From Nitrosomonas sp. (GTDB lineage Bacteria > Pseudomonadota > Gammaproteobacteria > Burkholderiales > Nitrosomonadaceae): a stretch of DNA of 64,000 nucleotides. A program made the translations under genes and the position numbers. The DNA is taken from positions 3,257,485 through 3,321,484 of the forward strand of contig JALDQW010000001.1 of assembly GCA_031316255.1 (NCBI GenBank), read 5' to 3'. A model generated the notes under the pieces. That model was given only the letters and a program-made list of their open reading frames with translations, was not told the DNA's origin and searched no databases. Shown piece by piece: positions 1-64,000 of the stretch (position 1 is the first letter of the stretch; each line of letters starts with the position of its first letter).

Positions 1-117
1 CATGAATTTATGGAGTTGCTCATCGGTCATGCCCCCGCTGGCGAACCAAACGAACAAACCCTTGTTGCGCTGAAAAAATTAATCCGCAGCGAACGCCTAA
101 ATCAGGAGCATGCCTGA
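1..117 (+). CDS. C-terminal end of an unknown protein (5' partial)
   Basis: Frame 1 is open from the window edge to a TGA at 115-117 and gives 38 residues ending in ERLNQEHA. The mix of charged and hydrophobic residues looks like real coding sequence. The stop lies inside the first codons of the next gene, an arrangement typical of translational coupling, so the two products probably work together; in STAND NTPase loci the neighbour is often an effector or sensor. The family cannot be named from 38 residues. Confidence 0.5.
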   Translation, partial: HEFMELLIGHAPAGEPNEQTLVALKKLIRSERLNQEHA

Positions 118-3100
118 GCCATGTCGATCCATGACTGCAAATTCGTCTAATTCAATTTCCGGGGCAATATCTGCCGACACAGGAAGACCGGAATCTGTTC
201 AACTCAACGATCAGCATCCTTGGCCTGGGCTTGCATCCTATGACGAGTCATCGAGCAGTTATTTTTTCGGCCGTACAGATGAAGCCAGAGAATTATTGCG
301 CATGGTTCGGCTCGCACCACTCACCGTACTATATGGGAAATCTGGACTCGGCAAAACTTCCTTGCTACAAGCTGGCTTTTATCCGTTATTGCGTGCAGCA
401 CACTATTTCCCGATTCATTTACGGCTCGATTACAGTCCTTCTGCGGAGCTGCCTCCGTTACAACAAGCAGCAAAAAAACTGCAAACCGCCTTGGCAGCTA
501 TACAGGCAGACCACACGCCGTGGCATGACAACGAAAATCTATGGCGCTATCTGCACCGGCGTGATCTGGAAATCTGGAGCCACGATAACTACCCGTTAAC
601 CCCGGTTCTGGTTTTTGATCAATTTGAAGAAATCTTCTCGCGCGGCGCGGGAAACACCGCACATATCCAGTCAAATCTGGACAGTCTGGCGGATTTGATT
701 GAAAACCGCATTCCGACCGAATTAACAGAAAATCTTGCGAACAGGGATCGGACACCTCCACTTGATCTGATGTCTCAACGCTATCGTATTGTACTGGCAT
801 TTCGCGAGGATTTTCTTCCAGAAATGGAAAGCTGGAAAGAACGGGTTCCCTCTCTTTTACGCAACCGGCTGAGGCTATTGCCAATGAATCGTGAACGCGC
901 TATTGATGCAGTAGCCAGCGCGGGTGCTGCCGTACTGGCGCCAGATGTGGCAGAATCGCTGGTCAATTTCGTCGGTAATTTGGAGTCTGATTCGTCCGGC
1001 ACAGTAACAGTTATCGAGCCCGTTCTGTTGAGTTTATGTTGTTACCAGCTAAATCAGCGACGATCGCCAACCGGCAAAATTGACTTAACACTGCTAAAAC
1101 AGGCTGGGCAGGATATTTTGCAGGATTTTTACGATGAAGCCCTACACGGCATGCCTGAACATGTCGCAAAATTCATCGAGGACCATCTTATTCAGGGCAA
1201 TCAGTATCGCGGCAGCTATCCTGTCGATCAAGCGATTCAGGATGGTTTTATCACGCGAAAACAACTTTCTTTTCTAGCTGACAAATTCCGCCTGTTGCGG
1301 ATTGACCAGCAGTTAGGTATTACTCGAATTGAACTCATACACGACCGGCTAGTTAGTATTGTCAGCAAAGCACGTGACAAACGCCAGCGGCAAATAGAGC
1401 ATGAGCAGCTGAGAGTCAAGGAACAGGAAATACAACGCCAGCTGGCCTTCAAGAAATTAAGCCGCCTGGCGCGCAAACTGCGCGCAGCGCTATTACTTGC
1501 AGTAACCTTAGCTGTCGTTGCGGTATATGGCTGGTATTCTGCAAATCGTGAGAAAGAAAAAACTTTTCTGGCGCAAAGCAGTCTGCGTGTGGTATCGGAA
1601 AGCCTGGACATGGCCAATGGTTTACGTATTGGCGGAGATGAACGCGCTATTTTGCAACTGCTCGCAATCAATCAAATCACGCCGAATGAATATGTCGATG
1701 CAGCAATTCTGACTGTCCTGTCCAAAAAAAATGCGACTCAAAAAATCTGGAATAGCGGCAGTAGAATCAATGCCATTGCGATTAATCATCAAGGCACCCA
1801 CTTTGTTTCCGCTGGCTCGGACAATTCGTTACGAATCTGGAAACATGAAGGTCAGCTCGTCAACACACGAAGAGATGCGCATCCGTGCAATCAAAAACGC
1901 GATTTCAAACAAAATTGCAGCATCCTGAACGTAGCATTTAGCCCTGATGACGCCTACATCGTAACAGCCGGCCAGGATTCGACCCTACGGTTGTGGAACG
2001 CCAGAACCCTGCAACCCATTGGTACATTTAAGGGCCATCAGGAATCCGTTACCAGTGTTGCCTTCAGCCCGGACGGCCGCCGCATTGTTTCCGGCAGTGA
2101 GGATAAAACATTGCGTATCTGGGACACCCAATCCAGGACGGAACTGGCCAGAATGCATGGCCATAAAGCGGGTGTAACCAGTGTTGCATTCAGTCCTGAC
2201 GGGATGCGTGTCGTCTCTGGCAGTCGCGACAATACATTGCTTGTATGGGATGCCGTAACATTTGAAATTGTTCGTGCACCGCTCGAGGGACATAAGGACA
2301 GTATTACAAGCATCGCCTACAGCTCCGACGGATTAACGATTGTATCGAGCAGCAAGGATAAAACGCTGCGCTTATGGAATGCTCTGACGCTGGAATCAAT
2401 CGGCGAGCCATTGCTGGGTCATGATGAATTCGTATGGCAGGTCGCTTTCAGTCCGGACAATTCTGCTTTTGTCTCTGCAGGTCATGACAGAACACTGCGT
2501 TTATGGAACACTGAAAATGGCGCACCGATCGGCAAGCCACTGCAAGGACATGAAGAATCGGTGATGACCGTCACCTTCAGTCCGGACGGCAAACGGATAA
2601 TTTCAGGCGGTCGAGACGCGATGCTGCATATCTGGGATGCGCACGATCATCAACCAATACATTCTCAGTTGAGGGGCGGACATAAAAATTTTGTCGCCAG
2701 CGTCGCTTTCAGTCCAGACGGCCAATTTATTGTCTCCGGCAGCGACGATGCCACCGTACAGTTATGGGACGCACAAAGCGGAAACACTGTTGGCAAACCA
2801 ATGAGCAAACATACCGGATCATTAAACGGTGTCGCTTTCAGTCCTGATGGCAAATGGATTGTTTCAGGAGCAAGCGATCACCTGTTATGTTTGTGGGAAA
2901 CGGGAAGTCAAACACTGGTACACAAAATGACCGGGCATGAGGACGGCGTTGAAAGCGTCGCCTTTAGTCCCAACGGCCAGTATATCGCTTCAGGCAGTAA
3001 AGACAATACCGTGCGTCTGTGGGATAGACAAAGCGGCCGGCAGATCGGTGAACCGTTGACCGGCCACGACAAAATGGTGCGTGGCGTGGCATTCAGTCCC

Positions 3101-3670
3101 AATAGTAACGTTATCGCTTCGGCAAGCTACGACGGCACAGTACGTTTATGGAATGTGCGTAATGGCCGTCAGATTGTTGAGCTGGACGCGCATGACGATG
3201 CCGTGACCAGTGTCGCTTTCAGCCCGGATGGCAAGTATCTGGTTTCCAGCAGCAAGGATAACACATTGATCCTCTGGGACATGGCAACATATCAACCGGT
3301 CGGCGATCCATTCACCGGGCACGAAGATCGCGTCAATAGCGTGGCCTTCAGTCCCGACGGCAGACATATTGTTTCGGGAAGCAATGATACAACGTTGCGT
3401 CTGTGGAACAGAGAAACCGGACAGCAGATGGGAAAACCCATGCACGGACACGAAAAACGCATTAATAGCGTTTCCTTTAATCTGGATGGCACACGCATTG
3501 TATCCGGCAGCGATGATATGACTCTGCGCATCTGGCCGGCTGAAAACAACTGGGTGAAACAGCTGTGCGACAAGTTGACGCGCAACATGAGTCATGAGGA
3601 ATGGAATGCGTGGATCTCTTCGAATATTGAATATAAAAAACAATGTCCGGACCTGCCGATTCCTCCCTGA
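110..3670 (+). CDS. nSTAND-type NTPase with one TM helix and 14 WD40 repeats
   Basis: Predicted signal-transducing STAND ATPase (nSTAND1-like). The N-terminus has the family lead-in PWPGLASYDESSSSYFFGR (about 38-55), a Walker A loop GKSGLGKT (76-83) and a Walker B-like VLVFDQFEE near 165-175. A charged helix leads to one hydrophobic segment (RAALLLAVTLAVVAVYGWY, about 455-475). The rest is 14 consecutive WD40 units of 42-44 residues (SVAFSPDG...SGS.D.TLRLWD), enough for two seven-bladed propellers. ATP-dependent oligomerisation after ligand sensing by the propellers is the family model; the TM helix would place it at the inner membrane. The first ATG overlaps the upstream stop, and AGGAG at 104-108 is too close to it, so the in-frame ATG at 131 is a possible alternative start. 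The ligand is unknown. Confidence 0.85.
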   Translation: MPEPCRSMTANSSNSISGAISADTGRPESVQLNDQHPWPGLASYDESSSSYFFGRTDEARELLRMVRLAPLTVLYGKSGLGKTSLLQAGFYPLLRAAHYFPIHLRLDYSPSAELPPLQQAAKKLQTALAAIQADHTPWHDNENLWRYLHRRDLEIWSHDNYPLTPVLVFDQFEEIFSRGAGNTAHIQSNLDSLADLIENRIPTELTENLANRDRTPPLDLMSQRYRIVLAFREDFLPEMESWKERVPSLLRNRLRLLPMNRERAIDAVASAGAAVLAPDVAESLVNFVGNLESDSSGTVTVIEPVLLSLCCYQLNQRRSPTGKIDLTLLKQAGQDILQDFYDEALHGMPEHVAKFIEDHLIQGNQYRGSYPVDQAIQDGFITRKQLSFLADKFRLLRIDQQLGITRIELIHDRLVSIVSKARDKRQRQIEHEQLRVKEQEIQRQLAFKKLSRLARKLRAALLLAVTLAVVAVYGWYSANREKEKTFLAQSSLRVVSESLDMANGLRIGGDERAILQLLAINQITPNEYVDAAILTVLSKKNATQKIWNSGSRINAIAINHQGTHFVSAGSDNSLRIWKHEGQLVNTRRDAHPCNQKRDFKQNCSILNVAFSPDDAYIVTAGQDSTLRLWNARTLQPIGTFKGHQESVTSVAFSPDGRRIVSGSEDKTLRIWDTQSRTELARMHGHKAGVTSVAFSPDGMRVVSGSRDNTLLVWDAVTFEIVRAPLEGHKDSITSIAYSSDGLTIVSSSKDKTLRLWNALTLESIGEPLLGHDEFVWQVAFSPDNSAFVSAGHDRTLRLWNTENGAPIGKPLQGHEESVMTVTFSPDGKRIISGGRDAMLHIWDAHDHQPIHSQLRGGHKNFVASVAFSPDGQFIVSGSDDATVQLWDAQSGNTVGKPMSKHTGSLNGVAFSPDGKWIVSGASDHLLCLWETGSQTLVHKMTGHEDGVESVAFSPNGQYIASGSKDNTVRLWDRQSGRQIGEPLTGHDKMVRGVAFSPNSNVIASASYDGTVRLWNVRNGRQIVELDAHDDAVTSVAFSPDGKYLVSSSKDNTLILWDMATYQPVGDPFTGHEDRVNSVAFSPDGRHIVSGSNDTTLRLWNRETGQQMGKPMHGHEKRINSVSFNLDGTRIVSGSDDMTLRIWPAENNWVKQLCDKLTRNMSHEEWNAWISSNIEYKKQCPDLPIPP

Positions 3671-3673
3671 CAA

Positions 3674-5392
3674 TCAGGCCCAGTTTTTGAAGATTTGTTC
3701 GCCTTGATGCACCACCAGCTGACTAAATGGAATAGCCCATTGCTGTCGGGTACAGACATCGACCGCAAACCGCTGCAAGTCGCGCTTGATTGCGTTGTAA
3801 TCACCCGCTGCACCACCATCAAATGTCGCTATGATCTTGAAATCGAGTGACGATGTATTTGCCAGTTCAAAGTAAACCGAGAGTTTTTTTAGCGCGTGGC
3901 CGTAGGATTCCTGCAACAACCTCTGACGAATACCGTCCTCTAGAATTCCTGGAATGGATGTAGTGCATTGTGACTGGTGTTTGTAATCAATGCCAATGAC
4001 ACTGGTAATTAAAAAGCCTTGCGACAGGTTCTTTGGGCTGGCGCACATAAAATCCGATATGGTATACGTCTGCGGCATAGAGCCGTCACTGAGCGATAAT
4101 TGTACATGCTCAAGGGTGATGCACTTGACCCAGCCGTAGCGGTCATCTGAAAGTATTACATAATCCCCTTCCTGGCAAGGAAACCAGGGCTCATTTTCCA
4201 GGTATGGCCGGGAAACATAGCTGGACAATTCAGACACGGGCAATCTTAGTTCCAAATCGGGTAAAGCAGGATTGGTCAGCTTTGTATAAACACTAAGGCG
4301 GTCTATTTTCATCGGAATACCGTTATAGTTGATACATTCACCCTCCCTGACCGCGCCGGTATTCATTAACAGTTTCAGTTCTTCGATATAGCGTGGGATG
4401 GAATTCTTGAGCACCCAGATAATACTGATCAATAGCAACACGGCAATTGCGAGTAGTATCTGATCGTCCCGAACACTCAAAACATAGAATGCAGCAGCAA
4501 TTGCCAGCATGACTGTCAGGCTGTGATAAACAAGCGAGATCAAACGCTGATAATAAGACCAATGCGTGCTCTTCTGAAAGCCGATCCAGACAACAGCTTT
4601 CCAGAGTAGTTGTAATGAAAATAAAACTGCTACAAAAGTAACAATCATCATCATCAGCGTAGTGCCGCGTCCGACAATAAAGTGCTCAATATGTTCGGTC
4701 AAAGAGACTTCCCTGGCCGTTTGCGACTTGATCTTCTCATTGAACTGCAACTGTGCGACTTCCAGCAAATGGTTGCTTTCCTGCAATTCACTGCGCCATT
4801 TTTTTTCAATCTTTGCGAATTCAATCAACGTATCGGGTTCTAATGCCGCTTTATCGAATTTTGCGAAATGATTCAGTACTTCTACGATTTCCTGCGTTTT
4901 AGTCTGATATCGCGTAATCTTTTTTTTCAGATTATCCAGTTTACGCCTGTTCTCGGTCATCTGGCGCAACTCACTCAGAATCGGCTGGACAATTTCGAGC
5001 AAATCCTTTTGCCAGTCAAACTGTTTTTCTTCTTCCGGCTCCTCACTGGCCAACTCCTGTCCCGCGGTTAGAATGAGTTCAAATGACGTCTTCTGATCTT
5101 CTATGGTCCGGCTAATTTCGTCAATTTCTGATTGAATTTTATTTTTCTCCTGTTCGGATTTTGTCTTTTTCAACATGCCCAACCGTTCTTCGATTTCTTT
5201 TTTTTGCGATTGTATACTGTCGACAATATCGTTCAGCTTGCCAACGGGCAATGCTGTCAGCGCGTTCAGATTGTTTTGCGATGCAGTTTCAGCAGCTGTA
5301 TTGGCTGCGACAGCATGACTATAACTCGCGAACACCCAGATCAGCATGATCTGGCCGATTATCCATAAATGATGCGTTGTTTGTTTTTTCAT
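3674..5392 (-). CDS. MscS-like membrane protein with periplasmic coiled coil
   Basis: The start is set at the ATG that opens a clear signal peptide (MKKQTTHHLWIIGQIML..., cleavage near AVAA). A long Glu/Lys/Gln-rich coiled coil (about residues 45-240) follows, then three hydrophobic helices (MMMIVTFVAVLFSLQLLW; LTVMLAIAAAFYVLSV; ILLAIAVLLLISIIWVL). After them comes a soluble part whose start (EGECINYNGIPMKIDRLSVY) resembles the beta domain of small-conductance mechanosensitive channels, ending with an alpha/beta part like the MscS C-terminus. A role in osmotic protection is the family expectation, but the match is by eye and divergent. The stop lies three bases from that of the convergent WD40 gene. 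It may be co-transcribed with the helicase gene just upstream (10-base gap). Confidence 0.55.
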   Translation of the reverse strand: MKKQTTHHLWIIGQIMLIWVFASYSHAVAANTAAETASQNNLNALTALPVGKLNDIVDSIQSQKKEIEERLGMLKKTKSEQEKNKIQSEIDEISRTIEDQKTSFELILTAGQELASEEPEEEKQFDWQKDLLEIVQPILSELRQMTENRRKLDNLKKKITRYQTKTQEIVEVLNHFAKFDKAALEPDTLIEFAKIEKKWRSELQESNHLLEVAQLQFNEKIKSQTAREVSLTEHIEHFIVGRGTTLMMMIVTFVAVLFSLQLLWKAVVWIGFQKSTHWSYYQRLISLVYHSLTVMLAIAAAFYVLSVRDDQILLAIAVLLLISIIWVLKNSIPRYIEELKLLMNTGAVREGECINYNGIPMKIDRLSVYTKLTNPALPDLELRLPVSELSSYVSRPYLENEPWFPCQEGDYVILSDDRYGWVKCITLEHVQLSLSDGSMPQTYTISDFMCASPKNLSQGFLITSVIGIDYKHQSQCTTSIPGILEDGIRQRLLQESYGHALKKLSVYFELANTSSLDFKIIATFDGGAAGDYNAIKRDLQRFAVDVCTRQQWAIPFSQLVVHQGEQIFKNWA

Positions 5393-5402
5393 TTTCCCAA
5401 AT

Positions 5403-7355
5403 CTAAGAAACTGTAGTCTGTCGTTCCGCCAGGAAAAACTGCTCAACATCGGCCAGTTGCCGGGTGCGCCGCATCGGCGGCAGGCTTTGCCAGATTTTTC
5501 GGCCATACGACTTTGTTGTCAACCGCGGATCACAAATCATCAGTACACCACGATCCGTTTCGTCCCGAATTAAACGGCCCGCGCCTTGCTTCAAACTGAT
5601 CACGGCATGCGGCAATTGATATTCCATAAATGCATTGCCACCTTCTCGGTTTATTTTTTCGATGCGTGCGGACAATACAGGATCATCCGGCGGTGCAAAC
5701 GGCAGCTTGTCGATAATTACCAGCGACAGTGCTTCACCGCGCACATCGATTCCTTCCCAGAAAGAATGACTGCCGATTAAAACCGCATTCTCGAGCTGAC
5801 GAAAACGTTTCAGGAGCATGGAACGGGATCCATCGCCCTGCAGTAAAAGCGGATAATCAATCAGTTCGGATTCAAATGCAGCTGTTATCTGGTCATGGAT
5901 CTGCTGCATGGAGCGCAAACTGGTGCATAAGAAAAACGCACGCCCTCTGCTGGCTTTCAGCACAGGCAGCGCTGCCTTGACGACATGCCCGATATAGTCC
6001 CGATGGCTGGGTTCGGGCAAGCCGGTCGGCACATAAAGCAATGCCTGTTCTTGAAAATTAAATGGACTGTCCCAACTGACAGACTGCGCTGTCACTAACC
6101 CCATTTCCCCCAGATAATGGTCAAACTGTTTTTTTACCGATAATGTAGCCGAAGTAAAAATCCAGGCCCGCGGTGTTGCACTCAACTGTCTGTTAAAAAT
6201 TTCCGCAATCGATAGCGGCGTCGCGTTAAGCTGCAAGACTTTACTGTACACCTCAACCCAGCGCACAAAACCTTCCGTGTCGGCATCGTCCCGCCAGCGT
6301 TGGATCAGATTACTGTGATCATTCGCGCGGCGCCAGCAATTTTCCAGCCCTTCCGAACGCGTTGCCTGTTCCTCGAGAATAGCGTTTAATTCAGCTAGCT
6401 TTACCAATAATTCATCCAGTGCACGATGAAATGCGTTATTTTTGGTCAGCACGGACAATGAAAAACGCATATTCTCTTCGGTAATTGTCAGACGCAAATC
6501 CCTGGCGGCTTTTTCCATTGCGCCAATCGCGTCCGGCAAAGCCACACAGTCTTTAGCCGCTTGAATCGCTTCCATCTTACTGTCACGCGCCAGATCGAGC
6601 AACTGACCGGTGCTGACCGATTCACCGAAGAAAAGGCTTGCGGTTTGCGGCAACTGGTGCGCTTCGTCAAAAATCACTGTATTACACGCAGGCAGCAGTT
6701 CAGTTAGTCCCTCGTCGCGCAACATGACATCGGCGAAAAACAAATGATGATTCACCACCACGACATCTGCAGCCAATGCTTTTTTGCGCGCTTCCATCAA
6801 AAAACAGCGTTTATAATCCGGGCATTCCGAACCCAAACAATTTTCCCGCGTAGCAGTCACATGGTGCCACACCGCTGCATTTTCCGGCACCGTGTTCAGG
6901 CCGCTTTTATCGCCGTCCTTGCTGCTCATCGCATGACGCTCAATCAATTGCAAATATTTGATTTCGTCGCGATTGACAAAACTCAGGTGATTATCTTGCA
7001 GGCTCCGTTCCAGGTGATAATGGCAGATATAGTTTGCACGCCCTTTCAACAGCGCCACAGTTACCGGCACATTCAACGCCGACCGCACGTTTGGAATATC
7101 CCGATTGAACAGCTGATCCTGCAACGTTTTGGTACCAGTGGATATAATCACCTTGCCGCCTGCCAGCAAGGCAGGCACCAGATAGGCAAATGTTTTCCCC
7201 GTACCCGTCCCTGCTTCGGCAACCAGAATGCCGTTTTTATCTATGCTTTCTGCAATCGCCTTCGCCATTTCCAGCTGTGACATCCGCTCCCGGTAACCCG
7301 ATATATGTTTGGACAACAGACCGTCTGGCGCAAAAACCGATTTGAGATCGAACAT
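5403..7355 (-). CDS. yoaA: ATP-dependent DNA helicase, DinG/YoaA family (Fe-S, XPD-like)
   Basis: Superfamily 2 helicase that unwinds DNA 5'-3' and helps repair or replication restart. Visible motifs are Walker A EAGTGTGKT (residues 47-55), DEAH (230-233), and four cysteines at 111, 173, 178 and 184 in the spacing of the 4Fe-4S cluster of XPD/DinG helicases. The C-terminal motif VI region reads LKQGAGRLIRDETDRG. At 650 residues it matches YoaA (about 636) better than DinG (about 716). E. coli YoaA works with the DNA polymerase chi subunit HolC, which is encoded elsewhere in this window. No strong ribosome-binding site is seen before the ATG. Confidence 0.88.
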   Translation of the reverse strand: MFDLKSVFAPDGLLSKHISGYRERMSQLEMAKAIAESIDKNGILVAEAGTGTGKTFAYLVPALLAGGKVIISTGTKTLQDQLFNRDIPNVRSALNVPVTVALLKGRANYICHYHLERSLQDNHLSFVNRDEIKYLQLIERHAMSSKDGDKSGLNTVPENAAVWHHVTATRENCLGSECPDYKRCFLMEARKKALAADVVVVNHHLFFADVMLRDEGLTELLPACNTVIFDEAHQLPQTASLFFGESVSTGQLLDLARDSKMEAIQAAKDCVALPDAIGAMEKAARDLRLTITEENMRFSLSVLTKNNAFHRALDELLVKLAELNAILEEQATRSEGLENCWRRANDHSNLIQRWRDDADTEGFVRWVEVYSKVLQLNATPLSIAEIFNRQLSATPRAWIFTSATLSVKKQFDHYLGEMGLVTAQSVSWDSPFNFQEQALLYVPTGLPEPSHRDYIGHVVKAALPVLKASRGRAFFLCTSLRSMQQIHDQITAAFESELIDYPLLLQGDGSRSMLLKRFRQLENAVLIGSHSFWEGIDVRGEALSLVIIDKLPFAPPDDPVLSARIEKINREGGNAFMEYQLPHAVISLKQGAGRLIRDETDRGVLMICDPRLTTKSYGRKIWQSLPPMRRTRQLADVEQFFLAERQTTVS

Positions 7356-7819
7356 GAAGAAAAAAATTATTTACGCGTGACTATTACGCATCAAAAAAAC
7401 AAGAAACAAGGATATCACAGTATCACAGCAACTTTTAAGACAGTACTTCTTCGACATTAAACTATATTAGCTGAAGAAACAACGAGTGCTTCTGTCCATT
7501 TAATAGCGCCAAGTTCAGTAAGTTTGTCAACGCACACAACACGGTCTGCACTTTTCGAAGACAGCAAATTTAGTCCGCTGCCGAGGTTAATCCAGCACGT
7601 TGTCTTGTAACTCACAACGCGCAATTAATGTTATCATTCATAATCAACAGTCTGGTTTAGAAATCAGTCGAGGACATCTCAAAACAAATAATAAAGAACC
7701 ACGAATCAGAACGCCTCACACATAATGACCACCCGGAATAGCAATTGCGTTTTTAGCAATACAGGTAGCTTGTTGGATTAGCAAGCAGCACTCACCTTAT
7801 CACACGCTGAAAAACAAGC
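7356..7819. other. Intergenic region between divergent yoaA and lptD
   Basis: This 464-base stretch must hold the promoters of both flanking genes, but I find no convincing -35/-10 pair. A 52-codon minus-strand frame (7457-7615, GTG start, containing CWINLGSGLNLLSS) is open but has no ribosome-binding site and no recognisable family; it could be a decayed gene. No tRNA fold or repeat was seen. Confidence 0.4.
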
Positions 7820-10114
7820 ATGAAAAACCACAAAAACTGCGCTTTCCGATTAATTTTCTCCCTGATTACAAGCTGTTGTATTTCGTCAGGATTACTGGCG
7901 GAAGATAAAGTCATTAAGCCACGCTTAAAACCCGAAACAACCAATCCAGCGTACCTGACCAAAAACAGCAGCACGACACACCCGAAATCTCTGACGATTA
8001 AAGCGGATCGTGTTGAAGGAATTTATGAACAGGAAATGGAAGCAATCGGTCATGCACAGCTCTGCTACGGCGATAATACATTGACAGCAGAGCGCATGAA
8101 GTATTTTCCACAGACCAATGAAACTGAAGTAACTGGCAATATCCGTTTTGACAGGAAAAACGATATTATTCAGGGTGATTATCTAAAACTGAATCTGGAT
8201 ACCGAAAAGGGTTTTCTCTCCGAACCTCGCTACACCATGAAAGACGGCGATGGTCGTGGCATGGGCGAGAAACTGTTATTTGAAGGAAAGAATAACTATC
8301 GGTTAAAGAAAGGCAGCTACACCACCTGTCCCGTTGAGCAAGAAGACTGGTATATCCAGGCCAGTGACCTCAAAATCAACAGCGAAACAGAAACAGGCGT
8401 TGCACGTAATGTCAGTGTCATATTCAAGGACATACCCATTCTGTACACACCCTGGCTGGATTTTTCCTACAGCGGAAAGCGAAAAACCGGATTCCTGGCG
8501 CCGGTCGTCGGACACACCGCGCGCAGTGGCGCCGATTTGGCGGCGCCGTTTTATATAAATATCGCGCCCAATATGGATGCAACCATCGCGCCGCGCGTTA
8601 TGTCGAAACGCGGTTTCATGCTCAGCAATGAAATGCGTTATATCGGCCGTGGTGTGCGCGGCCAGGCTCAAGCAGACGTGCTGCCCGATGATATTAACAC
8701 CCATGATACACGCTACGGCGTTTCATTTCAGCACGCTCAGTATTTAGGGCAGGGCTGGCGGGGTCAGCTTGATTATAATCGCGTTTCCGACAATCGCTTT
8801 TTACGTGATCTGTCAAACAATCTGTCGCAAACCAGTCGCACAAACCTGTTGCAACAGGCAGGACTGTTTTATCACGGCGCGTTAGGTCATGACGGAACAC
8901 TCAGTTTTTCGGCAATCGCACAGCGATTTCAAACTTTGCAGGATCCGTTTGCAACGATCAATACGAACCTGCTGACAATTTCACCGTACAAGCGCTTGCC
9001 GCAATTTACCATGAATGCGATCAAACGTAATGTTGCAGGACTGGATTTCAACCTGAATGCCACCTGGACCAATTTCGCGCATCAGGATCCGACCCGTGTT
9101 GATGGCAAACGCCTGACATTCTTTCCTACGGTCAGCCTCCCGTTACGTAACTCGTATGGTTTTATTACGCCAAAATTTGGTCTGCACTACACAAATTATG
9201 CATTGAATTCAGCTGTCAGCGACAAAGGCAACAATACGGACAGGTTGATACCCATTGTCAGCCTGGACAGTGGCGTTATATTCGACCGCAATATGACGAT
9301 TGGCGGGAATAACTATATACAGACATTGGAGCCGCGCGCATTTTATGTCTACGCACCATTTAAAGAACAAAGTTTTCTGCCAAATTTTGATTCTGCAGAG
9401 TCGGACTTCAGTTTTGCACAAATGTTGACAGAAAACCGTTTTAGCGGTCAAGACCGTATCAACGATGCCAATCAAATCACCTTGGCATTGACTTCGCGCT
9501 TACTGGAGCCAGCCACCGGTATTGAGCGTTTAAGGGCTGCTGTCGGCCAGCAGTTCCGTTTTTCGGAACGCAAGGTTATTCTGGATTCATCACAGATCAC
9601 CAGTCGCAGGGCCGATTTCATTGCAGCGCTGGCCGGCCGTTTGACCCGTGAAATCAGTACCGATGTCAACATTCAACTCGATCAACAGTCGCTGCGCACC
9701 GAAAAAATCCGCGCCGGCATAAGTTATCAACCGGAACTCGGCAAAGTCATTAATCTGGGTTACCGTTATACGCGCGATGTGCGGGAAAGCATAGACATCC
9801 CGGTTAATCAGCTCAATACAGCGATCAAACAAGTTGACACGTCCATTCAGTGGCCGTTTTTTTCAAACTGGCATACGGTCGCACGCGTAAATTATTCATT
9901 GCGGGATGATCGATTGCTGGCGGGTTTGGCCGGATTTGAGTATATTGCTTGTTGCTATAAATTTCGGGTCGTCGTACAAAAACTGACAACGGCAACAAAT
10001 AGAACAACAACGGCGGTTTTTGTCCAGCTTGAATTGAACGGATTGATGAATATTGGTTCAAATCCATTACGTGTATTGCAACAAAGCATCCCAGGCTATA
10101 CCAGTATTTACTAA
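7820..10114 (+). CDS. lptD: LPS-assembly protein LptD
   Basis: Outer-membrane beta barrel that, with LptE, inserts lipopolysaccharide into the outer leaflet. A signal peptide is present (MKNHKNCAFRLIFSLITSCC...), then the OstA/LptA-like periplasmic jellyroll (about 55-180, with SLTIKADRVEGIYEQE and DNTLTAERMKY), then the barrel. Cysteines match the disulphide pattern known from E. coli LptD: C170 in KKGSYTTC and an adjacent CC pair at 711-712 near the C-terminus; C82 may be the N-terminal partner. Length 764 is normal (E. coli 784). It heads the lptD-surA-pdxA-rsmA cluster; SurA chaperones LptD folding. Confidence 0.97.
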   Translation: MKNHKNCAFRLIFSLITSCCISSGLLAEDKVIKPRLKPETTNPAYLTKNSSTTHPKSLTIKADRVEGIYEQEMEAIGHAQLCYGDNTLTAERMKYFPQTNETEVTGNIRFDRKNDIIQGDYLKLNLDTEKGFLSEPRYTMKDGDGRGMGEKLLFEGKNNYRLKKGSYTTCPVEQEDWYIQASDLKINSETETGVARNVSVIFKDIPILYTPWLDFSYSGKRKTGFLAPVVGHTARSGADLAAPFYINIAPNMDATIAPRVMSKRGFMLSNEMRYIGRGVRGQAQADVLPDDINTHDTRYGVSFQHAQYLGQGWRGQLDYNRVSDNRFLRDLSNNLSQTSRTNLLQQAGLFYHGALGHDGTLSFSAIAQRFQTLQDPFATINTNLLTISPYKRLPQFTMNAIKRNVAGLDFNLNATWTNFAHQDPTRVDGKRLTFFPTVSLPLRNSYGFITPKFGLHYTNYALNSAVSDKGNNTDRLIPIVSLDSGVIFDRNMTIGGNNYIQTLEPRAFYVYAPFKEQSFLPNFDSAESDFSFAQMLTENRFSGQDRINDANQITLALTSRLLEPATGIERLRAAVGQQFRFSERKVILDSSQITSRRADFIAALAGRLTREISTDVNIQLDQQSLRTEKIRAGISYQPELGKVINLGYRYTRDVRESIDIPVNQLNTAIKQVDTSIQWPFFSNWHTVARVNYSLRDDRLLAGLAGFEYIACCYKFRVVVQKLTTATNRTTTAVFVQLELNGLMNIGSNPLRVLQQSIPGYTSIY

Positions 10115-10149
10115 ATCAAGCCCACTGCGTTTTTTATGAAAAAATCCTG

Positions 10150-11574
10150 ATGAATTCAAATACTTTTATGGCAAAATTAATAACCATCACGCTATTTGCT
10201 GGTTTGTTTTTATTTTCAGCATGTCTTTTCGCAGAACCCGATGAAACGCCATTTGATACTGATATTCCACTAATCGTGAATGACCCGGACGATCAGGAAT
10301 CGCCCTCAGAGTTACCGGATCAGATGCAACGATTTGACCAGGGCAGAATCGTTCTCGATCAAATTGCAGCCATTGTCAATGAGGAAGTGATCACCCAATT
10401 GGAACTGGATAATGCAGTCATTACTGCAAACCGGAATCTGATCCAGCAAGGTATCGAACCACCTGAACTCGACTCAATGCAAACTCAAGTTCTGGAAACA
10501 CTCGTAATCAAATCGATACAGTTACAACATGCCAAGGAAATTGGCATGTCTGTCAGCGATAGCGAACTTGACGAAACAATTCATCGTATTGCTGATGAAA
10601 ACAAGCTCTCGATGCAGGAATTTTATTCAACACTAGAAGAAGACGGCGTCAGTTTTAATAGATTCCGTCAGGAAATACGCGACGAAATCATTATGGCGCG
10701 ATTAAAAGAGCGGCAAATCAACAGTCAGGTCAATGTAACGGAAGGTGAAATCGATAATTTCCTGCGAACGCAGGAAACATCCGCAATTGGAAACGATGAA
10801 TTTTTGCTCGCGCATATTCTGATTTCGGTTACGGAACATATGGATAACATACAAATCCATGAAAAAAGTCAACGCGCAGAACAAGCGCTGAAAAAACTGA
10901 ATGACGGCAACGATTTTGCACAAGTTGCGGCCGAATTCTCTGATGCGCCGGATGCCATGAGTGGCGGAATCCTCGATTGGCGTCCGATTACGCAAATGGG
11001 TCCCACTTTTGGTCAGTTGCTTTCGCCACTTGAAATTGGTGAAACCACACCTGTCGTGCAAAGCCCAAACGGGTTTCATATCTTTAAATTACTCGACCGG
11101 CGCGCACAGGAAAACAGGGCTGTCTTTATTGACAAAACCCATGCACGTCACATTCTCATCAAAGTCAATGAGCTGACTTCAGAAAGCGATGCAAGAGAAG
11201 AGATTATCCAGCTTAAAAAACGTATTGATAACGGTGACAATTTTGCAGAACTTGCCAAGCTCTATTCTGAGGATGGCAGTGCTTCTTCAGGTGGCGACCT
11301 TGGGTGGCTTTCACCCGGCAATACCGTTCCACCCTTTGAGCAAGCGATGAATAAACTATTACCCGGACAAATCAGCGACCCGGTGCAAACCCAGTTTGGC
11401 TGGCATTTAATACAAGTGCTGGAGCGCCGCACTCAGGATGTTAGCGACGAAAGCCAACGTGAAAGCGCACGTCAGGCTATTCGCACAAGAAAAGCGGAAG
11501 TTGTTGTACAAGAAATGATACGCCAACTTCGTGATCAGGCTTATGTCGAATATCGGGCTGATGATATTGAATGA
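10150..11574 (+). CDS. surA: Periplasmic chaperone / peptidyl-prolyl isomerase SurA
   Basis: Periplasmic folding factor for outer-membrane proteins. A hydrophobic signal segment (LITITLFAGLFLFSACLFA) follows the first residues; the in-frame ATG at 10168 would give a more usual signal length. The SurA N-terminal chaperone helices begin at ILDQIAAIVNEEVITQ-like sequence (about residues 70-90). Two parvulin domains follow, recognisable by LLAHILISV...FSDAPDAMSGGILDW and ARHILIKV...YSEDGSASSGGDLGW. Length 474 is slightly above E. coli SurA (428) because of an acidic insert after the signal. It overlaps pdxA by four bases (ATGA). Confidence 0.96.
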   Translation: MNSNTFMAKLITITLFAGLFLFSACLFAEPDETPFDTDIPLIVNDPDDQESPSELPDQMQRFDQGRIVLDQIAAIVNEEVITQLELDNAVITANRNLIQQGIEPPELDSMQTQVLETLVIKSIQLQHAKEIGMSVSDSELDETIHRIADENKLSMQEFYSTLEEDGVSFNRFRQEIRDEIIMARLKERQINSQVNVTEGEIDNFLRTQETSAIGNDEFLLAHILISVTEHMDNIQIHEKSQRAEQALKKLNDGNDFAQVAAEFSDAPDAMSGGILDWRPITQMGPTFGQLLSPLEIGETTPVVQSPNGFHIFKLLDRRAQENRAVFIDKTHARHILIKVNELTSESDAREEIIQLKKRIDNGDNFAELAKLYSEDGSASSGGDLGWLSPGNTVPPFEQAMNKLLPGQISDPVQTQFGWHLIQVLERRTQDVSDESQRESARQAIRTRKAEVVVQEMIRQLRDQAYVEYRADDIE

Positions 11575-12590
11575 CCGTTGAGTATCTTCCGACGCTCGCA
11601 TTGACGGCAGGTGAGCCGGCAGGAATTGGCCCGGACATCTGTCTGCAAATTGCGCAGCATACCTTACCCTGCAAGCTTGTAGTTATTGCCGACAAGACAT
11701 TGCTCAAAACACGTGTGCAACAGTTGCAGATCCCCGTCAAGCTGATGGATGTCGACAAACAGGCGCCGGGTCATCACCAAGCCGGTTATTTATATGTAGC
11801 ACACCAACCCATTGCCGAGAAAGCCATCCCAGGCGTATTAAATTCAGCCAATGCCGTATATGTGCTGGCTACATTACGGAATGCCGTTGAGGGCTGTCGT
11901 CAAAATCGGTATGACGCAATGGTTACCGCACCCATCCATAAAGGCGTGATTAACGATGCGGGAATAGCATTTACCGGACATACCGAATTTCTGGCCGAGC
12001 TGACTGCCAGCCAAACTGTCATGATGCTTGTCGGTGGCGGCATGCGCGTAGCCCTTGCCACCACCCACTTGCCGCTTAAAGATGTGCCTGCAGCGATTTC
12101 ACCGCAAAATCTGGAAAGCAAGCTCCGCATTATTCAACACGACCTAATCGACCGGTTTGCGTTAACCCATCCCCGTATTGCTGTTGCCGGCCTGAATCCA
12201 CATGCCGGGGAATCAGGACATCTGGGTCGCGAGGAAATTGACATCATTACTCCCGTGCTGGAGAAACTGCTTCACGAAGGTTTCCAACTCGATGGTCCAC
12301 TCCCAGCAGACACCCTGTTTAACCCATCCCGGTTAAAATCTTTTGACTGTATTTTTACCATGTACCATGATCAAGGCTTGCCTGTATTAAAACATGCAAG
12401 TTTTGGTGCTGGCGTCAATGTGACTCTGGGTTTGCCAATTATTCGCACTTCCGTGGATCACGGCACGGCACTGGATCTGGCTGGTACCGGCGGCGCAGAT
12501 TCCGGCAGTCTGCTCACGGCGATTGAATTGGCGATTGAATTGGCAAAAAATACGAAAAACAAGACAAATCTTAAATTACCCGCTTCATAA
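11571..12590 (+). CDS. pdxA: 4-hydroxythreonine-4-phosphate dehydrogenase PdxA
   Basis: Oxidises 4-phosphohydroxy-L-threonine in the DXP-dependent pathway to pyridoxal phosphate. The N-terminal signature is LALTAGEPAGIGPDI. Metal-binding histidines are seen in ATTHLPLKDV, AGLNPHAGESG and MYHDQGLPVLKH, and the C-terminal catalytic loop reads RTSVDHGTALDLAG. Length 339 matches the family (E. coli 329). The start codon overlaps the surA stop as ATGA, so translation is probably coupled. Confidence 0.97.
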   Translation: MTVEYLPTLALTAGEPAGIGPDICLQIAQHTLPCKLVVIADKTLLKTRVQQLQIPVKLMDVDKQAPGHHQAGYLYVAHQPIAEKAIPGVLNSANAVYVLATLRNAVEGCRQNRYDAMVTAPIHKGVINDAGIAFTGHTEFLAELTASQTVMMLVGGGMRVALATTHLPLKDVPAAISPQNLESKLRIIQHDLIDRFALTHPRIAVAGLNPHAGESGHLGREEIDIITPVLEKLLHEGFQLDGPLPADTLFNPSRLKSFDCIFTMYHDQGLPVLKHASFGAGVNVTLGLPIIRTSVDHGTALDLAGTGGADSGSLLTAIELAIELAKNTKNKTNLKLPAS

Positions 12591-12596
12591 CGTCAC

Positions 12597-13379
12597 ATGG
12601 CACACAAAGCCCGCAAACGTTTTGGACAAAATTTCCTGGTTGACCGGCAAATCATTGCTGAAATCATTAACATCATCAACCCTTATCCAGAAGACCACAT
12701 TATCGAAATCGGCCCTGGCCTTGGCGCTTTAACCCGGCCCTTGTTAAAAACGCTTGACCATCTCACTGTAATCGAGCTGGATCGGGATATTGTCGAAAAA
12801 TTGAAAAAAGAATTTCCACAGGACAAACTGACCATTCATTCTGCCGACGCATTGCGATTTGATTTTTCCACCCTTGGGAATGACCTGCGAATTATTGGCA
12901 ACCTGCCCTATAATATATCAACCCCCCTGCTCTTTCATCTCAGCCAGTTCTCCGCATCTATTCTTGACATGCAATTCATGTTGCAAAAAGAGGTTGTTGA
13001 GCGCCTTGTAGCCAAACCATCTACATCTGACTACGGACGCTTATCGGTCATGTTGCAATACCGCTTTGAAATGGAACAGGTGCTTTCAGTTTCAGCCAAT
13101 GCCTTCCATCCCGTACCCAAAGTTGAATCCGCAATCGTACATCTGCGACCGATCAAAAACAAAATACCTGTAGTGACCAACGAAGTATTGTTCGCTCAAA
13201 TTGTTACCACGGCATTTTCCCAACGGCGCAAAACATTACGAAACACCTTGTCACGCTATCTCACAAACGACGATTTTGTGCGTCTGGCACTTGACCCGGG
13301 CTTGCGCGCAGAAAATATAACAGTAGCTCAGTATATTCATATTGCCAATGACCTTGCTGCCAGAATGCACAGCAATTAG
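12597..13379 (+). CDS. rsmA: 16S rRNA dimethyladenosine transferase RsmA (KsgA)
   Basis: Dimethylates the two adjacent adenines near the 3' end of 16S rRNA (E. coli A1518/A1519), a late check in 30S assembly. It starts with the family opener AHKARKRFGQNFLVD, has the SAM-binding loop EIGPGLGALTRPLL and the catalytic motif GNLPYNISTPLL. Length 260 is typical. It follows pdxA by six bases, the same order as in E. coli and most proteobacteria. Confidence 0.97.
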   Translation: MAHKARKRFGQNFLVDRQIIAEIINIINPYPEDHIIEIGPGLGALTRPLLKTLDHLTVIELDRDIVEKLKKEFPQDKLTIHSADALRFDFSTLGNDLRIIGNLPYNISTPLLFHLSQFSASILDMQFMLQKEVVERLVAKPSTSDYGRLSVMLQYRFEMEQVLSVSANAFHPVPKVESAIVHLRPIKNKIPVVTNEVLFAQIVTTAFSQRRKTLRNTLSRYLTNDDFVRLALDPGLRAENITVAQYIHIANDLAARMHSN

Positions 13380-13651
13380 CCAAAAAATACTTTTATTGTT
13401 CTGCAATATAAAGCAGTAAATCGGCCATCGTTGCGGCGTTGGGTCAACGGATGAACCGGTATCGTCAGCCCCTTATCTGCCAGCCCACAGTCCAGTCAAC
13501 CAGGTGGTAAAAATTCCACAGGCAGTTATTCCGGGTACCGGCAATATTTAAAAAGTGCAGCGCTATAATAACTGAGGGTATCATTGCGTTCCGATTTTAG
13601 TTACAGTCTTACTCTATGACTTTTACGTTGCACTCATACAGGACACTTATC

Positions 13652-13864
13652 ATGGCGTATACGGAATATAAAATATTACACATTACCGAAGGCGGACTTG
13701 GGACTATTTTCCTGGGCGCTTCTGGATTGCCCCTCAAAAAACTGGAATCAATTTTAAATAAAGAAGCCGCCGATGGCTGGCAACTGGTTTTTCAATTGGT
13801 TGAACAAAAGCGTTTTTTATTGTTCTGGAAACGCGAAGCAGTGATCATCACACTTGGCCGCTAG
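13652..13864 (+). CDS. Small DUF4177-like protein
   Basis: A 70-residue protein starting MAYTEYKILHI with the pattern Y-K...LN..A.DGWQLV...LLFWKREAVII, typical of the DUF4177 beta-alpha fold of unknown function. The ATG at 13652 is chosen over an upstream frame start at 13616 because AGGA at 13640-13643 is well placed. The next gene begins 22 bases downstream, so the two may be co-transcribed. Confidence 0.7.
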   Translation: MAYTEYKILHITEGGLGTIFLGASGLPLKKLESILNKEAADGWQLVFQLVEQKRFLLFWKREAVIITLGR

Positions 13865-13886
13865 GTCAAACTCAAGGACGGCTTCA

Positions 13887-14294
13887 ATGATTTCCCAGGA
13901 AGAAGTGCTTAATGAGGAAGAACACATACGCAAATTAGTCCGGGCGTTACCGGACGACAAACGTTACGTATTTTACAAGGAAACAGAAAAACAACTTAAA
14001 GACCCGGATACTTATGCAACATTAAATTATATCTTCATTGCAGGCCTGCACCATTTTTATCTGGGGAAATGGATGCGCGGTTTATTCAATATTTCCGTTT
14101 TCCTGATTGGCGCGATCATGTTGTTTACGCCACTTGCTATTATTGGGTTGTTATTGATTATTGCGATCAGCGTTATCGAACTTTATGCACTCTTTAAATC
14201 ACAAATCATTGTTCATGCGTATAATAATGCAGTCATGAAACGGATATACAGTGAAATCATCAAAGAACAAGGTAAGCGCCAGAACCTTTCCTGA
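13887..14294 (+). CDS. TM2-domain membrane protein
   Basis: A 135-residue protein with an acidic N-terminal helix (EEVLNEEEHIRKLV) and two hydrophobic helices linked by the TM2 signature (FIAGLHHFYLGKWMRGL). TM2 proteins are small inner-membrane proteins of unknown role, often next to a cytoplasmic partner. The start is the ATG 8 bases after AAGGA (13874-13878); an upstream TTG at 13854 would overlap the previous gene and lacks a ribosome-binding site. Confidence 0.7.
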   Translation: MISQEEVLNEEEHIRKLVRALPDDKRYVFYKETEKQLKDPDTYATLNYIFIAGLHHFYLGKWMRGLFNISVFLIGAIMLFTPLAIIGLLLIIAISVIELYALFKSQIIVHAYNNAVMKRIYSEIIKEQGKRQNLS

Positions 14295-14708
14295 CTGCAA
14301 CGACTGGAATCGGTGTAGCGAAAATTTTGTCCACTTATGATGTAAATCCGCTACTTGCCCAGAAACCCCCTCCAAGAAATAATAGTGTCAGGAAACTTTA
14401 CACTATTTACAAACTTGCCACTTCATAAAATTCAAACTGTTTATTATTCATAGTATTAACAGCATGGCATGTAACTTGCTTGTTTATTCTAATAACTATC
14501 AATAATGACTGCCTTGGCGAGATCATTGCATAATCAACGCATGGTGCTTTAATAATTATTATAGCGTTTATACAACGCATCTATCATTTCTAAGACAATC
14601 AAGCGCGATAACAAAAGTCTCTGCTTAACAAATACTTTAGAAAAATCAATAAAAAGATAGGTTATGACAGGCGCGTAGTCATGCGATCTTAATATATGGA
14701 GAGAATAA
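14295..14708. other. AT-rich intergenic region upstream of the RTX gene
   Basis: 414 bases, visibly AT-rich in the second half, without a supported gene. It probably carries the promoter of the RTX gene, which has a good ribosome-binding site (GGAGAG seven bases before its ATG). A minus-strand open frame crossing 14549-14959 runs into the RTX coding region and has low-complexity composition, so it is not called. Confidence 0.4.
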
Positions 14709-17700
14709 ATGTCAGCGGGACCAGAATTGCGCTCATATGGGAGCAATCTACAACAAGCCAATAATAATGTACATGATATCCGTGTGCTCATCGAAGATAT
14801 CGACGACAAAATTGACAAGGTAGAAATGGCCATTGACGCCGTCGATGCCATTGAACGCAAAGCCGATGAATTCAGCAACACCATTAGCAAACAAAAACTT
14901 GTACTCAAATTAATGGATAAAGCCGGCCCGTTAAAGGTACTGGCCAAGGTAGCAGACAAGGTACTCGATGCTGTTCAGAATGTAACCAACAAAGTCAGGG
15001 ACAAGGCCAAACAGCTGGCCAAAAAGATTGACGACAGCAAGCTTGAAGAAAAACTGGATGCAGCACAGGAAAAACTCGATTCTTTCGATGAAAAACTGGC
15101 AGTCACCGAACAGGCGCTGATCAAAAACACGGTTGCAGTCAGCCAGCTGATTTCTGCATTGGATAAAATCGATGAATTTGATCCGAACGGAGACCCTGCA
15201 GCACCCGCGGCGGCAGGTGCTGATGCACTGGTAACTCCCCCGAATGCAGCGATATCCGCAATCAACGAAACTTTCGCCGAAGTTAAGGAAAAAGCACAAA
15301 TACTCGATGGCGCAGTACCGAGCGCAACTTTCTTGCCGGTACTGAGTGTCAGACTCGCATTTGACGGCATCTCTTCCTCACTCAGCTTTCTGCGCGGCCC
15401 GCTCAACGCCGTTTCCAAAGTACTTAAACCGATCGAAGGGATACTGGATGCGGTTGGATTTATCTTCAAGGTAACTGTAGGTCCGGTAATTGATTACATT
15501 ATGGATACACTCGGTATCAACCGAGTGATCAATACTGTCTCAGACAAGATAAACAAGCTGTTACCCAACCCTGGAATTTTTGACACTATTCTGGATGATT
15601 TCGATACCGCATTCCTTGAAATTGATCCGCTTGGGCAGTTTGAAGACCATCTCGGCATTTCCAGTTGGCTTGACAGTCTGACCCGGGAGGTTGTAGAACC
15701 GGTTGGAAATTCACAAACCGGCCCTATCGGAATCGGCACGCCACTAAACGACCCATTAACCGGCACCGGCGACCATAATCTGCTGTTTGGCGGCGAAGGC
15801 GATGACACCTTAATCGGTGAAGGCGGTATTGATATCCTGATCGGCAGTTCAGGAAACGATTTTCTGGATGGTGGCGACGGCACCGACATCGCCATATTCC
15901 GCGGAAATTTTCTTGAATACGGTTATTCTCAATCGGGAGATGGGGCATCCATAACCTTCAATCATCTATACCCATCCAGCACAAGTACAGTAGATGGCGT
16001 TGATGAAACCAGAAATATCGATTTGTTTGTTTTTTCTGATATCGGCCTTACGCCATCGCTATTACTCAATAGCGTATTTAGAGCACTCCTCGGTCAAAGT
16101 GTATTGGATGGAACAGAAGACAGAGACTTTCTTTTTGGCGGCTCAACCGCCATTACAATTAACGCATTCGGTGGCAATGACATGCTTGTCGGCAGCCCCG
16201 CTGCCGATTTCCTAAACGGCGGCTCAGGTGATGATATACTCGTTTTCAGCGGCGGTGAAGATGTTTTCTCTGGAGGCGCAGGAAATGATACCTGGCGTTT
16301 TCCTGTCAATAACGATAGCGGCAATCCAACAATTGATGCCGATCTGGAACGCGGCACGATCTTTGCCGGTTCCGACAACACCTCAACCCTAAATTCTATC
16401 GAAAACGTCGTTGTCGAGGATAACCGCCAAACATTTCAATTTGGCGACAGTACGGGTAACCGCTTGGTTGCTTCCGCCGACCGCGATGTTCTGGATGGCC
16501 GGAGCGGCAACGATTTACTTGATGGCGGACCCAGTGAGGACATACTGATTGGTGGCCCCGGAAGCGACGTATTATATGGCGGAGACGGCAATGACACACT
16601 GGTTTCCGGGGAGCGTACAGTAGCCGGAACAACCAATTTTTATGATGGCGGCGAAGGCAACTTTGATGCGTTAACTTACGCATCCGACCTATTTGATGTT
16701 TTGCAACGTGAATACATCAATGACGGAATAAGATCCAAAGCGCGTTCACAAGAGGCGTCCGGTCCGGTTCAAATTTTTGCCGAAACAGGACGGATTGAAC
16801 GCATGTCCGCTGACGGCAGCACCGTCATCGCAACCGACACCGCCGTTAATATTGAACGTTTTGTCGGCTCGGATTTTAATGATACATTGTATGGCGGGCC
16901 TGGCACTTATGTTGAAATTGACGGCGGCAATGGTAACGATACGCTGTACGGCCAGCTTGCCGGGCGGTTTGTCGGCGGCGGTAATGGCGATGATATTGTT
17001 TATGCCGGCACAGGCGGCGCCAATTACGACGGCGGCGGCGGGTTTGACACACTTTATTTAACAGAAACACCTGATGTTCGCTGGCTGGTGCGGCTGGATG
17101 GTTCTATCGGATCCACACTGCGGGCATTCAATGCGCTGGAAGGCAATGAATTGGCTACACCAGACGGCAGCCTTCAAAACGAATCCGGTCCATCTGTTAT
17201 TGCCTCGGGTAACGTATCGAATTTCGACGTTTATTTTGCGGGCGATCAGGATGATCACTTCGAGTTACGTGACCGGGGAGAAATTACGGTTCACGGCGCA
17301 GGCGGCAATGATTTCATTCGAGGCAACAGTGGCGGCGATAACAATCCTTCATTTAATCTTTTTGGCGAACTGGGGGATGACACCATTATCATCAAGGAAG
17401 ATGGCCTAGCCGACGGCGGAGAAGGTGACGATCGCATTGAAATTGATTCTGGTTCCAGCCATCTGGTGCAAGCACTGGGCGGTCAAGGCAATGACATTTT
17501 CATTATCCGCAGTGGAGAAGTCAGAATTGACGGGGGTGAAGACAAAGACACGCTATCTGCCAATCAGAACAGCATTTTCGCGGGATTAAACGTGGATCTG
17601 TTAGCCGGTACTGTCAACACTTCCGACGGCAGCAACTGGTTCTTCGGCACAGTAACCAATGTTGAGGAACTCATTGGATCGGATGAGCATTCCGATTTCT

Positions 17701-19199
17701 TGCGCGGCAGCAATGCCGGAGAACGTTTTATCGGTGGCGGTGGCGACGACACCATCGAAGGACGCGATGGCCAGGATGCGCTATATGGGGGTGCAGGAAA
17801 CGATAGTTTGTTCGGTGATACCGGCGACGATCTATTGCATGGCGGCGCGGGTAATGATGTCATAAACGGCGGCGGCGGTATCGACACGGCCACCTGGGCT
17901 TTTGCCACGCCAGGTGCAAACCAGGGCGAAGTCGAAAACACCAGTTTCGGTCATCTTGAAGTTGATCTGATCAATGGCAGCGCCCTTCTCAGATTATTTT
18001 CTGGCGGCCAGGAAAATGATGCGCTTGTCGACATTGAAAACATTATTGGCGGAGACGGAAACGACATAATACGCGGCAATGATCTCGATAACATGCTTTC
18101 CGGTGGGGCGGGCGATGATTTGCTCGAGGGGCGCGGCGGCAACGATGTACTGGTACTCGATGGTAACGATCGCGCCATAGGCGATACCGGTGACGATCAA
18201 TTTGTAATTGGCCTGGGCAACATGATAATTGACGGTGGAGAAGGTACTGACACGCTCGATTTCGGCGCTTTGGGCGGCACCGTGCGGATTGACACCGTTG
18301 CAGGCACTTATGTTGCCGAACTTGAATTTGATCAGCCTGTCTGGAAGAACGATTCTGGTTCAGAACCCCGTAATTCAGGCGGTATACTGCTTACCCCGCT
18401 GGAAGTCCTGGAAGCGGACGCAACCTTCGCCAATTCCACCAATGATCTCGCACTGTTTTCAGTCGTGGAAGATAATGCAGGCACAGAAACCGATCTGGAA
18501 ATTGAATTTATTACCGAAACAGAATCGGTAAGCGGCACATTTACCAGTATCGAGCTGTTTGTCGCGGGTGCTGCGAAACTGATTGGCTCATCGGCCGATG
18601 ATCATTTTGGTGGAGATGACGGCGTCAACGTATTTGAAGGATTACAGGGCAACGATCTTTTTGACGGCGCGGGCGGATCGGATACCGCTATATTTTCCAA
18701 TCCAATCGATGACTACACTATTACACGCACCAGCAATGGTTTCGAAGTGATAGACACAGCCGGTGATGATGGTCAGGATACATTAATCAGCATCGAGCGC
18801 CTGAAATTCTCTGATATCGGTATCGCATATGATCTCGACACCAGCGCCGGGCAGGTTGCTAAACTTTTAGGCGCCACTTTCGGACGCAAGCATGTTCTCA
18901 ACCCGAAATTTGTCGGTATTGGCCTGGAGCTTCTGGACGACGGTATGACTTACGAGGAGTTGGCAGAATTAGCAATTAAATTTGCCGGTGGAAACACCCC
19001 TCAAAAAGTTGTAACACAATTGTGGACCAACGTTATTGGGTCGCCACCAACAACACAACAGGCGCGGCCTTTTGTCGACCTGCTGAACAACAACGACGTA
19101 ACCACAGGTGAACTCGTGGTTTTTGCCGCCGAAACCAATCTGAATGCGACTAACATCAATCTTGTCGGCTTGTCAAATACAGGTATTGAATTTATCTAA
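14709..19199 (+). CDS. Giant RTX (haemolysin-type calcium-binding) secreted protein
   Basis: A 1496-residue acidic protein. Residues 1-200 are coiled coil rich in Lys/Asp/Ala (DDKIDKVEMAIDAVDAIE; VADKVLDAVQNVTNKVRD), followed by a mixed domain (about 200-350). From about 355 to 1360 there are many blocks of calcium-binding nonapeptides (GGEGDDTLIG, GGAGNDSLFGDTGDD). The last 110 residues form the helical tail often found in type I secreted RTX proteins (AKLLGATFGRK; GMTYEELAELAIKFAGG; EFI end). No Sec signal is present, in keeping with type I secretion, but no secretion ABC/MFP genes are in the window. The role, adhesin or surface protein, is inferred; no enzyme domain is visible. The stop overlaps the convergent gene. 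Confidence 0.88.
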   Translation: MSAGPELRSYGSNLQQANNNVHDIRVLIEDIDDKIDKVEMAIDAVDAIERKADEFSNTISKQKLVLKLMDKAGPLKVLAKVADKVLDAVQNVTNKVRDKAKQLAKKIDDSKLEEKLDAAQEKLDSFDEKLAVTEQALIKNTVAVSQLISALDKIDEFDPNGDPAAPAAAGADALVTPPNAAISAINETFAEVKEKAQILDGAVPSATFLPVLSVRLAFDGISSSLSFLRGPLNAVSKVLKPIEGILDAVGFIFKVTVGPVIDYIMDTLGINRVINTVSDKINKLLPNPGIFDTILDDFDTAFLEIDPLGQFEDHLGISSWLDSLTREVVEPVGNSQTGPIGIGTPLNDPLTGTGDHNLLFGGEGDDTLIGEGGIDILIGSSGNDFLDGGDGTDIAIFRGNFLEYGYSQSGDGASITFNHLYPSSTSTVDGVDETRNIDLFVFSDIGLTPSLLLNSVFRALLGQSVLDGTEDRDFLFGGSTAITINAFGGNDMLVGSPAADFLNGGSGDDILVFSGGEDVFSGGAGNDTWRFPVNNDSGNPTIDADLERGTIFAGSDNTSTLNSIENVVVEDNRQTFQFGDSTGNRLVASADRDVLDGRSGNDLLDGGPSEDILIGGPGSDVLYGGDGNDTLVSGERTVAGTTNFYDGGEGNFDALTYASDLFDVLQREYINDGIRSKARSQEASGPVQIFAETGRIERMSADGSTVIATDTAVNIERFVGSDFNDTLYGGPGTYVEIDGGNGNDTLYGQLAGRFVGGGNGDDIVYAGTGGANYDGGGGFDTLYLTETPDVRWLVRLDGSIGSTLRAFNALEGNELATPDGSLQNESGPSVIASGNVSNFDVYFAGDQDDHFELRDRGEITVHGAGGNDFIRGNSGGDNNPSFNLFGELGDDTIIIKEDGLADGGEGDDRIEIDSGSSHLVQALGGQGNDIFIIRSGEVRIDGGEDKDTLSANQNSIFAGLNVDLLAGTVNTSDGSNWFFGTVTNVEELIGSDEHSDFLRGSNAGERFIGGGGDDTIEGRDGQDALYGGAGNDSLFGDTGDDLLHGGAGNDVINGGGGIDTATWAFATPGANQGEVENTSFGHLEVDLINGSALLRLFSGGQENDALVDIENIIGGDGNDIIRGNDLDNMLSGGAGDDLLEGRGGNDVLVLDGNDRAIGDTGDDQFVIGLGNMIIDGGEGTDTLDFGALGGTVRIDTVAGTYVAELEFDQPVWKNDSGSEPRNSGGILLTPLEVLEADATFANSTNDLALFSVVEDNAGTETDLEIEFITETESVSGTFTSIELFVAGAAKLIGSSADDHFGGDDGVNVFEGLQGNDLFDGAGGSDTAIFSNPIDDYTITRTSNGFEVIDTAGDDGQDTLISIERLKFSDIGIAYDLDTSAGQVAKLLGATFGRKHVLNPKFVGIGLELLDDGMTYEELAELAIKFAGGNTPQKVVTQLWTNVIGSPPTTQQARPFVDLLNNNDVTTGELVVFAAETNLNATNINLVGLSNTGIEFI

Positions 19200-19780
19200 A
19201 CAGGACTTAAAACAAAAATCAGCAGGGTTGTAATGGCTGCGATAAACAGTGTTTGCAACCCTGACCATAACCAGAAATGTCCGTTAACGCGACCAAGAAA
19301 CACGCCCAATAAGAATATAAGCAGGAATGCAACCATCGTTGCCATCTCTAGCGGGTGGGAAACAAGTTGCGGTTGCCAGTGCGCCAAGGCCAATGGCAAG
19401 ATGATGAATAACGCAATCAAGAATGGCGCCAGACCATTAATAAAAGCGATGAGTAACGGCATTAATCGGGTTGCATGACCGTATGCCGATTCACCAAGAT
19501 CCGCTATCATGGCCTTTTCAAGCCGTTTCAGTTCGCGTTTTTTTTCCGCTGCTTCGCTGATATAAGCGCTGGTCATGCCGCTCATGCCCAACGCGATTGC
19601 AGCACCGAGACATACGCTGATCACAACAGGCAATACAACCTGACCGCTCACATAAAACCCGATCAACAAGCCCAACATGGTCAACGCACCGTCAAATCCA
19701 TTGACTACAAAATAGCGCCGCGCAATATGATGCGATCGTGTAATGCGTGTCAACAGCAGAAGTTGCCTGACAAAACTCAT
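19196..19780 (-). CDS. VIT1/CCC1-family membrane protein
   Basis: A 194-residue integral membrane protein with about five hydrophobic helices. The start RRYFVVNGFDGALTMLGLL matches the vacuolar iron transporter (VIT1/CCC1) opener, with the conserved Asp and Gly-rich first helix; SAYISEAAEKKRELKRLEK is the cytoplasmic amphipathic stretch that binds metal in this family. Iron or manganese export is the likely role. A short mobile element sits immediately upstream (from 19783): its end supplies AGAGG seven bases before the ATG, and its target duplication overlaps the start codon. Confidence 0.8.
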   Translation of the reverse strand: MSFVRQLLLLTRITRSHHIARRYFVVNGFDGALTMLGLLIGFYVSGQVVLPVVISVCLGAAIALGMSGMTSAYISEAAEKKRELKRLEKAMIADLGESAYGHATRLMPLLIAFINGLAPFLIALFIILPLALAHWQPQLVSHPLEMATMVAFLLIFLLGVFLGRVNGHFWLWSGLQTLFIAAITTLLIFVLSPV

Positions 19781-19782
19781 AA

Positions 19783-19934
19783 GGGCACCTCTAAAAATCC
19801 ATCCTTCGTTACAATACTTCGTTGTTTACAAAAAATGTTTCCTTACATATCAATCATATGCTGCGTCAAAATTTTTTGCTATCAACAAAAACTGGCCTAG
19901 TCTTGTTTAGAATTATGAATTTTTAGAGACGCCC
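19783..19934 (+). mobile_element. Short non-autonomous (MITE-like) element, copy 1
   Basis: 152 bp with imperfect terminal inverted repeats (GGGCACCTCTAAAAAT left; right end complement GGGCGTCTCTAAAAAT, two mismatches). It is flanked on both sides by ATAA (19779-19782 and 19935-19938). No coding capacity. A closely similar copy lies in opposite orientation at 27869-28009. Conserved internal parts include TTTCCTTACATATCAA and CATATGCTGCGTCAA. The left end has landed at the start codon of the VIT1-like gene. Confidence 0.85.
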
Positions 19935-20056
19935 ATAAACAGGTCACCATGAAATTGAAGGGGTGCCACATTCAACCTTTAACCTGCACCGCTGCCATGC
20001 ATCAGAATACAACCAGTCTTTCGCAGAAAAACGGCGCGCTTATATTTAACAGGCCG

Positions 20057-22813
20057 TTAATGCAATTTGTGCAACTGTTCGCTCAGACTATCAAGCTTCG
20101 CACTAAAACCTGCCAGCCGGTCTTTTTCCTGCGCCACAACTGCGGCCGGCGCACGTTCGACAAAGCTCGGATTGGACAACTTGGCCTCAGCCTTTGTTTT
20201 TTCTGCTGCGACACGGTCCATTTCTTTTGTCAGGCGCTCGCGCTCAGCTTCAACATCGATTTCAATTTTCAACATCAGTCTGTAGTCGCCGACAATGGAA
20301 ACCGGTGCATCGGCATCCGGTAATTCATCCTGAATCTCAATCTCCGACAACCTGGCCAAAGCCATCAGATAAGGTGTATACAGGGTTAGTGTTTGCGCAT
20401 CACCAGCGGCCAGCAATGGTACTTTTTGCGCCGGCGACAAATTCATTTCACCGCGAAGCGTACGGCAGGCATTCACCATGTCCTTAAGCAACTGAACCTT
20501 CTCAATCGAATCCGGATCAATTTTTGTTGAATCGGCAACAGGATAAGGCTGGCACATAATGCTTTCTCCGCTTCTTCCTGCAAGCGGCGCGACTTTCTGC
20601 CAGAGCTCTTCAGTGATAAAAGGAACAATCGGGTGCGCCAAACGCAACATCGCTTCAAGCACCTGCACAAGTGTTTGCCGTGTGGCGCGTTGTTCGGACG
20701 TGTTGCTGCTGTTTAGCTGCACCTTCGCCAGTTCAACGTACCAGTCGCAGTATTCGTCCCATACCAATTCATAAATTTCCCTTGCCGCCAAATCAAAGCG
20801 ATAATTTGTAAAGGATTTCTCGATTACGCTTTCAGCCAGCTGCAAACGGCTGATCATCCAGCGGTCTGCATCTGAATAATCATATTGCTTACCCGCATCC
20901 AGCCCAGTATCCTGTCCTTCGCAATTCATCAGCACATAACGCGATGCATTCCATAATTTGTTGCAAAAATTACGATAGCCTTCGCAGCGTTGCAAATCGA
21001 ATTTGATGTCCCGTCCATGGGAAGCCAGACTGGCAAAGGTAAATCGTAATGCATCCGTACCAAAAGCAGGAATACCACTGGCAAAATGTTTGCGGGTATT
21101 TTTTGCGATGGATTCCGCCTGCTTTGGATTCATGAGTCCTGTAGTTCGCTTGGCAACCAGGTCATCCAATGAAATGCCGTCAATCAAATCCAGCGGATCG
21201 AGCACATTGCCTTTGGACTTGCTCATCTTCTGACCTTCGGCATCACGGATCAGGCCGGTAATATATACTTCCCTGAACGGTACTTTTCCCGTGAAATGCA
21301 GCGACATCATCACCATGCGCGCCACCCAGAAGAAAATGATATCAAAGCCCGTAATCAAAACCGAAGTCGGTAGAAACGTATTTAATTCCCGGGTATCATC
21401 AGGCCAGCCCAACGTTGAAAAAGGCCATAAAGCGGATGAAAACCAGGTATCGAGCACATCTTCATCCTGTTTAAGATCAGTTTTCCCGGAAAGCTGCTGC
21501 GCTTCTTCCAAACTATGCGCAACAGTAATATTGCCGTCTTCATCGTACCAGGCAGGTATTCGATGCCCCCACCACAACTGACGCGAAATACACCAATCCT
21601 GGATATTTTCCAGCCACTGATTGTAAACATGCGCCCAGTTATCCGGAGTAAACTTGACCCCACCATTTGCCACCACTTCCAGTCCGCGTTTTGCCATGCC
21701 TTCCATCGACACATACCACTGATCGGTCAACATGGGTTCGATGATTGTATTGGTGCGATCACCTCTCGGGGCCATCAGTTTGTGCGGTTTGGTTTCAGTC
21801 AGGTAACCCTGTGTTTCAAGATCGGCGATAATTTTTTTTCTGGCTTCAAAACGATCCATACCCTGATATTTTGTCGGCGCAAGATCGTTAATTTTTCCAT
21901 CCAGCGTAAAAATATTGATGGGCACCAGTTGATGACGCTGCCCCATCTGATAATCGTTGAAATCATGCGCAGGTGTAATTTTGACACAACCGGTGCCAAA
22001 TTCAGGGTCAACATAGCTGTCTGCAATAACCGGAATGCTGCGTTCACATAACGGCAAACGGACATGCCGCCCGATTAAATGCTGATAGCGCGTATCTTCC
22101 GGATGCACTGCAACCGCGACATCCCCGAGCATGGTTTCAGGCCGTGTGGTTGCTACGACAACTGCTTCATTTGCAGAGACTTCACCTTCCGCCAGTTCAA
22201 GCGGATAACGAATATGCCATAACGTACCATTTTCTTCTGTGGACACGACTTCCAGATCGGAAACGGCAGTCTGCAAGACAGGGTCCCAGTTAACCAGTCG
22301 TTTACCACGGTAAATCAACCCTTCACGGAACAGACGTACAAATACTTCAGTAACAGCACGGGATAACGCCGCATCCATGGTGAAACGTTCGCGTGTCCAA
22401 TCACAGGAAGTCCCTAATCGCCGCATCTGGCGGGTTATGGTTGAACCGGATTCTTCCTTCCATTGCCAGACACGTTCGAGAAATGCTTCCCGGCCCAGAT
22501 CGCGCCGATCTATGTTCTGTTGATCCAATTGACGTTCAACTACAATTTGAGTCGCGATTCCGGCATGATCAGTACCGGGTTGCCAGAGTGTATTATCGCC
22601 TTTCATGCGATGGTATCGAGTTAAAGCATCCATTAACGTGTGCTGAAAGGCATGCCCCATATGCAATGTTCCGGTCACATTCGGCGGTGGCAACATGATG
22701 CAATAGGCCGGGGTATTATCGGCATAGTCCGGTGTGAAGTAACCGGCCGACTCCCAAACTGAATACCATCGGTCTTCGATACACTTAGGATCAAAACTTT
22801 TTGCAAGTTCCAT
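20057..22813 (-). CDS. valS: Valyl-tRNA synthetase
   Basis: Class I aminoacyl-tRNA synthetase charging tRNA-Val, with an editing domain against threonine. The HIGH motif appears as HMGH (residues 51-54, in [15 protein letters not shown]), KMSKS is intact in [14 protein letters not shown], and the editing domain carries [12 protein letters not shown]. The C-terminus ends in the ValS coiled-coil tRNA arm ([19 protein letters not shown]). Length 918 is close to E. coli (951). It forms the usual pepA-holC-valS order, here with one small extra gene between holC and valS. Confidence 0.98.
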
Positions 22814-22873
22814 GAAAAAATTAGGTGTTTTGTTTTAGAAAAAAATAAAAGGCTTGTAATTATAATGGAATTT

Positions 22874-23224
22874 TTATTCCTGAGATTCCAGCAAAACCTT
22901 TTCCTGGACAACAATCCGGTTCTCCAGTGCATGCACCAGCGCCTGCCGATCTGCAGGATGCAAATCTATTTTGGCGTCAACCAACGCAGCATCCAGCAAT
23001 AAACGCAACGGGGACAACTCATCAAATTGTGATTGCAGGTTCTTGGCGCGCAAAGACACACTTTCGGTCAAAACTGGTATTTTATCGACATCAGGCGCAT
23101 CTGCAGTAGTAATAACTGAATGATTATAATGGTGATATTTATCGATTAAAAAATTAAATTTCTCTAGAATCTTCTCATTATCTTCATCCACATCTGTTTT
23201 AACAGCATCAATCATAGCGATCAC
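22874..23224 (-). CDS. Small unknown protein between holC and valS
   Basis: A 116-residue acidic helical protein (DAVKTDVDEDNEKILEKF; SLRAKNLQSQFDELSPLRLL). I do not recognise the family. It starts with GTG; an ATG three codons in (23215) is an equally good start, and neither has a strong ribosome-binding site. It sits 24 bases after holC and 60 before valS on the same strand, so it is probably part of that operon. Its composition is ordinary for coding DNA, and no membrane segment or signal is present. Confidence 0.6.
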   Translation of the reverse strand: MIAMIDAVKTDVDEDNEKILEKFNFLIDKYHHYNHSVITTADAPDVDKIPVLTESVSLRAKNLQSQFDELSPLRLLLDAALVDAKIDLHPADRQALVHALENRIVVQEKVLLESQE

Positions 23225-23248
23225 TTTTGAACCATATGTTTTTAGGTA

Positions 23249-23668
23249 TTATGCCAGTTTATGATGATGTAATTCATAACCGGTCTGCTGATAAAAACGG
23301 TAACGCTCACGGGCAGCTGATTTATCTTCAGCTGAGAAACCTGCAATTTCAATAACCCGCTTGAACTGTTCAAGTGCAGGCGGGCACTGGTCGTGCAAGT
23401 TGATCAATACATCGCAGTCACTTCCCGCTAACACTCGGGTACTTAAGATAATTGGTGTTGATTCGACCAATTTTTCATCATCAATACAGCAATGTGGCAA
23501 AAAACTGGTCGGCTGAAAAGTCCAGAGCAATATATCGAGTTTTTTCAGCACGCTTGTATCAGCTGAGAAAATCATCATCCGGGTGCCATGGCTCAATGCT
23601 TTGGCGCACAACCTGCACGCTACCTGTAGCTTGTCAGCAGCGCCTGAATAAAAATAGATCTCCGTCAT
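23249..23668 (-). CDS. holC: DNA polymerase III chi subunit
   Basis: The chi subunit links the clamp loader to SSB. The protein opens with TEIYFYSGAADKLQVACRLCAKAL, has the family pattern LDILLWTFQPTSFLPH and the conserved end ERYRFYQQTGYELHHHKLA. Length about 139 residues (E. coli 147). The ATG at 23668 is preferred to a GTG four codons upstream by comparison with the family N-terminus. It follows pepA, as in most proteobacteria. E. coli chi also binds the helicase YoaA, whose likely counterpart is encoded at 5403-7355. Confidence 0.9.
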   Translation of the reverse strand: MTEIYFYSGAADKLQVACRLCAKALSHGTRMMIFSADTSVLKKLDILLWTFQPTSFLPHCCIDDEKLVESTPIILSTRVLAGSDCDVLINLHDQCPPALEQFKRVIEIAGFSAEDKSAARERYRFYQQTGYELHHHKLA

Positions 23669-23699
23669 CAACAGCAGCACTATCGCCCGTGTAACAATA

Positions 23700-25196
23700 C
23701 TACTTGGATGAATTGGCTTGTGAAATCAGAAAACGGGACAATAGCGGCACAGGCCTGCCTGTGGATCCTTTCTCTTTACCGGACTTCCAGGCCGTGCCTG
23801 CGATATCCAAATGCGCCCAATGGTATTTTTGGGTAAATCTCGATAAAAAACAGGCCGCAGTAATCGTACCTGCGGCGCGGCCGCCGATATTTGCCATATC
23901 CGCAAAATTGCTCTTCAATAAATCCTGATATTCGTCCCATAAAGGTAATCGCCAAACACGATCCCCGGTTTCTTCACCTGCCTTGAGCAATTCCTGTGAC
24001 AAGGCATCATTATTACTTATTAAACCCGTTGCAACATTTCCCAATGCAATAACACATGCTCCCGTAAGCGTGGCAATATCAATTACCGCTTTCGGTTCAA
24101 AACGCTCTGCATAGGTTAATGCGTCACATAGAATCAAGCGTCCCTCCGCATCGGTGTTCAACACTTCAATGGTCTGCCCGGACATGCTGGTAACCACATC
24201 ACCCGGTTTGGTTGCGTTTCCACCCGGCATGTTTTCGGTTGCCGGCACAATGCCAACGACATTGATCGGCAAACTCATTTCAGCCACCGCCTTCAGCGTA
24301 CCGAGCACACTTGCTGCGCCACTCATATCGTATTTCATCTCATCCATTTCGGCGGGTGGTTTCAATGAAATACCACCGGTATCGAAGGTAACGCCCTTGC
24401 CCACCAGCACAATTGGCTTTTCTTTCTTGCCCCTGCCATAATATTCCAAAACGATGAGTTTTGCCGGCTGATGGCTACCACGCGCAACAGCCAGTAATGC
24501 ACCCATTCCTTGTTTTTCCATCGCTTTCATGTCCAAAACAGTGACTTTTAACTTGTATGTTTTGGCAAGTTCCTTGGCTTGATCGGCGAGATATGTTGGC
24601 GTACAAATATTGGGCGCCAAATTTCCCAAGTCTTTAGCCAGGCTCATTCCATGCGCTATGGCTGCACCCTGGGAAAGCGCCACTTCACAGGCGGCCATAT
24701 CTGCGCGATCCTCAATGCCAATTGTGATCTTACGCAAGGTCTTCTTGTTTTCATCGGGTTTACTTTTGAGTTTGTCAAACCGGTAATTACTTTCTACTGC
24801 AAGCTTCGCAATCTGCATGACCTTCCACGCAGCATCGCGTTTATGAACCGGCACATCCGACAAATAAATTACGCAATCCGTGGTGCCCGTATTTTGTAAG
24901 GCACGAAATGCTGTTTGCACAACATTGATAAACACACTGTCTTTAAACTCCTGCTCTTTGCCTAATCCAACAAGCAGTACGCGCTTACACTGCACATTTG
25001 GAACCTTATGTAGCAACAATGTCGTATTGGCTTTGCCTTCCATGTCACCCTGACTGATGATATCTTTTATATAACCATTGGATAGACTATCAAGCGTTTT
25101 TGCAGCATCCGTCAATTTTCTTGACTCAAAAACACCCACAACCATACAAGCACCACGCTGTTTATCCAGACTTGCTACTTTTATTCCAAATTCCAC
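23700..25196 (-). CDS. pepA: Leucyl aminopeptidase PepA
   Basis: Two-metal M17 cytosolic aminopeptidase that removes N-terminal residues; in E. coli it also binds DNA. The signature NTDAEGRL is present, metal-binding residues lie in GKGVTFDTGGISLKP, and the active-site lysine region is intact. The start is the GTG at 25196 (VEFGIKVASL), which has an excellent AAGGGAG six bases upstream and matches the family N-terminus; the frame stays open 12 codons further. Length 498 agrees with E. coli (503). It is the first gene of pepA-holC-valS. Confidence 0.96.
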   Translation of the reverse strand: MEFGIKVASLDKQRGACMVVGVFESRKLTDAAKTLDSLSNGYIKDIISQGDMEGKANTTLLLHKVPNVQCKRVLLVGLGKEQEFKDSVFINVVQTAFRALQNTGTTDCVIYLSDVPVHKRDAAWKVMQIAKLAVESNYRFDKLKSKPDENKKTLRKITIGIEDRADMAACEVALSQGAAIAHGMSLAKDLGNLAPNICTPTYLADQAKELAKTYKLKVTVLDMKAMEKQGMGALLAVARGSHQPAKLIVLEYYGRGKKEKPIVLVGKGVTFDTGGISLKPPAEMDEMKYDMSGAASVLGTLKAVAEMSLPINVVGIVPATENMPGGNATKPGDVVTSMSGQTIEVLNTDAEGRLILCDALTYAERFEPKAVIDIATLTGACVIALGNVATGLISNNDALSQELLKAGEETGDRVWRLPLWDEYQDLLKSNFADMANIGGRAAGTITAACFLSRFTQKYHWAHLDIAGTAWKSGKEKGSTGRPVPLLSRFLISQANSSK

Positions 25197-25284
25197 GAGT
25201 AACTCCCTTATAAATTTCAAGTCAACGATCACGCTTATGAAACCATCACTATACCATTATATTTCCTGATTTAATCAGGCCGGT

Positions 25285-26457
25285 TCAATCTTCTTCGGGT
25301 TCCGGGTCCTCTTTCATGGGCAAGCCGGCAACATTTTTTGTGTCGGATAACAGAGCATTTTCAGCGCTTCCTTTTATCTTTGGCGTTTTACAATCGACAT
25401 CTGCATTCTGCGCGCGATGGCGCAACGCATGATCGATCAGCACCAGCGCCAGCATGGCTTCGACAATAGGCGTGGCGCGTATGCCGACACAGGGATCGTG
25501 ACGGCCATGCGTTTCCACGACAACCGGATTACCGTTCTTATCAATCGAGCGGCGTCCCAGACGGATGCTCGAAGTCGGCTTGATGGCGACATTGACGGTA
25601 ACGGGCTGCCCACTCGAAATTCCACCGAGAATGCCGCCCGCATTATTGCTGAGAAAGCCATCCGGTGTCATTTCATCGGAATGCTCGGTGCCCTTCTGGG
25701 TGACGCTGGCAAATCCCGCGCCGATTTCGACGCCTTTGACCGCGTTGATATTCATCATGGCATAGGCGATATCGGCGTCCAGGCGGTCGTAAACCGGTTC
25801 GCCCCACCCTACCGGCACGCCTTCGGCGACTGCGCTGATTTTGGCGCCGACCGAATCGCCGGATTTGCGCAGTTGATCCATGAAGGTTTCCAGTTTTGCC
25901 ACATAACTGGCGTCAGCAACAAAAAAGGGATTTTGATCGACATCCGCCCATTGTTTGAATGGAATTTCTACAGGCCCAAGCTGTGACATATAACCGCGGA
26001 TGACGATGCCGAATTTTTCGTTGAGCCACTTCTTGGCAATTGCACCAGCAGCCACGCGCACCGCCGTCTCGCGGGCTGACGATCGGCCACCGCCGCGGTA
26101 ATCTCGAATACCGTATTTCTGCCAATAGGTATAGTCAGCATGTCCGGGACGAAAAACATCCATGATTTTGCTGTAATCCTTGCTGCGCTGGTCTTCATTG
26201 CGAATCAGCAGGCCAATCGATGCCCCCGTCGTTTTGCCTTCAAAAACGCCCGACAGGATTTCAACGGTATCGGATTCACGGCGCTGCGTTACATGACGGG
26301 AAGTTCCTGGCTTACGCCTATCCAGTTCGAACTGTATATCCTGCTCGCTGATTTCCAGACCGGGCGGACAGCCGTCAATGACGCAGCCGATGGCTGGACC
26401 ATGTGATTCGCCAAAAGAAGTAACGCTAAAGAGTTTGCCAAATGAATTACCAGACAT
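25285..26457 (-). CDS. aroC: Chorismate synthase
   Basis: Last step of the shikimate pathway: EPSP to chorismate with reduced FMN. The family start [19 protein letters not shown] is intact, as are [19 protein letters not shown] and [17 protein letters not shown]. Length 390 exceeds E. coli AroC (361) because of a charged tail after the conserved core, ending DPEPEED, of unknown meaning. It lies upstream of pepA on the same strand (88-base gap) and is divergent from hemF. Confidence 0.97.
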
Positions 26458-26541
26458 TCCGTAAAAATTCCTTTATAGGGGTGTTTTTTAAACCAATCAA
26501 AACCCGTATACACTTCCCGATATCCATATCCCGTTTCGCGC

Positions 26542-26583
26542 TTGAGGTAAATCAAGCATGAAATGCTTTAATCATGTTATATA
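26542..26583 (+). promoter_or_regulatory. Near-consensus FNR/ANR box with a fitting -10 element
   Basis: TTGAG-GTAA-ATCAA (26542-26555) differs by one base from the FNR/ANR consensus TTGAT-N4-ATCAA. A TATATA at 26578-26583 would put a transcription start near 26590, with the box centred at about -41.5, the class II activator position. hemF starts at 26728, giving a leader of about 138 bases. Oxygen-responsive control of hemF by ANR is known in Pseudomonas; its use here is inference. The box could also act on divergent aroC. Confidence 0.5.
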
Positions 26584-26727
26584 ACGAGTACAATGCAGCA
26601 GGATAGCCAAATACAGTATTATAAACGTAAATAGCACGATCATAGTGTCATCACGTATCAAATGGCGTGCGTTAACCCTACTTGAAAATAAACCCTGATT
26701 GAACGAGTCAGCAAAACAGGAGATTGA

Positions 26728-27633
26728 ATGAGCAGTATAAACACAACACAAATCAAAGAATACTTGACCGGTTTACAAGACAGCATTGTAGCCGGACTGG
26801 AGCAGGTTGACGGCAACAGCTTCCGGCGCGACCAGTGGGATCGTCCAGGTGGCGGCGGCGGTGCCAGCGCGGTCATTGAAGAAGGCAATGTACTGGAACG
26901 CGGCGGCGTCAATTTTTCACATGTCTACGGACCTGGATTACCTGCATCGGCAACTGCTGCGCGTCCCGAATTATCGGGGCGGTCATTCGAGGCAATGGGT
27001 GTTTCGCTGGTTCTGCATCCCCGCAATCCGTACGCGCCGACAGTCCATATGAATGTCCGCTATTTCGAGGCCCGCAAGGAAGGTGCAGAACCCGTCTGGT
27101 GGTTTGGCGGCGGCATGGATTTGACACCATATTATGGCTATGAAGAAGACGCAATTCACTTTCATCGGGTCTGCAAAGATGCATTGCAGCCATTTGGCGA
27201 TGAGTGCTATCCGCGTCTAAAGAAATGGTGTGACGAGTATTTCTTTTTAAAGCACCGTAATGAACCGCGCGGTATCGGCGGCGTGTTTTTCGATGACTGG
27301 AACCAACCGGATCTGGAAACATGCTTTAATCTGACCCAAAGTGTCGGCAGCAATTTTTTGACAGCTTACCGCCCTATTTTGGAAAAACGCAAGGATACAC
27401 CCTACGGTGAGCGCGAGCGCGATTTCCAGGCATACCGTCGTGGCCGTTATGTCGAGTTCAATCTGGTCTGGGACCGTGGCACACTGTTCGGACTGCAAAC
27501 CGGCGGACGCACTGAATCCATTCTGATGTCGCTGCCGCCAATAGTCAAATGGCGTTACGACTGGAAGCCCGAAGCGGACAGCGTTGAAAACAAACTGTAT
27601 ACCGATTTTCTGATCGGAAAAGAATGGGTGTAA
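26728..27633 (+). CDS. hemF: Oxygen-dependent coproporphyrinogen III oxidase
   Basis: Decarboxylates two propionates of coproporphyrinogen III with O2 during haem synthesis. Conserved blocks: [61 protein letters not shown] and [20 protein letters not shown]. Length 301 equals the family norm (E. coli 299). AGGAG lies six bases before the ATG. A candidate FNR-type site lies upstream and a perfect 22-bp inverted repeat directly downstream. Confidence 0.98.
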
Positions 27634-27640
27634 AAACACT

Positions 27641-27706
27641 AGGGGCTGTTCTCAATGAGTGAACTCAGGGGCAACAAAAATAATTCACTCATTGAGAACA
27701 GCCCCT
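27641..27706. repeat. Perfect 22-bp inverted repeat, possible hemF terminator or IS-end relic
   Basis: Arms 27641-27662 and 27685-27706 are perfectly complementary and begin AGGGGCTGTTCTCAATGAGTG, with a 22-base loop. It starts eight bases after the hemF stop. The length and perfection, and the GGGGCTGTT end typical of transposon termini, suggest a tiny transposon relic that could also act as a transcription stop. There is no U-run, so intrinsic termination is uncertain. A second hairpin (CCCCGGC-TAT-GCCGGGG) lies at 27726-27742. Confidence 0.8.
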
Positions 27707-27840
27707 AAACCTGTCAAAGTCACTCCCCCGGCTATGCCGGGGATACACCGAAATTTGTCCTTTACTGCGATCAGTGTGAATATCTGATCTCTAAACCGGT
27801 AAGCAGCAGCGATTTTATAAGCCGGCATCAACTGTTTCAT
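27685..27840 (-). pseudogene. Start of a truncated gene ending inside the inverted repeat
   Basis: A minus-strand frame with a good ribosome-binding site (GAGAGA six bases before the ATG at 27840) encodes 51 residues beginning MKQLMPAYKIAAAYRFRDQI. Its last codons are read from the second arm of the 22-bp inverted repeat, and MITE copy 2 lies just upstream. This looks like the 5' end of a gene cut by the repeat insertion. The original family is not recognised, and expression as a small protein cannot be excluded. Confidence 0.35.
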
Positions 27841-27868
27841 GTTAATTCTCTCTTTTTAAAGACCATAA

Positions 27869-28009
27869 GGGCACCTCTAAAAATTCAGAGTTTTAAACAA
27901 GACGAGGCGAGAACAAAAAATCTTGACGCAGCATATGGTTGATATGTAAGGAAATATTTTTTGTGAACAACGACGTATTGTGACGAAATATGGATTTTTA
28001 GAGGTGCCC
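27869..28009 (-). mobile_element. Short non-autonomous (MITE-like) element, copy 2
   Basis: 141 bp with perfect 16-bp terminal inverted repeats (GGGCACCTCTAAAAAT). It is flanked by ATAA on both sides (27865-27868, 28010-28013), as is copy 1 at 19783-19934, to which it is closely similar in reverse orientation. No coding capacity, so mobility would need a transposase elsewhere. Between this element and the ferredoxin start (28010-28133) there is only AT-rich sequence. Confidence 0.88.
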
Positions 28010-28133
28010 ATAATACTAATAACAATTTTAATATCAACTGGCTGGCTTTTTTAATAGAATAAACAAATTCCGTATTGGGAAAGCCGTACTAAAAACGTAT
28101 AATCCAAGTCTTTCAAAAATTTATGTTTCCGCA

Positions 28134-28442
28134 ATGAGCTACTATCAACACCATGTATTTTTCTGCGTTAATCAGCGGGAAGGCACTGCTGCCTGCTGCA
28201 ATAACATGGGTGCGCAAGAAGTCCGTGATTACGCCAAAAGCCGCATCAAGGAACTTGATTTAAGCGGGAAAAACAAGATTCGCATTAATAATGCCGGTTG
28301 TCTTGATCGATGCAACGAAGGGCCTGTCATAGTCATTTACCCCGAAGAAATCTGGTACACCTATGTTGACAAGGAAGATGTCGATGAAATTATCCAGGAA
28401 CATCTTGTTAATGGCCGCATTGTAGAGCGTCTAAGAATATAG
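28134..28442 (+). CDS. Thioredoxin-like 2Fe-2S ferredoxin
   Basis: A 102-residue protein of the thioredoxin-fold ferredoxin family. Candidate cluster ligands are in HVFFCVNQREGTAACC and in the second pair NNAGCLDRCNEGP; the region PVIVIYPEEIWYTYV is family-typical. It is a soluble electron carrier with unknown partners. No clear ribosome-binding site precedes the ATG. The next gene begins 28 bases downstream on the same strand. Confidence 0.88.
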   Translation: MSYYQHHVFFCVNQREGTAACCNNMGAQEVRDYAKSRIKELDLSGKNKIRINNAGCLDRCNEGPVIVIYPEEIWYTYVDKEDVDEIIQEHLVNGRIVERLRI

Positions 28443-28470
28443 TTCCGGTCAAACCTGGTCTGGTTTTATT

Positions 28471-29088
28471 GTGCAGAAATTCTTTATCAACGGTCCGGCT
28501 GGAAAAATAGAAACTATCCTGGCGGAACCCAAAACGCAACCACGCGGTATAGCCGTTGTGGCGCATCCCCATCCGCTGCACGGCGGCACAATGGACAACA
28601 AAGTGGTCTACACCCTGTTCAATAGTGCGCTCGCACTCGCATATATCGCGGTCAAATTCAATTTTCGCGGTGTGAACAAAAGCGAAGGTTCTTTTGACAA
28701 CGGCATCGGCGAGGTCGAAGATGTCATTGCCGTCACCCGGACTATACAAAATCAATTTTCCGGTCATTCGGGTAATTTACCGTTATTGCTCGCAGGTTTT
28801 TCATTTGGCGGTGGCGTGCAAATACAGGCGGCCGCGCATTTAAAACCCGAATCACTTGTACTGGTCGCTCCTTCGCTAAAGTATGTCAGCACACCCGATA
28901 TCCCTGAAAATATTGAACACACCCTGATCATTCAGGGCGACCGGGATGAAATTGTACCGTTTAAAACGGTGATCGACTGGGCAACACCGCAATCATTACC
29001 GATTGTCGTTATCCCGGGCGCAGAACATTTTTTCCATGGCAAACTGACACTGCTAAAGCAGGTCGTTCAAAATTTTCACCGGATATAA
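28471..29088 (+). CDS. Alpha/beta hydrolase
   Basis: A 205-residue alpha/beta-hydrolase of the small cytoplasmic COG2945-like type. The oxyanion region reads VVAHPHPLHGGTMDNKVV, the nucleophile elbow GFSFGG gives the serine, the acid is probably in IQGDRDEIVP, and the histidine in GAEHFFHGKL. The substrate is unknown. The start is a GTG. It is probably co-transcribed with the ferredoxin gene. Confidence 0.88.
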   Translation: MQKFFINGPAGKIETILAEPKTQPRGIAVVAHPHPLHGGTMDNKVVYTLFNSALALAYIAVKFNFRGVNKSEGSFDNGIGEVEDVIAVTRTIQNQFSGHSGNLPLLLAGFSFGGGVQIQAAAHLKPESLVLVAPSLKYVSTPDIPENIEHTLIIQGDRDEIVPFKTVIDWATPQSLPIVVIPGAEHFFHGKLTLLKQVVQNFHRI

Positions 29089-29165
29089 ACTATATTTTTG
29101 TATGATCTTTTTTTTCTGCTTGCTTTACCCCAAATTTAATACTATTGTGCAGGCAACCATTGAAT

Positions 29166-29179
29166 ATGATCTAAATCAT
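29166..29179 (+). promoter_or_regulatory. FNR/CRP-like palindrome upstream of the aminotransferase gene
   Basis: ATGAT-CTAA-ATCAT keeps the TGAT-N4-ATCA core of FNR-type sites but differs from consensus at both outer bases. It lies 134 bases before the aminotransferase start. No well-placed -10 is evident, so the call is weak. Confidence 0.25.
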
Positions 29180-29312
29180 TTCGATGAAAAAATAATTAAA
29201 AAATTGATCTAATTCGGATAGTTAAAAATTTATTTCGATATCTGAGCGGGCGGAATCATCGTACTCAATCACCGGGCGGTTTTAGGTTTCAAATCATTTT
29301 GCGAATTTCAAT

Positions 29313-30692
29313 ATGTCTTTTAGTATTTCAGCACTGTTAGAACAACATCAATCAGAAAAATTTGCACTACATGAAAAGCATCTGAACAGTCAGATGGTAA
29401 AGGTGCTAAAGACCATCGGTTATGACCGAACGTATAAAAAAGCGATTGGGCAATACCTGTACGATCATGAAGACAATGAATATCTTGATTTGCTCAGCGG
29501 CTTCGGCGTATTTGCAATTGGGCGCAATCATCCGGTCGTTATCAAGGCACTGCAGGACACATTGACCCAGGAATTGCCGAATCTGGTACAGATGGATGTG
29601 TCGCTTTTAAGCGGTCTGCTTGCTAAAAAAGTTCTGCAAACAGTTCCGGATAATCTGAACCGCATGTTCTTTTCAAACTCAGGCTCGGAAGCGGTTGAAG
29701 CGGCGATCAAGTTTGCCCGGTACACGACCAAAAGACCGCAGATTTTATACTGCGAACACAGTTTTCATGGATTGACACTCGGCTCGCTGTCGCTGAACGG
29801 CGAGAAAATTTTCCGTGAAGGTTTTGGCGCATTGTTACCAGATTGTGAAGCCATTCCATTTAATAATCCAGAAGCACTGGAAAATGCATTGCGTTCAGAA
29901 AACGTTGCCGCATTTATAGTGGAGCCCATTCAGGGCAAAGGTGTCAATGTACCCGACGATAATTATTTGCCTGAAGTTGAACGGCTTTGCCGCAAATACG
30001 GCACATTGTTTGTCGCCGATGAGATTCAGACCGGCATCGGCAGAACCGGCAAATTCTGGGCGGTTAATCACTGGAATGTCAAACCGGACATGATTCTAAT
30101 GGCAAAAGCGTTATCTGGCGGTTTTGTGCCCGTTGGCGGCGTCGCCATGACCGAGAAAATCATGGACTCAGTCTTTAACCGCATGGACCGCGCGGTCGTG
30201 CATGGCTCGACTTTTTCCAAAAACAACCTGGCGATGGCCGCCGGCCTGGCAACTTTGCAAGTCATAGAAGATGAAAAACTGACTGAAAACAGTGCGGAAA
30301 AAGGCAAAATTATCATTGACGGCATCAATGCCATGATCAGCAAATACGAATTCCTCAAGGAAGCACGCGGCAAGGGTTTAATGATCGCAGTAGAATTTCA
30401 CGCTCCGCAGAGCCTGTCGCTCAAAGCCGCCTGGACGATGCTGGAAGCAGCCAATAAAGGCTTGTTTTGTCAAATGGTTACAATTCCACTCTTCAAGGAG
30501 CATCATATCCTGAGTCAGGTTGCCGGTCACGGCATGAACGTCGTCAAAATGCTGCCGCCATTGAACCTGACAGATAAAGATTGCCAAAAGATACTCAATG
30601 CTTTTGATCAAACAATCGCTGAAACCCATAAAGTACCCGGTTCAATCTGGAATCTTGGAAAGACCCTGGCCGGACACGCTTTAAAGAAATAG
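29313..30692 (+). CDS. Class III PLP-dependent aminotransferase (possibly HpnO-like)
   Basis: A 459-residue fold-type I aminotransferase of the ornithine/acetylornithine subgroup. Visible: YLDLLSGFGVFAIGRNHP, the PLP phosphate loop FSNSGSEAVEAAIKFAR, the PLP-binding Asp in LFVADEIQTGIGRTGKF and the Schiff-base lysine in MAKALSGGFVPVGG. The long helical N-terminus (ISALLEQHQSEKFALHEKHL) and C-terminal extension resemble HpnO, which makes aminobacteriohopanetriol, a lipid expected in Nitrosomonas-type bacteria; that assignment is inference. The gene stands alone, with 224 and 494 bases of non-coding flank. Confidence 0.75.
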   Translation: MSFSISALLEQHQSEKFALHEKHLNSQMVKVLKTIGYDRTYKKAIGQYLYDHEDNEYLDLLSGFGVFAIGRNHPVVIKALQDTLTQELPNLVQMDVSLLSGLLAKKVLQTVPDNLNRMFFSNSGSEAVEAAIKFARYTTKRPQILYCEHSFHGLTLGSLSLNGEKIFREGFGALLPDCEAIPFNNPEALENALRSENVAAFIVEPIQGKGVNVPDDNYLPEVERLCRKYGTLFVADEIQTGIGRTGKFWAVNHWNVKPDMILMAKALSGGFVPVGGVAMTEKIMDSVFNRMDRAVVHGSTFSKNNLAMAAGLATLQVIEDEKLTENSAEKGKIIIDGINAMISKYEFLKEARGKGLMIAVEFHAPQSLSLKAAWTMLEAANKGLFCQMVTIPLFKEHHILSQVAGHGMNVVKMLPPLNLTDKDCQKILNAFDQTIAETHKVPGSIWNLGKTLAGHALKK

Positions 30693-31186
30693 CATTGATT
30701 CATTTCGATAGCACAGGATTTTTTCTTCCAGATATAGAATTATCGCCAACAAAATTCACAAATCGGCCTCAGCATTCAGGCCAGCATTTGTGCGAATGAC
30801 CTGAATGCGTGCAATTACCGATGTGTCGAAATCATTGACATCGCATTGGCCATTGAGTACGCTCCAACACATTAAGGCCAGTATTCTGTCACTCGACAAT
30901 GTCAGGTTCAGTGGGCTTGTCTATGGACATGGCCAAATGTGTCTTGCAGGGAAGCATTGTTCCAATGCTAGGAGACATAACGCGATCATCAGATGGATCG
31001 CGTATTCGCGAAACTGGGAGCTTCCTGCATTTTGCGTCATAACAATTAATAATCAAACACCAATTAGAAAATATAAATGCAACAAAAGCTTATTCTTTGC
31101 TGAGATTGTCAGGACAAGTCAGGATAAAAAATGAATTGACGTATCTCAGTGTATAAATTCATTAACATCTTCTGGGAGTCGTTAAA
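30693..31186. other. 494-base intergenic region
   Basis: An open frame at 30805-31134 (109 codons, plus) and a short minus-strand frame starting ATGACGCAAAAT are present, but neither has a ribosome-binding site, a recognisable family or convincing composition. The segment ends with the leader of the haem dioxygenase-like gene, which has GGGAG nine bases before its ATG. Confidence 0.35.
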
Positions 31187-32938
31187 ATGTCAAATCGTCC
31201 CTGGTATAAATTACCCGTTCCACTGGCTTTGCTTAAACTCATTCAGTTTCGAAATCAGTTAAGAAAAGAAAATCTTCACGACACCGCACAGTTAAGCAAT
31301 CCCGACAAACTTCCTCAACCCGATAGCGACGCCAGTAAATCCTATTTAACCTCGCGCACGATTGATGGCAGTTACAATGATCTCAAACACCCTGAAATGG
31401 GAATGGCCGGAACCCGCTTTGGACGCAACGTACCATTAAGCGATACGGTAGCGGATACACAAAACATTCACAATCCCAGCAGCCGAAAAATAAGTCAGGC
31501 GCTACTGACGAGAAAGCAATTCGTACCGGCGACTATCCTCAATATTAATGCCGCGTCATGGATTCAGTTCCAGACGCATGACTGGTTTTCACACGGCCGG
31601 AATCAACCCGACAACCAATGGGAAATTCCAATTGAAGCTGACGATCCATGGCCGCAGGATCAACGGCCCATGAAAGTCGACAAAACACTGACCGACCCAA
31701 GCAGGCCGGACGATCCCGGCGCGCCCAAAACATTTATCAACACGGAAACACACTGGTGGGATGCGTCCCAGGTATACGGCAGTAATCAGGAAACTATCGA
31801 CAAACTCCGCGCTCATGTGGATGGCAAAATGCATATTGAAGCCGATGGATTCCTGCCTTTCGATCCCGAACTGGGAATCGACCTGGTGGCTTTCCCCGGC
31901 ACCTGGTGGTTCGGATTAAGCATGCTGCATACCTTGTTTGTCAAAGAACACAACAGCATCTGCGACCATCTCAAACAAGCCTACCCGCAATGGGACGATG
32001 AAAAACTCTTTAATCATGCACGGCTCATCAACGCCGCACTGATCGCCAAAATTCATACAGTCGAATGGACGCCCGCGATTCTTCCACATCCGGCTACTGC
32101 GATGGCGATGAACATCAACTGGTGGGGCATACTGGGCAGGAAATTCAAAAATATGTTCGGCCGCATTGGTGATGGAGAAATACTCAGCGGCATTCCAGGG
32201 TCAAAAGCAGAGCACCACGCCGCGCCCTATTACTTGACGGAAGAATTTGTATCGGTCTATCGCATGCATCCACTGATGCCTGACCAGTTTGATTTTTACT
32301 CGCATACCGATGGCTCGCTTATCTCAAGCAAAGCATTCATGGAAGGCTTTGATAAAAAAGCGCGGCCCATGATGGAAGAAATCGGTATGGACAATCTGTT
32401 TTATTCGTTCGGCATTGCACATCCGGGCGCATTAACACTGCACAATTATCCGAACTTTTTACGCCTATTGGTCAAACCGGGCGGTGAGGCATTCGATCTG
32501 GCTGCGGTGGATATTTTACGCGACAGGGAGCGTGGCGTACCCCGCTATAACCGGTTCCGGGAACTGGTTGGCCGCGGACGCGTGGATTCTTTTGAAGCAA
32601 TCACCAGCAACCCGGAATGGGCAAAAGAACTCAGTACAATTTACAACAATGATATCAATCAGGTTGATTTAATGGTGGGACTTTATGCCGAAGACATACC
32701 CGAAGGATTCGGCTTTAGCGAAACCGCTTTCAGGGTTTTTATTCTGATGGCGTCACGCCGGTTGAAAAGCGACCGCTTTTTCACCAATGATTACCGGGCC
32801 AAAATTTATACCCAGGAGGGTTTGGACTGGATTGAAAACAACTCCATGCTGACTGTACTTCGCCGTCATCACCCCGGGTTAACGCCCGTTCTCGACCAGG
32901 TTAAAAACGCGTTTGCACCCTGGCCTAAGAAAGTATAG
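31187..32938 (+). CDS. Haem-dependent dioxygenase/peroxidase, cyclooxygenase / alpha-dioxygenase type
   Basis: A 583-residue member of the animal haem-peroxidase superfamily. The distal region is SWIQFQTHDWFSHG (His131). HWWDASQVYGSNQE and HVDGKMHIEADGFLPFD match plant and bacterial alpha-dioxygenases. The proximal haem ligand is His361 in VSVYRMHPLMPD, and Tyr358 sits three residues before it, the place of the radical-forming tyrosine of cyclooxygenases and alpha-dioxygenases (Y-x-x-H); true peroxidases lack it. Fatty-acid oxygenation is therefore likelier than peroxidase activity. No signal peptide is seen. It is followed without a gap by an FAD oxidase. Confidence 0.82.
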   Translation: MSNRPWYKLPVPLALLKLIQFRNQLRKENLHDTAQLSNPDKLPQPDSDASKSYLTSRTIDGSYNDLKHPEMGMAGTRFGRNVPLSDTVADTQNIHNPSSRKISQALLTRKQFVPATILNINAASWIQFQTHDWFSHGRNQPDNQWEIPIEADDPWPQDQRPMKVDKTLTDPSRPDDPGAPKTFINTETHWWDASQVYGSNQETIDKLRAHVDGKMHIEADGFLPFDPELGIDLVAFPGTWWFGLSMLHTLFVKEHNSICDHLKQAYPQWDDEKLFNHARLINAALIAKIHTVEWTPAILPHPATAMAMNINWWGILGRKFKNMFGRIGDGEILSGIPGSKAEHHAAPYYLTEEFVSVYRMHPLMPDQFDFYSHTDGSLISSKAFMEGFDKKARPMMEEIGMDNLFYSFGIAHPGALTLHNYPNFLRLLVKPGGEAFDLAAVDILRDRERGVPRYNRFRELVGRGRVDSFEAITSNPEWAKELSTIYNNDINQVDLMVGLYAEDIPEGFGFSETAFRVFILMASRRLKSDRFFTNDYRAKIYTQEGLDWIENNSMLTVLRRHHPGLTPVLDQVKNAFAPWPKKV

Positions 32939-32940
32939 TG

Positions 32941-34359
32941 ATGCAGACACAAACACCTACACAATTTACCAACTGGGGTAAAACGATTGTTTCCAACCCC
33001 AGTGCGGTCGTAAAACCGGAATCGATTGACGATTTAGTCGCAATATTAAAGGACACTGGAACTTATCCGGCGCCGGTACGCGCAATCGGGTCCAATCACT
33101 CCACTACGCAATGCGCTGTGGCCAATGGCGGCACCATTGTTGACATGACCGCTTTTGATAACATTCTGGAGATTAACACCGAAAATAATACCGTTACCGT
33201 CCAGGCGGGTGCATTGTATATTGATGTCGCGCATGCCTTGCGTGAAAAAGGATTGCAGTTTTTTGTCAATGTTGAACTGGGCAACCTGTCACTGGGCAGC
33301 GCGGCCAGCGGCGGCACTAAAGACGCCTCAATGCCCGGAGAATTAGGCCAGGTGTGTTCCTATGCAATAGCGCTTAAAATGGTCACCCCTCAGGGGGAGT
33401 GTATTGAAATCAACGAATCCGACCCTGAACTGCTGCGAGTCGCACGCTCGAGTTACGGGTTGTTCGGCATTATTTATGAAGTCACTTTTAGAGTAAGACC
33501 TGCCCGGCCTATGGCACTGCACCACAAGGTCTATACCCTTGACGAATTTATTCGGGTCTTGCCGCCATTGATCAACCGGCCGGATTCAGAACAGGAATCA
33601 ATGATGCTCTATCTGTTCCCGTTCCTAAATGACGTTGCCGTGGAATTTCGTAAATACAACGACTCGACAAAAATCTCCGGAACATGGCAATGGAATCTGA
33701 GAAACTGGACATGGAAAAACCTGGCGCCCGGTGTCGGTTATATTCTAACCAATTTCATCCCTTTCAAATCATTGCGTTACAGACTCGTTGATTTTTTCAA
33801 CCGCAATGTCCAGATGGTTCTGGAAAAAATACTTAAGAATCCCTCCGGAACGAGCGCGACAGATCAGATTATCCGTTACCCGCATCAATCCGGCTGGACC
33901 AAATATACATTCAGCATCTGGGCATTCCCGGAAGAACATTATCCGGAAATACTCACCGCCTATTTTCAATTTTGCCGGGATTATTATCAGCAACATGGGT
34001 ATCGTTGTAATATGCTAAACGTGGCGTACCGTATTCTTCAGGATGACAGCTCTTTGTTTTCCTATTCATCGGCAGGCAATGTTATGACTTTGGATCCTGT
34101 TTCTACCGGCGATCCGGGATGGGAAGATTTCATCACCGCCTATAATGAATTTTGCAGCAATCTGGGCGGCGTTCCTTTATTCAATCAAACACGCGGCATA
34201 ACCCCGGCGCAAGCACGCACGGCATTCGGCGCCCGGCTCGATGAATTTGAAAAATACCGGAAATACTATGATCCCGGCAACCGATTACTGAATCAGTATT
34301 TTCAGGAACGTTTGGGTCTAACTGCACCACCGCAAGCTGATTATCCTGACAAACCCTGA
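32941..34359 (+). CDS. FAD-binding oxidase, aldonolactone-oxidase-like
   Basis: A 472-residue flavoprotein with an N-terminal PCMH-type FAD domain (VVKPESIDDLVAILK; RAIGSNHSTTQ, where His53 lies at the position often covalently linked to FAD; GNLSLGSAASGGTKDASM) and a C-terminal ALO-type domain ending EKYRKYYDPGNRLLNQYF. The family oxidises sugar lactones or related alcohols with O2. The ATG follows the upstream TAG by two bases, so it is surely co-translated with the dioxygenase-like protein. Joint action on an oxidised lipid or its alcohol is inference. ynfA follows three bases later. Confidence 0.82.
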   Translation: MQTQTPTQFTNWGKTIVSNPSAVVKPESIDDLVAILKDTGTYPAPVRAIGSNHSTTQCAVANGGTIVDMTAFDNILEINTENNTVTVQAGALYIDVAHALREKGLQFFVNVELGNLSLGSAASGGTKDASMPGELGQVCSYAIALKMVTPQGECIEINESDPELLRVARSSYGLFGIIYEVTFRVRPARPMALHHKVYTLDEFIRVLPPLINRPDSEQESMMLYLFPFLNDVAVEFRKYNDSTKISGTWQWNLRNWTWKNLAPGVGYILTNFIPFKSLRYRLVDFFNRNVQMVLEKILKNPSGTSATDQIIRYPHQSGWTKYTFSIWAFPEEHYPEILTAYFQFCRDYYQQHGYRCNMLNVAYRILQDDSSLFSYSSAGNVMTLDPVSTGDPGWEDFITAYNEFCSNLGGVPLFNQTRGITPAQARTAFGARLDEFEKYRKYYDPGNRLLNQYFQERLGLTAPPQADYPDKP

Positions 34360-34362
34360 CCG

Positions 34363-34695
34363 ATGTTTGCAATTAAAACCGTCACCCTCTTTTTCATTAC
34401 AGCCATTATGGAAATTCTGGGTTGCTACCTGACCTATCTCTGGCTCACCCAGAATAAAAGCGCATGGCTGCTGATTCCCGCCGGGCTGAGCCTTGCCGCG
34501 TTCGCCTGGCTGCTGACACTGCACCCGACTGCGGCGGGCCGGGTTTATGCGGCATATGGTGGCGTTTACATTTTTGTCGCGATTTTCTGGCTGTGGACAG
34601 TCGACGGCATCAAACCGACGTTATGGGATCTGATTGGCGCAACAGTTGCAATTACGGGCATGGCGATTATCATGTTTGCACCCAGATCTGCTTGA
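34363..34695 (+). CDS. ynfA: YnfA/UPF0060 family membrane protein
   Basis: A 110-residue protein with four transmembrane helices and the family motifs [32 protein letters not shown] and [19 protein letters not shown]. It resembles small multidrug exporters, but its substrate is uncertain. It begins three bases after the FAD oxidase stop. Confidence 0.9.
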
Positions 34696-34716
34696 ACTCA
34701 CGATTCTGTCGACGCA

Positions 34717-34947
34717 ATGCATCAACGGTTACAGGTTGTTCTCAATATCTCCCCGCAAAAACTCATGTACTACTACGAAGGTGCTGCGAGCACTGTCGTT
34801 GCAACAACGACCGATGGCCGCACCATCCGTTTCCCCGCCAATATCCTGCGCTCCGTGGTTCAGGCGGATGGCGTACAAGGGATCTTCGAACTGGTGTTCG
34901 ATGAAAACCATAAATTTGTTTCGATCAAACGCATTCAAAAGATTTAG
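34717..34947 (+). CDS. DUF2835 family protein
   Basis: A 76-residue protein with the DUF2835 pattern MYYYEGAAS.V.....DGR.IRFPANILR...Q.DGV.G.FEL.FDENHKF. The function is unknown; the fold is expected to be a small beta-rich PilZ-like domain. It follows ynfA by 21 bases. Confidence 0.8.
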   Translation: MHQRLQVVLNISPQKLMYYYEGAASTVVATTTDGRTIRFPANILRSVVQADGVQGIFELVFDENHKFVSIKRIQKI

Positions 34948-35049
34948 CCCCCACCCTGTTTACTTTCATTGACGGACAAGCTGCGCTAAACTCTGTCTTT
35001 CTATTCAATCCTCGACACTCATTCTTTTCACACAATAAAAGTAAATACT

Positions 35050-36714
<1,665 letters not shown>

Positions 36715-36735
36715 ATTGTAAATAAGGAGAATCAA

Positions 36736-36915
36736 ATGCTCGCAGCCAAACAGGAAGCATTAAAAACAATTGATCAATTGCCTGATGATGCTGATATGGA
36801 CGAAATCATGTACCGGCTTTATGTGCTGGACAAGATCAGAAAAGGTCGAGCAGAAGCAAGTCAGAATAAAACGATAACAAGTGAACAGCTAAAGCAGGAA
36901 ATTGATTCGTGGTAG
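36736..36915 (+). CDS. Antitoxin of a type II toxin-antitoxin pair
   Basis: A 59-residue protein (MLAAKQEALKTIDQLPDDAD start, EQLKQEIDSW end) with AAGGAGA seven bases before the ATG. Its small size, helical charged sequence and seven-base overlap with the toxin gene mark it as the antitoxin. The pattern LPDDADMDEIMYRLYVLDKI is common in antitoxins paired with RelE/ParE toxins. Autoregulation through the pair is the family norm. Confidence 0.75.
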   Translation: MLAAKQEALKTIDQLPDDADMDEIMYRLYVLDKIRKGRAEASQNKTITSEQLKQEIDSW

Positions 36916-37193
36916 TCTGGACGGATTCCGCAACGTCTGATTTGCGTGCTGTTCATGATTACATTGCAAAGGATTCATTGTATTACGCTAAGAAAGTAGT
37001 GAATGATGTGCGTGAAAGAATGGAACAACTGGATACTTTTCCCAAAATCGGAAGAATCGTACCGGAAATCAATCAAGAAAATATCAGGGAAATTTCCATT
37101 TATTCATATCGCATCATTTATGAAATTAACGATCAGGTGATTATTGTTCTGGCTATTGTCCATCAAAGACAAGTATTAAATAATGAAATTTAA
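36909..37193 (+). CDS. RelE/ParE-superfamily toxin
   Basis: A 94-residue toxin. W-T-D-S-A..DLRAVHDYIAKDS, LDTFPKIGRIVPE, REISIYSYRIIYEI and VIIVLAIVHQRQVL are the ParE/RelE landmarks. It starts with GTG inside the last codons of the antitoxin. Either a ribosome-dependent RNase (RelE) or a gyrase poison (ParE) is possible; the end HQRQ resembles the ParE branch. Confidence 0.88.
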   Translation: MVVWTDSATSDLRAVHDYIAKDSLYYAKKVVNDVRERMEQLDTFPKIGRIVPEINQENIREISIYSYRIIYEINDQVIIVLAIVHQRQVLNNEI

Positions 37194-37205
37194 AAAAATG
37201 CCTAA

Positions 37206-37403
37206 ATCTCTTTCTTTGATCGCTACAACAGCACCCTGGCGTATACACTCCGTGGATGTTTTATCGAATTTCTGTCTGACTGTCACCTGCACAATGACGG
37301 CACAAATGGTATCGTTGATTTATCGCTATTAATCTTTAGTCAAAAAGCGGGCATTTACGCCGCATTGAAAGATGAAAAACTGTTCAATGTGCACAATGTT
37401 TAA
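37206..37403 (+). pseudogene. DUF2442 remnant
   Basis: An open frame without a start codon reads TLAYTLRGCFIEFLSDC... and then NGIVDLSLLIFSQKAGIYAA and LKDEKLFNVHNV before TAA. The middle and end match the DUF2442 pattern (VDLS.LL...G.FA.LKD..LF..V), a family usually next to DUF4160/toxin-like genes. The usual start and the tryptophan-containing tail are missing. The frame ends 17 bases before the IS5-like element. Confidence 0.5.
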
Positions 37404-37420
37404 AACTAAACAGTTACTTA

Positions 37421-39141
37421 GAGCATACTCATAAACCATAACAACATGATTATATTGATGAATATACTGTAATTTGGTAAAATAGTGCACGTAATTTGTT
37501 GAAATACCACCAAAAACCGTGCACTATGATTCGTTATACAAGCCAAAACCAGCCGACCCTTCCAGGATTTGATACACCACCAGGAATGATACTTGATCCC
37601 AATAATCGCTGGGTAAGACTCAGTGATTGCATACCATGGGATAATTTAGCGCAGAGCTACCACAAAACACTATCTGCAACATCAGGCCGTCCCTGCAAGG
37701 ATGCGCGTATTGTCATAGGCGCAATCATTATCAAGCACAAATTATCGGTATCCGATGAAGAGACGGTTGAGCAGATTCGGGAAAATCCCTACCTGCAATA
37801 TCTCATTGGACTGAAAGGGTTTCAATCGAAAGCGCCCTTTGCGCCTTCACTACTGGTTGAAGTACGCAAGCGTATGGGACAAGGCGTGTTTGATGAATTT
37901 CATGAGGCGGTCATTGAATCGGTTGAACGCAAGAAAGCGAAGCAAGTTGTTAAAGATAGCGATGACGACGGTGCCAACAGTGCACCTTCAAGCAACGCTG
38001 CTGAATCAGACAAAACAGAGAAAGACAAAGCAGATGCGCCACAGAACCACGGCAAATTGATTCTGGATGCGACTGTTGCGGAGCAGGCGATACGTTATCC
38101 GACAGACCTTGGCTTGCTCAACGAAGCCCGGGAACTAAGCGAGCGTATCATCGATATACTGTATACCCACAGTCCTCAGCCACGCACAAAGAAGCCTTGC
38201 ACCTATCGACAGAACGCCAGGAAAGCTTTTTTGAATATTGCCAAACAAAAGCGGCCTCCCAACAAGAATCGTCGTGCGGCAATCCGGCAACAATTACAGT
38301 ACCTGCGTAGAAACTTGAAGTACATCGAAGTCATGTTGACTGCCTGCCCCTACGGTCAACCCTTGCCGTTACTCAACTGGCTGATATGTCGTTACTGGGT
38401 ATTACCCCACCTCTATGACCAGCAATATGAAATGTACAAAGCCAATATCAGGCGCTGCAACGATCGCATTGTCAGCATCAGTCAACCCCATCTGCGGCCC
38501 ATTGTCAGAGGAAAGCTTGGCAAAGCGGTGGAATTCGGCGCAAAAATCAGCGTCAGCCTGACCGGCGATAAGCTGGCGCAAGTTGACAAACTCCATTGGG
38601 ATGCCTGTCATGAGGGTCATGATCTTCAGAGACAGGTGGAAGCCTACAAGAATCGTTACGGTTATTACCCAGAAGTCGTTATCGCCGACAGGCTCTATGG
38701 ATCGCGCGAAAATCGCAGCTATCTGGAGAGTCACAACATCCGATTCTCGGGCAAACCACTGGGACGTCCACCCAAAGCCACCACTGAAAACCAGAGTGAG
38801 CTGAAACAACTCAAAGCGCAGCGGCGGCAGGAATATCGGGAGAGAATTCCGATTGAAGGCAAGTTCGGTCAAGGCAAATACGGCTACCGCCTTAACAATA
38901 TCCGAGCCAAACGTGCCGATACGTCGATTGCTTGGATAAATGCCATCTTTCTGGTCATGAACCTGCTGGTACTGATGCAGGTTTTTCTTCGATTCAAAAA
39001 ATTCACCACCAAAATGGTGTGCTGGGTGATAAATTTCTCCATTCTCAGGAGAATTGAACCTGCATGTTGCCCTCAGCTCATCTCAAGACGAGCTTATTGT
39101 TTGCCAGGATTGGTGGCTTTAATGAATTTCTGAGTAAGCTC
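37421..39141 (+). mobile_element. Complete IS5-like insertion sequence (1721 bp)
   Basis: Left end GAGCATACTCATAAA and the complement of the right end, GAGCTTACTCAGAAA, agree at 13 of 15 bases. A six-base direct repeat TACTTA flanks both sides (37415-37420, 39142-39147). The element holds one transposase gene and lies between the DUF2442 remnant and the secreted toxin gene. Matching duplications on both sides show that the copy inserted as a unit. Confidence 0.8.
37526..39133 (+). CDS. IS5-family (DUF772-type) transposase
   Basis: DDE transposase of 535 residues counted from the ATG at 37526. An N-terminal DUF772-like helical domain (GRPCKDARIVIGAIIIKHKL; LIGLKGFQSKAPFAPS) is followed by the catalytic part: first Asp in LILDATVAEQAIRYPTDL, second in PEVVIADRLYGSRENRSYL, Glu in PIEGKFGQGKYGYRLN. 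A low-complexity stretch (SDDDGANSAPSSNAAESDK) is normal in this group. An in-frame TTG at 37496 is a weaker start. Nothing suggests inactivation, and the tail runs to within eight bases of the right end. Confidence 0.88.
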   Translation: MIRYTSQNQPTLPGFDTPPGMILDPNNRWVRLSDCIPWDNLAQSYHKTLSATSGRPCKDARIVIGAIIIKHKLSVSDEETVEQIRENPYLQYLIGLKGFQSKAPFAPSLLVEVRKRMGQGVFDEFHEAVIESVERKKAKQVVKDSDDDGANSAPSSNAAESDKTEKDKADAPQNHGKLILDATVAEQAIRYPTDLGLLNEARELSERIIDILYTHSPQPRTKKPCTYRQNARKAFLNIAKQKRPPNKNRRAAIRQQLQYLRRNLKYIEVMLTACPYGQPLPLLNWLICRYWVLPHLYDQQYEMYKANIRRCNDRIVSISQPHLRPIVRGKLGKAVEFGAKISVSLTGDKLAQVDKLHWDACHEGHDLQRQVEAYKNRYGYYPEVVIADRLYGSRENRSYLESHNIRFSGKPLGRPPKATTENQSELKQLKAQRRQEYRERIPIEGKFGQGKYGYRLNNIRAKRADTSIAWINAIFLVMNLLVLMQVFLRFKKFTTKMVCWVINFSILRRIEPACCPQLISRRAYCLPGLVALMNF

Positions 39142-39206
39142 TACTTATTCAATGAATGTCCGGTGGACTTTACGGTCTAAGGAAGTTTAGCGGACGGGGT
39201 TGATTG

Positions 39207-40340
39207 ATGCATATCAGCAAGCCGAACATGTTATTAAATATAAGCCGACCAACATTTAAATCATCATTTACAGCAGCGATGTTTATAGCGTCACTATTGT
39301 TTTTGTCTGGGGCTTCTGTTCCTGTTTATGCGGAAAAAACCAGCACAGTAAACATTGCTAAGAATTCTGTTCAGGAGTGTTTGCGAAGATATTGTGTGAA
39401 GGTGGTAGGAAATACTTCTATACCTGGAATTATAACAACACAAGAATTCGTTAATAGCTGTATAGAAAATGGGAAGACAGGAAAATTCCTACAAGGACAC
39501 AATTATCCGCCGGAAGTGTATCAGGCGTTATGCGGTGGTACTTCTGATACCTTTGTTGGGATAGACCCTGCTGTAGAGAATGAAAAGGAAACTCCCAAGG
39601 TTTCTCTGAACCAAAAAAATATTTTTCCGAGAAAAAAGCCAGAGAGTTATAGCCCAAGATACGGTTTTGGTAATGCTATAGGGAGATTGGTATTTTACTG
39701 GGATGATGTAGGGAAAAGAATTGAAAATGCTGATGGGTTTTTCAGTGCATATGCTGCTTATCTAGAAGGGGTTTTTGGCACAGGGCCTGTATTCTATTAT
39801 GGTCTGGTAGAGGATAAAGTTAGGCAACATACTCCTCTGTTAGAAAAGACACGTGATTCTGCATTTGAATGGGCTTCTGTATTTTACGGTATTGGTACTG
39901 GGATTGGTGCGTTTAATGCTATCAAAGCAGCCGGAGGGATAGAAGCAATCCCATCTCTTATCAGAGAAGAATATAAAATTATTGCTTCCATCTTCGGTAA
40001 GAATGTGGATGATGTGGGTAGTGTCGTTGTAAAGTGGAGAGCTCCGAAAAACGTCACAGAAAAATTCCCTGCTGAATGGGGTAGCAAGGCTAATAAGAAG
40101 GGAGTCGGCACAAGGTGGCAAGATCCTAAAAATCCAGGAAATGGCGTTCGTATTGATCAAGGTAACCCGAAACATAGTCTACCTAGTCAGCAAGTTGACC
40201 ATGTAATTGTTAGACGAAATGGTCAAGTTATAGGTCGTGATGGAAATCCAATTCAGAGTTCAATCAAAGACAGTGCTGAGCAAACACATATACCGCTTAG
40301 TGAATATCAAAATTGGAAAAGTTGGGATTCTCCTTTATGA
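39207..40340 (+). CDS. Secreted Ntox17-like polymorphic toxin
   Basis: A 377-residue protein with an N-terminal signal-like segment (FTAAMFIASLLFLSGASVPV, cut near VYA-EK). The middle (about 50-280) is unrecognised, with four cysteines near the start and a helical stretch. The last 90 residues read GVGTRWQDPKNPGNGVRIDQ, then SQQVDHVIVRR, then HIPLSEYQNWKSW, the pattern of the Ntox17 domain, a predicted ribonuclease. GGGG lies eight bases before the ATG. Its stop overlaps the next start (ATGA), the usual toxin-immunity layout. AT-rich codon use unlike the flanking core genes suggests transfer. Export through Sec rather than a T6SS or Rhs carrier is unusual. Confidence 0.72.
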   Translation: MHISKPNMLLNISRPTFKSSFTAAMFIASLLFLSGASVPVYAEKTSTVNIAKNSVQECLRRYCVKVVGNTSIPGIITTQEFVNSCIENGKTGKFLQGHNYPPEVYQALCGGTSDTFVGIDPAVENEKETPKVSLNQKNIFPRKKPESYSPRYGFGNAIGRLVFYWDDVGKRIENADGFFSAYAAYLEGVFGTGPVFYYGLVEDKVRQHTPLLEKTRDSAFEWASVFYGIGTGIGAFNAIKAAGGIEAIPSLIREEYKIIASIFGKNVDDVGSVVVKWRAPKNVTEKFPAEWGSKANKKGVGTRWQDPKNPGNGVRIDQGNPKHSLPSQQVDHVIVRRNGQVIGRDGNPIQSSIKDSAEQTHIPLSEYQNWKSWDSPL

Positions 40341-40699
40341 AATATCCTGAAATGAGAACTGAGTTACTTGGCTATCTGAAAGATTTATCGAATTGGGATT
40401 ACCAAAATAACTGCTGGGTTAATGGTAATTGTCCTCCAGGGATTGAACATGATGAATTAGACTACTCAATCCATTTCCTTTTTGATGACACTGCATTATC
40501 AGACAACCCTGAAAGCCTTATAGATGTTTTTTTGAAGGATAAAGAAGAGGCTGATTCAATTAAGTCGCTTTGTAATGAGTTACAAATGGTATTTGAAAAA
40601 TATGGCACTGATCTTTCTGATAGTGAGTATATAAACTTACTGGAATGGAAAGGTGTTATAGCGCTCGCACAAGCAGCATTAGCTAAGCTTTCTCAATGA
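40337..40699 (+). CDS. SCO4402-like immunity protein
   Basis: A 120-residue cytosolic acidic protein with the SCO4402 pattern MKYPEMRTELLGYLKDLS, CWVNG, DELDYSIHFLFDDTALSDNP and KGVIALAQAALAKL. Members are often coded right after polymorphic toxins. The ATG overlaps the toxin stop by four bases, so it should be made together with the toxin and neutralise its Ntox17 domain; that role is inferred from context. Confidence 0.72.
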   Translation: MKYPEMRTELLGYLKDLSNWDYQNNCWVNGNCPPGIEHDELDYSIHFLFDDTALSDNPESLIDVFLKDKEEADSIKSLCNELQMVFEKYGTDLSDSEYINLLEWKGVIALAQAALAKLSQ

Positions 40700-40753
40700 G
40701 ACTGAAATACTTCATTTCAGACACCCAGAACATTCATTTACCCATCACTATTT

Positions 40754-40870
40754 TTACTCGCCATCATCAATTCCCTTGATGGAATTATCTCGTTTTGCTC
40801 CCTCTGGTAAATGCTTCATTAAATCAGACTTAAGTTTTTCTAGATTTAATTCACCGGCTATTAGTAGCTT
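40754..40870 (-). pseudogene. Possible C-terminal gene remnant in a 309-base gap
   Basis: The minus strand is open for 38 codons ending in EKLKSDLMKHLPEGAKRDN... and a stop, with protein-like composition but no start codon or ribosome-binding site. The gap 40700-41008 otherwise holds only AT-rich sequence and the leader of the lipoprotein gene. The family is not recognised. Confidence 0.25.
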
Positions 40871-41008
40871 CTATACGCATTCACCCCAGCTCCATAAAAT
40901 GCATAGTTTTCTTTGGGATTTTGTGTGTTACTGTTATTATCCGGTTTGGGCTTTACTCTGCACCCGCTCAGTGCGTTTCATGCAACTATATGCATAATGG
41001 AAGATACC

Positions 41009-42379
41009 ATGATATCAAATATATATTTGAAGTTTTCTGTATTTGTCGTGGCATTAGCTAGTCTGTTAATTACTGGTTGTGCAATAAATAACAGTGGGAA
41101 TACATTAGATGCCAGAATACAAGATCAGAAGAAAGATATTTCAAGTTCTGAGATAACGTTAGCTGCAGTATCTGAATGTGTGTTAGATGAAAATAATCCT
41201 GAACTGATGTGGGAAATAAAGGCTGCTGTTCCTGGTTTCAATTTTATACACAACAAGTATCATTGGTTTAATCCCGATTCTAGTCAAAATGGTGGTACTG
41301 CAGGCTTAAGTTTCCAGCACAAATCAGTTAATTATGATACAGATTGTAAAGGATGGAGTTCGTCACAATGTGACACCTATAACTTTGTAAAAGAAGCTAA
41401 CAATAGACATCTGTGCGGATTTAATGATTGGCGGTTGCCCACAGTATCTGAGTTACGGCATATGGGGAAGAATGTCATAGATTCTCAACCACTGGATGTT
41501 GCTCCTAGAGAAAATGGCATGCCTCGTTGGAATTTGCACATCTGGTCAGATTCGACATTTAATGAACGAAAGCCTGTTCATCCAGCTCATCGATACGGTA
41601 CTGACCCTGGTGCTCCTGGCACTACTGCTGAAGCATTGCGATTTAGTATGGGAATAAACGGTCTATCTTATGATATAGGTCAATATGATAAAGAAAAGAA
41701 TACATTTGGGGTTTGGCTAGTACGAGGAAAAGGGGTATTGGCAGCGAAACAATCTGCTCAACAGGTAGAAAATCAGGTTTTTTCTGTACCTTCTTCTCTT
41801 CGCCATCCTGTTCCCGAAATACAAGAAAGAACAAACCCAACGTTTCTAACTGGTGTAGAAAATTATGATGTACTATCCCCAGAAAAAAAAGCATCTATTG
41901 ATTTTATTCATTTGAACCGTTATTGGGCAAATAGGCTTCGTGATAGTGGTAGTGGGGCTGGAGACGCATTTGCGAGAACGCACGGAATACCAATAGATGT
42001 TTATAATAAAGCGCTTATTTCTGTGGATGGTGGGTATGCTGATTGGCGCAACAGAAATTTAGACCAAAAAAAGAATCTTAGTGACTTAACAGAACGTCTC
42101 AGAATAAATTATGACCCTAAAGGGATTCATTTTACGGAATGGATGAATAGAGGGCGAAAAAATCATGCAGACGATGCTAACCTTGTCAATTCAGATCGTT
42201 TAACTGAGTATTACTATTCTAATAAGGATGTTATAGATAATATGGTGTTTCATAACATGGATTTGAAAACACCGCCTGCAAAATATGACATAAGTGTGGA
42301 CATTAGGATCAGGGATCAGAACAAGAATAAACCACAAGAAAGAAGAAGTATATTTGAGAGGAGACCTTTGCAAAACTGA
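41009..42379 (+). CDS. DUF1566-type lipoprotein, horizontally acquired
   Basis: A 456-residue protein. The start at 41009 is chosen because GGAAG lies five bases upstream and the product opens with a lipoprotein signal (lipobox LITGC, Cys24). Residues about 45-230 carry a DUF1566/Lcl-like domain (LMWEIKAA; CGFNDWRLPTVSELRHM; a C-W-D/N pattern). The remaining 200 residues (DFIHLNRYWANRLRDSGSGA; YPKGIHFTEWMNR-like) are unknown and end in an Arg-rich tail. AT-rich codon use and the nearby mobile-element remnants suggest transfer. It may be co-inherited with the toxin-immunity pair upstream. Confidence 0.65.
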   Translation: MISNIYLKFSVFVVALASLLITGCAINNSGNTLDARIQDQKKDISSSEITLAAVSECVLDENNPELMWEIKAAVPGFNFIHNKYHWFNPDSSQNGGTAGLSFQHKSVNYDTDCKGWSSSQCDTYNFVKEANNRHLCGFNDWRLPTVSELRHMGKNVIDSQPLDVAPRENGMPRWNLHIWSDSTFNERKPVHPAHRYGTDPGAPGTTAEALRFSMGINGLSYDIGQYDKEKNTFGVWLVRGKGVLAAKQSAQQVENQVFSVPSSLRHPVPEIQERTNPTFLTGVENYDVLSPEKKASIDFIHLNRYWANRLRDSGSGAGDAFARTHGIPIDVYNKALISVDGGYADWRNRNLDQKKNLSDLTERLRINYDPKGIHFTEWMNRGRKNHADDANLVNSDRLTEYYYSNKDVIDNMVFHNMDLKTPPAKYDISVDIRIRDQNKNKPQERRSIFERRPLQN

Positions 42380-42427
42380 CGAATTTAAGTTTTCGATTTT
42401 TTAGTCTTTTATGTATAAACTTAAAGA

Positions 42428-42535
42428 TCAATATGCAACCTTGAATATCGGACTATCCTCCGGTCTGGTTTTACGATGGTCGTAAATCCGTTTGGCCGCA
42501 ATATTTGCATGCCCTAGTACATCATCTACCTTAAA
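42428..42535 (-). pseudogene. C-terminal remnant of a tyrosine-recombinase integrase
   Basis: The minus strand reads DDVLGHANIAAKRIYDHRK then TRPEDSPIFKVAY and a stop. LGHANI..KRIYD matches the last catalytic block of phage-type integrases (LGH....T..YD, with the catalytic Tyr). Everything upstream is missing; the frame runs directly into the 3' tail of the IS630 transposase. It is evidence of an older integrative element here. Confidence 0.5.
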
Positions 42536-42548
42536 ATGACGGATAAAG

Positions 42549-43958
42549 AGGGAGTATTAGAAATTCTGTGTCATTCCTTTAGTATTAAATTTTATAGGAG
42601 TGACGAATGAACAAGACTACAGTGCAATTTGATTTTGAAGAAGCCTTGGAATCCTTGAAAGCGGGGCGGAATTTGAATGGAAAAGATGGCATATTAACGC
42701 CATTGATCAAACAACTCACTGAAGCTGCATTGGCGGCGGAACTTGAACAGCATATCAAATCCGGGGATGAACAGAACCGGAAGAATGGCACGACGCCAAA
42801 GACTGTAAAATCAGCATCAGGTAGTTTTCAACTGGAAACACCCAGAGACCGCAACGGTACATTTGAACCTCAGTTGGTTAAAAAGCATCAGACTCATCTT
42901 ACCGATGAAATCGAACGCAAAATTCTATCGTTATTTGCGTTGGGCTCCAGCTATCAGGATATCTCTGGGCATATTGCCGAGATATACGGCATTGACGTTT
43001 CATCGGCGACGATCAGTGCAGTCACTGACAAGCTTATTCCGGAGCTTAGGGAATGGCAGCAACGGCCATTGGATAGTCACTATCCGTTCGTGTGGCTGGA
43101 TGCCATACATCACAAAGTGAAAGACGATGGCCGGTATGTCAGCAAGGCAGTTTATACCGTACTTGGCTTAAACATTGAAGGAAAGAAGGAAGTACTAGGG
43201 TTGTATGTATCGGAAAGCGAAGGCGCCCGGTTTTGGCTTTCCGTACTGACAGATTTAAATAACCGTGGCGTACAGGATATCCTTATTGCCGCCGTTGATG
43301 GACTCGTGGGTTTTCCTGAGGCAATCAACAGTATTTTTCCAGAAACCGAGGTTCAGTTATGCATTATTCATCAAATCCGCAATTCGATGAAATATGTGGC
43401 GTCAAAAAATCAAAAAGCATTCATGGCTGACCTGAAACCGGTATACAAAGCGCCGACCATTGATGCAGCTGAAGATGCGCTTGATGCATTGGAAGCCAAA
43501 TGGGGAAAACAGTATCCCATCGTGATTCAATCCTGGCGCAACAAATGGGAAAATTTATCGGTATACTTCAAATATCCTGAACCGATACGCCGTGTGATTT
43601 ATACAACCAACACCATTGAGGCCGTACATCGCCAATTTCGCAAACTGACAAAAACCAAAGGTGGATTTCCGAATGAAAACAGTCTACTAAAGCTACTGTA
43701 TGTCGGAATTAAAAATGCCAGCAAGAAATGGACGATGCCGATACAGAACTGGAATTTGACATTATCCCAGTTAGCGATATATTTTGAGGGTCGTTTGGAT
43801 GCGGCGTTGGATTTATGAATTTAATACAGATTTTTATGTCACCGCTGAAACTGGTTAGCGTATCGACACGAATTGTGTCGATCGGTCACCGGTTTCAGTG
43901 GTCAACAAGCGAAGCGCGTTAGGTGATTGGCAAACTGACACAGAATTTTGAACACCCT
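42549..43958 (+). mobile_element. IS256-family insertion sequence
   Basis: Left end AGGGAGTATTAGAAATTCTG and the complement of the right end, AGGGTGTTCAAAATTCTG, are imperfect inverted repeats. Flanks read GGATAAAG (left) and CGATAAAG (right), an 8-bp duplication with one mismatch. One transposase gene is inside. The element interrupts the last codons of an IS630-type transposase: joining the flanks restores an ending ...LTHLYPSF. Confidence 0.88.
42607..43818 (+). CDS. IS256-family (mutator-type) transposase
   Basis: A 403-residue DDE transposase. PFVWLDAIHHKVKDDGRYVS holds the first Asp, LIAAVDGLVGFPEAI the second, and TTNTIEAVHRQFRKLTKTKGGFP the Glu-containing mutator signature. Also typical are LTEAALAAELEQHI near the N-terminus and CIIHQIRNSMKYV. 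AGGAG precedes the ATG. It looks intact. Confidence 0.95.
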   Translation: MNKTTVQFDFEEALESLKAGRNLNGKDGILTPLIKQLTEAALAAELEQHIKSGDEQNRKNGTTPKTVKSASGSFQLETPRDRNGTFEPQLVKKHQTHLTDEIERKILSLFALGSSYQDISGHIAEIYGIDVSSATISAVTDKLIPELREWQQRPLDSHYPFVWLDAIHHKVKDDGRYVSKAVYTVLGLNIEGKKEVLGLYVSESEGARFWLSVLTDLNNRGVQDILIAAVDGLVGFPEAINSIFPETEVQLCIIHQIRNSMKYVASKNQKAFMADLKPVYKAPTIDAAEDALDALEAKWGKQYPIVIQSWRNKWENLSVYFKYPEPIRRVIYTTNTIEAVHRQFRKLTKTKGGFPNENSLLKLLYVGIKNASKKWTMPIQNWNLTLSQLAIYFEGRLDAALDL

Positions 43959-44419
43959 CGATAAAGATGTGTTAATTTAATGCGAGCATCTTCCGTCGTA
44001 AAGCGCCAATTCATTTCGCTGTTTTTCGTGTTTCTTCGTTTTACCCATGCAGCAACTTCCCGAGTCAAGTATTGTCTGTCTGCCATGCGATCACTCATAC
44101 ATTGTCTGGACAGTAAACTGAACTCGATCTCTGCCATATTCAACCAACTGCCATGTTTCGGCGTGTAGTGAAATTCCAGCTTATCTAAAAGTCGACGTGC
44201 TTCGGCAGGCTCAAAAGTTTTATATAACGATGCCCCTGTATGGATATTTAGATTATCCATTACCAGACGAATCTTTTTGGCATCGGGATAATCTTCGTCA
44301 ACCAATTTTTTGATCTGATGAGACCAGTCCTGGGCTGTTCGCCTATCGGCAACATCAATCCTGGTGCAAAAACACCTGGCACAGTTGAACGATCTGAGCT
44401 CACCTGACCTTTGGGAAAA
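43959..44419 (-). pseudogene. IS630-family transposase, 5'-truncated and split by IS256
   Basis: The minus strand encodes DVADRRTAQDWSHQIKKLVD, IRLVMDNLNIHTGASLYK, EFHYTPKHGSWLNMAEIEF and NWRFTTEDARIKLTHLY, the catalytic C-terminal half of an IS630 transposase (Asp in VMDNLN, Glu in AEIE). The N-terminal half is absent; the frame closes at 44420-44422. At the 3' end IS256 cuts it, and the missing last codons (PSF, stop) are found at 42536-42548 on the other side of IS256. Confidence 0.85.
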
Positions 44420-44752
44420 TCAAATCAGTAATCCAGATCAAGTACGCGACAGCACGCAATATTGACAGTAACGCGGTTACTCGATATGTTTTAAGTGTCA
44501 AGTACGTTCTCAATCAGTGAATTATTTCACAATGACACAGAACCGGATTTATTTAGCGCAGTCATAATCAAGAAGACTGAATTCCCCGGCATGACAGCAA
44601 CCTCCTGAATATAAACCCATAGTCATTCAGGTGCGCCAAACTTCACTATCATTAAAGAATTTAATGACTACAATGTACAGTGCAGCGATTAATGTCTATG
44701 CGCATTTATTGATTACATGCCGTAACGGCAACAGTCAGTTGAAGGAAATTAA
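44420..44752. other. Intergenic region upstream of the sigma-54 activator
   Basis: 333 bases of probably decayed sequence after the IS630 fragment. No supported gene, repeat or clear promoter. The activator gene has AAGGA seven bases before its ATG. No -24/-12 (GG...GC) sigma-54 promoter was recognised. Confidence 0.35.
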
Positions 44753-46159
44753 ATGGACAAATTAAATATCATTTCTTTCAGAAATAAAAACATACACCAG
44801 AATTCCTTCCATTCTGTTTTATTCAAAACAGGTTTCAAGATTAACCTGATTCGGGACAAGCGTCTGATTCAAAAATTGATCTCCGATCAAACAGATGTCA
44901 ATTTATTTGTCTTCGATGATCCAGAGGCATGTAGTGACGATATTTATCAAACCGTAACCGAAATCATTAACCGTAATTTCCTGTCCACTAATTTGTGCGC
45001 CTTGTTTTCAAGGCCCGCAAAAAGTTATGACACTTTCTTTTCCAGTTTTGACGACTTATTATTCTGGCCTTTTGAAGAACCGGAGCTTGATCTGCGCATA
45101 AAACGTTACCGGAACAGGCATAAAAAATACAGCCCGGCATTCGGGCAAAAAGTCTTCGATGATTTTTCCGCATTAAACCTTGTAGGCCGCTCCCCGGTTT
45201 TTACCAGAATGTTAAAACTGATCAAGCGCATCGCTCTATACGACGCGCCGGTATTAATTGAAGGCGAAACGGGCACGGGAAAAGAAAATATCGCACACTC
45301 AATCCATTGCCTGAGTAACCGCAGAGATCATAATTTTGTCCCGCTCAATTGCGGCGCCATCCAGGATAATTTGCTGGAAGCTGAATTATTCGGACATGAA
45401 AAAGGCGCATTTACCGATGCAAAAACCCGTCAGGAAGGTCTGGTCGGCATCGCGAAGGAAGGCACATTGTTTCTGGATGAAGTGGATTGTCTGTCACCCA
45501 AGGCGCAGGTTTCACTGTTGCGTTTTTTGCAGACAAAAGAATACAGACCGCTTGGCTCAAACCGCACTTATCAATCCGATATCAGAATCCTGGCTGCAAC
45601 CAATGCTGATTTGCAAGACAACATCAATCACAATCTGTTTCGTGAAGATCTCTATTTCAGACTGAATGTGCTGAATATCTACTCTCCTTCATTACGCGAA
45701 AGAAAACAGGACATCCCGTTAATCGCAGAAAAACTCATTTCAGATTATGCGGCGCAATACAACTTGCCACTCCGGCAGCTCTCGGCCAAAACCATCGAGA
45801 ATCTGACAAAACAATTGTGGCCAGGTAACGTTCGGGAATTAGAAAATGTTTTATTGCGCGCCTTTCTGTTGACTGACGACCCGGTAATAGATATCGATAT
45901 GAAGAATCATGATTTACCGGATCATGAAATCGCGAAACACATTTTCCAAAAACCGGACACGGCAGAATTAAAATTTCAGGATGCAAAATCCATTGTAATT
46001 CAAAATTTCGAACAGGATTATCTTGAAAAAATCCTCAACAAAACCGATGGCAACATCACAAAAGCGGCCGCCATTGCCGGTAAAGAACGCAGGGCCATCG
46101 GAAAATTGATAAAAAAATACAATATCGACAAGAATTGTTTTACTTCGAAACCCTCCTGA
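44753..46159 (+). CDS. Sigma-54-dependent transcriptional activator with degenerate receiver
   Basis: A 468-residue NtrC-type protein. Residues 1-125 have receiver-like spacing, with Asp55/56 in LFVFDDPEA, but the conserved Lys-Pro near the end is replaced by Trp-Pro (FWPFEEPEL), so normal phosphorylation is doubtful. The AAA+ domain has Walker A GETGTGKE (171-178), Walker B TLFLDE (238-243) and the sensor region WPGNVRELENVLLRA. The sigma-54 contact loop reads GAFTDA (218-223) instead of GAFTGA. A Fis-type helix-turn-helix ends the protein (GNITKAAAIAGKERRAIGKL). It is convergent with the injection-system operon and may control it; this is inferred from position only. Confidence 0.88.
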   Translation: MDKLNIISFRNKNIHQNSFHSVLFKTGFKINLIRDKRLIQKLISDQTDVNLFVFDDPEACSDDIYQTVTEIINRNFLSTNLCALFSRPAKSYDTFFSSFDDLLFWPFEEPELDLRIKRYRNRHKKYSPAFGQKVFDDFSALNLVGRSPVFTRMLKLIKRIALYDAPVLIEGETGTGKENIAHSIHCLSNRRDHNFVPLNCGAIQDNLLEAELFGHEKGAFTDAKTRQEGLVGIAKEGTLFLDEVDCLSPKAQVSLLRFLQTKEYRPLGSNRTYQSDIRILAATNADLQDNINHNLFREDLYFRLNVLNIYSPSLRERKQDIPLIAEKLISDYAAQYNLPLRQLSAKTIENLTKQLWPGNVRELENVLLRAFLLTDDPVIDIDMKNHDLPDHEIAKHIFQKPDTAELKFQDAKSIVIQNFEQDYLEKILNKTDGNITKAAAIAGKERRAIGKLIKKYNIDKNCFTSKPS

Positions 46160-46167
46160 CATTCAGC

Positions 46168-46191
46168 TGGCCTTTCAGCATTAACAGGCCA
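46168..46191. terminator. Weak hairpin between convergent genes
   Basis: TGGCCT and AGGCCA pair across a 12-base loop in the 93-base gap between the activator and the last gene of the minus-strand operon. There is no U-run on either strand, so termination is only suggested by position. Confidence 0.25.
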
Positions 46192-46252
46192 TTGAAAAAC
46201 ACTCTGTCGTGCTGCGGTATGTTCTACAAATTTATGATTAAACGATGATGAA

Positions 46253-48793
46253 TTAAAGCCCGGGACCGATCCGGTTGACGAATTGCGATAAATCCAGCGC
46301 CAGCAAAGCCGGGCGCAAGTCGCCAGGCAAGGTTGCCCGCGCAACAGCGGCCCGTGACTGCCAGTCGGCCATTATAGGATCCACTATATCCTGGCTCAGG
46401 CGCACCTCCCGGTTATACGCTTCCCGCAAGGAACGCGCGATTGGCTCATAGGAATAATGCCAGGGTTCGGGCGCATGGCCGCCGGTCCGACCGGCGGTGT
46501 AAGTTCTGAAAAACCCCACTCGCGGCGCATTTTGTTCCAGCCACACACCGAGAGAATGCAAACGTCCGGCGGGACGACCCGCTCCCGGCGAGGGCGCCCA
46601 ATGGGCATTTGTAGTGGAATTGAAGTCCACCTCCGTACCCCAATGATGCCGTGAAGCACCGGGAATGGCGGAAAACCGCAATATTATTTCAAGACGCCGC
46701 GCCGACGATTCACCCAACCATGCCGCTCTATCCACCCCGCTGCTTCTGTTGCCGCCGACAAAGTACCGGTCTGGCAGTGTATCCCAGCCGTTCGCCCGGC
46801 TGCCGGTAAGCGTGAATTTTTCAAAAACAATTTGCGCCTGCGGTGAAGCGCCTCCCACTCGCGTATCAAACATGCGCCGTCCCGAGACGATCCGCACCGC
46901 AACGGGACGCCTGGGACGCAACCCGTTTAACAACCTGACCGCATTGTTAATTCGCGCCTGAATCCTGTTATAAATCGCATTTGTGGACGCCAACCGCCCG
47001 GTCAAAAACAAACGCTGATTGGCTATGGTCATCGCCTGGATGTCGCGAACAATTTGCGAATCCGCGTCGGCCAACGTCCCTGGAGCAGCGACGAATCCTG
47101 ACAGCGCCTGCACATAACTGGTGGTGGAACGGGCCCCGGTGGCGGCCAGACTGCCATAAGTAGGCGCTTCAACCGTAATCACTGGAGTCAAATACCCTGG
47201 TCGGCTGGCGCTTGGTGCCCATCTGCCGAACGTAGGATCATTCGGCATTTGGCCAGGGCGATCACCGGGATATACCGCTGTCGGTGAGCGGGTGCCCAGT
47301 CGGTTCGCCTGGCGGATAGTGCCCGGTAATCGGTTCGCCATAGCCAATGCTAACTGGCTTGCCGTAGGGTGTGTATTGGGATCGGCAAAAACCCCGGCGC
47401 GACCGGGACGGCTAACGGCATGCCCGGTTAATATTCGATGCGGTTGAAAATCGCGCACAATATTAATCACACCCTGCGTTTCCGGTTGGATTGGTGCGCG
47501 GCGGGTATTCGGGCAACGGGAAGAGGCGCTCGGTGTCGGCGCACCGGGTACCCGGTAATTGCGATTTAAATCGACAAATTGACGATTGCAGCGCCGGTCA
47601 TACCAAGTAACGCCGGCCAGGTTATCTTCTACGGCGCCACGATTAACACGCGGGATAATAAGCGTATGAAACGCCAGCGGTACTTGTCCCCCGCGCACTT
47701 GAGTCATAAATGCCTCAACCATTTCGTATCCCGGCCGTTCATCTCCGTGAAAACCGCCCATTATCAAGGCGCGTTGATCGGTATGCTGCACATGAGCCGG
47801 AAAAAAATACGCTTCAATAGGCCAGCGTGTAACGGTAGGCACCGGCTGAGCGTCGGGAGTCGGTACCGGAGAAGGCATATTGGTCAGCGCCCTCGCCCCA
47901 GGGAAGTCAGCCGCGTGAGCGATATGGCCGGTTTGTTCTCCCAGAATCTGTATCCAGGATAACAGATCGGTATGCGTGGTTTTGCCTTCTTCTATGTCGG
48001 TCCTGATTTGCCGAGTGGGTAAGACATCGCGTTGAATGATCTCCGCATCTAATACGGTTTGCGCAGTTGTTAGTCCACAGGCGTTCTGTTGTACCACATG
48101 GGTCAGTTCATGTCCCAATAAGCGCCGTCCGGCCGTTGTGGACGGTGCATACTCACCGTCACCGAACACGACATCCCGGCCTACGGTAAAAGCCCTGGCG
48201 TGTATAGCGCGAGAGACTTGCGCCGCTTTACTACCGGTGTGAATTCTTACACCACTGAAATCCCTCCCGAAGCGCGGTTCGAAAAATGCGCGTTCCGCAC
48301 CTGGCAAGGACCGCCCCCCACCCCGGCGGATACGCTGAATCTGAGCAGCCACTTCGGAAGTCAGACGCGTAGCATAATTACCCTCAGTCTTCGTGTAAAC
48401 GATTTCCTGCTCTTGCTGTTCTTCCTGCTCTTCTTCATTTAGCACGTTTAGCACGCATTGAATATCAGGCAGTTTATGAACATGGTGATTGCTACTCCGA
48501 ACTATGGCGGCATCGTCATGACCTGACACACAAGAACCGAACGGTTTGACTGTTCGATTCTTACCATCGGGATCAGGCATTTGCAAAATGTGATCGGCAA
48601 CCCGGTCGGCTTCCTTCTCGAAGCGGTCACCGGGTTGTCCGATTTCGAGTTTAGTTTGAATACTACGGGACGCATGCAAAAGATCGACTACCGTACCGTC
48701 TTGTTGCGCATCCATTTGTTGGCGGCGTGACGCAACCTTTGCTTTTTTCTTGTCACTTGCAGGTTTGGTTGTCGTTGTTAACGCCGTTTCCAC
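46253..48793 (-). CDS. eCIS cargo: DUF4157 + M14 carboxypeptidase-like + M15 VanY-like domains
   Basis: An 846-residue predicted injected effector. The N-terminal eCIS part has RFEKEADRVADHIL (58-70), FFEPRFGRDFSGVRIHTG and HELTH (228-232). The middle is M14-like: HGDE (349-352) for metal, DLNRNY (408-413) for substrate, H458 as third ligand and E542 in ITVEAPTYG as catalytic residue. The C-terminus is M15/LAS: SRHHWGTEVD (714-723) and EPWHY (776-780). Both enzyme families include peptidoglycan stem-peptide hydrolases (MpaA, VanY/DdpX types), so the likely target is a bacterial wall, or the producer wall during release. No signal peptide. Last gene of the operon, with no recognisable immunity partner. 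Confidence 0.85.
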   Translation of the reverse strand: METALTTTTKPASDKKKAKVASRRQQMDAQQDGTVVDLLHASRSIQTKLEIGQPGDRFEKEADRVADHILQMPDPDGKNRTVKPFGSCVSGHDDAAIVRSSNHHVHKLPDIQCVLNVLNEEEQEEQQEQEIVYTKTEGNYATRLTSEVAAQIQRIRRGGGRSLPGAERAFFEPRFGRDFSGVRIHTGSKAAQVSRAIHARAFTVGRDVVFGDGEYAPSTTAGRRLLGHELTHVVQQNACGLTTAQTVLDAEIIQRDVLPTRQIRTDIEEGKTTHTDLLSWIQILGEQTGHIAHAADFPGARALTNMPSPVPTPDAQPVPTVTRWPIEAYFFPAHVQHTDQRALIMGGFHGDERPGYEMVEAFMTQVRGGQVPLAFHTLIIPRVNRGAVEDNLAGVTWYDRRCNRQFVDLNRNYRVPGAPTPSASSRCPNTRRAPIQPETQGVINIVRDFQPHRILTGHAVSRPGRAGVFADPNTHPTASQLALAMANRLPGTIRQANRLGTRSPTAVYPGDRPGQMPNDPTFGRWAPSASRPGYLTPVITVEAPTYGSLAATGARSTTSYVQALSGFVAAPGTLADADSQIVRDIQAMTIANQRLFLTGRLASTNAIYNRIQARINNAVRLLNGLRPRRPVAVRIVSGRRMFDTRVGGASPQAQIVFEKFTLTGSRANGWDTLPDRYFVGGNRSSGVDRAAWLGESSARRLEIILRFSAIPGASRHHWGTEVDFNSTTNAHWAPSPGAGRPAGRLHSLGVWLEQNAPRVGFFRTYTAGRTGGHAPEPWHYSYEPIARSLREAYNREVRLSQDIVDPIMADWQSRAAVARATLPGDLRPALLALDLSQFVNRIGPGL

Positions 48794-48860
48794 ATGAATA
48801 TCCTTAGATTAACCAGTCGAATTGACATGCACCATCATAACCGTAACCTTTAACGGCTTG

Positions 48861-50102
48861 TTAAGCAAGATCACGCACCGCATTGCAATAGGTTTCGGAG
48901 ACGTCATTATTCGTGCACGCAGTAATACCGCCTTCGGCAGCCACGTGACGCAGCGCGCCTGTGATATGCCATATTTCATGGGCAATATGATTACAATTAC
49001 CGTTCGGATTGGGTTGATTGACCGCGATGAAAAACATGGAGGGTCCGGTATATTCAACATCATAGTCATTCCCGCGATCATCCTGTCCACCCAGAATGGT
49101 TGTGCCGCCGCCCGTACCGCGCACCTCATCAACAACCAGCATAGGAATACCGCGGGCACCGGCAACAAGATCGCCTTCACCGATTGTCTCCTGCGGTTCA
49201 GGCACATCACGTAAACCGAGAGGGTCGTTTGCAGGACGTGCATGCCGGCTCGCCGTTTCAATGGATGCGGCCCCGGGAATTAACGTCCAGTTAAAATCGA
49301 ATTTGATATTGAGACAGCAGTTGCGCAAAATGGTCTTCGCGCCATCGATAGCAGTGCGCAAATGCTCCATTGTTTCGCGGTTTGCCCGGCGTGCAAAAAA
49401 CACGGTTACCCACAGGTCTTTGATGCCGCCATTACAGTCTTCGCAATTGCCGTCAAAACAGCTGCGCTGCACAGACGGATTCAAACCGCCACGCTGCTGT
49501 ATCACGTGCGTGAGTTCATGCGCCAGCAGTTTGTCGCCTTCCAGAGTACCCGGCCGATACTGCCCCCTGTTAAACACAATATCGCGTCCCAGTGTAAAAG
49601 CACGTGCATGAATGGTTTCAGCCGACCGGGCAGCATGTTCATCCGTATGAATCCGTACATCCCCAAATCCATGCCCCATTCGCGACTCAAAAAATCCACG
49701 CCGCTCAACCGGCAGTTTCCTGCCTGCGCTCGACGGCGGCGCCTGGATAGTCCCCGCCTCAACCGCGCTACCAGTCTCATTCGTTTCCGGTTTAAGCTGC
49801 AATTCTTCCTCACATTCTTCACACAGCCGCTGTATGGATTGCGTGTCATTGGCAGGCCGGATTGCTGGCGCACCCGCTACAGCGGCACCTGCCTTACGGC
49901 CGGAAACAACCTGCTCGGCAACGCGGTCGGCTTCCTGTTCATAACAATCGTCAGGCTGCCCTATGCGCAGTTTAGACTGGATTCTTCCGCCCTGAATAAC
50001 CGACTGAACGGCTAATGGCTGTTCGGCATTCAAGTGAACGGACGGCCTTTTCTTTGATACCACCGCCGGCCTGGATTTCTTCTGTAATAATTGAATGTTC
50101 AT
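48861..50102 (-). CDS. eCIS cargo: DUF4157 + second zincin-like domain
   Basis: A 413-residue protein. The N-terminal module has YEQEADRVAEQVVSG, a Cys motif QRLCEECEEELQ, FFESRMGHGFGDVRIHTDE and HELTH (195-199). The C-terminal domain begins with CFDGNCEDC and carries a second HExxH, HEIWH (375-379), followed by Gly382 and His386. That is close to, but one residue longer than, the metzincin motif HExxHxxGxxH. A metalloprotease payload is the natural reading; the substrate is unknown. It is paralogous in its first 200 residues to the 396-residue protein at 51323-52513. Confidence 0.8.
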   Translation of the reverse strand: MNIQLLQKKSRPAVVSKKRPSVHLNAEQPLAVQSVIQGGRIQSKLRIGQPDDCYEQEADRVAEQVVSGRKAGAAVAGAPAIRPANDTQSIQRLCEECEEELQLKPETNETGSAVEAGTIQAPPSSAGRKLPVERRGFFESRMGHGFGDVRIHTDEHAARSAETIHARAFTLGRDIVFNRGQYRPGTLEGDKLLAHELTHVIQQRGGLNPSVQRSCFDGNCEDCNGGIKDLWVTVFFARRANRETMEHLRTAIDGAKTILRNCCLNIKFDFNWTLIPGAASIETASRHARPANDPLGLRDVPEPQETIGEGDLVAGARGIPMLVVDEVRGTGGGTTILGGQDDRGNDYDVEYTGPSMFFIAVNQPNPNGNCNHIAHEIWHITGALRHVAAEGGITACTNNDVSETYCNAVRDLA

Positions 50103-50196
50103 CTTTTTTGCATGACCTTTTCACCGATGAATATGGATATACAGAAACCTTGAGAAACACCCGCACATTGTGCTTCTCCGTTATGATGATTTTAGA

Positions 50197-50985
50197 CTAA
50201 AAATGGCCTGAAAACCCGATACCTGCACCGACTTGCCGCACATGAGCAAGATCATTCGGATCGGCATTCAAATCAAGCTGCAAATCCAGTTTGAAACCCT
50301 GTCCGATTGATATTGGAATATCAAGCTCAAGCACACCATTGTTTAAAAAATCATATGACTTCAAACCAACACCTGTTCCATACGACAAAATCGTTCCCAA
50401 CGTTTCATTCGCACCCAAAAACCCGAAGCTGGTTTGCAGCAAATTCACCCCCAGACCGTACCGCAAAAAAGTATTCCACATCAACTCATTGTCTCCGGGA
50501 AATAATGTTGCAACACGATAAAACTGATGCGCATTAGCCCACAGGTTCTCATCGATATCAAGCTTCAGCGCAGAAGCCAGGCATCGAAAATCCGGAAATT
50601 CAGGATTGGCATAACACCGGCTTGTACGCGCGGAACCACCGCCAGGCGCAGGCGCAACCGAAGGAAGCACCGGCGCGCCACTTTCTCTTCTTTCTCTCCC
50701 TTCTCCCTCAAGCGACCCGGATTGTTCCTGTCGCTGCACTAAAACCTCGGAGGTTTGTGACACACCAAAAGCATTCATCTGCTGCCTGATTCGGCCATTC
50801 ATACGATCGGCATCACGTTTATGTTGGCCGTCTGATTGCGTTGCACATCGGCCGGATAGCTGTCTTTGATTATTATTCAACAACGCTCGGACAGACCGGA
50901 CCTGGCCGCTGCTTATCCGCGTTATAACCTGTTTTCCGCGTGCCACCGGGCGTTTTAACTTCCTATGTGCTGCAGTAACTTCCAT
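50197..50985 (-). CDS. eCIS-linked protein with degenerate leader and barrel-like C-terminus
   Basis: A 262-residue protein of unknown family. The N-terminus (SDGQHKRDADRMNGRIRQQM, about 51-70) resembles the conserved xxEADRxANQV segment of the DUF4157 proteins next door, but the HELTH part is absent. A low-complexity linker (EGEGRERRESGAPVLPSVA) leads to a domain whose second half alternates hydrophobic strands (GVLELDIPISIGQG; FKLDLQLDLNADPND) and ends in Phe, as outer-membrane beta barrels do. It could be cargo carrying the leader without the protease module. Same operon: 21 bases after the upstream gene. Confidence 0.55.
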   Translation of the reverse strand: MEVTAAHRKLKRPVARGKQVITRISSGQVRSVRALLNNNQRQLSGRCATQSDGQHKRDADRMNGRIRQQMNAFGVSQTSEVLVQRQEQSGSLEGEGRERRESGAPVLPSVAPAPGGGSARTSRCYANPEFPDFRCLASALKLDIDENLWANAHQFYRVATLFPGDNELMWNTFLRYGLGVNLLQTSFGFLGANETLGTILSYGTGVGLKSYDFLNNGVLELDIPISIGQGFKLDLQLDLNADPNDLAHVRQVGAGIGFSGHF

Positions 50986-51006
50986 CTCTCATCCGTTACA
51001 TTGCGG

Positions 51007-51288
51007 TTATGGCCCGATATACCCTTTACTGACCTTGATCTGCTTGACAGAATCCCCGCAAAGGTGAAATTCCATCAGCCACTTTTCACGTATCAGTTTC
51101 CATTTTCCAGATGCCGGCACCGAACAGTAGATTACCGACTGTACGCGCTCCGAACATTCCAGACCATGCCGACTGGCAAAGCGATAAACATCCGTCTCAC
51201 GGGACCCTTTACTCAGATTTTCCGTCAACACATGTTCAACCTGTTCCACACTTTCAAGTGCGCTCCAATCAATCTCAACCGCATCCAT
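51007..51288 (-). CDS. Small unknown protein inside the cargo block
   Basis: A 93-residue soluble protein (MDAVEIDWSALESVEQVEHV start; GKWKLIREKWLMEFHLCGD). No family recognised. It lies between cargo genes with gaps of 34 and 21 bases, so it is translated with them. Chaperone, adaptor or immunity roles are possible, but the sequence supports none directly. Confidence 0.55.
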   Translation of the reverse strand: MDAVEIDWSALESVEQVEHVLTENLSKGSRETDVYRFASRHGLECSERVQSVIYCSVPASGKWKLIREKWLMEFHLCGDSVKQIKVSKGYIGP

Positions 51289-51322
51289 TCTCGAAAAAAA
51301 ATTGAATTAAAATAAAACTTGC

Positions 51323-52513
51323 TTAAAGATTCGGATCACCCCAACCCGGGGCGATCGCCACGGGCTTGCTGCGCGGCACACTACAATTGGACAACAGCGT
51401 ACTCACGACTGTGTTACTGTTCGGCCCGGTCGGTGCATATGGTGTGCATGTTCCATCGATCCGGCTTAACTCTGAAGCGAAACAACTGTCTTTACCACAA
51501 GCACTTGCACCGCTGAGCACAGTCACAGAAGGTGCAGAGGTATCCCAGTCCACAGTACCCGCCACATAACGCCCATGCGTGCCAATAATAGTTCCATATT
51601 CACCGGCATCGACACCGGGGCAACTGCCGCCGGGACCGCCGCGATAATAAAACTCCGTACCGGCGCTATCCGTATATACGATAAACAAATGCCAAATCGG
51701 CAACCCACTTAAAACACCGCCAATATGCGTCGCCCGCACATCCACTTTACACGCTGATCCTGTTCCTGTAGATGGCGCCGTATTATCTTCATCGTTCTCA
51801 TCCGAAGACCCTGACGAGTCAGACGATGAAGAAGATGAGAATCTTTGAATCATCCCATCTGTTGATAATTGTTTCAACTGCGCCCGGTTTTCTGGGAGTG
51901 CGGTTATTGCAGCGCGTTGCTGTATAACATGCACCAATTCATGCGCCAGCAATCGATCGCTGTCACGGGTACCCGGTTGATACTCGCCTGCATTGAATAC
52001 GATATCGCGCCCCAAAGTATAAGCACGAGAATTAATCGCTTCCGCCGAGCGCGCGGCTTGTTCATCCGTATGAATACGCACATTTTCAAAACCATAGCCC
52101 ATGCGCGATTCGAAGAAACTGCGTTGACTCACCGATAGTTTCTGTCCCGAACCCATTTTAGGACTCGCATTGCTGACTTCTCCACTCGCACCACCGCTTG
52201 ACACATTATTGATGGGCTTACGCTGCAATTCTTCCCCACAGTCTTCGCACATCCGTTGCGCACCACTGACACCCTCAATATGACGAACTGCCCCCGCACC
52301 ATGGCCGCCTGACACAACCTGATTGGCAATGCGATCAGCTTCCTGCTCGAACCGGTCATTTTGAGGCCCGATTTTTAATGCTGCCTGCGCCCGATTTGCC
52401 CCAAGAATTTGTTTAACACTTGCCGCTTGAGGCGCATGCAAAATTTTGTCTTTTGGACGGGGCCGGGATACTGGAGAACCTGTACAGGATGTTCGATAAG
52501 TCAGAGCAAACAT
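51323..52513 (-). CDS. eCIS cargo: DUF4157 + Ser-linked C-terminal domain
   Basis: A 396-residue protein. The N-terminal module has FEQEADRIANQVVSG, QRMCEDCGEELQ, FFESRMGYGFENVRIHTDE and HELVH (191-195). A Ser/Asp linker (226-246) joins it to an unknown 140-residue domain. There, IWHLFIVYTDSAGTEFYYRG and the late YAPTGPNSNTVVSTLLSNC recall papain-fold or NlpC/P60-like peptidases, but no Cys-His pair can be assigned with confidence. The ATG lies three bases after the DUF6519 gene stop. Confidence 0.78.
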   Translation of the reverse strand: MFALTYRTSCTGSPVSRPRPKDKILHAPQAASVKQILGANRAQAALKIGPQNDRFEQEADRIANQVVSGGHGAGAVRHIEGVSGAQRMCEDCGEELQRKPINNVSSGGASGEVSNASPKMGSGQKLSVSQRSFFESRMGYGFENVRIHTDEQAARSAEAINSRAYTLGRDIVFNAGEYQPGTRDSDRLLAHELVHVIQQRAAITALPENRAQLKQLSTDGMIQRFSSSSSSDSSGSSDENDEDNTAPSTGTGSACKVDVRATHIGGVLSGLPIWHLFIVYTDSAGTEFYYRGGPGGSCPGVDAGEYGTIIGTHGRYVAGTVDWDTSAPSVTVLSGASACGKDSCFASELSRIDGTCTPYAPTGPNSNTVVSTLLSNCSVPRSKPVAIAPGWGDPNL

Positions 52514-52516
52514 AAT

Positions 52517-55500
52517 TTAGCCTTTGGTAATCAAGTCTTGCGCAGACACAATGAGCCGCTTTGCCGTCGCTGAACTTATACTGCGCACGGTTGTGAGTCT
52601 GGTTGCATCAGCGCCAGCCAGGTCTTCTACAGTGCTGATTCCCAGACTGCGTAAATCTGTATCGATTTCCGCAGTTACGAGCGGCAGCGTCATAACCGGT
52701 TTGGTCTTATTAACCGCAAATCGAAGGTCTTGTTGCTGTTTACCGGCTTCAAGAATATTCTTATTCAACTCGACCAGTTCTGCTGACAACGTGTTACGCA
52801 CCGACTGGATGGATTCAACTTGCACCTTGAGCGCAGCAAGTTCTTCCTGAACAGCCAGTTTTTCCGATTTCAGGGTGTCAATTTCAGTCCGGACTGCACT
52901 CAGTTCACCCAGATCCGCCCGGCGTGTTTCTACTTTTGCCAACTCGGCATTCAGCGCATCAAAATTGGCCAAAGCCTGTTTCCGATTTTCAAAATCCTGC
53001 AGTTCGGCTTTTACATTATCGGGTAGCGTTGCGGTAACAGTTGCGGGCTGTTTTTCAATGGCATAAAAAGCCACCTTGCCATCTTTCTGGTATAGCGTGA
53101 CTTTACTGCCCGGATCAATGCGTTGCGGGGTCTGGTTGAATTCAGTCAGATATACACCGGCATTATTGGCATCGTATTTTTTTATCGCGGCTACTTCGAC
53201 CTGATTGTTATTCAATTCCTTGATCGCATCATTGACATCACTTTGCAGCAACGCCTGTTTGCGCACCCCGATATTTTTACGGCGGCCGGTATCAGCCAGC
53301 GCAACAGCACGATCAGTCGCCAATTGACCGATAAACTGCGTTGTTTTAACCTGGTTTCTGAGCCCCGCTCTGATATCGGTGCGCTGATAGGTCTGCACGC
53401 TTTTTCTTGCAGTATTTGCGCTGACTCGATTTGTTACCGTTTGTGCAGAACCGATTGCCGGTATGGGTTTAATCACGTTATCCTGTTGCTTGGCAAAGAA
53501 ATCCGGCAAAATCGAACAGCACAGTCTTCCCACCGTCGTTTTCAGCAACGGCCAGACGGGAACAATCGAGAACCAGTATTCCATGGTTGGAAACGATTTC
53601 ACATACTTGCGCTTGTCAAAATTGCAGATGTTATACACCTTGTTATCGCGCACCTCGACGGTCGCAAGATAAATCACGTCCTCATCATCACAGGTAGGGC
53701 ATTTCACCAGCAAATGATCGCAGAAGCAATCTTTCAGGTATTGCAACAGGCCACCGAACAAGGCATAAAATACGCGCAGCACTTCCTGACGGTATTGTGC
53801 GAGTTGCTGCAGAAATGCGTCGGTCACATCGAGTTCATTGGCCGGAATCACGCTCACGGTATTGCTGATATAATTCAGGGCATAAATCTGACCGCTGCCT
53901 GAATCGACCCGCACATCTGTCGGCTGGATTTGGACCGGCACACGGAACACATTGCTTTTCTTGCCATTTTCATCGACTGTCTGGATACGATAGCCATCTT
54001 CCATCGCCAGTAATACCTGTTTCGATTCCTGATGATAGGCAAGACTGACGGTTGTATTCTCGATATCCAGCGTTGAGACAGGCTGGTTGTTATCACCAAC
54101 CGGTAAATTATAGGTCAAAAGCCGTTTGTTATCGGCGCCGTTGGGGCCATCGACAACGACATACAACCGTCCCGATCCACGACCACTTTTCTGGCTTACG
54201 GTTAAACCATCAGTGCCAGACAATGTCTGGCCGCTTTCATCCGTCAAAGGCAGTTCTTGCGGATTCTGTGTCTGCTGGCCGTCGATATTGAGGTTGCAAA
54301 TAAATACCCGGTCGTAGCGATCCGGATCAATGTCTTTTGACACACCCGTGCAATAGGCAAGCGCCGCTTGGCTATCAATGGCCAAATGACCGACTGCGTT
54401 AAATGCGTAGACGGGCTCTGGCCGCGGTTTTTCCTGGTCCATCAGCACTTCGGGGCGCAGATAAAAAAGCCCCTTGCCATAACCAACCGCATAAATCAGT
54501 CCGCTATCCTTTTGCGACATTTGCATGCCGGTAATTTCTATGTCGCAAAGAATCGTCATTTCTTCCCAGGCATGGTTGTCATTGACGCGGGCTATTCCGA
54601 ATACCGAATCGATGCCGCGCACGCTGGCAGCGGCATACAGCAATGCGCCATCCTGTGAAAAGGTGATTGCAGACACTTCGGCGCCCTCGGCGGACGGCAT
54701 TTCCAGTACCTGTATCAGTTCCTGTTTCTCAACACTATAGACATTGATGGTATTATCGGTGCCGCCATAGGAATACACCCGGTCTCCGGATGGATGCAAT
54801 TGGATACGGGTATGCAGGTTTTTGCCAAAGTAGGTCGTCATCCCGGTCTTCTCAAACGGATAATCGGGAAAATCCTGCCCCTGAAACATTGCGCAGAATG
54901 TTTTACTTTGCAAAAGACTTCTTAAATTCAGGTAAATGTCACGTAATATCAAATGCTCTTTACGGGACAGAAACACATAAGATCCATTCTCCTGATTGAA
55001 CAATTGAACGATCAAGTTGATAAAACTCGTCAGCTTTCTGCGTTCAATCGAAACCGGCCCATTTGTACCACCTTCAACTTCATTCAGTTCGTCGGTGTTC
55101 AGAAACTTGAATTCGGACACAATCGCTTCCACCAGATCCACGATACATTTCTGATAGAAATCCATCAGCAAGGTACCGTCCAGTATGGATTTATCGGCAT
55201 GCTTTTCTGAATCGTAAGGTTCAACGACAACCTGTGGCTGACCGTTAGCATCACGTTCCAGACGCAGGCAGACCGTGCCGTTACCCTCTTTTAGCACTTG
55301 GGTCCCCTGTTCTTCCAGCGCCTCGATACGCTGTATCAGATCAATAATCCGTTCGGATTCAAGAACGATATCATCGCCTTCACAGGTAATGGCATAGCCG
55401 GAAGTTATCTTGACTTCCCGCCGTTCCGCTACGCCGTCTTCGTCATCAGGATCAATATGCGTATCGGGTCCGCAGCGCGCGATCAATCCACAGACTATCC

Positions 55501-56974
55501 CCCAGCCATGCAGATGTTTGTTATGCCAGCGCAGATCGCGCGAATGGCACAACTGATCGATCGCATCCTGCACTGTTTTTGCGGTTGACAGACTGTCACA
55601 TTGGCTGCCGTCGTAACAAACATCTGTTGCCAGAATATCGGTCAGCGGCGGAAATTCAAAGCGTTTGCACTGATCACTGTCATACGCAACAAACTCACCG
55701 CCGATAACACTGCCAAGCGTCATGTAATGATGCACAATGCCGCGGGGTTCTTCATCAATCAACAGTACATCTCCGGCCACATTAACGGCCTGCCGCACAA
55801 CCGCATACCAAAAGTCACCGGCCAGAACCGGCAAGTCGGCAATTTCGACAGTCAACGTCATCACATCGTGATTGATTATCACCGTGCTGCCTTCAGTGAC
55901 ATGACCATGCGCGTCGCTACTCGAACCGGTGGACAAGTCCACGCCACGATCCGCGCCAGCGACCAGAGTCCAGTTGCCTGCTATTTTTTCAAGCGCGCAG
56001 TACCCGTCCCACCGGCGCACAGCGGTATAATCCGACGGTACCGAATCCGGGTAGCCTTTGGTTAATTCACCGCGTACCGGGGTAAAACCCGTCGCCAGGT
56101 GTTTTCCCAGATGCTTTTCGCTGTCATAGGTTTCCGGCGTAATTGCATCGGGATCAAGAAACCCGTCAAAAAATTCATACACCCAGTTATCCGAACCGAA
56201 ACCTGTCGGTTCAACGCCAATAGCATACTGCTCTGCACCGTTTTCAGACGACCATTTCAGGATAACGCGTTCAGGCTGACCACTTGCATTATATTGGACA
56301 TCATGCACTTCAACGCGAAACAGGTAATTTCCCAATTTGTCCTGTAGCGCAATCTCCTCTGCGCAGGGATCGCAGGGGTCCGGCTCGGTACTGCCCTGGC
56401 GCAATTCCAGTGTCAGCTTCGCTTCGCCAACCGGTGGATTGTGCGCGGCATTTTCTGGTGTTACTTCGGTTTCACACCATTTCACCTGCGCCATGGTTTG
56501 TGTACGGGTACAGGTATCTGCACCATGCAGGCCGGGATCGAGCAATTGTTGATCTTCCAGTGCAATAACCGTACGTTCCCAGACATCGACATAGAGCTGA
56601 TAATCCCCTGCGGGTAGCGCCGGCGCACCCGGAAAATCCGCCTGATGCTCATATTCAAATGCAACGCCGGTTGGATCGGTCAACGTTGCGGCAGGATCAG
56701 GGCGCACCTGCGCAATAATGCCGTCCACATAGCAATACCCCCACTGCAATGTGTAGCTTTTGCTGCCATCGGGATTTTCGGCAATCCTGACCAGACCCCG
56801 GTCGCGCGGCGTACCACTGCCGATTATGTCGGTTAATGCATCGGCCAGCCTGCTTTTGCTAAGATCGGTCAGTTCGTTCCAGTCGGCATCGGTGAGCATT
56901 CTGCCCATTTGCTGATAAATGCCGGAATAACGCTTTTTGGCATCAAAGCTGTTTCGTGACAGTTGTGTTTTCAT
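52517..56974 (-). CDS. DUF6519 injection-system protein with propeller, coiled coil and HhH tail
   Basis: A 1485-residue protein, probably a peripheral baseplate or fibre component. The N-terminus (MKTQLSRNSFDAKKRYSGIY; RMLTDADWNELTDL; WGYCYVDGIIAQVRPD) is the DUF6519 hallmark seen in phage-like and eCIS loci. Residues about 700-1080 repeat in a propeller-like way (GDRVYSYGGTDNTINVYSVE; SGQIYALNYISNTVSVIPA). A Cys-rich strip (CDHLLVKCPTCDDEDV) follows, then a coiled coil (about 1330-1420), then a helix-hairpin-helix-like end (LGISTVEDLAGADATRLTTV). This mix could give host binding plus assembly contacts. The ATG at 56974 is preferred to an upstream TTG. Confidence 0.8.
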   Translation of the reverse strand: MKTQLSRNSFDAKKRYSGIYQQMGRMLTDADWNELTDLSKSRLADALTDIIGSGTPRDRGLVRIAENPDGSKSYTLQWGYCYVDGIIAQVRPDPAATLTDPTGVAFEYEHQADFPGAPALPAGDYQLYVDVWERTVIALEDQQLLDPGLHGADTCTRTQTMAQVKWCETEVTPENAAHNPPVGEAKLTLELRQGSTEPDPCDPCAEEIALQDKLGNYLFRVEVHDVQYNASGQPERVILKWSSENGAEQYAIGVEPTGFGSDNWVYEFFDGFLDPDAITPETYDSEKHLGKHLATGFTPVRGELTKGYPDSVPSDYTAVRRWDGYCALEKIAGNWTLVAGADRGVDLSTGSSSDAHGHVTEGSTVIINHDVMTLTVEIADLPVLAGDFWYAVVRQAVNVAGDVLLIDEEPRGIVHHYMTLGSVIGGEFVAYDSDQCKRFEFPPLTDILATDVCYDGSQCDSLSTAKTVQDAIDQLCHSRDLRWHNKHLHGWGIVCGLIARCGPDTHIDPDDEDGVAERREVKITSGYAITCEGDDIVLESERIIDLIQRIEALEEQGTQVLKEGNGTVCLRLERDANGQPQVVVEPYDSEKHADKSILDGTLLMDFYQKCIVDLVEAIVSEFKFLNTDELNEVEGGTNGPVSIERRKLTSFINLIVQLFNQENGSYVFLSRKEHLILRDIYLNLRSLLQSKTFCAMFQGQDFPDYPFEKTGMTTYFGKNLHTRIQLHPSGDRVYSYGGTDNTINVYSVEKQELIQVLEMPSAEGAEVSAITFSQDGALLYAAASVRGIDSVFGIARVNDNHAWEEMTILCDIEITGMQMSQKDSGLIYAVGYGKGLFYLRPEVLMDQEKPRPEPVYAFNAVGHLAIDSQAALAYCTGVSKDIDPDRYDRVFICNLNIDGQQTQNPQELPLTDESGQTLSGTDGLTVSQKSGRGSGRLYVVVDGPNGADNKRLLTYNLPVGDNNQPVSTLDIENTTVSLAYHQESKQVLLAMEDGYRIQTVDENGKKSNVFRVPVQIQPTDVRVDSGSGQIYALNYISNTVSVIPANELDVTDAFLQQLAQYRQEVLRVFYALFGGLLQYLKDCFCDHLLVKCPTCDDEDVIYLATVEVRDNKVYNICNFDKRKYVKSFPTMEYWFSIVPVWPLLKTTVGRLCCSILPDFFAKQQDNVIKPIPAIGSAQTVTNRVSANTARKSVQTYQRTDIRAGLRNQVKTTQFIGQLATDRAVALADTGRRKNIGVRKQALLQSDVNDAIKELNNNQVEVAAIKKYDANNAGVYLTEFNQTPQRIDPGSKVTLYQKDGKVAFYAIEKQPATVTATLPDNVKAELQDFENRKQALANFDALNAELAKVETRRADLGELSAVRTEIDTLKSEKLAVQEELAALKVQVESIQSVRNTLSAELVELNKNILEAGKQQQDLRFAVNKTKPVMTLPLVTAEIDTDLRSLGISTVEDLAGADATRLTTVRSISSATAKRLIVSAQDLITKG

Positions 56975-57022
56975 AATCAAAATTCCGTAAATAACAAAAT
57001 GATTTGTTAATACTCGTTGCGT

Positions 57023-58594
57023 CTACTCAGGTATATCCAGCAGACGCGTATCAGGGATGACCACGGCTTCCTTACCCAGCGGCAAATAATCGTTGAGTTT
57101 TTCAATAACTGCATCAGCCAGTAGACTTAAATAATCGCTGTGATAGGCGCCCATTTCGGTGCCGTCTTCCGCGCCGTGCACGATGGCTTCTGGAGTCGCT
57201 GGATGCAATACCCCGCAACCCCGTTCACCAAATTTCGTTGAAAACATCACCGGTAAAGCACGCGTGGTATGAATCAATCGCATATCGCCTTCATCCTGAT
57301 CCTTGGCGATACGTGAATACCGGACGCAGTGTCGTACCGGCGGAGTCAGATCGGGCAGGTGATGCCTGTGAACCAGTCCCAGAAAAATGCAATCGCTGGC
57401 AAAAAGATGCTCGCTCAAGGTCGACTCCAGAACCGTGCAATACTCCAGCTTAACCAGCCCGCGTGCAGCCTGAACCTGTCTAAACAAACAGTCTTTGGCC
57501 GTAATCACGGCAGACACTTTGTCGATACTGTGCACTTCAACCTTGCGTGCAGCGCACTTCACCAACTCCACCCGTCCAGAATCCAGCACTAACGTATTGA
57601 GTATATTGACGCCTTCAAAGCGCCAGATATGAAAATCGGGATCACCAACACCATCGGCAACCTGTCCAAGCTGGATCGTCCTGCGAATATTGACCGGACT
57701 GAAATTGTCCCGACCGAATGTCTTATTACGATAGACTGTGGTATTTCCCTCGGTTATCACATCAATACGTTTCAAAAACGCTTCGCCGGGTTCTTCCGAC
57801 CAGTTCACGGTCTGTATGTTTGCAGGAAAAGAACCGGCCGGCGGAACGGTATAGAGCAAAATACGATCCGGATGAAAATGACCGTGCCGCCAGTTTCCAC
57901 AACGAAAATCCACGGTGCGGCGGGAAACATCTTCATAGCTGCCAGGGTTGCATGGCGCGCCATGAAAACTCACCTGACGCCATACCCGGGCGTCGCCATC
58001 GATTTCACTTTGCTGCGCAGCCGGATTACTGGTGTTGGATGAAACGGCGCCGGATGTACAACGAAAATCCGGTGTAACGACCGGCAAATCGGGATGACGG
58101 GACGCAATTGACGGCGGTTCCACAGGCACGGTTTTACTGAAACCATAAAGCGTTTCCGGAATAAGCGGCGCGTCAATTCGCGGCGTCATGGCGACATGCT
58201 TCCAGCCTTCGTGCAATACCACTTCGAGTTGCGCAATCGATTCGGCCACTTCTTCAACGACGCGCAGCGTCCCTTTTCTCTGCCGCCAGCGGATGGCTTT
58301 GGCAATTTCATCGCGGCGGCCTTTTACCAGCGGAGAAACCAGCCGCACATCCAGCAAATCTGCAAAATAGGGTAACAGCCAGTCCTGACACGCCAGTGAA
58401 TTATCCAGCGGATTATCCGGGAAATTATCGGCAAGCAATTGATCCAGCGTCGCGTGCAGTTGATTGAGCAACACCGCATTGCCGGTGAAATATTTCTTCA
58501 GATCCCCACTGCCGCCATACTGCGAATTATCCCGATTGCGGTAAACCGCCGGGACAATTCGATAAAGTATTTTGTCATACGCTTTGTCAACCAT
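57023..58594 (-). CDS. Phage tail protein I-like baseplate component
   Basis: A 523-residue protein. The start (YDKILYRIVPAVYRNRD) and the block LPYFADLLDVRLVSPLVKGR, then EIAKAIRWRQRKGTLRVVEEVA, are typical of gpI-like tail proteins of the TIGR02242/eCIS type. The extended C-terminus (GVGDPDFHIWRFEGVNILNT; ERGCGVLHPATPEAIVHGAE) looks beta-rich. It should sit at the baseplate periphery and link to fibres. It is nine bases after the J-like gene, in the same operon. Confidence 0.85.
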   Translation of the reverse strand: MVDKAYDKILYRIVPAVYRNRDNSQYGGSGDLKKYFTGNAVLLNQLHATLDQLLADNFPDNPLDNSLACQDWLLPYFADLLDVRLVSPLVKGRRDEIAKAIRWRQRKGTLRVVEEVAESIAQLEVVLHEGWKHVAMTPRIDAPLIPETLYGFSKTVPVEPPSIASRHPDLPVVTPDFRCTSGAVSSNTSNPAAQQSEIDGDARVWRQVSFHGAPCNPGSYEDVSRRTVDFRCGNWRHGHFHPDRILLYTVPPAGSFPANIQTVNWSEEPGEAFLKRIDVITEGNTTVYRNKTFGRDNFSPVNIRRTIQLGQVADGVGDPDFHIWRFEGVNILNTLVLDSGRVELVKCAARKVEVHSIDKVSAVITAKDCLFRQVQAARGLVKLEYCTVLESTLSEHLFASDCIFLGLVHRHHLPDLTPPVRHCVRYSRIAKDQDEGDMRLIHTTRALPVMFSTKFGERGCGVLHPATPEAIVHGAEDGTEMGAYHSDYLSLLADAVIEKLNDYLPLGKEAVVIPDTRLLDIPE

Positions 58595-58603
58595 CGTTCA
58601 ACT

Positions 58604-61465
58604 CTATAAACTAAAAGCCTGCGTTGTAAGATCGATTACCGACACCTCGCTGTCCAGGTAAATCACCTGTTGGTCATGTACGGAAACGCGTTTGATTGCG
58701 CCATCAACACCCTCGGTTACTTGTCTTGGCATTACCGGATTGCCCGCCGCATTGAAAAACCCGTCGGGATTGATTTCACACTGGCTGTTTGCAACCCCGG
58801 TCACTCCTTCAACGACTTTAAACACTGCGCTGAGATAAAGCGGACAGCCCAGTTTTGAATTTTTCAATGAGAAAGCTGTTTTTAGCGCTTGCAGAACATC
58901 TTCGGTCACAATGTCCTGGTCGAATTCATCCGTTTTTACACGAATCGTGATTTTGAGATCGAGAATGATCGATTCGAACGGCAAAACATTAACCGTGACG
59001 CCGGGCAGCGAATGACTATCAAAATAGGCCGTTAATGCATCGCCAAGTCCACCGAGTTCACCGCCGCCTGCAGGAACGATCGCGATGTTGATCCGGTTTT
59101 TTTGTACAGATCCCTGCCGCTGGTATGCGCGCGCTTGCCACACGCCGCTATAGCGCGTCGCCAGATGTGTAAAATCAGCAAGTGACACCGCGCGCTCAAG
59201 CGTTAAAATACTACCCGGCGCATTATCCCGCATCGATTCGCCCGACTCCATATCGTTGCCACCACTGGACGGTATCGGTTGGCGTATTGAATCGACAATC
59301 GAATTGGGTTTGACTATTTTTTTAAAACTGTACGGGGCCAGATTGCCTGATAGTCCCCCGCCTACCCGGTAGACAATACGTACATTATTACTGCCTGTCG
59401 GTAACCGGCGGCCATGAATACCGTCGCCAAATTCTATCTGCAAGGTGCCGTTCTCATTCATCCTCACGACATAATGCATATCCTCCGGCTCGGAGTCATT
59501 GAGTGTAGAAACCTGTTTCCAGGTCCGGCTATCCACCCGAACCGAAATCGCGGCGCGTACACCATTGGTAAAATTCGGGTCGGTGACAAAACTGACATTC
59601 TCGACATCAAAATCAAACTGCTGGTTTGTCTGCGTTGCATCACCGGAGCCCAGTATTTTTTCTTTGCGTGTTTCCCCATGACCGGATTGAACAACATTGC
59701 CGTAAATTTTTGTGGAGTAACGGGTATAGTCATCCGTCATCCCGCTTCCGGTCAGTTCGCTGCCGGGTATCGCCGGTTCAATCTTGATCCGGCGGTTTAA
59801 TTCATCGACATCCTTGACGGTCACTTCCATCGCGCTGCTGCGCCCTTCGACTATCAGCGACCTGCCAATCGTTAACAGTTCGGGAAAATCTTCCAGCGCC
59901 ACAGGCAAAAAACAATGACTATCAGACCGGTATTGCGGCTGCAACAGAAATGCCGGCACTTCGTTCATGGCATAATTCAACGGACGCAGTTCAACCTCAA
60001 AATTGCCGAACAGCGTTTCACTGCCGCTAAACGATCCACTGGAAAGCTTGAGTTGATAGTCTTTTTCATTTTCGGTCAATGCATCAATCCGGGCTGCAGT
60101 AATGTCGCTGCCATCCTGTAAAATCATCCAGTCGCCCGTTGCAAGATCGCCGGGATCGCCTTCGAGCAAAATGTTTTGCGGTTTGCTCGTTAAAACAGTG
60201 GCTACAATTTTTGCTGCGGTTGATGCATTGTCTTTTGGAACATAATAAACAAGGTCATAACTGCTGCCATTTTTATAGGTATAAACAGGCTGACCACTCT
60301 CGTTATGGGTCGAATAACTGTTAATCTTTTGTAGATCCGCATCAAACAGTCCCCACTGCTCCCGATAATCCACTAATGGCAAGATAACGCGTCGCACAGC
60401 GCTGCCACCCACAGTCATATCACGCGCTTCAGAAAAAGCCGTCAGATACAGTTCAGTACCGGATGCGGGTGCTGAGCGCGACAAACGCACACGATCATTC
60501 TGGACTTCCTCTACAAATGCCGCTATCCAGGTATAGCCTTCTTTCCAGGCGACAACGGCCTTCGTACTCAATCCATGATCAGGCTTCAGGATGACAACAT
60601 CATCGCCGTTGATTTTCGGCGTTTGTTTAAAATCCGGCTTCAACAACAGCCTGACCTGATACCGTTTAATCGCATGCGGAAAACCGGCAGGTCTGTCTTC
60701 ACCCTGCAACTTTATTTGCTGGTCCGCTATCTCGGTGACCTTTACTGCCAGTCCTTTTGTCTGCAGACCGGTATCAACCAGCAATACGCCCAGAGTACCG
60801 ACCGACACATTCTCAACCGGCTCGCTTAAGGGAAAAACGGCGGAATTGGTGCTGTCATCATAAATAAAATCGATCTGAGATTTATTCCAGTCCTCGATTC
60901 GTATTTCATTGAGTTGTTCGTCAACGTCCAGATCGCTCAACGTTTCAAAAACGGACGGCTTGCTGCCATCGTCCGGACTGTTCTTAAATGCAAAACCGGC
61001 TTCAACGGTGCCTGACTTGTCCGTTTTGGCGAATAACACAATCGGTGTTTCCGCCGATGCGGGCGGGGCCGGATGGTAGTCGAGCATTTCAACCAGACGG
61101 CGTATATTCTGCCACTGCGTTGCGGTACGGATAAATGACTCGTTGGCGTAGGCATCCACATATTCACCGAGTATATGCGCCGCTCTGGCATAGCTGCGCA
61201 ATATCTCCCATCCGTAATCGTGACGTTCGGCATAATATTGCTGCAGCCAGCGCGCCTGCCGTTCTTCAGGTGTTTCATCAACCGATTGTGGAATTGCGGT
61301 CTCCAGCGCTTTCCATTTTAATTTTACGCCCGTCGTGAAGGCATCGCGCTGCGCCAGACGCAACGTTTCCAGGAAAGTAATGGCATTGCCATCTACATAA
61401 CGGAATCGGCTCAGCCCTGAACGGTTCCAGCGTGTCAAATCCTTTTTATCCGTCAGCGAATTCAT
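58604..61465 (-). CDS. Large baseplate J/gp47-like assembly protein
   Basis: A 953-residue protein corresponding to the second J-like component of Afp/PVC-type systems (TIGR02243-like). The C-terminal part has the conserved VSLADFTHLATRYSGVWQAR, PGVTVNVLPFESIILDLKI and CPLYLSAVFKVVEGVTGV. Residues about 180-600 are insert domains rich in beta structure. It overlaps the upstream gene by four bases (ATGA). With the next protein it would form the wedge ring around the spike. Confidence 0.85.
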   Translation of the reverse strand: MNSLTDKKDLTRWNRSGLSRFRYVDGNAITFLETLRLAQRDAFTTGVKLKWKALETAIPQSVDETPEERQARWLQQYYAERHDYGWEILRSYARAAHILGEYVDAYANESFIRTATQWQNIRRLVEMLDYHPAPPASAETPIVLFAKTDKSGTVEAGFAFKNSPDDGSKPSVFETLSDLDVDEQLNEIRIEDWNKSQIDFIYDDSTNSAVFPLSEPVENVSVGTLGVLLVDTGLQTKGLAVKVTEIADQQIKLQGEDRPAGFPHAIKRYQVRLLLKPDFKQTPKINGDDVVILKPDHGLSTKAVVAWKEGYTWIAAFVEEVQNDRVRLSRSAPASGTELYLTAFSEARDMTVGGSAVRRVILPLVDYREQWGLFDADLQKINSYSTHNESGQPVYTYKNGSSYDLVYYVPKDNASTAAKIVATVLTSKPQNILLEGDPGDLATGDWMILQDGSDITAARIDALTENEKDYQLKLSSGSFSGSETLFGNFEVELRPLNYAMNEVPAFLLQPQYRSDSHCFLPVALEDFPELLTIGRSLIVEGRSSAMEVTVKDVDELNRRIKIEPAIPGSELTGSGMTDDYTRYSTKIYGNVVQSGHGETRKEKILGSGDATQTNQQFDFDVENVSFVTDPNFTNGVRAAISVRVDSRTWKQVSTLNDSEPEDMHYVVRMNENGTLQIEFGDGIHGRRLPTGSNNVRIVYRVGGGLSGNLAPYSFKKIVKPNSIVDSIRQPIPSSGGNDMESGESMRDNAPGSILTLERAVSLADFTHLATRYSGVWQARAYQRQGSVQKNRINIAIVPAGGGELGGLGDALTAYFDSHSLPGVTVNVLPFESIILDLKITIRVKTDEFDQDIVTEDVLQALKTAFSLKNSKLGCPLYLSAVFKVVEGVTGVANSQCEINPDGFFNAAGNPVMPRQVTEGVDGAIKRVSVHDQQVIYLDSEVSVIDLTTQAFSL

Positions 61466-62868
61466 CCGCGTTGGCCTCCATGCAGCACCACACGCAAAAT
61501 ACCCAGTCCCGGATTTTGGGTATCATTGTTACACGTAGCGATCTCCAGACCGTCCAGACGAATACGGCCTGCATCGGCCTGGTTTGGATAACGTTTCCCG
61601 ACACGCTTGAAACGGTTCAGGCATACCGCTTCCACACCATCGATTTTCATCACGGTTTCAATAATATCGCCGGCATGCAGATCCTCGCCGAAAGCCAGTC
61701 TGCCCGGTGCAAAAAATCCACCCAGCGCCGTGCTAAGCGCCCGGATAATGGCATGTCGAATTTCCGACTGAAAATAATTATTGGCCACCCGCACGGAAAG
61801 TGAAATATTAATACCGGCAAACCGCGCATCCTGCAGAAAAACTTCCTGTGCCGCCATTCTGTAGGCGTCAAGATATGGACGCAAAACAATACGCGGCGTC
61901 GGTTCTATGGCCCAATCGACGTCACCCAGTTCATGTTGCTGATTGAATTGATCGATACCTGTCTGCAACAGCGCGAGATTGCTGACACCGCCCACACTTC
62001 CTGCTGTCAGCGGCACATCCAGCGTTATATTTTCTATCATTACCATCGCCGCATAAATGGTGTTCCACGACCCTGTCCAACGGCTATACGCATGTGCGCG
62101 CAGCACCAGCGGATGGTCTTCCAGTCTTTCCGCATAATCGCCCTCGGTCACCATCCGCTTTTGTGTATGGATGGCGCGCGGTCCTGATGCGCGCGCTTTC
62201 TCCATCGCATATGGGTACAGTGTCCAATAATTGTGCAAGGCGTCGTTACGCGCACGCATGACAAACTCGGGTGCGTTATCAAGAAAAAGCTGAACCGCAT
62301 CAAGTGCAACCAAAGGCGCGCCCGCAGGATTATCGATAAATACCTGGAAATTCGCCTGTTGTGCGGGCGTCATTTCATCAATGGCGTCCTGATAATCCGA
62401 ACGATACTGCTGTAACGCCAGATAAAATGTCTGCAAACGCGCTCTTCGCGTCGCTTCATCCTCACTCGCAGCGCCAGTAGCATCGGGAATTTTTGCTTCG
62501 GAACCGGCCAGATTGACGGCATCATAACCAATCATTTCCAGCAACCGCCGCACCGATTCAGGACGCCGCGCCGTTTCAAGAAACGCTTCGGTCTGTACAC
62601 GATCGAGCATATCGGACAGTTGATCCAAAACGACCGACATGGTTTCTACAATCACCACTTCCATATCGGCCGGTGTCCAGCGCCGGCGCTCCGGAAAACG
62701 CGCCGCCAGTTCCTCCAGCATAAACAAGCGAAAACCGTCGTAATCGCGCACCAGCCAATCGAAGTCATCACCGACTTTGGGCAGTGGATCCGGCAGTTTT
62801 ACCTGGCGATAGCCGCAGTCGCTGCAGCCATCGGCGAAATATAACTCGGATGACGGTTGCTCTGCCAT
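61462..62868 (-). CDS. Baseplate J-like wedge protein (Afp11-like)
   Basis: A 468-residue wedge protein. The N-terminus has CSDCG, perhaps a metal-binding turn, and then DFDWLVRDYDGFRLFMLEEL, WTPADMEVVIVETMSVVLDQ and LDRVQTEAFLETARRPESVR, which are landmarks of the J/gp6 family. The C-terminus (FAPGRLAFGEDLHAGDIIET) is conserved too. The ATG follows directly on the gp25 gene stop, so translation is coupled. Confidence 0.88.
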   Translation of the reverse strand: MAEQPSSELYFADGCSDCGYRQVKLPDPLPKVGDDFDWLVRDYDGFRLFMLEELAARFPERRRWTPADMEVVIVETMSVVLDQLSDMLDRVQTEAFLETARRPESVRRLLEMIGYDAVNLAGSEAKIPDATGAASEDEATRRARLQTFYLALQQYRSDYQDAIDEMTPAQQANFQVFIDNPAGAPLVALDAVQLFLDNAPEFVMRARNDALHNYWTLYPYAMEKARASGPRAIHTQKRMVTEGDYAERLEDHPLVLRAHAYSRWTGSWNTIYAAMVMIENITLDVPLTAGSVGGVSNLALLQTGIDQFNQQHELGDVDWAIEPTPRIVLRPYLDAYRMAAQEVFLQDARFAGINISLSVRVANNYFQSEIRHAIIRALSTALGGFFAPGRLAFGEDLHAGDIIETVMKIDGVEAVCLNRFKRVGKRYPNQADAGRIRLDGLEIATCNNDTQNPGLGILRVVLHGGQRG

Positions 62869-63258
62869 TTACTGATCCCCTCCGACAACAAATTCCAACT
62901 GCTCTGAATGATTCAGCGTCGCCAGTGTGTACGCGATGGTAATGAACAGTTTTTCGCCTTCGCCGGTCACGTTCACTTCCAGACTTGCCGGCGCGACTTC
63001 TCCCGCCAGCGCTTCATTAAGGGACGCGGACAGCCTTTTTTTGGTAATCTCCCATATTGCCGGGCTGTTCGGTTCGAATACCAGTGCACGCACGCCTGCG
63101 CCGAATTCAGGGCGATACCAGCGCTCCCCCGCATCGGTGAACAGCACCTGTTCGATTTGTTCGCGGACATGGTGCTGACGGTTGCTCGTAGCCGCACCGT
63201 TTTCCCCGATTTGCATCGGGAACTTCATATAATCCGGATTATTCAGTCGAGTCGCCAT
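62869..63258 (-). CDS. gp25/GPW-like baseplate protein (Afp9-like)
   Basis: A 129-residue protein with the gp25 pattern: NRQHHVREQIEQVLFTDAGE, RWYRPEFGAGVRALVFEPNS and EITKKRLSASLNEAL. It forms the inner baseplate collar that starts sheath assembly. It sits between the spike and J genes, as in Afp, PVC and many T6SS clusters. Confidence 0.93.
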   Translation of the reverse strand: MATRLNNPDYMKFPMQIGENGAATSNRQHHVREQIEQVLFTDAGERWYRPEFGAGVRALVFEPNSPAIWEITKKRLSASLNEALAGEVAPASLEVNVTGEGEKLFITIAYTLATLNHSEQLEFVVGGDQ

Positions 63259-63314
63259 AATCGTCCAATCCTGTATCGTTCAATCCCCTGCCGTTTCCGT
63301 CACTTAAATCCACA

Positions 63315-64000
63315 TCAGAGCGCCTTGGTTTTCGTCGTCAACACAACCGGCGTTAACGGTGGCACCGGCGGCCCAGACGGGGAACCGGGCGCGGTGCACA
63401 CATGCGTATGGGCGTTGAACAGAGATAAAAATGTCTGCGCCTTGATCAATGGTTCTCCACCCTGTCCCGCCACGTCGACGGTTGTACCTTTAATCACAAC
63501 CTGCGTTCCTTCCACGGTAATGCCACTGGCAGCCATTTGTATGGTGTTGCCATTACTGTCCTTGATTTCGGTGCCGCTGCTGTCCATTGTTATTTTGTTG
63601 CCATTGGCGTCTTCCACGATGATCTTGTTGCTTTCAGCATCGAGTGTTAGCGTATTACCCGCAGCATCTTCGGTTTTAACGGTGCCTTGCGGATCAATGG
63701 TCATTTCCGTGCCGGACGGGTGCGCCAGCCGGAATTGCTCTTCTCCACTGGCATCATCGAACTGTAAAACATGACCGGATGGCGTGCGGATAATACGCGT
63801 CGTCGGCTCATCCAGCGCGGCTTCCTCGGGCGTATCGCTTTCCTGCTGCCAGAAAACGCCGACCCAGATCGGGCGATCCACATTGCCTTCTTCAAACTCA
63901 ACCCAAATCTGCGCATCCACTTCGGGAATCATAAAAAGTCCCTGGTTGGTCAGCCCGCCAAACGGCATACACGGCAACGCCCAGCCGGTATCCTGATCAC
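63315..64000 (-). CDS. Spike protein, gp5/VgrG-like baseplate V (5' partial)
   Basis: The frame is open to the window edge, so the N-terminus is missing. The visible 228 residues begin in an OB-fold (IPEVDAQIWVEFEEGNVDRP; IWVGVFWQQ) and continue as short repeats (GNTLTLDAES, NGNKITMDSSG, NGNTIQMAASG) that build the triangular needle. The end (NAHTHVCTAPGSPSGPPVPP) is typical of phage baseplate V proteins. No separate PAAR tip gene is present between it and the J genes, which differs from Afp. Confidence 0.88.
   Translation of the reverse strand, partial: DQDTGWALPCMPFGGLTNQGLFMIPEVDAQIWVEFEEGNVDRPIWVGVFWQQESDTPEEAALDEPTTRIIRTPSGHVLQFDDASGEEQFRLAHPSGTEMTIDPQGTVKTEDAAGNTLTLDAESNKIIVEDANGNKITMDSSGTEIKDSNGNTIQMAASGITVEGTQVVIKGTTVDVAGQGGEPLIKAQTFLSLFNAHTHVCTAPGSPSGPPVPPLTPVVLTTKTKAL

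Follow-up and report, generated by a model that had tools for sequence, protein, structure and literature searches.

Antibacterial eCIS toxins were reported by Geller et al. 2021, including EAT10, a predicted peptidoglycan hydrolase whose toxicity to E. coli was 10^4 times higher in the periplasm than in the cytoplasm (PMC8213781). Another report counts a peptidoglycan-binding domain in 68 predicted eCIS toxins (PMC11297309). The cargo analysed here resembles the DUF4157 EATs of the former report, which carry DUF4157 near the N-terminus and an enzyme payload in the C-terminal part, and are encoded at the 3' end of the eCIS operon; EAT10 differs from it, as it is listed without DUF4157 in Table 1 (PMC8213781). 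The terms VanY, M15 and carboxypeptidase are absent from the main text of that report. The double-blade WHIX/bifunctional effectors also combine two toxic domains, mostly anti-peptidoglycan and in a few cases M15-like, in one injected protein; these belong to the T6SS rather than to eCIS, place WHIX between the domains, and are described as needing immunity proteins (PMC12135965). The T6SS effector Tlde1a is a precedent for L,D-carboxypeptidase toxicity. Its toxic act is the trimming of tetrapeptide stems, which is also the predicted outcome for the cargo, but this L,D-carboxypeptidase/transpeptidase has a cysteine L,D-transpeptidase fold and an immunity protein (PMC9638812). VgrG2b likewise belongs to a contractile machine and bears an HExxH domain of the DUF4157 type; there this C-terminal metallopeptidase is itself the antibacterial toxin (PMC6899460), whereas in the cargo the DUF4157 domain is apparently a carrier module. 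Antibacterial eCIS cargos and two-domain peptidoglycan effectors of the T6SS are thus both already published. The first-pass annotation had held that an antibacterial function would be new; the toxins of Geller et al. contradict this (PMC8213781).

The cargo gene lies in the window (the whole analysed stretch of 64,000 nucleotides) of a Nitrosomonas genome, and its source bacterium is probably an ammonia oxidiser. The genes of the cargo block and the adjacent part of the operon are as follows.

46253..48793, minus strand: eCIS cargo gene (eCIS_core, M14 and M15), 846 aa, last gene of the eCIS operon
48861..50102, minus strand: second eCIS_core cargo, 413 aa, 70% identical in two sister genomes (L167 and L170)
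50197..50985, minus strand: 262-aa protein in the cargo block, with a protein about 52% identical in the same two genomes
51323..52513, minus strand: third eCIS_core cargo, 396 aa (Pfam-type domain scan)
52517..56980, minus strand: DUF6519 protein of the eCIS operon, 1487 aa (domain scan)
57023..63977, minus strand: baseplate genes, namely Tail_P2_I, two TIGR02243-like, gp25 and Phage_base_V (domain scans)

The cargo frame is open; its start codon is GTG, and the first base of an AAGGA lies 12 bases ahead of it. The operon runs on in the stretch L052 with CIS_tube, AAA, Pvc16_N, gp19 tube and sheath genes, so that the cargo is encoded together with sheath, tube, baseplate, Pvc16 and AAA genes. 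Both TIGR02243-like genes score under the TIGR02243 cut-off, and one also matches Baseplate_J. The scan of 20 ORFs, in which one gene was counted twice, found no phage capsid family, and no gene for a spike tip (PAAR) or a fibre was recognised in the scanned operon ORFs; the 262-aa protein gave no family match, and PHROGs and PADLOC returned no result for the cargo. Neither the 93 bases ahead of the convergent regulator nor the 67 bases ahead of the second cargo contain a free-standing ORF for an immunity gene; only short ORFs overlapping the flanking genes occur at the cargo edges (such as 46018-46344, minus strand, 108 aa). No convincing immunity gene adjoins the cargo, and the locus was not classed as an effector-immunity pair.

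The N-terminal part of the protein contains two features.

48578..48661, minus strand: leader motif, residues 45-72, common to sister cargos (BLASTP)
48080..48307, minus strand: eCIS_core (PF13699, DUF4157), residues 163-238, Pfam E 6.7e-32, with HELTH at 228-232

The eCIS_core score (109.9 bits against a curated cut-off of 22) is that expected of a DUF4157-type cargo, and 90% or more of 34 cargos share residue E59 of the leader. The sister cargos, 31 of them in alignment A1 from 20 stretches, were picked by a regex that misses some, such as the 1232-aa cargo of L170 and L167. Residues 1-236 match the 1232-aa cargos of these two sister genomes with 37% and 39% identity, and no match to the same cargos was found past residue 236 (E 1e-3). 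The GC content is 57.7-58.8% in the payload and 52.1% in the leader, with 49.2-54.6% in the other eCIS genes measured and 47.9% in the window. Because related leaders carry other payloads in sister species, and the payload GC is above that of the leader, the payload looks swapped in, and the protein looks like a polymorphic eCIS cargo with an exchanged C-terminal payload. In Streptomyces, one DUF4157 protein is reported to co-elute with a tube-initiator protein (PMC13277306), and another with proteins of the spike and the tube initiator (PMC11126660). In the cargo, the first 250 residues or so, with leader motif and eCIS_core, would dock on the injection particle at its baseplate or spike. The sister payloads include one IpgD-like and one annexin-like domain, which suggests that the eCIS of this genus may also address eukaryotes.

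The first half of the payload is an M14 domain.

47141..47833, minus strand: M14 domain, MpaA-like, residues 321-551 (hhalign 97.8%, E 8e-13; Pfam M14 and AstE_AspA_cat)
47738..47749, minus strand: HGDE, residues 349-352, in 33 of 33 homologues
47561..47566, minus strand: N410-R411 of DLNRNY (at 408), in 33 of 33 homologues
47420..47422, minus strand: H458, in 33 of 33 homologues, also by hhalign
47168..47170, minus strand: E542 of PVITVEAP, aligned with PVITIELP by hhalign and MAFFT genafpair

We take H349, E352 and H458 to be the zinc ligands (H458 the third), N410-R411 the pair that binds the C-terminal carboxylate, and E542 the catalytic glutamate; the M14 signature, with the HxxE...H ligands, the NR pair and the glutamate, is complete. 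The alignment A2 contains the query and 33 relatives, kept from 35 M14 hits after redundant or weak rows were left out, with identities of 23-28% to the query. MAFFT --auto put E542 in the wrong place, and with the M14 rows cut into pieces no alignment was correct at both H458 and E542. In the Pfam scan both matches were above the curated cut-offs, AstE_AspA_cat at 340-414 (E 3.3e-6) and Peptidase_M14 at 339-461 (E 1.2e-4) only just, with 22.3 bits against 21.6; the domain alone scored 25.3 bits against Peptidase_M14. The top PDB matches of the A2 profile are the MpaA structures 5hxd (6.3e-23) and 4axv (1.2e-21), followed by carboxypeptidases and aspartoacylases, with animal carboxypeptidases at weaker E-values. 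In the single-sequence phmmer search of the M14 half against the PDB, nothing was significant (best E 0.23; MpaA 4axv E 0.89). The NCBIfam MpaA model matched all 34 members of A2, the query included (E 8.3e-5), and an aspartoacylase model also matched 31 of the 34. By sequence the M14 half is nearest to MpaA, a murein tripeptide amidase, in profile match and in ligand and catalytic residues. It differs in its extra stretch before E542, in being fused, and in its scores of 17.5 bits (21.7 for the domain alone), far under the equivalog cut-off of 157 bits; it is MpaA-like and was not filed as MpaA. Since 22 of the 34 M14 relatives look secreted, the term recycling enzyme suits this half by family only. 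The genome has one other M14 match.

The second half of the payload is an M15 domain.

46403..46918, minus strand: M15 (VanY/LdcV-like) domain, residues 626-797 (hhalign 99.8%, E 8.5e-28)
46625..46654, minus strand: SRHHWGTEVD, residues 714-723, in 61 of 61 homologues (37 of them from a scan with a pattern inside it)
46454..46468, minus strand: EPWHY, residues 776-780, with E776 and H779 in 61 of 61 homologues

Residues S714, H716, G719 and D723 are also present in 24 of 24 homologues from outside the pattern scan, and together with E776 and H779 they make up the SxHxxGxxxD and ExWH motifs. H716, D723 and H779 are presumably the zinc ligands, and E776 the catalytic residue. Pfam VanY/M15 (PF02557) matched at 683-784 (E 7.2e-17, 61.9 bits against a cut-off of 25), the phmmer search gave E 2.1e-6 for 4mph and 2.6e-6 for 4jid, and the profile of alignment A3 (the query and 61 of 107 M15 hits, with redundant or weak relatives left out) matched LdcB/VanY-type structures. 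No other VanY match was found in the genome. In the M15 tree the query sits in a group (branch 96/97) of M15 proteins from Pseudomonadota and Bdellovibrionota, most of which lack a leader, apart from two secreted groups; of the 26 rows labelled secreted (16 flagged by scan, 10 by hand), one falls in its group. LdcV of Vibrio, Aeromonas and Proteus is described as a zinc L,D-carboxypeptidase of the LAS family that serves wall recycling (PMC8649774). The cargo is like it in family, and most members of the cargo's tree group are leaderless M15 proteins from bacteria of this kind, whereas LdcV is a housekeeping enzyme. The leaderless group may be taken as LdcV-like L,D-carboxypeptidases, although its rows were found with the query itself and none is a named LdcV. 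The query's end branch is very long (2.24), and its own class, LdcV-like rather than LdcB- or VanY-like, is therefore uncertain.

The first-pass annotation had described an eCIS cargo with two different peptidoglycan-peptidase domains, and the protein does look like one: its two zinc peptidase domains are unrelated, and both have relatives that cleave the stem peptides of peptidoglycan. Pfam and hhalign join eCIS_core/DUF4157, M14 and M15 in one protein, and the profile searches that it had proposed matched both families. Its named residues of both sites align with their families, to which H458 has been added. Its M15 span of 690-795 also matched, but the domain starts near 626. The hhalign runs used homologue alignments without the query, and the controls (M15 half and neighbouring cargo against the M14 profile, M14 half against the M15 profile) gave 0.1-0.3%; with the profile E-values, these rule out chance motif matches. 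One combined M14+M15 alignment (A4) failed to part the halves and was dropped. By homology, the residues of each of the two zinc sites probably come together in space. The low identity to relatives (23-28% in M14) and the long M15 branch might suggest that one or both domains are inactive relics retained as binding modules, but the intact ligand and catalytic residues in both domains and the open frame make this highly improbable.

The label of a dual wall-degrading payload was partly right. Both domains belong with stem-peptide enzymes, but the nearest relatives are not classic lytic endopeptidases: amidases of the MpaA type and carboxypeptidases of the LdcV, LdcB or VanY type trim stem peptides or muropeptides and do not lyse cells, so two-step trimming fits better than degradation. 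Endopeptidases do occur among the M15/LAS enzymes. At least one domain might thus cut cross-links or L-Ala-D-Glu in the intact sacculus and lyse the target bacterium, and the periplasmic toxicity of the predicted eCIS peptidoglycan hydrolase (PMC8213781) and the M15-like domains of a few T6SS effectors (PMC12135965) are consistent with this. We consider it unlikely, as the M15 half has named carboxypeptidases as its nearest solved relatives, the M14 profile has MpaA and then carboxypeptidases and aspartoacylases, and Pfam found no peptidoglycan-binding domain in the cargo. The cargo might also enter protists or other grazers, where it would destroy immune-stimulating muropeptides or trim host peptides. 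For four eCIS a role in interactions with invertebrate hosts had been reported (PMC8213781), sister cargos carry the IpgD-like and annexin-like payloads, and the M14 profile reaches animal carboxypeptidases. However, both domains are nearest to bacterial wall-peptide enzymes, and it is difficult to account for such a pair unless stem peptides are the substrate; a eukaryotic target seems decidedly unlikely.

Homologues of the payload (residues 301-846) were searched in overlapping samples of genomes; in many of these genomes the scoring reached only part of the first-look candidates. Among the scored candidates, and with the own genome included, any match was found in at least 15 of 199 relatives, 87 of 398 phylum, 40 of 300 order and 41 of 274 class genomes. 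Among the matches listed outside the own genome none spans both halves, each being the M14 half or the M15 half only; within the genus, one genome alone (G073) was listed, with the M15 half only. A contig scan with six 8-residue patterns gave 68 loci, all within the M15 half or slightly upstream, of which the widest (L065) covers cargo residues 564-807. A regex over the ORFs of L009-L126, which can miss variants, found no eCIS_core fused to M14 or M15; its eCIS_core flags fell on L053 (own genome) and, wrongly, on L098. The patterns had no match in IMG/VR, the phage collection gave no match, and four plasmid records matched in the M15 part only, including Proteus mirabilis (35%, E 8e-11) and Aeromonas caviae (39%, E 3e-6), both probably LdcV.

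This distribution also bears on whether the producer's own wall is cut, for particle release or for passage through the wall during firing. The cargo is the last gene of its eCIS operon, without a convincing adjoining immunity gene, and in Streptomyces, CIS are reported to target the cells that produce them (PMC10066040, PMC10020575). However, the cargo's leader also heads other payloads in sister species, and eCIS_core is matched in 38 of the 85 genomes of the genus, strongly in 17 of these (E below 1e-20), whereas no two-domain counterpart was found in other genus members among the matches listed. The cargo would therefore not be needed for release in general, and we give a self-directed role little chance.

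The reading that we prefer, to which we assign a probability of about 0.4, is a docked polymorphic cargo with a bacterial target and two successive trimming steps on stem peptides. The C-terminal 500 residues or so would be a swapped-in payload of two zinc enzymes. The M15 domain would remove the terminal D-alanine from the stem peptide, most likely as an LdcV-like L,D-carboxypeptidase that turns tetrapeptides into tripeptides. The M14 domain would next take meso-diaminopimelate off the tripeptide (gamma-D-Glu|mDAP), as in MpaA. The resulting dipeptide stems would be neither cross-linkable nor reusable, and the wall would be weakened, not cut open. A further proposal, doubtful but worth stating, is that the LdcV-like and then MpaA-like reactions in one protein would turn recycling chemistry into a weapon, one that disables a rival by stripping both its stems and its recyclable muropeptides and leaves the wall uncut. 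In the literature consulted on contractile-injection effectors, no killing by such two-step stem stripping was found.

The sequence analyses suggest that this cargo may serve as a weapon by removing peptides from the wall of a rival. Since one payload is predicted to cut two bonds, a single muropeptide digest could show whether this eCIS is aimed at other bacteria. The two-enzyme effector design known from the T6SS would be extended to eCIS, and the common leaders with exchanged payloads make cargo swapping traceable within one genus.

The 846-aa cargo is encoded by the last gene of a minus-strand eCIS operon. The operon contains genes for the sheath, gp19 tube, Pvc16_N, AAA, CIS_tube, Phage_base_V, and gp25, together with TIGR02243/Baseplate_J-like, Tail_P2_I, and DUF6519 genes. 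It also encodes three eCIS_core cargos, of which the 846-aa protein comes last. A regulator on the opposite strand, sigma-54-type as judged by eye, ends 93 bases from the cargo gene. No free-standing candidate immunity ORF was found on either side of the gene; short gene-overlapping ORFs are present. The operon and the N-terminal leader make it very likely that the protein is an eCIS cargo. The Pfam matches all exceed the curated cut-offs, barely so for Peptidase_M14:

46253-48793, minus strand: cargo ORF, 846 aa
cargo residues 163-238: eCIS_core, E 6.7e-32
cargo residues 340-414: AstE_AspA_cat, E 3.3e-6
cargo residues 339-461: Peptidase_M14, E 1.2e-4
cargo residues 683-784: VanY, E 7.2e-17

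The NCBIfam models vanY_BG (E 3.6e-6) and MpaA (E 0.0016) also matched the cargo, each well under its own cut-off. With phmmer, residues 301-846 matched the M15 carboxypeptidases 4mph (E 2.1e-6) and 4jid (E 2.6e-6) in the PDB; the M14 half alone gave nothing significant there (top 1yw6, E 0.23; MpaA 4axv, E 0.89). Relatives were gathered by genome searches and a contig pattern scan, and stretches of 33 M14 and 61 M15 relatives were aligned with the query. The first-pass annotation had placed both peptidase families in one eCIS_core protein, and this was borne out by the Pfam matches and by hhalign with homologue profiles built without the query (M14: 97.8%, E 8e-13, residues 321-551; M15: 99.8%, E 8.5e-28, residues 626-797; three controls: 0.1-0.3%). 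The three-domain assignment is near certain.

The putative active-site residues are conserved in both halves. H349, E352, N410, R411, and H458 of the M14 half are kept in 33/33 homologues. S714, H716, D723, E776, and H779 of the M15 half are kept in 61/61; 37 of these came from a scan whose pattern lies inside the motif, and the residues are also found in the other 24/24. E542 was placed by hhalign and genafpair and missed by MAFFT --auto, which leaves the gap for the query's extra stretch unopened.

The M14 half resembles MpaA, which cleaves the bond between gamma-D-Glu and mDAP in murein tripeptide. All 34 members of the M14 alignment matched the NCBIfam MpaA model (query E 8.3e-5, 21.7 bits), and 31/34 also matched an aspartoacylase model. 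In the PDB, the alignment profile ranked MpaA structures top (5hxd, 6.3e-23; 4axv, 1.2e-21), followed by animal carboxypeptidases (from 1.5e-5) and aspartoacylases. An N-terminus scan flagged 22/34 M14 proteins as secreted.

The M15 alignment profile matched 11 sequences, including LdcB, VanY-type, and D,D-dipeptidase/carboxypeptidase entries. The same scan flagged 27/107 M15 proteins as secreted. A maximum-likelihood tree was built from 62 M15 stretches, found by searching with the query. The query falls in a group of 37 rows, mainly leaderless Pseudomonadota and Bdellovibrionota proteins (branch 96/97); its end branch is 2.24 and its placement uncertain. Two groups labelled secreted (17 and 8 rows) exclude the query; 26 rows carry this label, 16 by the scan and 10 by hand. 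In a plasmid collection, four records matched, two from Proteus mirabilis and one from Aeromonas caviae; one M15 gene from each of these two species was inspected by eye and lacks a leader. We infer that these plasmid proteins are LdcV. The LdcV enzymes of V. cholerae, P. mirabilis, and A. hydrophila are zinc L,D-carboxypeptidases that belong to the LAS family and serve in wall recycling (PMC8649774). Judging from the LdcV- and MpaA-like relatives, the M15 half would likely convert tetra- to tripeptides, and the M14 half tri- to dipeptides.

Of 85 genomes in the genus, 38 had an eCIS_core match, and in 17 the match was strong (E below 1e-20). All 34 aligned cargos, three from this genome and 31 from 20 fetched stretches, contain eCIS_core. 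Their payloads matched OmpA in four cargos, M35 in three, and PG_binding_1 in two; IpgD, Ntox16, annexin, and PT-TG were each matched once. VanY and M14/AstE were matched by the 846-aa cargo alone. The equivalent block of two sister genomes (L167, L170) has a 1232-aa cargo in place of the 846-aa one; its 262-aa gene is about 52% identical and its second cargo 70%. Both 1232-aa cargos carry the leader of the 846-aa protein (residues 1-236; 39% and 37%), and past residue 236 no match was found at E 1e-3. The G+C content is 57.7-58.8% in the payload, against 52.1% in the leader, 49.2-54.6% in other measured eCIS genes, and 47.9% in the window. Together, the swapped block, the payload matches, and the G+C contrast point to acquisition of the payload independently of the leader.

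Some sister cargos have other payloads. An OmpA-family domain, as a rule a peptidoglycan binder, lies near the C-terminus of L157:2864-4528, L159:994-2664, and L163:2827-4422. The IpgD-like payload of the sister-species DUF4157 cargo L171:1626-4112 (E 7.1e-29) suggests a eukaryote-directed cargo within the same genus. The neighbouring cargo at 48861-50102 has a second HExxH motif (HEIWH) close to its C-terminus, with a weak PHROG match, and may carry its own metallopeptidase payload. Among 38 DUF4157 proteins scanned by regex (the aligned cargos and L053-L056 of this genome), ExEAD stands before HExxH in 27, after it in five (including the three weak own-genome proteins L054-L056), and on both sides in one; it was not found in five. 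DUF4157 looks like a permuted zincin, and the Glu of ExEAD may be a metal ligand.

An IS with a Mutator-type transposase (Pfam, window copy) lies at 42548-43962, near the cargo end of the operon, and at L053:523-1937, near the fourth strong eCIS_core gene; the two copies are 94% identical over 1415 bases. The window also encodes a 1186-aa protein with WD40 repeats (110-3667; PF00400), a 1496-aa protein with RTX calcium-binding repeats (14709-19196; PF00353, E 1.4e-39), and a 583-aa protein of the animal-haem-peroxidase family (31187-32935; PF03098, E 4.6e-117). The genome contains three AMO-family genes with identical scores. The host is only probably an ammonia oxidiser, because this family also includes methane monooxygenase; Nitrosomonas is a tentative assignment, guided by G+C content.

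No second protein matching both halves was found when residues 301-846 were searched against overlapping samples of 199, 398, 300, and 274 genomes. The fusion might occur elsewhere, because other phyla were covered solely by a six-pattern contig scan. The eCIS_core, M14, and M15 combination was not found described in the parts of the literature searched. Antibacterial eCIS toxins are known, one being a predicted peptidoglycan hydrolase (PMC8213781). The T6SS has peptidoglycan effectors with two domains, of which a few contain an M15-like domain (PMC12135965), and a toxin that trims tetrapeptides (PMC9638812). Stem peptides are the likely substrate of the 846-aa cargo, and we infer that it may be delivered into bacteria and act by trimming instead of a lytic mode.
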